Origin: a virus
Direction: 5' to 3' (one strand)
DNA length: 24,623 bases
IMG/VR virus record: IMGVR_UViG_3300017779_000142
Location: 1 to 24,623 of that record
In this document: piece after piece, positions 1 through 24,623 of the stretch
How the letters are laid out: each line of letters starts with the position of its first letter
Position numbering within the stretch: the stretch's first letter is position 1
Position numbers and translations under genes: made by a program
The notes under the pieces: model-generated
What the model was told of the DNA's origin: nothing
Databases searched by the model: none
Seen by the model: only the letters and a program-made list of their open reading frames with translations

Positions 1-115
1 GGATGCCACAGGCCCCGCCGACCGGTCGTTTTTTCTTGCGTTTACAAAGCATTCGTGCATGGGACCCTTGAAAAAACCGGCAAGTGATTCGTTTTGGTCC
101 TGTTACCCCCCATAT
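1..115. other. Left edge, possible gene fragment of uncertain strand
   Basis: Two open stretches compete here and neither can be confirmed. On the + strand a frame is open from base 2 to a TGA at 113-115, which could be the 3' end of a gene entering from the left. On the - strand an ATG at 60-58 (MHECFVNARKND...) has an AAGGG four bases upstream and stays open to the window edge, which would be the start of a divergent gene. I do not recognise either peptide. The self-complementary CGACCGGTCG at about 20-29 followed by a run of T could also be part of a terminator whose upstream portion is outside the window. Confidence 0.2.
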
Positions 116-227
116 TGACAACATAAAAATTTTAGTTGCCGTTAGGTATAGTACACGTTAGAGTTGTACATGCGGAACAACTAAAGTACACACAGTGTAC
201 AAATTGTCGCACCTACTAAATTAACTA

Positions 228-256
228 TTGACACGAATCACTTCTGTCCTTATACT
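228..256 (+). promoter_or_regulatory. Near-consensus sigma70 promoter
   Basis: TTGACA at 228-233 and TATACT at 251-256 are separated by exactly 17 bases, which is close to the ideal sigma70 arrangement. It points toward the terminase, portal and later genes. The -10 hexamer is the left end of the palindrome at 251-272, so a protein bound to that palindrome would block polymerase. The transcript would start near base 263 and carry the hairpin at 277-302 in its leader. Confidence 0.7.
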
Positions 257-272
257 ATAGTATATACTATAG
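251..272. repeat. Overlapping AT palindromes over the promoter -10 (operator candidate)
   Basis: TATACTATAGTATA (251-264) and CTATAGTATATACTATAG (255-272) are both perfect palindromes and overlap. They share their core with the second palindrome at 315-330. Their overlap with the -10 hexamer suggests a dimeric repressor or activator site. No protein that could bind it is encoded in this window. Confidence 0.6.
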
Positions 273-276
273 AACA

Positions 277-302
277 GGCAGGGTTAAAAAAAACACCCTG
301 CC
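277..302 (+). other. GC hairpin in the leader with an A8 loop
   Basis: GGCAGGGT (277-284) and ACCCTGCC (295-302) form a perfect 8-bp stem around a 10-base loop containing eight A residues. It lies midway between the two AT palindromes and just downstream of the predicted transcription start. It lacks a T tract on either strand, so it is not a canonical Rho-independent terminator. It may be an attenuator, an antitermination or processing site, or a DNA structural element. Confidence 0.55.
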
Positions 303-314
303 AAAACAATAGAA

Positions 315-330
315 CTATACTATAGTATAG
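315..330. repeat. Second AT palindrome
   Basis: CTATACTATAGTATAG is a perfect 16-bp palindrome containing the full TATACTATAGTATA core of the copy at 251-264. The core-to-core distance is 65 bp, about six helical turns, which would suit cooperative binding of one regulator to both sites across the intervening hairpin. Confidence 0.6.
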
Positions 331-369
331 AGAAAAGACAACTTATTTGTCATTCTACTCATTTTTTAC

Positions 370-398
370 TTGACAAATTGTCTTCTTTGTGTCACAAT
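370..398 (+). promoter_or_regulatory. Second, weaker sigma70-like promoter
   Basis: TTGACA at 370-375 is followed after 17 bases by CACAAT at 393-398, which matches the -10 consensus at four of six positions. The -35 overlaps the GACAAATTGTC inverted repeat at 372-382, so it may be regulated separately from the upstream promoter. Transcription would start near 405, about 86 bases before the small terminase start codon. Confidence 0.4.
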
Positions 399-406
399 AC
401 GAATCA

Positions 407-478
407 GAGGACAAAACCGTCCGAACCTTCACACAACATAATGTATAAGAGGAAGACGAGGGACGTTGATTTGTCCTC
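407..478 (+). repeat. Long-range inverted repeat in the terminase leader
   Basis: GAGGACAAA (407-415) is the exact reverse complement of TTTGTCCTC (470-478). In an mRNA started from the downstream promoter the first arm would be at the 5' end and the second would end 12 bases before the small terminase ATG. Pairing could influence access to that start, which has no good ribosome binding site of its own. Confidence 0.4.
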
Positions 479-490
479 GCTTAATATAAG

Positions 491-883
491 ATGCCCTTAC
501 CGTCATTACCATACAGTGCTGTCATAGCTAAGAAAGTGCGAGAAGGCATTCGCAGTGGTGTAGCTGTGAAAGACATTCTGTCATCCATACAGAAGTATCA
601 GAATGCTCCCTCTAGCACAGCTACGTTCTATAAGCTCTACGGAGAAGATATAGCAGAAGAGAAGGCCTCTATAGTAGGGGCTGTAGGCTCTGTTGTCATA
701 CAACAAGCGTTAGACGGTGACTTTAAAGCTGCTGAATTATTCCTACGGAGTAAGGGTGGTTGGTCACCTACACAGACACAGGTAGAGGTAGAGGGTACAG
801 AGGACGCTGACACTGATGAAAGTGCCATTGACTCTCTGATGAACTTGTTAGGAAAGAGTAGTGATAACAGCACAGACTCTTAG
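491..883 (+). CDS. terS: Terminase small subunit
   Basis: This 130-residue protein is read as the DNA-recognition subunit of the packaging motor, which brings the large terminase to the viral genome. The N-terminal half looks like a helical homeodomain-type segment (roughly residues 8-50). It is followed by the phrase GDFKAAELFLRSKGGW (about 77-92), a typical small-terminase motif, and an acidic Ser/Asp-rich tail. Position immediately before the large terminase, with a 23-base overlap, supports the call. The ATG at 491 is the only good start because an in-frame TAA lies at 482-484. The region before it has no clear Shine-Dalgarno sequence. Assignment rests on motif and context. Confidence 0.75.
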   Translation: MPLPSLPYSAVIAKKVREGIRSGVAVKDILSSIQKYQNAPSSTATFYKLYGEDIAEEKASIVGAVGSVVIQQALDGDFKAAELFLRSKGGWSPTQTQVEVEGTEDADTDESAIDSLMNLLGKSSDNSTDS

Positions 884-2204
884 AGAGTTACCCGACTCTG
901 AAGTTGCATCAGTATTACAACAATTAGGCCCAAAGAAAACGGAAGAGCTACAGCATGACTGGAACTTCTGGGCCAGACCCGAACAGTTAGAGCCAGAGGG
1001 TATATGGAATGTTTGGGTTGCACTTGCTGGTCGTGGCTGGGGTAAGACCCGTGCTGGAGCCGAATGGGTCAGACACAGGATCAAGAAGGGCGATAAGATT
1101 GTCCACTGTGTTGCACCTACTAAAGGTGATGTTCGCAGGGTTATGGTTGAGGGTGACTCAGGTTTACTCAATGTCTGTTGGAAGGGTGACAAGACATACC
1201 GTGGCAAACACATTGGATTTCCTGTATGGTCACCTACCAACAACACTCTCACATGGGAGAATGGCTCAAAAGCAGTCTTCTTCTCAGCGGAAGACCCAGA
1301 ACGACTAAGGGGACCGCAAGCTTATTCCGCATGGACTGATGAGTTATGTGCTTGGAACAATGCACAAGCAACATGGGACATGCTACAGTTTGGATTAAGA
1401 TTAGGAAAAAGACCCCAAGTCTTTGTCACCACCACACCTAAGACAACCAAGCTAATTAGAAATATACTAGCAGACGATAAGACGATCATTAGCAAAGGGA
1501 GTACCTATGATAATGCAGCCAATCTAGCCGACACCTTCTTAGAAGCAGTGAAGAAGACTTATGAGGGAACAAGGTTAGGTAGACAAGAACTATATGCAGA
1601 AATACTTGATGAAGCATCTGGCGCATTATGGAATAGACAACAACTTGCTAAGTGTGAGATAGACAAGGATGACGTACCATCTCTTAATAGGGTGGTTGTT
1701 TCTATTGATCCGGCTATCACATCCAATGCAGAAAGTGACATGACTGGTATTGTAGTGGCCGGTATCGATGTCAACGGCATAGCTTACGCTTTAGAAGACC
1801 ACACTGCAAGATACACACCGCAACAATGGGCAGCAAAAGCCTCTGAACTCTATCACACTCACTCAGCAGATAGAATTGTAGCGGAAAGAAACCAAGGTGG
1901 TGACATGGTTCGTCATACCTTACAGACAGAAGATCCGACATTACCCATTAAGCTCGTACATGCATCCAGAGGGAAGATGGCACGGGCTGAACCAGTTTCT
2001 GCTCTTTACGAACAAGGAAAAGTAAAACACGTAAAGGGCCTTAATGAATTAGAAGATCAGATGGTACAGTGGGAACCTCTAGGGTCCACAGGCTCACCAG
2101 ACCGTCTTGATGCTTTAGTTTGGGCTATAACGGACCTATCACTCAATGGCTACGCAAAACCTACGCTTAAACTAGCGTATAGTAGCGCCAAGGGACTAAG
2201 ATAA
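861..2204 (+). CDS. terL: Terminase large subunit (COG5323-like ATPase/nuclease)
   Basis: This is the DNA-packaging motor: an N-terminal ATPase drives DNA into the prohead and a C-terminal RNase H-like nuclease cuts the genome. The Walker A motif GRGWGKT spans residues 57-63, followed by RAGAEWVR, and an Asp-Glu pair at 160-161 (WTDELC) fits Walker B. The nuclease half shows D283 in VVVSIDPA, E342 in AERNQGG, and D414/D417 in SPDRLDALVWA, the expected acidic cluster. At 447 aa it is full length for the family, and resembles terminases of alphaproteobacterial phages and gene transfer agents. The start is a GTG at 861 with AGGAAAGAG just upstream, inside the end of the small subunit gene. The stop overlaps the portal start as TAATG. 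Confidence 0.95.
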   Translation: MITAQTLRELPDSEVASVLQQLGPKKTEELQHDWNFWARPEQLEPEGIWNVWVALAGRGWGKTRAGAEWVRHRIKKGDKIVHCVAPTKGDVRRVMVEGDSGLLNVCWKGDKTYRGKHIGFPVWSPTNNTLTWENGSKAVFFSAEDPERLRGPQAYSAWTDELCAWNNAQATWDMLQFGLRLGKRPQVFVTTTPKTTKLIRNILADDKTIISKGSTYDNAANLADTFLEAVKKTYEGTRLGRQELYAEILDEASGALWNRQQLAKCEIDKDDVPSLNRVVVSIDPAITSNAESDMTGIVVAGIDVNGIAYALEDHTARYTPQQWAAKASELYHTHSADRIVAERNQGGDMVRHTLQTEDPTLPIKLVHASRGKMARAEPVSALYEQGKVKHVKGLNELEDQMVQWEPLGSTGSPDRLDALVWAITDLSLNGYAKPTLKLAYSSAKGLR

Positions 2205-3544
2205 TGGTTAAGAAGCTCTCAGAGACAGAGGCCAAGAAGATATTAGGTGTAGCGGGTGACAACACCTCTAATGGTCAGATACGGGCTGATGAGTTTCTAC
2301 CTGAGTTGCGTGGCAAGAAAGCTATACGCAAGTACCGTGAGATGAGAGATAACGACAGTACTATAGGTGCTGTCATGTATGCTACTGAACAAGTCCTTCG
2401 TGATGTCGATTTAAAGGTGATGCCAGCTAATGATAGTGCAGAAGCTAAGAAAGAAGCTGAGTTCGTTGAGTCTGTACTTGATGATATGGACCATACCCTT
2501 GATGACCATATTGCTGAGTCCTTATCGAATTTGTCGTATGGCTTTGCTTGGTTTGAGGTCATCTATAAAAGACGTAATGGCCCTACTGAAAGAAGTGATA
2601 AGAAGCGTTCTAAGTACTCTGATGGCCGTATGGGTGTACGGAAGATTGCTATTCGTGCGCCTTGGACAATCTCTAGGTTTGATGTAGATCAACAGACTGG
2701 TGATGTCAAAGGTATTTATCAGGATGGGTCGGGCTATAACAACTCTAATTATATACCTACTCGTAAAAGTCTGTACTACCGCACGACAACGATTAATGGT
2801 GACCCTGCTGGCCGCTCTATACTTCGTAACGCTTATACTTCTTATGAATATGTCAATAACCTACAGTCTATTGAGGCTATAGCAGTTGAGAGGGAACTTG
2901 CTGGTATCCCTGTTGCTCGTATTCCTGCTGAGTACTTGTCAGGGGATGCAACAGCCACACAATCTGGATTTGTCAATAACCTGCAATCTATTCTCAGGGA
3001 CGTCAAGTTCAATGAGCAGGGATACATTATTCTGCCTTCCGACACCTATCCCGATAAAGACGGAGCGCCTACCAACCAGAAGCTGGTAGATGTTGAGCTT
3101 ATGTCTTCTAGTGGTAGCCGTAATATTGACATTGACCCTATTGTAAGACGTTACCAGCATGATATTGCTCGTAGTGTTCTTTCTGAGTTTCTTATGCTTG
3201 GTGGTGGTAACACTGGCTCTTACGCCCTCTCCAAGTCTAAGACAGACCTGTTCCTTCGTGCATTAGAGAGTTATATCCAAGCTATTGTTGATGTCCTCAA
3301 TAAACAGCTTGTCGAGCGCCTCTGGGAGTTGAACGGTCTGAACTATGACCTGATGCCGACTATTGTAGCTGGTGATGTAGCTCCACACGACTTACGTGAG
3401 ATTGCAGCATTCCTACGCAACTTGAATGGAGCCGACATTAACGTAAGTGATCATCCAGAAGTTATTCAAGACCTTATGGATATTGCTGAACTGAAGTATG
3501 ACCCAGAGTCAACGCAACAACCAAAAGAACAGGAAACTGAATAA
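2204..3544 (+). CDS. Portal protein (DUF935/Mu gp29-like)
   Basis: The portal is the dodecameric ring at one capsid vertex through which DNA enters and to which the neck attaches. The 446-residue length, the position straight after the terminase and the central segment SIEAIAVERELAGIPVARIP (about residues 224-243) match DUF935-type portals. The earlier stretch MRDNDSTIGAVMYATEQVLR (about 46-65) fits the same family. Residues from about 330 include the SEFLMLGGGNTGSYALSKS segment seen in these portals. It is translationally linked to both neighbours through TAATG junctions. The family assignment is from memory of motifs and could be a sister portal family, but the portal role is secure. Confidence 0.88.
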   Translation: MVKKLSETEAKKILGVAGDNTSNGQIRADEFLPELRGKKAIRKYREMRDNDSTIGAVMYATEQVLRDVDLKVMPANDSAEAKKEAEFVESVLDDMDHTLDDHIAESLSNLSYGFAWFEVIYKRRNGPTERSDKKRSKYSDGRMGVRKIAIRAPWTISRFDVDQQTGDVKGIYQDGSGYNNSNYIPTRKSLYYRTTTINGDPAGRSILRNAYTSYEYVNNLQSIEAIAVERELAGIPVARIPAEYLSGDATATQSGFVNNLQSILRDVKFNEQGYIILPSDTYPDKDGAPTNQKLVDVELMSSSGSRNIDIDPIVRRYQHDIARSVLSEFLMLGGGNTGSYALSKSKTDLFLRALESYIQAIVDVLNKQLVERLWELNGLNYDLMPTIVAGDVAPHDLREIAAFLRNLNGADINVSDHPEVIQDLMDIAELKYDPESTQQPKEQETE

Positions 3545-3915
3545 TGGCAACTTTAAATGATCGAGTCCTTGACTCTGGCTTAAGCGTCCTAGACACGGAA
3601 GCCAATAAGATCGTAGTGACCTCTCAGGAAGCTACAACATTCACCAATGCTAATGCAACATATGCTTTAGGTAACTCAACATCACTTTCTATTGGCGCAC
3701 CTGCTGATCGTTCTGGTGGTGGTCGTGAAGTAACTGTAGCAGCTATCACAGATGGCTCAATTACAGGTACAGGCACAGCAACACATTATGCTATCGTAGA
3801 TACAACAAACTCACGTTTGCTTGCTACTAGCACTCTCAGCGCCTCTCAGTCAGTTACGAGTGGTAACACCTTTACTCTAGCCTCATTTACTATCGGTATC
3901 CCAGATCCTGCATAA
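3544..3915 (+). CDS. Small Thr/Ser/Ala-rich virion-associated protein, function unknown
   Basis: This 123-residue protein is rich in Thr, Ser, Ala and Gly and looks all-beta (short alternating hydrophobic strands, with GSITGTGTATHYAIVD in the centre). It has no signal peptide and no catalytic motif I can see. It overlaps the portal stop by one base (TAATG) and is followed after 10 bases by the first long fibre gene. It therefore belongs to the same transcription unit and opens the fibre cassette. Similar small proteins beginning MATLNDRVLD occur, as I recall, beside fibre genes in marine phage genomes. It may be an adaptor or minor decoration protein; no specific function is claimed. Confidence 0.7.
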   Translation: MATLNDRVLDSGLSVLDTEANKIVVTSQEATTFTNANATYALGNSTSLSIGAPADRSGGGREVTVAAITDGSITGTGTATHYAIVDTTNSRLLATSTLSASQSVTSGNTFTLASFTIGIPDPA

Positions 3916-3925
3916 AGGCTAAACA

Positions 3926-6085
3926 ATGGCTGTTCTCAAAAATAGGGCAAAGATGTCCACCAGTACGACGGGTACTGGAACCATTACGCTTGGCTCTGCT
4001 GAGGATGGCTATCAGAGCTTTGCTGATGCTGGTGTAGCTAATGCAGATGTAGTCCGTTACGTTATTGAGGACGGTAATAACTTTGAGATAGGCACAGGCA
4101 CCTATACAGCTTCTGGCACCACCCTGTCACGCACAGTAAGCGAGAGCAGCAACTCAAACAATGCCATTAACCTTAGCGGTTCAGCTACAGTGTTTATCGG
4201 GGCTACGGCTGAAGATATTCCTGCGCTTTATGCTGATAATGACGTAAGTGCTACTGACCCCACTGCTAGTGGTAATAATTCAGTAGCGATTGGTGATAGT
4301 GCTACAGCCGCAGGTGTAAGATCAACTGCACTCACTTATTCTCATGCAGGTGGAACGGACAGCTTTGCAGCAGGTATTGGTAGCAGTTCAAGTGGCCGTG
4401 GCGCACAGGCTGGACAGGCGGTAGCCATTGGTAACAATGCTTGGGTTAGGGCAACTGAAGCTGTAGGTTTAGGTTACTATGCTCATGTTGGCACAAGTGG
4501 CACAAGGGCTGTTTCTTTGGGTCAGGGTCAGGCAGATGGCGCAAACTCTCTTACTGCCGTTATAAGTACTGAATCTACGTCATATGGCAGTAATGGCTCT
4601 AACAGTATTGCTATGGGGGCTTTAGCTAAAGCTACAAGCACCTACGCAGTAGCAATTGGATATAGTACGCAAAGCACTGGCATAGGTACTGTAGCCATAG
4701 GCGCTCAAAATACAGCATCGGGCCAGTATTCTACAGCCATAGGTAGGAGCAATACTGCGTCAGGAAATTATGCAGCGGTAATTGGTTCAAGAGACAGCAC
4801 TGCAAGTGGCGACAACTCCTTTGTAGCAGGGCAAGGCAACACTGTTTCTCACGCTAACTCAATTGCTTTAGGTACTAGCGTACAGTCTACAGCTACAAAT
4901 CAAATTAACTTAGGTGGTACAGCCGACACAGTACGCATCTCAGAGACTTACACCTTACCTACCTCCGACGGTACTAACGGGCAGGTACTTACCACTGACG
5001 GCTCTGGAGTTGTTACTTTCGCAGATGCTGGTGGTGGCTCACCTGATTTGTTCGCTGAAAGCTACGATGGATCAAGTACAAAGCCATCTGCTAGTGGATC
5101 ACAAAATGCTGTCTCGATTGGGGTAAGCGCAAATGCGAGTGGCCACGACACGATATCTATAGGCGAAAGTTCTTCAGCAGTGTCTAGCAAAGCACTGGCG
5201 CTTGGTTATAGCGCTTACGCTGGTGGAGGTGGGCAAAACACAGCAATTGGCCCAAACAGCTTTACGGGAACCAGTGCATACTCAAGCGCATTCGGCCACA
5301 ATGCCTACAGCATCGGCCAAGATGGTGTTGCAATCGGGCAAGCTAGATCAACCGGCACCGACAGCCTTGCAGCAGCTATAGCAACCAACAGTTCAAGCTA
5401 CGGCGCTGCTGGTGCTAATAGTATTGCGATGGGTCAGAATGCGTATTCTGGAGGTAGTGGTGCGGTCAGCTTGGGTACAAGTTCTTTAGCTAACGGCATT
5501 CAATCACATGCTTTTGGCGGGTCATCGTCGGGAGCTTATTCTCTTGCTTTTGGTGGTACGGCATCAGGAACTGTGGCTGTAAGCCTAAAGGGAGGAACCG
5601 CTTCTGGAGAGCGTTCACTCGCAGTTGGCTTTAGATCATCCGCAACTAAATATGGTCAAAAGGCTTTTGCGAGTGGCCGCTTTGCTGCTGATGGGGATGC
5701 TCAAGGCAGTATTTTTATTCTTCGTGCAGACACCACTGACGCAACCGCAACAGTTCTCACAACTAACAACAGCACCGCATCTACAGATAACCAAATCGTA
5801 GCAGCCAGTGACACTTGCATCATGTTCTCAGGCACACTTGTGGCAATGCAGAATGGCGCACAGGATCAGGGTGGCTGGGAGATTAAAGGCTTACTGAAAA
5901 ATGACGGTGGTACAACTACCTTAGTAAGCAGCAACATACAGACATTTGATGACGGTAATGGCTGGGTAGTAGCCTTAACTGCTGACAACACAAACAACGC
6001 CTTAGCAATTACCTGCACAGGGGAAGCTGCACATAACATTCGTTGGGTTGCTAATATTCAGACCAGTGAGGTGACGTATGCTTAG
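3926..6085 (+). CDS. Tail-fibre/adhesin with YadA-head repeats, 719 aa
   Basis: This is probably a trimeric receptor-binding fibre. Residues 1-about 98 (MAVLKNRAKMSTSTTGTG...) form an N-terminal domain common to phage fibres and likely used for virion attachment. Residues about 112-325 and 385-580 are arrays of YadA-head-type repeats of about 14 residues, with core AVAIG, SIAMG or AVSLG followed by A-x-A-S-G, which build a trimeric left-handed beta-roll in adhesins. A linker (about 325-385) holds NQINLGGTADTVRISETYT and DGSGVVTFADAGGG. Residues about 580-719 form a C-terminal domain (ILRADTTDATATVLTTNNST, ending HNIRWVANIQTSEVTYA) shared with the next gene. There is no signal peptide, as expected for a phage protein rather than a secreted autotransporter. 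Placement between portal and protease is unusual. Confidence 0.85.
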   Translation: MAVLKNRAKMSTSTTGTGTITLGSAEDGYQSFADAGVANADVVRYVIEDGNNFEIGTGTYTASGTTLSRTVSESSNSNNAINLSGSATVFIGATAEDIPALYADNDVSATDPTASGNNSVAIGDSATAAGVRSTALTYSHAGGTDSFAAGIGSSSSGRGAQAGQAVAIGNNAWVRATEAVGLGYYAHVGTSGTRAVSLGQGQADGANSLTAVISTESTSYGSNGSNSIAMGALAKATSTYAVAIGYSTQSTGIGTVAIGAQNTASGQYSTAIGRSNTASGNYAAVIGSRDSTASGDNSFVAGQGNTVSHANSIALGTSVQSTATNQINLGGTADTVRISETYTLPTSDGTNGQVLTTDGSGVVTFADAGGGSPDLFAESYDGSSTKPSASGSQNAVSIGVSANASGHDTISIGESSSAVSSKALALGYSAYAGGGGQNTAIGPNSFTGTSAYSSAFGHNAYSIGQDGVAIGQARSTGTDSLAAAIATNSSSYGAAGANSIAMGQNAYSGGSGAVSLGTSSLANGIQSHAFGGSSSGAYSLAFGGTASGTVAVSLKGGTASGERSLAVGFRSSATKYGQKAFASGRFAADGDAQGSIFILRADTTDATATVLTTNNSTASTDNQIVAASDTCIMFSGTLVAMQNGAQDQGGWEIKGLLKNDGGTTTLVSSNIQTFDDGNGWVVALTADNTNNALAITCTGEAAHNIRWVANIQTSEVTYA
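4262..5660 (+). repeat. YadA-head-type repeat arrays in the 719-aa fibre
   Basis: Degenerate repeats of roughly 42 bases encode the AVAIG/SIAMG-type strand followed by a turn (A-x-A-S-G). The arrays are interrupted at about 4870-5080 by a non-repeat linker. A larger module of about 32 residues (G-x-D-S-[FL]-A-A-x-I...S-S-x-G-A...NSIAMG) recurs three times. Boundaries are approximate because the units are imperfect. Confidence 0.75.
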
Positions 6086-6097
6086 GAGTAATAACTA

Positions 6098-8575
6098 ATG
6101 GGTTCTATTAACTTAGATAACACAGGCTCTGGTGGCGGTATAACCTTAAGCTCTGACGGTACAAGTTTATTACTAGACGGTACAGCCGTAGGTGGCGGTG
6201 GTGCTGATCTTTATGCTGCTAATGAAAGTAGTCCTGCCGCACAACCAAGTGCCACTGGCGCAAATGCGGTGGCGATTGGTGATAGTGCTGTTGCTAGTGA
6301 TGAAGACGCATTTGCTGGGCCTATGTCAAGGGCTTCAGGAACACATTCTGTTGCTTTAGGTGTTGCTAATAATTCAACTACTTATGGTGCAAGCGGTTCA
6401 TACTCTATAAGCATAGGCTATCAATCAAGAGCAAAAGCTGGTCAGTCAGTAGCTTTGGGTTCTACCGCTTACGTCGATAGTGATAGCTTAAGAGCGCTTG
6501 CTTTAGGTGAAAATGCCTATGTCCAGCAGTGTGACTATGGTACGGCTATCGGTGCGGCTTCTAGAGTACATGGTGGAAACAGCGCAACTGAAGCAATAGC
6601 TATTGGAAGTAGTTACGCTTCAGGAACGAGTTCGTTTGCAGCAGCTATTACTAACAACACCTCAACATACGGCGCACAAAGTGCTAATACTATTGCGGTA
6701 GGATATCAAGCTAAGGCTAATGCTTCATACGCAACAAGTATAGGTTATAATAATACTGCATCAGGAATAGGTGCAGCGGTTTTGGGTGCAACGAGTTCAA
6801 CCTCATCTGGCTTTAGAAGTCTTGTTGTCGGTGGTGTAAGCAATACCGCAAGCGGCTCCTATGCTTCAGTTTTAGGTGGTCAGAGCAATACTGCTAGTGA
6901 GGCACATGCTATTGCTATGGGTGATGGCAGCACAGCATCTCATGCAAATTCTGTTAGTATCGGTGACAACGTACAGTCTACAGCCGCAAACCAAATCAAC
7001 TTAGGTGGCACGGCTGACACAGTTCGCATTTCAGAAACTTATACCCTACCAACATCCGACGGAAGTGCCAATCAGGTGCTTACTACAAACGGCTCAGGTG
7101 TAGTTAGCTTCGCAGATGCTGGTGGTGGTGGTGCAGATCTTTATGCTGCTAATGAAAGTAGCCCTACTGCACAGCCTTCAGCTACTGGAACGAATGCTAT
7201 AGCTATTGGGGATAGTGCAACAGCAACTAGCACGTATTCACATTCAATGGGTTATGGAGCAGATGCTACTGGACAATTTGCAACAGCAATTGGATATGAT
7301 GCTCTTGCTTCTGGGAGTAGGTCAGTAGCTATAGGAGATGCTAACTCTGCGGGGCTTGCAAGTTTTGCTGCTGGGATTGCTAATAGATCAACTTCTTACG
7401 GTGCAACTGCTAATAACAGTGTTGCGATGGGTCAGCTTGCAAAAGCTAGTGGAAATGGCAGTGTTGCAATTGGATTTGGAGCAGACGCTAGTAATACGCA
7501 CAATGTAGCTATTGGTTATAATTCAGAAGCAAGCACAGGCACTTATAACTTTGCCTTTGGTTCTGGTGCAACAGCAAATGCATCCTACTATGCTGTAGCG
7601 ATAGGTTCTGATGCTGGCGGTAATGGTTCAACCGCAGGGGGTAATGGTTCGTTTGCTACGTCAGGCGGTGTTACTGCGGGAAATCAGGCACAGGCATTAG
7701 GTAAAGCATACGCATCTGGCTCAAACAGCCTCGCAGCAGCTATAGCTAACAACACCTCAAGCTATGGTGCTAGTGCTACAAATAGCATTGCGATGGGGTA
7801 TCAGGCTAAAGCTTCTGTTCAAGGTGCTGTTGCTATAGGCTATGGAGCATTAGCAGAAAATAATACCCATGCAGTTGCAATCGGTAGATCATACGCAGAT
7901 GGCGCAGACAGTTTTGCGGCGGCTATAGGTAATCCTCATAGTAGTCTAGGTGCTAAAGGCGATCAGTCCGTTGCTATAGGTTATTATGCAACAGCTAGTG
8001 GCGGCAATCACGCACTTGCATTAGGGGGTAATACTGTTGCTTCGGGGAGTTATTCTGCTGCAATCGGTGGTGGTAACACTGGGAACGAAGCAACCCGTCA
8101 TGGTAGTTTTGCTTTTGGTAGGGGCGCAAAGTCAGACATAGTAGGAAAATATGCATTTGCTAATGATAGATTTGCTGCAAATGGAGATGCTCAAGGGGGC
8201 ATGTACATACTTCGTGCAGATACCACTGATGCAACCGCAACAGTATTAACTACAAATAATAGCACAGCGGGTAGTGATGATCAGATCGTAGCTAACTCTG
8301 ACACCTGTATCACCTTTGATGGAACAATCACTGCGATGCAGAACGGCGCACAAGCATATGCCTCATGGCGTATTGAAGGCTTGTTGGTGAATGACGGTGG
8401 TACAACCACACTCGCCAACAGTGCAACTACAGTAATCCAGAACTTATCAAGCTGGGGCATGGCTCTCTCAGCCGATAATACTAACAACGCATTGGCTATC
8501 ACCTGTACTGGTGAAGCGAGCCATAACATTAGATGGGTGGCTAATATTAGAACCACTGAAGTAACATACGCCTAA
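6098..8575 (+). CDS. Second YadA-head repeat fibre, 825 aa
   Basis: This is a paralogue of the preceding fibre with a different N terminus: MGSINLDNTGSGGGITLSSD replaces the attachment domain of the 719-aa protein. After a short Gly-rich lead (GTAVGGGGADLYAANESS, about 29-46) there are two long arrays of YadA-head repeats, about residues 50-295 and 365-685. The linker between them has the same NQINLGGTADTVRISETYT sequence as the first fibre. The C-terminal domain (about 685-825) matches that of the 719-aa protein nearly residue for residue in its core. The region beginning GADLYAANESSP occurs twice, so the gene seems to have grown by internal duplication. It probably assembles with, or as an alternative to, the first fibre. 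Lacking the same attachment domain, it may bind the virion through another cassette protein. Confidence 0.82.
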   Translation: MGSINLDNTGSGGGITLSSDGTSLLLDGTAVGGGGADLYAANESSPAAQPSATGANAVAIGDSAVASDEDAFAGPMSRASGTHSVALGVANNSTTYGASGSYSISIGYQSRAKAGQSVALGSTAYVDSDSLRALALGENAYVQQCDYGTAIGAASRVHGGNSATEAIAIGSSYASGTSSFAAAITNNTSTYGAQSANTIAVGYQAKANASYATSIGYNNTASGIGAAVLGATSSTSSGFRSLVVGGVSNTASGSYASVLGGQSNTASEAHAIAMGDGSTASHANSVSIGDNVQSTAANQINLGGTADTVRISETYTLPTSDGSANQVLTTNGSGVVSFADAGGGGADLYAANESSPTAQPSATGTNAIAIGDSATATSTYSHSMGYGADATGQFATAIGYDALASGSRSVAIGDANSAGLASFAAGIANRSTSYGATANNSVAMGQLAKASGNGSVAIGFGADASNTHNVAIGYNSEASTGTYNFAFGSGATANASYYAVAIGSDAGGNGSTAGGNGSFATSGGVTAGNQAQALGKAYASGSNSLAAAIANNTSSYGASATNSIAMGYQAKASVQGAVAIGYGALAENNTHAVAIGRSYADGADSFAAAIGNPHSSLGAKGDQSVAIGYYATASGGNHALALGGNTVASGSYSAAIGGGNTGNEATRHGSFAFGRGAKSDIVGKYAFANDRFAANGDAQGGMYILRADTTDATATVLTTNNSTAGSDDQIVANSDTCITFDGTITAMQNGAQAYASWRIEGLLVNDGGTTTLANSATTVIQNLSSWGMALSADNTNNALAITCTGEASHNIRWVANIRTTEVTYA
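6206..6231 (+). repeat. 26-bp exact direct repeat, copy 1
   Basis: The 26 bases encoding the DLYAANESS segment recur exactly at 7136-7161, an offset of 930 bases (310 codons, in frame). Similarity continues at protein level through QPSATG to the next AIAIGDSA unit. Together with the shared array architecture this marks an internal duplication of about half the gene. Confidence 0.8.
6260..8155 (+). repeat. YadA-head-type repeat arrays in the 825-aa fibre
   Basis: Imperfect repeats of about 42 bases encode AVAIG, SVALG or SIAMG cores with A-x-A-S-G turns. A linker at about 6985-7190 separates two arrays. The 32-residue SFAAAI..N.TSSYGA...NSIAMGYQAKA module recurs about four or five times, more often than in the neighbouring fibre. 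Unit edges are approximate. Confidence 0.75.
7136..7161 (+). repeat. 26-bp exact direct repeat, copy 2
   Basis: This is the second copy of the repeat at 6206-6231, at the start of the second YadA-head array of the 825-aa fibre. Exact identity over 26 bases contrasts with the heavy third-position divergence between the two fibre genes. The internal duplication is therefore probably younger than the gene duplication, or was refreshed by recombination. Confidence 0.8.
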
Positions 8576-8588
8576 AAGGAGATACCAA

Positions 8589-8894
8589 ATGGCTATACAA
8601 CATAATATCGAACAAGGTGCCTCTCAGTACGGCATTGCATTTAATAACGCCTATTACCGCATCGTGACAGCGGCTGTGTCACGCCAGCGTGGAACTGATC
8701 CTAAGTTCTCCGTAATGATTGATCTGTCAGCTTATGCAACAGCAACGCCTAACGATGACACTCGTGAAGTAGACTTTAAACGCTACAGTGCAAACCTAAC
8801 AGATGTAGAAGCTAAGTCTGGCTCTACGTTTATGGACAAGTGTTATGCTTGGGTCATGGATCAAGACGACATGGATGGTTCTACAGCCGTATAA
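8589..8894 (+). CDS. Small conserved-looking fibre-cassette protein, function unknown
   Basis: This 101-residue soluble protein begins MAIQHNIEQGASQYGIAFNN and ends in an acidic segment (KCYAWVMDQDDMDGSTAV). The first half predicts as beta strands around AYYRIVTAAV and FSVMIDLSAYA. It has one cysteine, no membrane segment and no signal peptide. An AAAAGGAGA Shine-Dalgarno stands just before its ATG, so it is likely well translated. It follows the 825-aa fibre after 13 bases and shares its operon. I recall similar small proteins next to fibre genes of marine phages, but no function is known to me. A fibre-assembly chaperone or small virion protein is possible. Confidence 0.65.
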   Translation: MAIQHNIEQGASQYGIAFNNAYYRIVTAAVSRQRGTDPKFSVMIDLSAYATATPNDDTREVDFKRYSANLTDVEAKSGSTFMDKCYAWVMDQDDMDGSTAV

Positions 8895-8910
8895 GTAAAA
8901 GGAATACCCG

Positions 8911-9117
8911 ATGGAAGATACCCCTAAGACAGTTACTATTGCAGATAAAGAGTACAATATAGATGACCTATCTGATCAACAGAAGACTATGATCAATCAT
9001 ATCTCTGATTTGGAAAGAGAAGTATCTAATGCTCAGTTTATCTTAGACCGTCATAGAGTAGCTAGAGATGCCTTTGTTAATATGCTTATTGAAAGCACAA
9101 AAGAGACTACGGAGTAA
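8911..9117 (+). CDS. Small DUF6447-like protein
   Basis: This is a 68-residue protein. The N-terminal part VTIADKEYNIDDLSDQQKTM (8-27) followed by a single helix resembles the DUF6447 family found in marine phages, where the pattern is a short beta hairpin, a D-L-S turn and then a long amphipathic helix. The rest (about 28-62) is predicted to be helical and may form a coiled coil. The AAAAGGAAT before the ATG is a fair ribosome binding site, and the next fibre gene starts 3 bases after its stop. Its function is unknown; small size and position suggest an assembly factor or minor component. The family call is from pattern memory and uncertain. Confidence 0.6.
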   Translation: MEDTPKTVTIADKEYNIDDLSDQQKTMINHISDLEREVSNAQFILDRHRVARDAFVNMLIESTKETTE

Positions 9118-9120
9118 ACC

Positions 9121-10257
9121 ATGTCAGTAACCATCAATCACCAGACTAATTCTGTAGAGCCAAGCAGTGGTGACCTGTCGATTGGTGGTAGCGGTAATGT
9201 TGGGATTGGTGACACTGCCGATAGTAACAGTAAACTTCACGTTTTCGATAGTACAGCATCAGTAGATGATTACACTATTCACATTGAGTCATATACCCCT
9301 GCGTTAATTTTCGAAGATATTTCTGGCGGCCCTGCCATAGACTTTGGTATTCAAGTTGACGACTCAGCAATGATGTTTCGATATGGAGATGCATCTTCTG
9401 GATCACAATTAGCGTCAGAAGCCATGCGCATCGACGGCAGCGGTAACTTGCTGGTGGGAACTACTACGCAACAACCTGCATCAACCTCTGGTGTAGAAGG
9501 GTTTAGCGTTTATGCCGGTGGTCAAGTACAGGCATCTAAAAGCGGTTCAACAGTGGCTAGGTTCAACCGCAATTCGTCAGACGGCGACATTGTGCAGTTC
9601 CGCAAAGACGGCACCACTGTGGGGAGTATTGGTGTTGACTTCGGTGACAGGATATACATCGGCACAGGCGACGTTGCTTTATTCTTTAATAACGCAAGTG
9701 ACGCTATACAGCCTTTTAATACTAGCGGTGCGTTGCGTGATAATGCTATAGATTTAGGTTCTTCTAGCTATCGCTTTGATGACATCTACGCTACCAATGG
9801 TACAATCCAAACATCTGACCGCAACGAAAAGCAAGACATCCGTGACTTGACTGAAGCAGAGCAACGTGTCGCTGTAGCCTGCAAAGGCTTGCTTAAAGCA
9901 TGGCGCTGGAAGTCTGCCGTTGAGGAAAAGGGTGACGATGCCCGTATTCACTGCGGTATCATTGCGCAAGATTTACAAGCAGCATTTGCCGCAGAAGGCT
10001 TGGATGCGGGACGTTATGCGATGTTTATGTCAAACACTTGGTGGGAGCATGACGTTGAGGTGCCAGCGGTAGAAGCTGTGGCAGAGGTGCTTGACGAAGA
10101 CGGTAACGTAGTCACTGAGGCTGTAGAAGCCGTTGATGCCTACACCCGCACAGACACGTATGACACACAAGAAGAAGCGCCAGAGGGCTCTACAGAGCGC
10201 ACGAGGCTTGGTGTTCGATACAGCGAGCTACTGGCGTTTATAATAGCTGCTATTTAA
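9121..10257 (+). CDS. Tail fibre with C-terminal S74 self-cleaving chaperone domain
   Basis: This 378-residue protein combines a fibre portion (about 1-230, with NVGIGDTADSNSKLHV and GNLLVGTTTQQPAS typical of beta-helical fibre repeats) with a peptidase S74 / intramolecular chaperone domain (about 230-378). The domain begins TSDRNEKQDIRDL and contains KAWRWKSAVEEK, IHCGIIAQDLQAAF and the terminal RLGVRYSELLAFIIAAI. In this family the chaperone trimerises the fibre and cuts itself off using a Ser-Lys dyad five residues apart. Here S232 and K237 have that spacing, so release just before S232 is expected. An acidic insert rich in VEAVAEV/EAVEAVDA lies near 316-345. The ATG at 9121 follows the previous stop by three bases. 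Confidence 0.88.
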   Translation: MSVTINHQTNSVEPSSGDLSIGGSGNVGIGDTADSNSKLHVFDSTASVDDYTIHIESYTPALIFEDISGGPAIDFGIQVDDSAMMFRYGDASSGSQLASEAMRIDGSGNLLVGTTTQQPASTSGVEGFSVYAGGQVQASKSGSTVARFNRNSSDGDIVQFRKDGTTVGSIGVDFGDRIYIGTGDVALFFNNASDAIQPFNTSGALRDNAIDLGSSSYRFDDIYATNGTIQTSDRNEKQDIRDLTEAEQRVAVACKGLLKAWRWKSAVEEKGDDARIHCGIIAQDLQAAFAAEGLDAGRYAMFMSNTWWEHDVEVPAVEAVAEVLDEDGNVVTEAVEAVDAYTRTDTYDTQEEAPEGSTERTRLGVRYSELLAFIIAAI

Positions 10258-10267
10258 GGATAAATAA

Positions 10268-11704
10268 GTGTTAGGATTTAGCCCATTAGCTTCTGCACCA
10301 CTAGCGGATAGTGGGATAGTATCTGAAGAATATGCTTTAACTGCTAACTCAATTTCCACTGGTGCGCCAGTAGTAAACTCCCCAGCACTTACTGAGAATA
10401 ACGATCTAACAGCTACAGCAATAGCTACAGGAAACCCTGTAGTAAACTCTCCTAGCTTTACTCAAGAACACTCTCTAACAGCTACAGCAATAGCTACAGG
10501 AAACCCTGTAGTAAATGCCTGTAACATGGCTGAAAGAGAAACCTTTACTACAGCAGACTTAGATGCTGGTGAACCTCAACTTGGAACCCCTGTAGTAAGT
10601 CAAGAGCATAGCTTATCTGCAAGCTCTATAGTAACTAGCTCTCCTGTAGTAAGTCCTGCACCTATTACAGAGAACAACGATTTAAGTTGCTCTTCTATTT
10701 CCACTGGTAACCCTGTATTAGGTTCTCCAGTATTTAACATAGCTGTCATTTTAAATGCTAACAGTATTGTTACAAGTAATCCAATTGTTTCCTCTGCGAC
10801 TATGGCAGAAGATGAGACATTCTTAGCGGATAGTATTTCTACTGGGGCACCTGTTGTAAGCCCTGCCACATTTGACCAAGAACATATTCTAACAGCCACA
10901 CCTATTGTTACAGGTAACCCTGTAGTCTCCTCTACTACAATGGCTGAAGATGAGACATTTGCAGCAGACAGTATAGTTACAGGTACACCTACTGTTGGTT
11001 CTCCTGACATTGATCAGGGTCATGTACTACAAGCTCAGAGTATAGCTACAGAGTCCCCTAATCTTGGTTCACCTGAGATAGATCAAGAGCATCAGCTATC
11101 AGCTTCTAACATTGTTACAGGCAATCCGATTGTCAACCAGTGTAACATGGCTGAACGTGAGACATTCACTACAGCAGATCTTGTAGCTGGTGAGCCACAG
11201 TTAGGTCATCCAGAGATAGACCAAGGGCATGCTCTACTGCCTAGCAGTATTTCTACTGAGGCCCCTGTAGTAAACAGTGTAGCCTTTACTCAAGGTCATA
11301 ATCTAAACGCATCTAGTATTGTTACAGGTCTACCTGTTGTAGGTGCAGCAGCAATAAGCCAAGACCATGTTATAGTTGCTAATGACATAGTTACAGGTAA
11401 CCCAGTGGTTTCTTCTGTAGCAATGGCAGAAGATGAAACCTTTGTAGCAGACAGTATTTCTACTGGTAGCCCTGTCTTAGGTAACCCTGCTGTTACTCAA
11501 GAGCATGCTATACAGCCTGACAGTATTACGACAGGCGCACCTATAGTCCCCTCTCTATTTCTTAACCCCTCTGTAAGAAGAGTTGTTTCCATAACCTCTA
11601 ATTCAGACAACACTGTTACGCTGGCGTATAACTATAACATAGCAACTATAGACAGCTTTTGTAACATAGCAACTGTATCAAACAACAAAAACAAGGCAGC
11701 TTAA
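10268..11704 (+). CDS. Protein of eighteen 23-residue tandem repeats
   Basis: After a 23-residue lead (MLGFSPLASAPLADSG...), residues 24-437 are exactly eighteen consecutive 23-residue units without a gap. The consensus is about LxAxSIxTGxPVVxSPxxxx followed by QEH, AEDET or ENND. A non-repeat tail of 41 residues follows (438-478, with NTVTLAYNYNIATID). The strict period, the invariant Gly-x-Pro turn and alternating hydrophobics suggest a regular fibrous or solenoid shaft, perhaps a spacer or virion surface rod. There is no membrane segment or enzyme motif. The start is GTG at 10268, with AAGGA seven bases upstream at the end of the S74 fibre gene. Similar proteins starting MLGFxPLAS occur, as I recall, in marine phages without known function. 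Confidence 0.75.
   Translation: MLGFSPLASAPLADSGIVSEEYALTANSISTGAPVVNSPALTENNDLTATAIATGNPVVNSPSFTQEHSLTATAIATGNPVVNACNMAERETFTTADLDAGEPQLGTPVVSQEHSLSASSIVTSSPVVSPAPITENNDLSCSSISTGNPVLGSPVFNIAVILNANSIVTSNPIVSSATMAEDETFLADSISTGAPVVSPATFDQEHILTATPIVTGNPVVSSTTMAEDETFAADSIVTGTPTVGSPDIDQGHVLQAQSIATESPNLGSPEIDQEHQLSASNIVTGNPIVNQCNMAERETFTTADLVAGEPQLGHPEIDQGHALLPSSISTEAPVVNSVAFTQGHNLNASSIVTGLPVVGAAAISQDHVIVANDIVTGNPVVSSVAMAEDETFVADSISTGSPVLGNPAVTQEHAIQPDSITTGAPIVPSLFLNPSVRRVVSITSNSDNTVTLAYNYNIATIDSFCNIATVSNNKNKAA
10337..11578 (+). repeat. 69-bp tandem repeat array (18 units, coding)
   Basis: Eighteen in-frame units of exactly 69 bases encode the 23-residue repeats. Most units differ at many bases. 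The 42 bases at 10405-10446 recur exactly at 10474-10515, one unit later, pointing to a recent unit duplication or gene conversion there. Unit ends fall into classes (QEH/QGH, MAEDET/MAERET, TENND) that recur irregularly. Confidence 0.9.
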
Positions 11705-11706
11705 GA

Positions 11707-12027
11707 ATGGCATTTAACATCAAGCAAAATGATACATCTCCTTCTTTGCAAGCTACTCTTAAGGATGCTTCTGGTACGGTTATTATCTTAACGGGAGCTA
11801 GTGTTAGGTTTCATATGAAAGCCCTTGATGGTACAGTTAAGGTAGATGCTGCTATGACTATTACAAGTACATCTGGTGGTGTAGTTCAGTATGATTGGCA
11901 GACTGGAGATACCGATACTGTAGGGTCTTACTCAGTAGAGTTTGAGGTTACCTATTCAGATAGTACTATTGAGACATTCCCCAATAATCAAAACTTGACA
12001 ATCTCTGTCGTTAGAGAACTTAGTTAA
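11707..12027 (+). CDS. Stand-alone BppU N-terminal-like Ig-fold protein
   Basis: This 106-residue protein closely follows the pattern of the BppU N-terminal domain (baseplate upper protein of lactococcal phages). It starts FNIKQNDTSPSLQATLKD, continues LTGASVRFHMKALDGTVKVD, and ends QYDWQTGDTDTVGSYSVEFE, then TFPN. That domain is a small beta sandwich anchoring receptor-binding proteins to the virion. Here it makes up the whole protein, with no fibre fused behind it. It may be a separate adaptor holding one of the neighbouring fibres, or a surface decoration. It follows the 23-residue repeat gene after two bases and is the last gene before head morphogenesis. The domain call is good; the role is inference. 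Confidence 0.72.
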   Translation: MAFNIKQNDTSPSLQATLKDASGTVIILTGASVRFHMKALDGTVKVDAAMTITSTSGGVVQYDWQTGDTDTVGSYSVEFEVTYSDSTIETFPNNQNLTISVVRELS

Positions 12028-12044
12028 TAAGGATCATGTGACCA

Positions 12045-13106
12045 ATGCCTAAAGGACTAGCTGAAAAAGTAAAAACACACAATGCTAAATCTAAGCATAA
12101 AGTTACAACAGGTATGTTGCAGACAGTTTATAACAGGGGTGTAGGCGCTTATAGAACTAATCCCTCTTCTGTTAGACCTAACGTAACTGGCCCAGAGCAA
12201 TGGGCAATGGCTAGGGTAAACAGCTACCTTAAGATTGTAGCAGGTTCTAAGTCACCTAAGCACGACAAAGACTTGTTGCCTTCTAGCCACCCATCTAGCA
12301 CCAAGAAGATGGACGATGGTTACTATGTAGATAAAGCTGACAAACCCCTTAACAAGCCCTTTAGACTTCCCTCTGGTTCAAGTAAGAAGTTTGGTGTGTA
12401 CGTTAAAGACGGTGACAAGACTAAGAAAGTTACCTTCGGAGACCCTAACATGGAGATCCGTCGAGATGACCCAAAGGCAAGGGCTAATTTCCGTTCTAGG
12501 CACTCTTGCGATACAGCTACAGATAAGACCTCTGCTAGATACTGGTCCTGTCGTATGTGGAGTGGGGCAACGGTGGGTAGTATGACCAAAGCAGAAGAAG
12601 ATTTTAAACCTCATCAAATGTATGATCCTAAGACAGGCGATGCTCTTATGGCAGCTACTTACGAACAACATCTTGATTTGAAGGAAAGAGGCTACACTCA
12701 CAATAAGCCCCTTACAAAAAGTATTGAAGGTCAAATCCTAAAGGCTGACGAAGAACAACGTCTAGTCTATGGGTGGGCCTCAGTCGTTACTGAGAAGGGT
12801 GAGCCAGTGGTTGACCGTCAAGGTGACGTAATAGAACCTGAGACACTTGTTAAGGCTGTCAACAGCTTTATGGAACATATTCGTGTCGGTAAGCAAATGC
12901 ATACAGGGGAGCAGATTGGGTCAGTTATCCATTCTATGCCTATCACTAAAGAGATTGGTGACTCCCTTGGCATACAGAGTGACCGTGAGGGCTGGATTGT
13001 AGCTTTCAAAGTCCACGACGATAATGTCTGGGCAAAGGTCAAGTCTGGTGAACTTGCGGCCTTCTCTATTGGGGGTCGTGCAATCAAGGAGGACTATAGT
13101 GCCTAA
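12045..13106 (+). CDS. XkdF-like prohead maturation protease with two extra N-terminal domains
   Basis: The C-terminal third (about 235-353: RLVYGWASVV, DRQGDVIEPETL, MHTGEQIGSV, GWIVAFKVHDDNVW, AFSIGGRAIKEDY) fits the S78_2/XkdF phage serine protease family, which processes scaffold and capsid in the prohead. H286 (MHTGE) and S341 (AFSIGG) are the likely catalytic pair. Residues about 1-85 resemble DUF5824 (VTTGMLQTVYNRGVGAYRTN ... WAMARVNSYL ... DLLPSSHP). Residues about 115-178 form a second phage domain (KKFGVYVKDG, VTFGDPNMEIRRDDPKARAN, FRSRHSC, YWSCRMW), with His and Cys residues that could bind metal. The open frame ends unusually early, right after GRAIKEDYSA. The segment that normally follows appears at the start of the next gene. 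Confidence 0.85.
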   Translation: MPKGLAEKVKTHNAKSKHKVTTGMLQTVYNRGVGAYRTNPSSVRPNVTGPEQWAMARVNSYLKIVAGSKSPKHDKDLLPSSHPSSTKKMDDGYYVDKADKPLNKPFRLPSGSSKKFGVYVKDGDKTKKVTFGDPNMEIRRDDPKARANFRSRHSCDTATDKTSARYWSCRMWSGATVGSMTKAEEDFKPHQMYDPKTGDALMAATYEQHLDLKERGYTHNKPLTKSIEGQILKADEEQRLVYGWASVVTEKGEPVVDRQGDVIEPETLVKAVNSFMEHIRVGKQMHTGEQIGSVIHSMPITKEIGDSLGIQSDREGWIVAFKVHDDNVWAKVKSGELAAFSIGGRAIKEDYSA

Positions 13107-13902
13107 CCTTTTAAAACAGCTTGAGTTGGAGGAATTGTCTTTGGTGGATCGTCCAGCAAACGCACAGGCAACAGTCTCCTTGTACAAGCGTGATAATTCC
13201 AGTGGAGAACCTATGGAACATGAAGTAGAAAAAATGTCTGATGATCTTAAAGCTAAACTGAAGCCATACATGGATAAAGGTATGTCTGAAGAAGAGGCCA
13301 TGAAGATGTATAATATGGACATGAAGAAAGCTGATGAAGCAACTGCTGAAGAGCTAGAGATCGAAACCCTTAAAGCCGTTGAAGCCTCTTTGAAAGAAGA
13401 GAACGAACGTCTTCGTAAATCACTTATCGACAATGGATATGTCATTAAAGCTGACATCATCGAAAAGAAAGTCGAGCCTGAGTATGTAGAGTATGAAGGT
13501 GAGCAAATCAACAAAGCTGACATCCCTGCGCCTATCCTTAAGGCTTTGGAAGCAGCAGAAGTTGCTAAGGCAGATGCTGAACTGACTAAACGTGCAGAAG
13601 AAGCTCTACCTAATTTCAACATCGACGTAGCTAAATCACTTATTGCTAAGTTTGATGAAGATGAAAGTGTCATGGAAGCCTTGAAGGGTGCAGATGCAGT
13701 CTTTGCGGAATCTATGGAAGAATTTGGTAAGTCCGATGCAGATGGTAACTTTGCTACCGCACAAGACAAGCTAGATGCCCTCGTTAAGTCTTATATGGAC
13801 GAAAACAAAATCAAGAAGAGCCAATATGCTGTAGCTTATGCTGCAGTTGCTAAGACCGATGAAGGTAAAGCTCTTATCAACAAATCCTATAAAGGAGAAT
13901 AA
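13099..13902 (+). CDS. Scaffold-like capsid assembly protein carrying a protease-type N-terminal segment
   Basis: Start chosen at GTG 13099, which has an excellent AAGGAGGA (13086-13093) six bases upstream and overlaps the protease stop; this gives 267 residues. The first 30 residues (LKQLELEELSLVDRPANAQA) look like the end of XkdF-type protease domains (usual pattern E-x-S-L-V-D-x-P-A-N). The rest is acidic, Lys/Glu-rich and helical, with a likely coiled coil around 90-120 (IETLKAVEASLKEENERLRKSL), as in scaffolds that are later digested. Position between protease and decoration/capsid genes supports this. An ATG at 13024 in the same frame would give a longer product, but its added residues overlap the protease and have no such ribosome site. 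A +1 frameshift fusion with the protease is a less likely alternative. Confidence 0.75.
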   Translation: MPNLLKQLELEELSLVDRPANAQATVSLYKRDNSSGEPMEHEVEKMSDDLKAKLKPYMDKGMSEEEAMKMYNMDMKKADEATAEELEIETLKAVEASLKEENERLRKSLIDNGYVIKADIIEKKVEPEYVEYEGEQINKADIPAPILKALEAAEVAKADAELTKRAEEALPNFNIDVAKSLIAKFDEDESVMEALKGADAVFAESMEEFGKSDADGNFATAQDKLDALVKSYMDENKIKKSQYAVAYAAVAKTDEGKALINKSYKGE

Positions 13903-13904
13903 AC

Positions 13905-14276
13905 ATGGCTGTAATGCAGTCCCGTGATACACGGTCTTTTGTTGCTGGGGAAGACCTTTCAGCAAAACAATTTAAGTTCGTTACTCTTGAGAGTGATGGA
14001 CAAGTAGACGTTGCATACTCTGCTGGTGAAAACTGTATTGGTATTCTGTTGAATGCCCCTACTGCTGGAGCCGCTGCTACTGTAGCAATCTCAGGTAAAG
14101 TAATGGTAGAAGCTGGTGGAACTATTGCCGCTGGTGCAGCCGTTCAAGCCGATGCAGACGGTAACGCACTTACCGCCGCTTCTGGCGATGTTGTTATGGG
14201 TTATGCTTTGGAAGCAGCAGTTGATGGTCAGATCATGGCTATTGAACTCATCCAAGGCGGTAACGTCGTAGCTTAA
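13905..14276 (+). CDS. Capsid decoration protein (DUF2190-like)
   Basis: This 123-residue beta-rich protein matches the DUF2190 pattern: an N-terminal SFVAGEDLSAKQFKFVTLES, a GENCIGILLNAPTAGAAATVAI centre, GKVMVEAGGTIAAGAAVQAD, and a closing GYALEAAVDGQIMAIELI. Members of this family sit on the outside of phage capsids and strengthen them against internal DNA pressure. It lies immediately before the major capsid gene, the usual place for such a protein. AAAGGAGAA upstream of its ATG is a strong ribosome binding site, as expected for a protein needed in hundreds of copies. Family assignment is by motif; the stabilising role is inferred from the family. Confidence 0.8.
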   Translation: MAVMQSRDTRSFVAGEDLSAKQFKFVTLESDGQVDVAYSAGENCIGILLNAPTAGAAATVAISGKVMVEAGGTIAAGAAVQADADGNALTAASGDVVMGYALEAAVDGQIMAIELIQGGNVVA

Positions 14277-14299
14277 TCCAGCATAGAAAGGAATAAATA

Positions 14300-15301
14300 A
14301 TGCCCTTGCTGACTCCATCCGCAGTGCATGTAGATCAGCCGCTGACTAACCTCACGCTGGCTTATGCACAATCACAAGAAAACTTTATCGCTGATAAGGT
14401 ATTCCCAACAGTAGGCGTTCAGAAACAATCTGACAAATACTACATCTATGACCGTGCGAACATGAATCGTACTGGTGACGTAGAGAAACTAGCTCCACGT
14501 ACAGAAGTAAACCGTATCGGTATGACCATCTCAAACAGCAGCTACTTTGCTGACGTTTATGGTCTTGGTATGGACTTTGATGAACAGACTTTGGCTAACG
14601 AAGATGCTGCATTAGAGATCCGTTCTGCTGGTGCTGAAACTCTGGCGATGCGTCTGATGATCCATCGTGAAGAGCAGTTTGCTACAAACTTCTTCTCAGA
14701 CAACATCTGGGGAACCAACTATGACGGTGCTAGCTCAACATCAGGAACTAACTTCCTGTATTGGGATGATGCTGCTGCTAAACCAATCCAAAACGTAACT
14801 GACCTACGCCGTGTAATGCAGCTTAAGTCAGGTGGCTTCAAGCCAAACACAATGGTTGTTGGTAAAGAAGTACGTGATGCTCTGGTAAACAACGCAGACA
14901 TCTTGGCTCGCTTGAACGGTGGCGCAACTGTAACCAACACAGCTTTGGTAACTGATGCTAAACTGGCTGAGATCTTTGAAGTAGAGAACTTCTACGTCAT
15001 GGAAGCTGTCAAGAACTCATCCGTTGAAGGTGTTGCAGAAAGCAATGCGTTTATCGGTGGTAAACATGCTATGTTGTGCTACACACCAAACAATGCTGGT
15101 CTTATGTCACCAGCCGCTGGTTTGACCTTTGCTTGGAATAACCTTGAAGGTGTAAACAACTTAGGTATTACTGTTGAGTCATTCTCAGACGATGCTCTTA
15201 AGCGTCAACAGATTGCTGAGATGATCCAAGTTAAGATGTCTTACGATATGCAAATCGTAGGTGCTGACTTGGGTGCCTTCGTAAACGGCATCGTACAGTA
15301 A
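14300..15301 (+). CDS. Major capsid protein (HK97 fold)
   Basis: This 333-residue protein forms the icosahedral head shell. The opening (TNLTLAYAQSQENFIADKVF, then VQKQSDKYYIYDRANMNR) is characteristic of a widespread HK97-fold capsid family including gpE-like proteins. Downstream features fit: a spine-helix-like region around 100-135 with many Glu/Arg, the P-domain core DLRRVMQLKSGGFKPNTMVV (about 168-187), and a beta-rich end with SYDMQIVGADLGAFV. AAAGGAATAAATA precedes the ATG. The order protease, scaffold, decoration, capsid is classical. A hairpin follows the stop at 15314-15336. Whether the N terminus is cut by the upstream protease cannot be told from sequence alone. Confidence 0.93.
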   Translation: MPLLTPSAVHVDQPLTNLTLAYAQSQENFIADKVFPTVGVQKQSDKYYIYDRANMNRTGDVEKLAPRTEVNRIGMTISNSSYFADVYGLGMDFDEQTLANEDAALEIRSAGAETLAMRLMIHREEQFATNFFSDNIWGTNYDGASSTSGTNFLYWDDAAAKPIQNVTDLRRVMQLKSGGFKPNTMVVGKEVRDALVNNADILARLNGGATVTNTALVTDAKLAEIFEVENFYVMEAVKNSSVEGVAESNAFIGGKHAMLCYTPNNAGLMSPAAGLTFAWNNLEGVNNLGITVESFSDDALKRQQIAEMIQVKMSYDMQIVGADLGAFVNGIVQ

Positions 15302-15313
15302 GTATTTACTATG

Positions 15314-15336
15314 GTGGGGGCTGTAATGGCCCTCAC
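15314..15336 (+). terminator. Hairpin after the capsid gene (weak terminator or mRNA stabiliser)
   Basis: GTGGGGGC (15314-15321) pairs with GCCCTCAC (15329-15336) through one G-U pair, leaving a 7-base loop. It is followed by TTCCCCTTAAT rather than an uninterrupted T run, so termination would be partial. Located 12 bases after the capsid stop, it may protect the 3' end of an abundant mRNA or reduce read-through. Confidence 0.45.
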
Positions 15337-15361
15337 TTCCCCTTAATCAAAGGATTACCCG

Positions 15362-15751
15362 ATGTTCCTTAATGAGCCGATGCAGTACGACAGACCACTC
15401 TTTGTTACCCTGACTATGAAAGCACAAGGCCGCACCTTCAATGCTGGTGATGAGCTTAAGTGGAAAGAGATAGGTTTAGATAAAGAATTAGTAAAGATAC
15501 TCTACAGAGAAGGTAGACTAAGACACAGTTCAACTCTTGAAGCTGAAACCAAAGTAGGTGACGGACTAGAGGTACTTGATGTCGATGGGCTACACAACCT
15601 AGTAAACGGTATCAACGAGAAAGTAAAATCTAAGACAAAATCTGACGCTGAGTTCCAAAAGAAGAAGTGTAAGAAGTCTAAGATAGCTGATAAACAACGT
15701 GGGCTTATTCGTAGCTGGCGTAGAAATTATGGTCACATGGAGACTGATTGA
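15362..15751 (+). CDS. Hypothetical head-tail region protein
   Basis: This 129-residue protein has a beta-rich first part (MQYDRPLFVTLTMKAQGRTF, then DELKWKEIGLD) and a very basic C-terminal half (KSKTKSDAEFQKKKCKKSKI ... SWRRNYG). The first half is reminiscent of small proteins encoded between capsid and adaptor genes in many siphoviruses. I cannot assign a family. The Lys-rich half could contact DNA or the acidic portal/capsid interior. ATG 15362 has AAGGATT seven bases upstream. The stop overlaps the next gene's region, so the two are likely co-translated. Function is unknown; a minor head or head-completion role is suggested only by position. Confidence 0.7.
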   Translation: MFLNEPMQYDRPLFVTLTMKAQGRTFNAGDELKWKEIGLDKELVKILYREGRLRHSSTLEAETKVGDGLEVLDVDGLHNLVNGINEKVKSKTKSDAEFQKKKCKKSKIADKQRGLIRSWRRNYGHMETD

Positions 15752-15753
15752 TT

Positions 15754-16215
15754 ATGGCTTGGTCGTATGATGCAACAAACTTAGGTACAAGTACTGTAGC
15801 GGAGAGATTAAACTCTGTTAGATTGCTTGTAGGTGATACTGACACTAACGACCAACAAGTACAGAATGAAGAGATTATCTTCGCTCTCAATCAAACAAGT
15901 GACAACGTGTATTATGCTGCTGCATGGTCTGCTAGAACGATAGCTGCACAATACTCTCGTAGGGTTACACAGAACTTGTCAGGCGCACTCAGTGCTGACT
16001 ACAGCGACTTACAAGAGCACTATACTAGCCTAGCTGAGACACTAGAGCATCAAGGTAAGAAGACTGGTGCTGTACTGGGTATTAAAGCTGGTGGTATTAG
16101 TATAGCTAGGGTAGATGCTGTAAGGCAAGATACAGACCGTGTTCCAGCATCCTTCCGCAGGGATAGATTTAAGAACCCACCAAGTTACAGTGGTGATGAC
16201 TACGACTATAGTTAA
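15754..16215 (+). CDS. Head-tail connector adaptor (gp6/gp15-like)
   Basis: Adaptor proteins bind the base of the portal ring and extend the DNA channel. The pattern RLNSVRLLVGDTDTND followed by VQNEEIIFALNQ and a helical AAAWSARTIAAQYSRRV is typical of HK97 gp6 / SPP1 gp15-type adaptors. The C-terminal third (about residues 110-153) is Arg/Asp-rich and probably flexible. I chose ATG 15754 (MAWSYDATNLG), giving 153 residues, because homologues usually begin this way. A TTG at 15748 overlaps the previous stop, sits five bases after GGAG, and would add two residues. Position after the capsid gene and before the head closure gene agrees with this function. Confidence 0.75.
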   Translation: MAWSYDATNLGTSTVAERLNSVRLLVGDTDTNDQQVQNEEIIFALNQTSDNVYYAAAWSARTIAAQYSRRVTQNLSGALSADYSDLQEHYTSLAETLEHQGKKTGAVLGIKAGGISIARVDAVRQDTDRVPASFRRDRFKNPPSYSGDDYDYS

Positions 16216-16225
16216 GGGGTAGGTG

Positions 16226-16588
16226 ATGGCATTCTCAAGAGGTTATAACCTGCTTAAGATGGTTGATGAGTTTGGGGAACCCCTTACTTTAAAGAAGAAG
16301 ACTACAGCAGGGACTTACGATCCTACTACAGGGACAGTAACAGGTTCTGCTACAACCGACTACAGTTTTACTGGATACTTCTACAACTACGATCAAGGTA
16401 TCATAGCTAACGTAGATGAGATCCGTAGAGGCACCCGTAAATGTGTAGTACCAGCTTTAGGATTAGAAGTAGAACCCGATGACGAAGATCAGATTATTGG
16501 TAACGGTGACACAGTTAATGTCATTTCTGTTGTTACTATATTTTCTAATGGGGTCAAGATTTGTTTCTTGTGTGATGTGAGAGAGTAA
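16226..16588 (+). CDS. Head closure (stopper) protein candidate
   Basis: This protein of 120 residues from ATG 16226 is predicted to be all-beta. Its pattern (EPLTLKKKTTAGTYDPTTGT, then FTGYFYNYDQG, with a late GNGDTVNVISVVTIFSNGVKI) resembles SPP1 gp16-type head closure proteins, which plug the connector after packaging. ATG 16226 stands six bases after AAGGGG; a GTG one codon earlier is possible but less well spaced. The stop overlaps the next start as TAATG. Its place between adaptor and gp10-like neck gene fits the conserved adaptor, closure, neck, terminator order. Sequence evidence alone is moderate; order supplies much of the support. Confidence 0.65.
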   Translation: MAFSRGYNLLKMVDEFGEPLTLKKKTTAGTYDPTTGTVTGSATTDYSFTGYFYNYDQGIIANVDEIRRGTRKCVVPALGLEVEPDDEDQIIGNGDTVNVISVVTIFSNGVKICFLCDVRE

Positions 16589-17019
16589 TGAGAACTCAAT
16601 TAAAGGTCATGCCTTCCCTACAAAGAAAGATAGATGGTCTTAAACAACTAGCTGAACAACAAGTAGAGCGCAAGCTAACAGATATGGCAGTTGATGCTGT
16701 CGGTTTAGGTACAATAAGAGTTCCTGTAGATACTGGTGCATATGTAACATCTTTCTCATTTAATGTGGGTGCTGGTAGACCCAGAGGTAAAAGCTCAAAA
16801 GGTAAGCCTAGAAATCAAAACGCTGTAGCTAAGATGAATGAGGGTCTAAGTAATCTTATTCAAGATATAGAAAGAATACCTTCGTTACTAGATACTACAC
16901 GTATAGAACTTCGTAACAATAGTCCTCATGCCCGTGATGTTGAACGTGGAGAAGGTTGGCCCAGAACTAATGGCTACTTTGTGTTTACCCAACTAAAGAG
17001 AAAGTATAACCGTGGCTAG
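16588..17019 (+). CDS. Neck / tail completion protein (HK97 gp10-like)
   Basis: This 143-residue protein matches the HK97 gp10 family: an N-terminal helix with MPSLQRKIDGLKQLAEQQV, then the hallmark IRVPVDTGAYVTSFSFNVG (about 58-76), an Arg/Lys/Gly-rich loop (GRPRGKSSKGKPRNQN), and the closing ELRNNSPHARDVERGEGWP (about 107-125) and GYFVFTQLKRKYN. Members sit at the junction of head and tail and help complete the tail or neck. It overlaps its upstream neighbour by one base and the downstream gene by eight, indicating tight translational coupling. Confidence is good because two separate family signatures are present in order. Confidence 0.8.
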   Translation: MRTQLKVMPSLQRKIDGLKQLAEQQVERKLTDMAVDAVGLGTIRVPVDTGAYVTSFSFNVGAGRPRGKSSKGKPRNQNAVAKMNEGLSNLIQDIERIPSLLDTTRIELRNNSPHARDVERGEGWPRTNGYFVFTQLKRKYNRG

Positions 17020-17434
17020 TATCTATAATGACATACGTGCAGCGCTTGAGAACAAGTTAGCTAATACCTCTAATTTACCTAGTGGGATAGCTTATGAGAA
17101 TGTCTCATTTAGCCCAACGACAGGTACAAGTTACCTACAAACTAATTTCCTCCCGACACTTCGTAGACCCGCTGTAAGAGGTTTAAACCCACAACAGAGA
17201 TACGATGGTGTGTTTGTTGTAACTGCCTACACCCCAGAAGGTAATGGCCCCGCCGCTGCTGATGCCTTAGCTAACACTATCCTAGAGGCTTTTGAAGCAA
17301 CCACTAAAATCTCCTACTCTGGGGATGAAACAATAACTGTATCTATAGACTACGCTGAAAGACAGCAAGGTTTCTTAGATGCGCCTTGGTACTACGTTCC
17401 GATTAATATCGGATGGTACGTCTATAACAATTAG
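17012..17434 (+). CDS. Tail terminator protein (DUF4128-like)
   Basis: This 140-residue protein is likely the ring that caps the top of the tail tube and joins it to the head. The pattern MASIYNDIRAALENKLANTS, with central FLPTLRRPAVRGLNPQQRYDGVFVVTAYTPEGNGPAAADALANTIL and C-terminal beta strand FLDAPWYYVPINIGWYVY, fits DUF4128, a phage family related to lambda gpU-type terminators. The start is GTG at 17012 within the end of the neck gene, preceded by AAAGAGAAAG. It is followed after 11 bases by the tail tube gene, as expected from conserved siphovirus order. Confidence 0.75.
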   Translation: MASIYNDIRAALENKLANTSNLPSGIAYENVSFSPTTGTSYLQTNFLPTLRRPAVRGLNPQQRYDGVFVVTAYTPEGNGPAAADALANTILEAFEATTKISYSGDETITVSIDYAERQQGFLDAPWYYVPINIGWYVYNN

Positions 17435-17445
17435 GAGAATACAAC

Positions 17446-18354
17446 ATGGCCTTCGCACAAGGTTCTCGTTCCAGTCTATCGTTCATTGTGGAAAGCACAT
17501 TTGGTACGACTCCCGCTGGTAACTTTACAAACTTACCCTTCAGCACACACTCTTTAAACTTAAGCAAAGATCGTGTAGCTGGTACTGACATCCAAGCTGA
17601 CCGTATGCCTCGGGTTGACCGTCATGGTAACCGTCAAGCTGCTGGTGATATTGTAGCTGACTTACGTGATGCTGACTACGATGCATTCCTAGAATCAGCT
17701 ATGTTGTCCACTTGGTCAAATAACGTCCTTAAGGTTGGTACAGCACCTAAGTTCTTCTCTATCGAAGATTATGCTGCTGACATCGACCAAGCTCGTTTGT
17801 TTACAGGTATGACAGTTTCTACTATGGGTATCTCTCTAGCCCCTAATCAGATGGTAACAGCTACCTACGGTATGGTTGGTAAAGACATGACCATGAGTGC
17901 TACTGAGAAGACACAGAATGCTGCATCAGGTGCTGCTCCATTTGATGCTTACTCAGGTACATTAGCTATTGGTAACGTCAATGGTACACCCTCTACATCA
18001 GCTATCGTAACTGGTATGGACTTTACCCTGACTAACTCTTTCGCACCTACCTTTGTAATTGGCAGTGATAGTGCGCCACAATTAGAAGTTGGTCGTGCAG
18101 AAATAGAAGGTACTCTTTCAGCTTACTTTGAGGATGCGTCACTAATCAACCGCTTCTTAAATGAAACAGAAACTGAGCTTGAGGTAACTGTGGGCGATGG
18201 TAGCAATACCCTTAAATTCGCATTCCCACGGGCTAAGATTAACAGTGCAGACGTAGGTGTAGATGGCCCAACTAGCCGTGTCATCTCTATGTCATTCGTA
18301 GCACTCTACAACACGACAGACGCAAGTAACTTAGTTATTACTCGCTCTGCATAA
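17446..18354 (+). CDS. Major tail tube protein (Phage_tube-like)
   Basis: This 302-residue protein forms the stacked rings of the tail. The start (GSRSSLSFIVESTFGTTPAG), the central DRHGNRQAAGDIVADLRDAD and VSTMGISLAPNQMVTATYGM, and the C-terminal SRVISMSFVALYNTTD are typical of the long tube-protein family (Phage_tube_2). It is beta-rich throughout with Ser/Thr-rich loops, e.g. GTPSTSAIVTGMDFTLTNSF. TTAGGAGAA before the ATG is a strong ribosome binding site, matching a high-copy virion protein. A GC-rich hairpin follows at 18371-18404, before the tail chaperone genes. No collar or Ig-like C-terminal extension is evident. Confidence 0.88.
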   Translation: MAFAQGSRSSLSFIVESTFGTTPAGNFTNLPFSTHSLNLSKDRVAGTDIQADRMPRVDRHGNRQAAGDIVADLRDADYDAFLESAMLSTWSNNVLKVGTAPKFFSIEDYAADIDQARLFTGMTVSTMGISLAPNQMVTATYGMVGKDMTMSATEKTQNAASGAAPFDAYSGTLAIGNVNGTPSTSAIVTGMDFTLTNSFAPTFVIGSDSAPQLEVGRAEIEGTLSAYFEDASLINRFLNETETELEVTVGDGSNTLKFAFPRAKINSADVGVDGPTSRVISMSFVALYNTTDASNLVITRSA

Positions 18355-18370
18355 GTTCCCTAGCTAGGGT

Positions 18371-18404
18371 GGGGAGGCATTGGTGTCGGGTCTGATGCTT
18401 CCCC
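18371..18404 (+). terminator. Hairpin after the tail tube gene
   Basis: GGGGAGGCAT (18371-18380) pairs with ATGCTTCCCC (18395-18404) with one G-U pair, leaving a 14-base loop and a following TTTAATT. It resembles a weak Rho-independent terminator, or an mRNA-stabilising hairpin at the end of a highly expressed gene. A separate 12-bp palindrome, CCCTAGCTAGGG, lies just before it at 18358-18369. The 96-base gap (18355-18450) is the largest in the tail region. Confidence 0.5.
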
Positions 18405-18450
18405 TTTAATTACTAACCCGACAATTTTAACCCCGATAAGGAAACTCGAC

Positions 18451-18849
18451 ATGGACTTACTAGATTTAACCCCGACAAGTGATGTTGTAGTTGTTACCTT
18501 AACGCACCCTTCAGATGGCAGTGTTTTGTGTGATGACGAGAAGAAACCTATGACTATCACAATTTATGCACCACACTCTAAAGAGTATAAAAAAGTGCTT
18601 TATGAGCAAACCAACAAACGCCTTAAGCAATCCCAGAGTAAGGGTAGGATGGAGTTTACAGCAGAAGAACTAGATCGAGTAGGTATAGAGCTTTTAGCTA
18701 AAACTACAAAAGAGTGGCACTTATTGTATAAAGGTGAAAACCCTAAGCTGTCTATTAAGAAAGCTGAAGAGGTCTATCAAGAGGTCTTCTGGATTAAAGG
18801 CCAAATAGAAGAAGAAGTTGCAAACTACTTAAGTTTTATGAAGGCTTGA
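18451..18849 (+). CDS. Tail assembly chaperone, first frame (gpG-like)
   Basis: This 132-residue protein sits where lambda-like phages encode gpG: between the tail tube and tape measure genes. Residues about 1-45 are beta-rich (DVVVVTLTHPSDGS, KPMTITIYAP); the rest is helical and charged. In known systems gpG and a gpGT frameshift fusion coat the tape measure during tail assembly. The following frame (open from 18798 to 19193) lies in the -1 frame, overlaps this gene's end, and has only a TTG with poor ribosome site as an independent start, all in keeping with programmed frameshifting. GATAAGGAAA precedes the ATG. Identification is mostly contextual. Confidence 0.7.
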   Translation: MDLLDLTPTSDVVVVTLTHPSDGSVLCDDEKKPMTITIYAPHSKEYKKVLYEQTNKRLKQSQSKGRMEFTAEELDRVGIELLAKTTKEWHLLYKGENPKLSIKKAEEVYQEVFWIKGQIEEEVANYLSFMKA

Positions 18850-19193
18850 TTAGGGATCTTGTTGAGTATGCAGAACATGAGTTCTCTGTCAGTAAGCCCG
18901 ACAAGTCAGGCACATCAGAACGTGAACATTTAGAGCAAGTAGAGAGGCAGACTGGACACAGACCAAAAGCATTAGATGGCCCCGACTTCCCATTGCTTAT
19001 GTCTCATGTTTGGTCTGCCTTTATTGCATTAAGTAATGGCAGAAGTATGGGCTTCTCTGGCCCCAACCCGCTAAGTTATCAAGAAATTAAAACATGGAAG
19101 GAGCTTACTGAAACACCTTTATCTGCTTGGGAAGTAGAAGCTGTTAAATGTGTAGATGTAGTCTTTATGGGTATGGCAAATGGCACAAGCTGA
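18798..19193 (+). CDS. Tail assembly chaperone -1 frame extension (T-like)
   Basis: This frame is open from 18798 and encodes DLVEYAEHEFSVSKPDKSGT ... LMSHVWSAFIALSNGRSMGF ... WKELTETPLSAWEVEAVKCV ... up to TGA at 19191-19193. It lies in the -1 frame relative to the preceding gene, whose stop is at 18847-18849. A ribosome slipping back at T-TTT (18834-18837) would give a fusion of about 247 residues continuing ...YLSFYEGLIRDLVEY. Independent start at TTG 18846 is possible but has GAAGG only one base away. By analogy with lambda gpGT the fusion would recruit tail tube subunits to the tape measure. No perfect X-XXY-YYZ heptamer is visible. Confidence 0.6.
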   Translation, partial: RPNRRRSCKLLKFYEGLIRDLVEYAEHEFSVSKPDKSGTSEREHLEQVERQTGHRPKALDGPDFPLLMSHVWSAFIALSNGRSMGFSGPNPLSYQEIKTWKELTETPLSAWEVEAVKCVDVVFMGMANGTS

Positions 19194-21090
19194 TGTAACT
19201 GTTGGGGTAGATATTTCCCAGTTAGTAAAAGCAACAAACGAGACTAAGAAGTTTGCCAGAGAGAGTAAGGCTTCGTTTGATGTGGTAAATTCCCGAATGA
19301 AAGTGTTTGGGGAAACTTCCAATGTCGCTTTTAACAAGTTTGGTCAGGGTGCTTTACTTGCTCAAAAGAGATCTAGTAACATGGGCGTTGCAACTCAACA
19401 GCTAGGTTATCAAGTAAGTGACTTCATAGTACAAATACAATCTGGAACAAACGGTTTTGTAGCCTTTGGTCAACAGGCTTCTCAGCTTGTAGGTGTTCTA
19501 CCCCTTGTAGCTACCCAGCTTGGCATAACGGCTCGTGCTGCTATTGCTTTATCTGCTAGTCTCGGTATTATTATTCCTCTAGTAACAGCCTTTGGTGCTT
19601 ACTGGTTGAGAAGCAATGAGGCTTTAGATAAGACAGCAAAGTCAGCTAATGCAGCTAAAAGTACGATAGAAAGCCTAGACAAAGCTCTTGAGAAGTTTGT
19701 CCTTACTCAAAGAGCAGCAGCAGCAGGTATGACTGTTGAGGAACTCTTATCTTCTGAGTCTCTTGAGAAAGCAAAAAAGGATTTAACAACAGCTAGAAAA
19801 GAATTAGACAGGGTTAAAAAGGCTTTAGAAGAGACTAATAAAGCCCCAAGGCTACTCAAGTCAACTATTTTTACTGATATATTTGGGATAGAAACTTTAG
19901 AATCGCAGTTGAAAAAAGCTGAATCTGATGTAAAAGAATCTACTAAAAGAGTGAGACTATTACGACAAAAAGCAGCTACTGAATCTGCTGAAGCAAGTAA
20001 TAAGGCTGTTAATGCGGCTAACCAAGCGGCTGCTCAAAAGCGATTTGATGAAGTGTCTCAGATGGAAGAGAGAATTAAAGCTCTCAAAATAAAGAAGGCA
20101 CAAGAGGTTATTGCTGAAGAAAAGAAGACTCAAGATGCTTACGACACAAGGTTTCAAACTTTACAAGAAGAAATAGATTTATTAACAGTTAAGAACAATT
20201 TCCACCAAGATGAGCAGTCTTTAGCGAGAGGCATGAATCAACTTGAGCTAATGAAGTTAGAAGAGTACATAGCTCAGAACAATATTAATGTAGAAAACGC
20301 TGCTATATTAAGAGAGCAATTAACTACTAGCCAACAACTAAGAGAAGAGGCTGACAATATTGCAACTGCAAAAGCTAATGAATTAAGTTTCATGCGAGCT
20401 ATGCAAGCCTCTATGAACCAACTTGGTCAAGGTCAAACTGAGAGAGATAGGATAGCTGCCGCCGCCGCAAGGAAAGCTGAAGCTGCCGCTAGACAGGCTG
20501 AGAGACAACGAGAGCTAGAACAAAGAGAGAAGTTAAGGGTAGCTATTCAGAAGCAAAACGAAGAAACTGAAAAGCTAAAGAGTACTGCTGACCAATTAGC
20601 TGCACCCTTCGATGACTTCTTTATGTCTGTAGTGGATGGTACTACTTCAGTAACAGATTCCTTCAAAGCTATGGCTAGGGATATTATCAAAGAGCTTTAC
20701 AGAATATTTGTAGTAGAGCAAATGGTTCAATCTATTAAAGGCGGTATAATGGGTGCCTTAGCTGGGCCAGTACAAGGGCCAAACTTACCTTCAGGTGGTT
20801 TTGACGGTGGTGGATACACAGGCTCAGGCCCAAGATCAGGTGGCTTAGACGGTAAGGGTGGCTTTATGGCTATGCTACACCCTAGAGAGACTATCGTAGA
20901 TCACACTAAAGGTCAGGGTGTAGGTGGTGAAGTTATTAACGTAACTCAAAATATTAATGTCTCCACAGGCGTACAACAGACTGTACGTGCTGAGATTAAA
21001 CAGCTTATGCCTCAGATAGCTGACAGTGCTAAGGCTGCTGTAGTAGATGCTAAGAGGCGTGGTGGATCATATGGAAGGGCATTCTCGTAA
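19180..21090 (+). CDS. Tape measure protein
   Basis: This is the 636-residue ruler that fixes tail length and is ejected with the DNA. The N-terminal part contains QQLGYQVSDFIVQIQSGTNG (about 73-92) and a hydrophobic stretch (about 92-142), typical of tape measures. Residues about 150-480 are Lys/Glu/Ala-rich coiled coil. The C-terminal DFFMSVVDGTTSVTDSFKAM, GGGYTGSGPRSGGLDGKGGF and AMLHPRETIVDHTKG (about 480-590) match the lambda H-type end. It overlaps the chaperone frame by 14 bases. Using about 1.5 angstrom per residue, the expected tail length is near 95 nm (an inference). No lytic or peptidase domain is visible in it. Confidence 0.92.
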   Translation: MAQADVTVGVDISQLVKATNETKKFARESKASFDVVNSRMKVFGETSNVAFNKFGQGALLAQKRSSNMGVATQQLGYQVSDFIVQIQSGTNGFVAFGQQASQLVGVLPLVATQLGITARAAIALSASLGIIIPLVTAFGAYWLRSNEALDKTAKSANAAKSTIESLDKALEKFVLTQRAAAAGMTVEELLSSESLEKAKKDLTTARKELDRVKKALEETNKAPRLLKSTIFTDIFGIETLESQLKKAESDVKESTKRVRLLRQKAATESAEASNKAVNAANQAAAQKRFDEVSQMEERIKALKIKKAQEVIAEEKKTQDAYDTRFQTLQEEIDLLTVKNNFHQDEQSLARGMNQLELMKLEEYIAQNNINVENAAILREQLTTSQQLREEADNIATAKANELSFMRAMQASMNQLGQGQTERDRIAAAAARKAEAAARQAERQRELEQREKLRVAIQKQNEETEKLKSTADQLAAPFDDFFMSVVDGTTSVTDSFKAMARDIIKELYRIFVVEQMVQSIKGGIMGALAGPVQGPNLPSGGFDGGGYTGSGPRSGGLDGKGGFMAMLHPRETIVDHTKGQGVGGEVINVTQNINVSTGVQQTVRAEIKQLMPQIADSAKAAVVDAKRRGGSYGRAFS

Positions 21091-21716
21091 TGGCTATTAG
21101 TTACCCTTTAAGTTTACCTACAAGTATTGGTATAGCTCAGATAGAATTTAGGGCAACCAATGCTGTAGCTGTATCAAGGTCACCCTTTACTTACTCAACT
21201 CAAGTTCATGCTTACTCTGGTCAGTCTTGGCAAGCTGATGTTACTCTACCCAGTATTCGTAGGGACTTAGCTGAAGAGTGGGTAGCTTGGCTTATTTCCC
21301 TTAAGGGGCAACTAGGGACTTTCTACTTAGGTGATCCTAATGCTGTAACACCCAGAGGTTCAGCTAGAGACACAGATACAATACTAGTAAATGGGGCTAC
21401 ATCATCAGGAAACACACTTGCTATTGATAGTGCCCCTGCAAGTCAGACAGGATACCTTAAAGCTGGTGACTACATGCAAGTAGGTACTGGAACAAGTAGA
21501 CAACTGTTTAAAGTCCTAGCAGATGTAGATACCAATAGCTCTGGTCAAGCTACAGTTGACATATGGCCCGATGTTAGAACCACTATAGCTAACGACGCTG
21601 CTGTTACTGTAGAGAATACTAAAGGCATTTTTAGGTTATCCTCTAACGAACAAGGCTTCAGTATAAATGAAGCTAGTTTCTATGGGATCTCATTCGGAGC
21701 AGTGGAGGCACTATGA
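21090..21716 (+). CDS. Distal tail protein (Dit-like family)
   Basis: This 208-residue protein resembles a common phage family whose signature is visible here: an early IEFRATNAVAVSRSPFTYST, then GQSWQADVTLPSIRRDLAEE, LKGQLGTFYLGDPNAVTPRG, GYLKAGDYMQVGTGTSRQLF and ATVDIWPDVRTTI. It is beta-rich and probably forms the hub at the end of the tail tube to which tip proteins attach. It starts on the tape measure stop (TAATG) and overlaps the next gene by four bases (ATGA). I do not recall a definite Pfam name; the distal tail role is inferred from position directly after the tape measure. Confidence 0.72.
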   Translation: MAISYPLSLPTSIGIAQIEFRATNAVAVSRSPFTYSTQVHAYSGQSWQADVTLPSIRRDLAEEWVAWLISLKGQLGTFYLGDPNAVTPRGSARDTDTILVNGATSSGNTLAIDSAPASQTGYLKAGDYMQVGTGTSRQLFKVLADVDTNSSGQATVDIWPDVRTTIANDAAVTVENTKGIFRLSSNEQGFSINEASFYGISFGAVEAL

Positions 21717-22264
21717 GCCGTACAATACCATCAGCTTTACTTACATCTCTTGGTCAACCAGAAGTACACCCTTATTATGCTGTCGAGCTTGATTTTGATA
21801 GCACACCTATCAGGCTATGGACTGGCTACGGTGAAAGAACGATATTTAGTAATACTTATACTGGCGGGGGTAGTCTTTTAACTGTCAGTGGACTTGAAGA
21901 AGCTAGTGATCTTTCCGCTAAAGGTATAACTTTATCTCTATCTGGTGTGCCATCTACACTTGTAACTCTAGCTCTTAGTGAGCCTTATCAAAGAAGAGAG
22001 TGTAAGGTCTACTTTGGTACAACAGATACACCTATCCCGATAGAAGTCTTTAGTGGTCTTATGAACACAATGACTATTGAGGACAGTGGAGAGACAAGTG
22101 TTATCTCAATAGCTGTTGAGAGTAAACTTATTAGATTAGAGAAAGCCAGCAATAGAAGGTACACAGAAGAGAACCACTTATCTCGACATACTGGTGATAC
22201 CTTCTTTAGTTATGTTACAGATTTACAAGACAAGGATGTAGTATGGGGCAGAGAGAGAGCTTAA
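21713..22264 (+). CDS. Tail tip protein, DUF2163-like
   Basis: This 183-residue protein contains HPYYAVELDFDSTPIRLWTG, GGSLLTVSGLEEASDLSAKG, ITLSLSGVPSTLVTLAL and a closing FFSYVTDLQDKDVVWGR. The pattern resembles the N-terminal part of DUF2163-type tail proteins found between tape measure and tip genes in phages and gene transfer agents. It lacks the C-terminal region seen in the longer members. It is probably a baseplate or hub component linking the distal tail protein to the J-like tip. Its start overlaps the previous gene as ATGA, and its last 22 bases overlap the next gene. The family call is tentative; tail tip location is well supported by context. Confidence 0.68.
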   Translation: MSRTIPSALLTSLGQPEVHPYYAVELDFDSTPIRLWTGYGERTIFSNTYTGGGSLLTVSGLEEASDLSAKGITLSLSGVPSTLVTLALSEPYQRRECKVYFGTTDTPIPIEVFSGLMNTMTIEDSGETSVISIAVESKLIRLEKASNRRYTEENHLSRHTGDTFFSYVTDLQDKDVVWGRERA

Positions 22265-22659
22265 ACGACTATCTCAAATCTGTCAGAGATAAGTCTTTTG
22301 AGTGGGGTAAACATGATTGTCTTACATTTACCAATAACGCTTACAAAGCCATGTATGGTGAAGGTTGGGCTGATGATTGGCTTGGTCGTTATATGAATGG
22401 TTCAATGACTTTTCGTAGAAGTGAATTAAAGAAAGAGTTTGGGTTTTCTAGTTTCACATCTGCTGTAGATAAGAAGCTACATCGTATAGGCCACATCCCG
22501 CCTCTTGGAGCCTTGGTTACAACCAAAGAGGCACAGAGATGGATTATAGGCGTAGCTATGGGAATCTGCACTGGCACTAAAGCTGTTTTTCTATCTAAAG
22601 AGGGCATGTTGTTTTTACCACTAGATTACATTCACCAAGCATGGGTTAAAGAGATATGA
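22243..22659 (+). CDS. DUF6950 / NlpC-P60-like tail protein
   Basis: The N-terminal motif FEWGKHDCLTFTNNAYKAMYGEGW (residues about 19-42, shown as FEWGKHDCLTF then NNAYKAMYG) matches DUF6950, a family related to NlpC/P60 cysteine peptidases. C26 is in the position of the catalytic cysteine. The usual later histidine of active NlpC/P60 enzymes is not apparent: the equivalent stretch reads IPPLGALVTT ... IIGVAMG. It lies exactly where lambda has gene K, between tip proteins and J. It may cut peptidoglycan or simply assist tip assembly. AAGGA six bases before ATG 22243 decides the start. Its end overlaps the next gene as ATGA. Confidence 0.75.
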   Translation: MGQRESLNDYLKSVRDKSFEWGKHDCLTFTNNAYKAMYGEGWADDWLGRYMNGSMTFRRSELKKEFGFSSFTSAVDKKLHRIGHIPPLGALVTTKEAQRWIIGVAMGICTGTKAVFLSKEGMLFLPLDYIHQAWVKEI

Positions 22660-24623
22660 GTAAGTACAAGCTAGGTGATTACACAGTTCAAAACTGGAAT
22701 GATTGGGATAGAGTTCCTAGAGATCCAGTAACTGTTGGAACAGCTATAATAACAAGCTTAGGGGGCAGTGCTGCTGCTGCTGCTACCGTTGTAGCTTTTG
22801 GTGTTACGGTTGCTGGAGTTGTTGGCTATCTTGCAATCACAGCCGTTACATCTTGGGCCTTAAACGCACTAACTCCAAAGCCTGATTTTGGTGCGTTAGA
22901 TAGCTCGGGCATTCTAGTCAATCGCACTGCTGGAATTGCCCCGCAGGATTTTATTTATGGTCAGGTTCGTAAGGGTGGGATAGTTACATTCTATGAAACT
23001 ACTGGCTCTGACAATGTATATCTACATCAAATAATTTGCCTTGCCGGTCACGAAGTAAACTCGATTGGTGATATTTATATTAATGACCAAATAGCTACAT
23101 TCAGTGGTAACTTTGTCACAACAGCAGGTTCTGGTTCAGAGCAAGTTAATTGGGATAGCAAGATCCGTATAAAGAAGTATGATGGCTCGCAGACTACAGC
23201 AGACAGTGATTTGGTGTCTGAAACCAGTGCAACAAGTTCCTTTAAGGGTTTAGGAATAGCTTATCTGTACGTCAGGTACGAATATGACCAAGATGTGTTT
23301 GTAAATGGTTTACCTACTGTTACGGCAGTTGTGCAGGGTAAAAAGGTTTACGACCCTAGAACAACATCCACTGGCTACAGCAGTAATGCTGCACTTTGTA
23401 TTCGTGATTTTTTAACTTCGTCATATGGCCTCAGTGACAGTGCTATAGATGATGTGAGCTTCTCCGCTGCCGCCAATGAGTGTGATGAAAACGTTACTTT
23501 AGATGGTGGTGGCACAGAAAAGCGCTACTCCCTCAACGGCATAGTGCAAGCAAACAGATCTGTTGGCGATGTTTTGGGTGATATGGTCACAGCTTGCGCT
23601 GGTACGTTATTTTGGGGTTCTGGATACTGGAAGCTAAAAGCTGGTGCTTACTCATCACCAGTTAAAACATTAACACTAGATGACCTAAGAAGTCCGATTA
23701 GCTTAGATACTCGTATTACCATGCGAGATAACTTTAACACTGTCAGAGGTACATTTATAGACGCTTCACAGGGTTGGATCAGTGCTGATTACCCAGAAGT
23801 TACAGGCGCTGCATTTGTTACTGAGGACAATGGGGAACAAGCGTTGCTTGACCTTCAGTTGCCATTTACGACAAGCTCTGCAACGGCACAAAGGCTTGCC
23901 AAGATGACGTTGTATAGAGGTCGTGAGCAAATGACCTTTAGTGCTGACTTTGGGTTAGAGGCGCTTGAGGTTGAAGTCGGGGATATTATTGGCATTACCA
24001 ATGCTCGATATGGATTTAACGCAAAAGAGTTTGAGGTTGTTGGTTGGAAGTTTGCCTCTAATCAAGATGCTGGCGACTTAAGAGTAACTCTTACGCTAAG
24101 AGAAACATCTGCTGCTGCATTTAATTGGAACGCTGAAGAAACAGATATTATCAGCAACAATACAACCCTGCCTAGCATTACCGCTGGCACAGCTATTACA
24201 AACCTTGCCCTATCTGATGGTGGATCTGAGGTTCAGGGTGATGGAACTGTTATAAATAGTTTAATTGCTAGTTGGACTGCCCCTACCAATGCTTTTGTCA
24301 GTCACTATGAAATAGAGTGGGGTCAAACAAGTAGCGCAAACAGAACAACATTTATCAGTTCAGATACCTCTGCGCTGTTATCACCAGTGGTTGATGGGGT
24401 AAGTTATACTGCAAGAGTTAGAAGTGTCTCAGTCAGTAGTTTTAGAGGGGCTTATTCTACTGCTACAGCTACCTCTGGGGGTGATACAACAGCGCCAGCC
24501 AAACCTACAACGCCAACAGTTATAGCTGGGGTTAAACAACTAGAAATTAACTGGGAAGGCTATTCTTCTCCTGTAGACTTTCAAGCTATGGAAGTTTACC
24601 ACAGCACTTCAAGTGGTGGCACA
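22656..24623 (+). CDS. Central tail tip protein (lambda J-like), 3' end outside window
   Basis: ATG 22656 overlaps the previous stop (ATGA) and the frame stays open for 656 codons to the window end, so the protein is incomplete. Residues about 27-72 are a hydrophobic Ala/Val/Gly-rich segment (GGSAAAAATVVAFGVTVAGV), common near the start of J-like tip proteins and thought to help DNA passage through the membrane. Next comes a region typical of phage tip proteins: AGIAPQDFIYGQVRKGGIVT, LHQIICLAGHEVNSIGDIYI and SLNGIVQANRSVGDVLGDMV. From about residue 525 there are fibronectin type III-like domains (IASWTAPTNAFVSHYEIEWG, then a second beginning KPTTPTVIAGVKQLEINWEG). It likely forms the tail spike core that contacts the receptor. 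Confidence 0.88.
   Translation, partial: MSKYKLGDYTVQNWNDWDRVPRDPVTVGTAIITSLGGSAAAAATVVAFGVTVAGVVGYLAITAVTSWALNALTPKPDFGALDSSGILVNRTAGIAPQDFIYGQVRKGGIVTFYETTGSDNVYLHQIICLAGHEVNSIGDIYINDQIATFSGNFVTTAGSGSEQVNWDSKIRIKKYDGSQTTADSDLVSETSATSSFKGLGIAYLYVRYEYDQDVFVNGLPTVTAVVQGKKVYDPRTTSTGYSSNAALCIRDFLTSSYGLSDSAIDDVSFSAAANECDENVTLDGGGTEKRYSLNGIVQANRSVGDVLGDMVTACAGTLFWGSGYWKLKAGAYSSPVKTLTLDDLRSPISLDTRITMRDNFNTVRGTFIDASQGWISADYPEVTGAAFVTEDNGEQALLDLQLPFTTSSATAQRLAKMTLYRGREQMTFSADFGLEALEVEVGDIIGITNARYGFNAKEFEVVGWKFASNQDAGDLRVTLTLRETSAAAFNWNAEETDIISNNTTLPSITAGTAITNLALSDGGSEVQGDGTVINSLIASWTAPTNAFVSHYEIEWGQTSSANRTTFISSDTSALLSPVVDGVSYTARVRSVSVSSFRGAYSTATATSGGDTTAPAKPTTPTVIAGVKQLEINWEGYSSPVDFQAMEVYHSTSSGGT

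What the first reader, a model, noticed from the sequence alone, without database searches (positions are those of the whole stretch)
3544..12027. Eight-gene fibre/adhesin cassette placed between portal and prohead protease
Seen: packaging genes end at 3544 and head morphogenesis resumes at 12045. The 8.5 kb between them codes for two YadA-head fibres, an S74 chaperone fibre, an 18-unit repeat protein, a BppU-N-like Ig domain and three small proteins. Known: receptor-binding genes of siphoviruses normally lie after the J-like tip, which here is also present at the far right. Inference: these may decorate the head or neck, or be a second, exchangeable adhesion system apart from the tail tip. 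Part of this may be a recurrent marine-phage arrangement.
Basis: partly seen in the sequence, partly recalled or inferred. Interest (0 to 1): 0.75.

Follow-up and report, generated by a model that had tools for sequence, protein, structure and literature searches.

The report
Swappable neck-fibre cassette in marine phage
A marine, probably Roseobacter-infecting, phage keeps an exchangeable set of fibre genes between two head genes; their closest structurally solved relatives are fibres on the phage neck, so the virus probably carries a second set of binding arms where head meets tail, besides the tail tip.

Summary
Eight same-strand genes (3544-12027) lie between portal and XkdF-type protease; the repeat gene holds exactly 18 indel-free 23-residue units.

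Best reading: a neck-fibre (whisker) module carrying exchangeable adhesins. The first gene, g1, falls in the same PHROG family (phrog_240) as Sf14 whisker protein gp31, and its model matches gp31 in the Sf14 neck structure (Z 9.8). The last gene, g8, has a BppU-N fold that also matches the neighbouring Sf14 neck chain J (taken as gp30; Z 10.1). In Sf15, a Mooglevirus like Sf14, these two genes also sit between portal and protease. g8-position proteins of nine relatives, and of podoviruses with the same cassette order, match the GP4 fibre-tail adaptor gp77.

In 85 portal-to-protease intervals the slot is nearly always occupied, but content varies from two genes (1.7 kb) to ten. Isolate CRP-6 has the same slot with collagen-like fibres. 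g1 type and repeat type switch together (6/6 independent pairs). Homologues of g5 and g6 lie behind the tail tip in one relative.

So neck rather than head shell, exchangeable, and recurrent. Location rests on homology and gene order; no virion has been examined. A new variant of a known kind.

The parts
2204..3544 (+). Portal protein (Portal_Mu), left border of the slot
   Evidence: Portal_Mu E 2e-29, phrog_113 E 2e-67; 83% to CRP-6 gp63
3544..3915 (+). g1, 123 aa: whisker/fibre-I-type subunit ('bead')
   Evidence: phrog_240 E 5e-6, the family of the Sf14-type whisker protein gp97 of Sf15 (E 2e-27); AF2 model vs 9c39_K (Sf14 neck) Z 9.8, 9mt4_L (Bas63 connector) Z 9.3, 8jou_a (GP4 fibre I) Z 7.5; 10 of 20 homologues match Pfam Gp80, sub-threshold, best E 8e-4; 74% to CRP-6 gp62
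3926..6085 (+). g2, 719 aa: YadA-head fibre with an N-terminal anchor module (about 3926-4228)
   Evidence: YadA_head E 4e-22; the N-terminal ~95 aa is shared by otherwise unrelated fibres in the same slot of relatives and by fibres of podoviruses CRP-603 and Venkman
6098..8575 (+). g3, 825 aa: second YadA-head fibre, paralogue of g2 without its anchor module
   Evidence: YadA_head E 1e-38; about 40-43% identity to g2 over most of the length
8589..8894 (+). g4, 101 aa, unknown; travels with the YadA fibres
   Evidence: 84-96% homologues in L007, L084, L170, L061 (beside YadA fibres where the layout was read); 58% in L137; no Pfam/PHROG match
8911..9117 (+). g5, 68 aa: fibre-associated small protein (phrog_21153)
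   Evidence: homologues next to fibre genes in three settings: this slot, behind the tail tip in G002, and behind a tail fibre in podovirus CRP-345
9121..10257 (+). g6, 378 aa: fibre ending in an S74 intramolecular chaperone (about 9814-9999)
   Evidence: Peptidase_S74 E 1e-12, phrog_7121 tail fiber E 4e-42; 41% over 132 aa to a tail-tip fibre in G002
10268..11704 (+). g7, 478 aa: 'rope' protein, N-terminal MLGFSPLA motif and 18 x 23-aa repeats (about 10328-11569)
   Evidence: CRP-6 gp57 homologue; repeat type switches together with the g1 type on the portal tree
11707..12027 (+). g8, 106 aa: BppU-N/Ig-fold protein, proposed connector between neck and fibres
   Evidence: BppU_N in 12/12 homologues; AF2 model vs BppU-N 4v96 Z 11.6, Sf14 neck chain 9c39_J Z 10.1, Bas63 connector 9mt4_H Z 9.6; 54% to CRP-6 gp56
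12045..13106 (+). Prohead protease (XkdF-type), right border of the slot
   Evidence: Peptidase_S78_2 E 3e-17
14300..15301 (+). Major capsid protein (context)
   Evidence: phrog_1005 E 1e-71
22656..24623 (+). J-like tail-tip protein, cut by the record end (context)
   Evidence: phrog_31 central tail fiber J E 4e-70; 45% to CRP-6 gp39

Best explanation
The slot encodes a neck-fibre (whisker) module. g1 and g8 are its structural core, related to the two whisker proteins of Sf14 and, for g1, more distantly to GP4 fibre I; g8 (or a Gp77-type adaptor in relatives) ties it to the head-tail connector. g7 is probably an extended rope on which g1-type subunits are strung. The YadA and S74 trimeric fibres (g2, g3, g6) and small helpers (g4, g5) are exchangeable adhesins or their accessories hung on this platform, giving host contact near the neck in addition to the J-like tail tip. 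SHOWN: gene content, recurrence, exchange, g1 and g8 homology/fold, coupling of g1 type with rope repeat type. INFERRED: neck location, g8 as connector, rope function, receptor binding by the fibres.
For: (1) g1 is in phrog_240 (18 of 20 homologues match), the family of Sf15 gp97, which is sequence-identical to chain K of the Sf14 neck structure. (2) AF2 models of g1 and g8 both find chains of the same neck structures (9c39 K/J; 9mt4 L/H) at Z 9.3-10.1. (3) In Sf15 the order is portal-gp98-gp97-protease; the Sf14 paper names gp30 and gp31, right after portal gp29, as whiskers held to the neck by adapter gp37 (PMC11821841). (4) Nine relatives have a protein of the Gp77 type at the g8 place (PF23148 E 5e-14 for the one scanned), and podoviruses CRP-345 and CRP-603 carry the bead-(fibre)-rope-Gp77 order next to tail genes. 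(5) g1 type and rope repeat type change together in 6/6 independent pairs on the portal tree (p 0.031), while BppU presence does not follow; loci without a recognised bead have no recognised rope repeats. (6) Swapped fibres share the g2 N-terminal module.
Against: No virion data. Neither fold is unique to necks: g8's best matches are baseplate BppU/80alpha proteins (Z 10.7-11.6), and g1 also matches, more weakly, an HFTV1 tail protein (Z 6.3) and A511/phi812 baseplate arm proteins (Z 4.2-5.1). The Gp80 match of g1 is below Pfam's cut-off. g1 and g8 are in the opposite order to their counterparts in Sf15. g5 and part of g6 have homologues behind the tail tip in G002, so these two are not neck-specific by sequence. 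The assignment of Sf14 chain J to gp30 is inferred from residue numbering. Bead and rope could be coupled by block exchange rather than by binding.
Confidence: 0.7

Rival explanations
1. Capsid (head-shell) fibres: g1/g8 anchor the adhesins to capsid vertices or capsomers, as the capsid fibres of phage 7-7-1 or phi29 head fibres are anchored.
For: Position inside the head-gene block; phrog_240 is labelled 'head protein'; a Rhizobium relative has a 68-aa Phage_head_fibr match next to its portal; in 7-7-1, Ig-type domains of LP2 are postulated to anchor capsid fibres (PMC12796354).
Against: The phrog_240 member with a solved structure sits in the neck; g1 homologue and Gp77-type cassettes lie next to tail genes in podoviruses.
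Confidence: 0.13
2. Ordinary tail-tip/baseplate fibres whose genes happen to lie in the head block.
For: BppU-N is best known from baseplates; most S74, collagen-like and fibre matches are labelled 'tail'; g5 and part of g6 have homologues behind the J gene in G002.
Against: Relatives and CRP-6 have their own J protein plus a small fibre behind it in addition to this slot; the two border proteins match neck whisker chains, and Sf15 has the same location.
Confidence: 0.12
3. A recombination 'parking' locus: fibre genes accumulate here and only some reach the virion.
For: Very fast turnover of content between phages with near-identical portals.
Against: Genes are intact, tightly spaced and in one direction; the border proteins are conserved over many relatives and bead/rope types stay matched.
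Confidence: 0.05

Closest known systems
Roseobacter phage CRP-6 (MK613348) portal-protease slot, gp62-gp56
   Same: Same slot; homologues of g1 (74%), g7 and g8 (54%), and of the g2 anchor module (47% over ~90 aa)
   Different: Fibres replaced by a collagen-like fibre, a tail-fibre-assembly-like protein and a GT25/PLOD-GT/2OG-oxygenase fusion; annotated as tail fibre/hypothetical; the paper calls the phage short-tailed
Sf14/Sf15 (Mooglevirus) neck whiskers gp30/gp31
   Same: Two small proteins between portal and protease; g1 in the same PHROG and fold as gp31, g8 in the fold of Sf14 neck chain J
   Different: Only two genes, opposite order, no rope repeats or large adhesins in the slot; myovirus
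Podophage GP4 fibre I (gp80) and fibre-tail adaptor (gp77), PDB 8JOU
   Same: g1 fold Z 7.5; Gp77-type protein at the g8 place in relatives
   Different: The window itself has a BppU-type g8 instead of Gp77; GP4 is a podovirus; its bead-and-rope architecture is known to me only from memory of the abstract (PMID 37660940), not read here
A-1(L) cyanophage neck fibres gp80-82 on the gp5 pentadecamer
   Same: Bead-chain fibres anchored at the neck (PMC10966104)
   Different: Genes far from the other structural genes; the neck-fibre carbohydrate-binding module did not bind the host; no sequence link tested here
BppU baseplate proteins (TP901-1)
   Same: g8 fold and Pfam BppU_N match
   Different: BppU is a baseplate protein with further domains; g8 is a single domain encoded in the head-gene block

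Membership tests
phrog_240 / Sf14-type whisker subunit (gp31, 9c39_K) | Sequence family membership of g1 | tested here: met
   window g1 E 5e-6, 18/20 homologues; Sf15 gp97 E 2e-27 to the same family
phrog_240 / Sf14-type whisker subunit (gp31, 9c39_K) | Same fold | tested here: met
   Z 9.8, rmsd 2.9, 101 residues; next unrelated rows Z about 6
phrog_240 / Sf14-type whisker subunit (gp31, 9c39_K) | Located in the neck of the virion | not testable with these tools
   needs EM
phrog_240 / Sf14-type whisker subunit (gp31, 9c39_K) | Gene between portal and protease | tested here: met
   window and Sf15
Pfam Gp80 (GP4 fibre I) | Score above Pfam cut-off (27 bits) | tested here: not met
   16.1 bits, E 0.015; 10/20 homologues match, best E 8e-4. 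Resemblance only
Pfam BppU_N | g8 score above the 23.1-bit cut-off | tested here: met
   26.5 bits; 12/12 homologues match
Pfam Gp77 (GP4 fibre-tail adaptor) | Window g8 matches Gp77 | tested here: not met
   no Gp77 match in any g8 homologue; g8 vs Gp77-type profile: no relation. Gp77-type proteins replace g8 in relatives
YadA-head fibre | YadA_head repeats above cut-off | tested here: met
   78 and 131 bits vs 25
YadA-type trimeric autotransporter | C-terminal membrane-anchor domain | tested here: not met
   no anchor match in Pfam; C-termini of g2 and g3 are a shared domain without one
Peptidase_S74-tipped fibre | C-terminal S74 domain | tested here: met
   48 bits vs 22

The most novel reading that the evidence does not exclude
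A widespread marine siphovirus lineage uses the neck as a second, modular receptor-binding platform: matched bead (g1-type) and rope (23-residue-repeat) proteins form interchangeable flexible neck fibres, to which fibre-accessory sets also found at the tail tip, sets shared with podoviruses or, in CRP-6, collagen-like fibres with their own PLOD-like lysine-modifying enzyme are attached.
Probability: 0.4. Interest if true: 0.8.

Novelty: new variant of a known kind. Interest (0 to 1): 0.6.

Why it matters
If right, host contact in an ocean-abundant phage group (the CRP-6 type is reported as ubiquitous, PMC6918029) is encoded in two separate, independently exchangeable places, and genes annotated 'tail fibre' beside the portal belong to the neck. 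It gives a concrete, testable role to the BppU-like and phrog_240 proteins found beside portal genes and shows neck-fibre parts shared between podoviruses, siphoviruses and Sf14-like myoviruses.

Tried and rejected
Profile searches of the PDB with g1, g8, Gp77-type, A4 and the g2 anchor gave nothing significant by sequence; folds were needed. g8 and Gp77-type profiles are not detectably related; g1 and the alternative beads only suggestively (hhalign E 0.008, probability 5%). GP4 itself could not be fetched and its structure paper is not in the library; text on its rope was not found. The phrog_8198 domain has no solved relative by sequence. More distant relatives (RDJL Phi 1, KPP23, Laroye, Tedan, Mulvp2) showed no annotated fibre cassette at this place; the Rhizobium phage has a head-fibre-like and a BNR-repeat gene there. 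Loci L108 and L110 were dropped from the pair test because of long branches. Sd1, TheodorHerzl and Felix O1 fetches were wrong or uninformative. A rope clustering with too strict limits (part) was discarded for the clustering. 'Large neck slot means no large tail-tip fibre' was seen in only three genomes (CRP-6 and G001 versus G002) and is not claimed.
Full report
OBSERVATION. The window is a 24,623-bp virus record. Eight ORFs fill 3544-12027, all on + and packed with gaps of -1 to 16 nt. They lie between a Mu-type portal and an XkdF-type protease, followed by head, connector and tail genes up to a truncated J-like tip protein. Pfam confirms YadA_head repeats (two genes), Peptidase_S74 and BppU_N. 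The repeat gene has exactly 18 indel-free units of 23 residues, far above shuffled controls.

SAME SLOT IN RELATIVES. The nearest isolate found is Roseobacter phage CRP-6 (portal 83%, capsid 77%). Its portal-protease interval holds homologues of g1, g7, g8 and of the g2 N-terminal module, but the fibres themselves differ. I collected IMG/VR contigs with the portal, protease and capsid proteins; 85 portal-to-protease intervals left after dropping seven repeated contigs, some at contig ends, were compared. Most minimal slots (1.7-2.5 kb) hold only g1 and a g7-type protein; in many of these the repeats are fused to a C-terminal domain, identified as phrog_8198 in the one scanned, which elsewhere is a separate gene. 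Larger slots add fibres whose first ~95 residues resemble g2 but whose remainder is swapped, plus g8 or a Gp77-type protein. Slot size changes at least nine times on the portal tree between small and large; the window (8 genes) sits beside two-gene relatives with up to 97% portal identity. So the slot is standard for this lineage while the contents are exchanged.

WHAT THE BORDER GENES ARE. g1 matches phrog_240 (window E 5e-6; 18 of 20 homologues). That family contains gp97 of Shigella phage Sf15 (E 2e-27), identical in sequence to chain K of the Sf14 neck structure 9C39. The AF2 model of g1 (pLDDT 91) has 9c39_K and 9mt4_L as its best matches (Z 9.8, 9.3), then GP4 fibre I 8jou_a (Z 7.5), above the unrelated rows near 6. 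The g8 model (pLDDT 89) has a BppU-N fold; its best matches are baseplate proteins (Z 10.7-11.6), with Sf14 neck chain J and the Bas63 connector close behind (Z 10.1, 9.6). [quoted passage not shown] In Sf15 the order is TerL, portal, gp98, gp97, protease, a gene at the decoration-protein position, capsid. Thus both border proteins of the cassette resemble proteins of one solved neck, encoded in the equivalent place, although in reverse order. That chain J is gp30 is inferred from its residue numbering (71-166 of a 166-aa protein).

SECOND LINK: GP4-TYPE ADAPTOR. In nine relatives the g8 position is taken by a 115-116-aa protein of one family; the member scanned matches PF23148, the GP4 fibre-tail adaptor gp77 (E 5e-14). 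HMO-2011-type podoviruses CRP-345 and CRP-603 have the order bead, (g2-anchored fibre in CRP-603), repeat protein, Gp77-type protein, next to tail genes. A g1 homologue sits beside a clear Gp80 protein between a tail tubular protein and a tailspike in Octadecabacter DB virus 2. From memory of its abstract, not read here, GP4 fibre I consists of gp80 dimers on a rope protein held by a 15-fold adaptor.

BEAD-ROPE COUPLING. Three kinds of first protein occur: g1 (60 loci), a 145-aa type (5) and a type of about 153-176 aa (9). Of the 60 g1 loci, 59 have the g7 repeat class; the five 145-aa loci share a second class; eight of nine loci of the third type cluster as a third class. Loci with no recognised bead show no recognised rope repeats. 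On the portal tree g1 presence and the g7 repeat class change together in 6 of 6 independent pairs (p 0.031), whereas presence of BppU does not follow. This suggests a physical partnership, but block exchange of the slot is not excluded and the number of events is small.

EXCHANGE WITH OTHER PLACES. In G002, which has a minimal slot, a 760-aa fibre behind the J gene shares 41% over 132 aa with g6, and a g5 homologue follows it; a g5 homologue also follows the tail fibre of CRP-345. So at least these fibre/accessory parts occur at more than one place in the genome, and only the border proteins and anchors are informative about location.

JUDGEMENT. Neck fibres are the best-supported reading (0.7). 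The direction of inference is homology and gene order to location; fold alone cannot separate neck from baseplate. Receptor binding by the YadA and S74 fibres is inferred from their families; for A-1(L), a neck-fibre carbohydrate-binding module did not bind the host, so neck fibres need not be primary receptors. The arrangement is a new variant of a known kind: neck whiskers encoded beside the portal are known from Sf14-like phages, while the large exchangeable adhesin load, the rope repeats and their coupling to bead type were not found described in the papers searched, which exclude most subscription journals.

Noticed in passing
L082 (CRP-6) 33029-34798 and 35175-36641, minus strand; L109:6005-7807; L087:6282-8042: In three phages the slot holds a collagen-like fibre next to a fusion of GT25, PLOD glycosyltransferase (E 5e-28) and a 2OG-oxygenase-like domain (domains scanned in CRP-6 only). 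All collagen-run lysines (26, 24, 28) are in the Y position, as lysyl hydroxylase would require: possible phage-encoded collagen lysine modification. No paper on this was found.
   Followed up: partly
L082 (CRP-6) 17686-30739: CRP-6 was published as short-tailed (PMC6918029), but its genome encodes a tape-measure, distal-tail-type and J-like series like the window's.
   Followed up: no
L237 (HRTV-25) 7307-7645; L238 (HGTV-1) 3250-3603: Haloarchaeal tailed viruses carry g8-like BppU proteins (39-41%) beside their terminase/portal genes, one next to a 1,569-aa laminin-G protein.
   Followed up: partly
L022:5180-5959; L031:5826-6554; L014:9738-10472: A ~245-aa domain (phrog_8198, unknown) occurs either fused to the rope repeats or as a separate gene before the protease.
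   Followed up: partly
window 12045-13106: The protease gene has an N-terminal DUF5824 domain; the same N-terminal part matches a hypothetical protein in many Salinibacter phages.
   Followed up: no

Follow-up and report, generated by a model that had tools for sequence, protein, structure and literature searches.

A tailed-phage protein of gapless 23-residue repeats, a candidate length-variable fibre shaft

In triple beta-spiral fibres the shaft is built of repeats of about 15 residues and differs in length between types by the number of these repeats. The phage protein described here also varies in repeat number between relatives (5 to 36 detected units in 123 complete family proteins, median 16), but its repeat comprises 23 residues in two putative half-units (2042 of 2174 steps) instead of about 15, and no sequence relation between the two was found. 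Triple beta-spiral shafts are present in the adenovirus fibre and in reovirus sigma1, and our protein is similar to them in having a short-repeat array in which putative strand pairs would be joined by a Pro/Gly turn and, as in the adenovirus fibre, a short N-terminal peptide that could act as an anchor (PMC7565637, PMC3386624). Each triple beta-spiral repeat contains two antiparallel strands with a Pro/Gly turn (PMC7565637), to which a TGxP motif and alternating conserved and variable positions would correspond here, as judged from sequence only.

Other described systems share parts of this pattern. The beta-bracelet of the Orsay virus delta protein is also a thin fibre shaft, made up of short exact repeats in which aliphatic residues stand at intervals; however, it is pentameric and follows the consensus (L/V)x2Vx4V (PMC7565637), whereas large hydrophobic residues are spaced 5, 7, 5 and 6 in our units. 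The BACON arrays of crAssphage are likewise tandem-unit phage proteins encoded beside tail genes, grown by duplication and known mostly from metagenomic contigs, but their units are Ig-like domains, unlike the 23-residue repeats here (PMC6949934), and Pfam scans gave no BACON match in our units. In Enterococcus phage EfV12-phi1, an in-frame tandem duplication in a putative fibre gene alters its length, although this concerns one 1.8-kb segment in laboratory evolution and not a protein of short units (PMC6365445). YadA-head beta-roll fibres are short-repeat fibres too, and one of them is encoded in the same cassette as the repeat protein; Pfam YadA_head matches this neighbour and not the repeat protein itself. 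Viral fibres that are built of repeats and vary in length are already known, and it is the 23-residue unit that finds no place, by sequence, in the libraries checked.

Fibres of adjustable length would let a phage follow changes in the cell surface by simple means, and in a rod whose units are all equal such adjustment would be visible in the sequence itself. Family members are widespread among contigs of marine phages, and one comes from a cultured phage, Roseobacter phage CRP-6; the family found no match in Pfam or the PDB. It is also a compact model for repeat folds on which single-chain prediction fails, and it offers a directly testable pairing of a putative shaft with a small BppU_N-like protein. 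We consider it probable, with moderate confidence, that the protein is a beta-rich, oligomeric shaft within an adhesion appendage of the virion (a side fibre on the tail or the head), and that shaft length is set by the number of units.

The repeat gene and its surroundings

The window, by which we mean the whole stretch of DNA analysed, is a virus record of 24,623 bases with tailed-phage gene order: terminase, portal, a fibre-like cassette, an S78-type protease, capsid protein E, tail genes, tape measure and a J-like tail tip. The capsid proteins of the window and of CRP-6 share 76.8% identity, and the phage group of CRP-6 has been reported as ubiquitous in the ocean (PMC6918029). The repeat gene is the final large gene in the fibre cassette (Table 1). 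With its GTG start and an AAGGA sequence 7 nt 5' of it, this ORF is genuine; an antisense ORF at 10600-11010 was dismissed as a by-product of the 69-bp period. The protease ORF (12045-13106) and the ORF following it (13024-13902) overlap by 83 bases in different frames. CRP-6 (L057) and the window (19180-24623) both carry tape-measure and J-like genes, which are usual in long-tailed phages, despite the description of CRP-6 as a podovirus by microscopy (PMC6918029).

Table 1. Positions of the repeat protein, its parts and the neighbouring genes in the window
Feature	Position	Strand	Basis or remarks
Small protein heading the putative appendage cassette	3544..3915	+	PHROG 240, 5.1e-6
YadA-head-repeat fibre-like protein, same cassette	3926..6085	+	Pfam YadA_head match
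Second large fibre-like protein; C-terminal region common with 3926-6085	6098..8575	+	
Tail-fibre protein with S74 chaperone domain, immediately 5' of the repeat gene	9121..10257	+	
Repeat (putative shaft) protein	10268..11704	+	478 aa, GTG start, Shine-Dalgarno-like AAGGA at 10256-10260
N-terminal peptide, residues 1-23, MLGFSPLASAPLADSG...	10268..10336	+	Short motif common to many relatives; other short leaders replace it elsewhere
18 gapless 23-residue units, residues 24-437	10337..11578	+	Sequence division, unit profile
42-bp exact direct repeat, copy 1 (end of unit 1 and unit 2)	10405..10446	+	Exact match
42-bp exact direct repeat, copy 2 (end of unit 2 and unit 3)	10474..10515	+	Exact match
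Units 11-18, block with order kept in close relatives of other unit number	11027..11578	+	Relative comparison
41-residue C-terminal tail; second short repeat of ~9 residues, N-x-A type	11579..11701	+	
106-aa BppU_N-like protein, near-constant next gene, proposed shaft partner	11707..12027	+	Pfam BppU_N 6.1e-6

The original prediction divided residues 24-437 into 18 units of 23 residues without insertion or deletion, and this division is confirmed. Identity at a lag of 23 residues is 0.335 in the window protein, compared to 0.155 for the highest value at any lag in 5000 shuffles. A family unit profile, built partly from the window's own units and used with no register imposed, found 18 of 18 units at exact 23-residue steps with scores of 24.8-49.3. 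The exact 42-base duplication claimed for adjacent units is present, its copies lying 69 bp apart. Calling the G-x-P turn fixed was a slight overstatement, as P11 occurs in all 18 units but G9 in only 14. The three proposed classes of unit ending (QEH, AEDET and ENND types) are real and are seen in nine units (H-type, Q-x-H), five units (E-type, AE[DR]ET) and two units, respectively, but units 6 and 18 fit none of them. Tandem Repeats Finder did not report the array, because DNA identity between the window units is mostly 35-77%.

The earlier remark that no structure has been described for this repeat holds in our searches, since neither a Pfam match above cut-off nor a match in PDB sequence searches was obtained for the window protein. 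Its single weak match in PHROGs, to PHROG 5070 (unknown function; E 6.5e-4, with no stretch passing alone), was dropped because the same profile matched 6 of 14 control genomes. Using four different family members as queries, only CRP-6 was matched in the isolate phage collection, where the family member gp57 (QBQ72781.1) is annotated as 'hypothetical protein'. The repeat protein is not mentioned in the CRP-6 passages of PMC6918029 and PMC8528129, and searches of the PMC open-access literature returned no description of such a repeat or fibre in phages. A first scan of genome contigs, as distinct from viral contigs, gave no relative; the lone locus from a second scan of this kind (L103) was rejected as MutS-like by eye, with only the string MAEDETF in common.

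Register, unit anatomy and fold

Five IMG/VR viral-contig scans, together with the window and CRP-6, gave 153 distinct family proteins, of which 148 non-redundant proteins were retained after removal of contained fragments. The profile was scored at every position of these 148 proteins with no period imposed, and successive units were exactly 23 residues apart in 2042 of 2174 cases, a count that could be slightly favoured by the initial building of the profile from majority-phase units. Among the remaining distances there are 14 of 18 and 14 of 5 residues, which sum to 23 and look like secondary matches within one unit; the others are mainly 21, 22, 24, 45 and 47. Residue-shuffled control proteins gave 53 matches in total and none of their 11 spacings was 23.

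In 1797 distinct units, large hydrophobic residues are concentrated at four positions, namely 1 (97%), 6 (98%), 13 (95%) and 18 (93%), and reach at most 41% at every other position. Their spacing can be read as dividing each unit into two half-units of about 12 and about 11 residues. A TGxP turn is located at positions 8-11, and the most frequent residues include T8 (64%), G9 (76%), P11 (84%), Q20 (51%) and H22 (47%). Conserved positions alternate with variable ones along 18-20-22-1-3 and, G9 aside, along 6-8-11-13, a pattern that would fit strands with one buried face. The classes of unit are coupled internally and to the following unit: M18 occurs with E22 in 301 of 350 units and I18 with H22 in 457 of 634, while position 1 of the next unit is F after E22 (356/449) and L after H22 (794/1083). 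Mean-field covariation on 1636 three-unit windows gave no decisive contact map; the one strong signal is within the unit, between 18 and 22 and also between 18 and 23, and signals between units are weak, restricted to same positions and could be produced by shared ancestry alone. In four long proteins (L083, L084, L091 and L095; 902-989 aa) a non-repeat domain of ~200-300 residues is located between units and the repeat resumes afterwards.

An AlphaFold2 monomer model of the full protein, obtained with 28 natural sequences, has a mean pLDDT of 38.3 and a pTM of 0.25. The second model covers the C-terminal 225 residues (units 11-18 and the tail) and has a mean pLDDT of 48.3 and a pTM of 0.16; its alignment of 141 rows contains 140 added rows, many of which are 8-unit natural stretches shifted by whole units. 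Two outcomes had been named in advance as speaking against the original prediction, a predicted disordered chain with no repeating contacts and a lack of variation in unit number among relatives; as far as monomers go, these low-confidence models agree with the first of the two.

The solenoid named in the original prediction, a single chain with one 23-residue coil per unit, finds no support in these two very low-confidence models and seems to us quite improbable. Several short strands in 23 residues would be in keeping with such a coil, and the full-protein model does contain short strands in unit register (residues 23-305, pLDDT about 40; none beyond). However, a solenoid is absent from the models of both alignments and the second is almost free of secondary structure; the low confidence still leaves some room for it. 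Single-chain solenoids are usually predicted well.

The two models are compatible with an oligomeric fibre or with a flexible chain. The latter would be a periodic tether, disordered or with local order only, serving as a flexible linker or as an array of binding sites, for example for the BppU_N-like protein. In its favour, AlphaFold2 reached no confident fold although 141 rows of repeat units were supplied, and the window array has abundant T, S, A, P and G, hardly any large aromatics (no W or Y) and no lysine. Disordered linkers usually tolerate insertions and deletions, whereas the 23-residue register is kept almost throughout this family and the four hydrophobic positions are 93-98% conserved. 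We regard such a tether as unlikely, though less so than the solenoid; the strict register and the four fixed hydrophobic positions are what tip the balance to a fibre, and the 'fibrous rod' part of the earlier reading is thus favoured by these sequence constraints. If the rise of known fibres applied, with 17 residues (beta-spiral) or 31 residues (triple beta-helix) per 15 A (PMC7565637), the 18 units would come to a length of very roughly 20-37 nm.

Unit number among relatives

Close relatives of the window protein contain 24 (L002), 18 (L001), 13 (L004), 10 (L007, L008, L009 and L005, the last counted from a contig that begins inside the leader) and 8 units (L017 and L018). This bears out the claim that length changes by gain and loss of units, near relatives having 8, 10, 13, 18 and 24 of them. 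The DNA flanking the repeat gene in these relatives is roughly 88-98% identical to the window in most long blocks. Units 11-18 match one to one in L002, L004, L005 and L007-L009 and only partly in L017 and L018. Comparison of the end units in 76 complete proteins with one unbroken chain gave 66 pairs, non-independent of each other, with unequal unit numbers but three or more end units in common at 60% identity or above; the matched runs average 6.1 units from the C-terminus and 1.4 from the N-terminus, and the C-terminal run is the longer in 57 of the 66. Among near relatives of this phage, whole units are gained and lost mainly toward the N-terminal side, and the C-terminal units and their order are kept in most.

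In only 19 of the 66 pairs is the difference in total protein length a multiple of 23, as the leader and the C-terminal tail are variable as well. Tail lengths in relatives cluster near 23, 32, 41 and 59 residues, which is consistent with a nine-residue N-x-A repeat. One relative (L022, 9102-9824) has a C-terminal tail with an internal duplication in which EIGDNNYAEYNREYN is present twice; the short tail repeat expands too. Collapse during assembly was considered as a source of the differences in unit number and judged unlikely, because the longest exact repeat is 42 bp, the sequences of the lost units are different, and both the 10-unit and the 8-unit form were seen repeatedly in contigs of several metagenomes.

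Exact repeated units in variable number also bring to mind a molecular ruler, in which unit number would fix the length of the tail or another fixed dimension, and such a role had been suggested earlier. This is disfavoured, since 8-24 units are found among phages whose capsid proteins are 99% identical (where comparable) and whose tail protein is 94-98% identical to the window protein at 17446-18354, and since the window has a separate tape-measure gene (19180-21090); we hold a ruler to be extremely improbable.

Units 11-18 change rapidly: against seven relatives their dN is 0.042-0.086 and their dN/dS about 0.37-0.93, whereas the capsid protein, comparable in five relatives, has a dN of 0.004-0.005. 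Recombination may inflate such figures. For the adjacent BppU-like gene, with the same reservation, dN is 0.050-0.063 in L002, L004, L005 and L009, 0.004 in L006 and 0.091 in L017, and dN/dS is about 0.12-0.29. Rapid replacement under some constraint would suit a surface part such as the proposed shaft.

The adjacent BppU_N-like gene and the proposed appendage

BppU, from the lactococcal baseplate, is the protein holding the receptor-binding trimers (PMC3893620). A BppU_N-like gene is present directly 3' of the repeat gene in 115 of 132 evaluable loci, this base being 152 distinct non-window proteins minus 16 cut at the 3' end and 4 with <400 nt downstream. A separate count of the next ORF by blastp found a BppU-like protein in 110 of 131, with a length of 106-109 aa in 108 of the 110; several of the misses are wrong picks of the ORF start at loci that are positive in the first count. 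The 17 loci without the partner comprise nine in which the repeat protein carries an extra C-terminal domain of 274-303 residues and eight without such a domain (five of them near-identical). None of the nine domain-bearing proteins has a BppU-like gene; they belong to one lineage (eight of the nine were aligned together with one truncated member), so that the exclusion may reflect a single event. In one relative this domain matches PHROG 8198, also of unknown function. The PDB sequence search with the BppU-like protein gave one, non-significant match. In other phages, the BppU-type gene comes after a laminin-G protein (HRTV-25) or lies between terminase and portal (HGTV-1).

The cassette follows the portal gene in CRP-6-like phages, and this location between portal and capsid genes in the window, along with the filing of PHROG 240 (the first cassette gene) under head proteins, would suit a virion protein outside the adhesion appendages, for example an internal or capsid-decorating one. 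However, the cassette follows the J tail-tip gene in other phages such as L010, L012, L068 and L076, and the flanking genes encode fibres, which leaves this alternative with little probability. In Octadecabacter DB virus 2, a tailspike is preceded by a homologue of the gene that opens the cassette.

In the adhesion shaft that we favour, the short leader and the C-terminal tail would be the joining ends, and the rod between them would consist of equal 23-residue units, each of two beta-prone half-units with positions 1, 6, 13 and 18 buried and TGxP at 8-11 as the turn within the unit. The chains would associate, most likely as trimers, with hydrophobic residues packed between chains, which would explain the failure of single-chain prediction. 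Recombination between units would add or remove whole steps, leaving the register intact because all units are equal in length, and the phage would thereby change the reach of its appendage. The joint would be maintained by the C-terminal units together with the product of the neighbouring gene, the BppU_N-like partner, presumably by physical contact. The leader end is usually read as the one at the virion. Here the more conserved end is C-terminal, beside the partner gene, and the leaders are exchanged (MLGFSPLA-, GLFDSQ- and MTKNAFLG- types), which makes attachment via the C-terminal end possible.

More tentatively, and here we would lean against it, the family could represent a new fold: an obligate homo-oligomeric beta shaft with a 12+11 pseudo-repeat in two flavours (M18/E22->F1 and I18/H22->L1), one end tuned in length by gain and loss of units and the other plugged by a detachable BppU_N-like protein, replaced in one lineage by a covalent C-terminal domain.

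Elsewhere in the neighbourhood, alignment suggests a single or fused copy of the two large fibre-like genes of the cassette (3926-6085 and 6098-8575) in L001 (1-803) and L007 (4495-5975), as if recombination between their shared C-terminal regions deletes a gene. In L002, L004 and L009 the protease match begins ~1.4-1.6 kb past the repeat gene instead of 0.34 kb, and therefore extra or replaced sequence is present 5' of the protease core, between it and the BppU-like gene (window 12028-12710).
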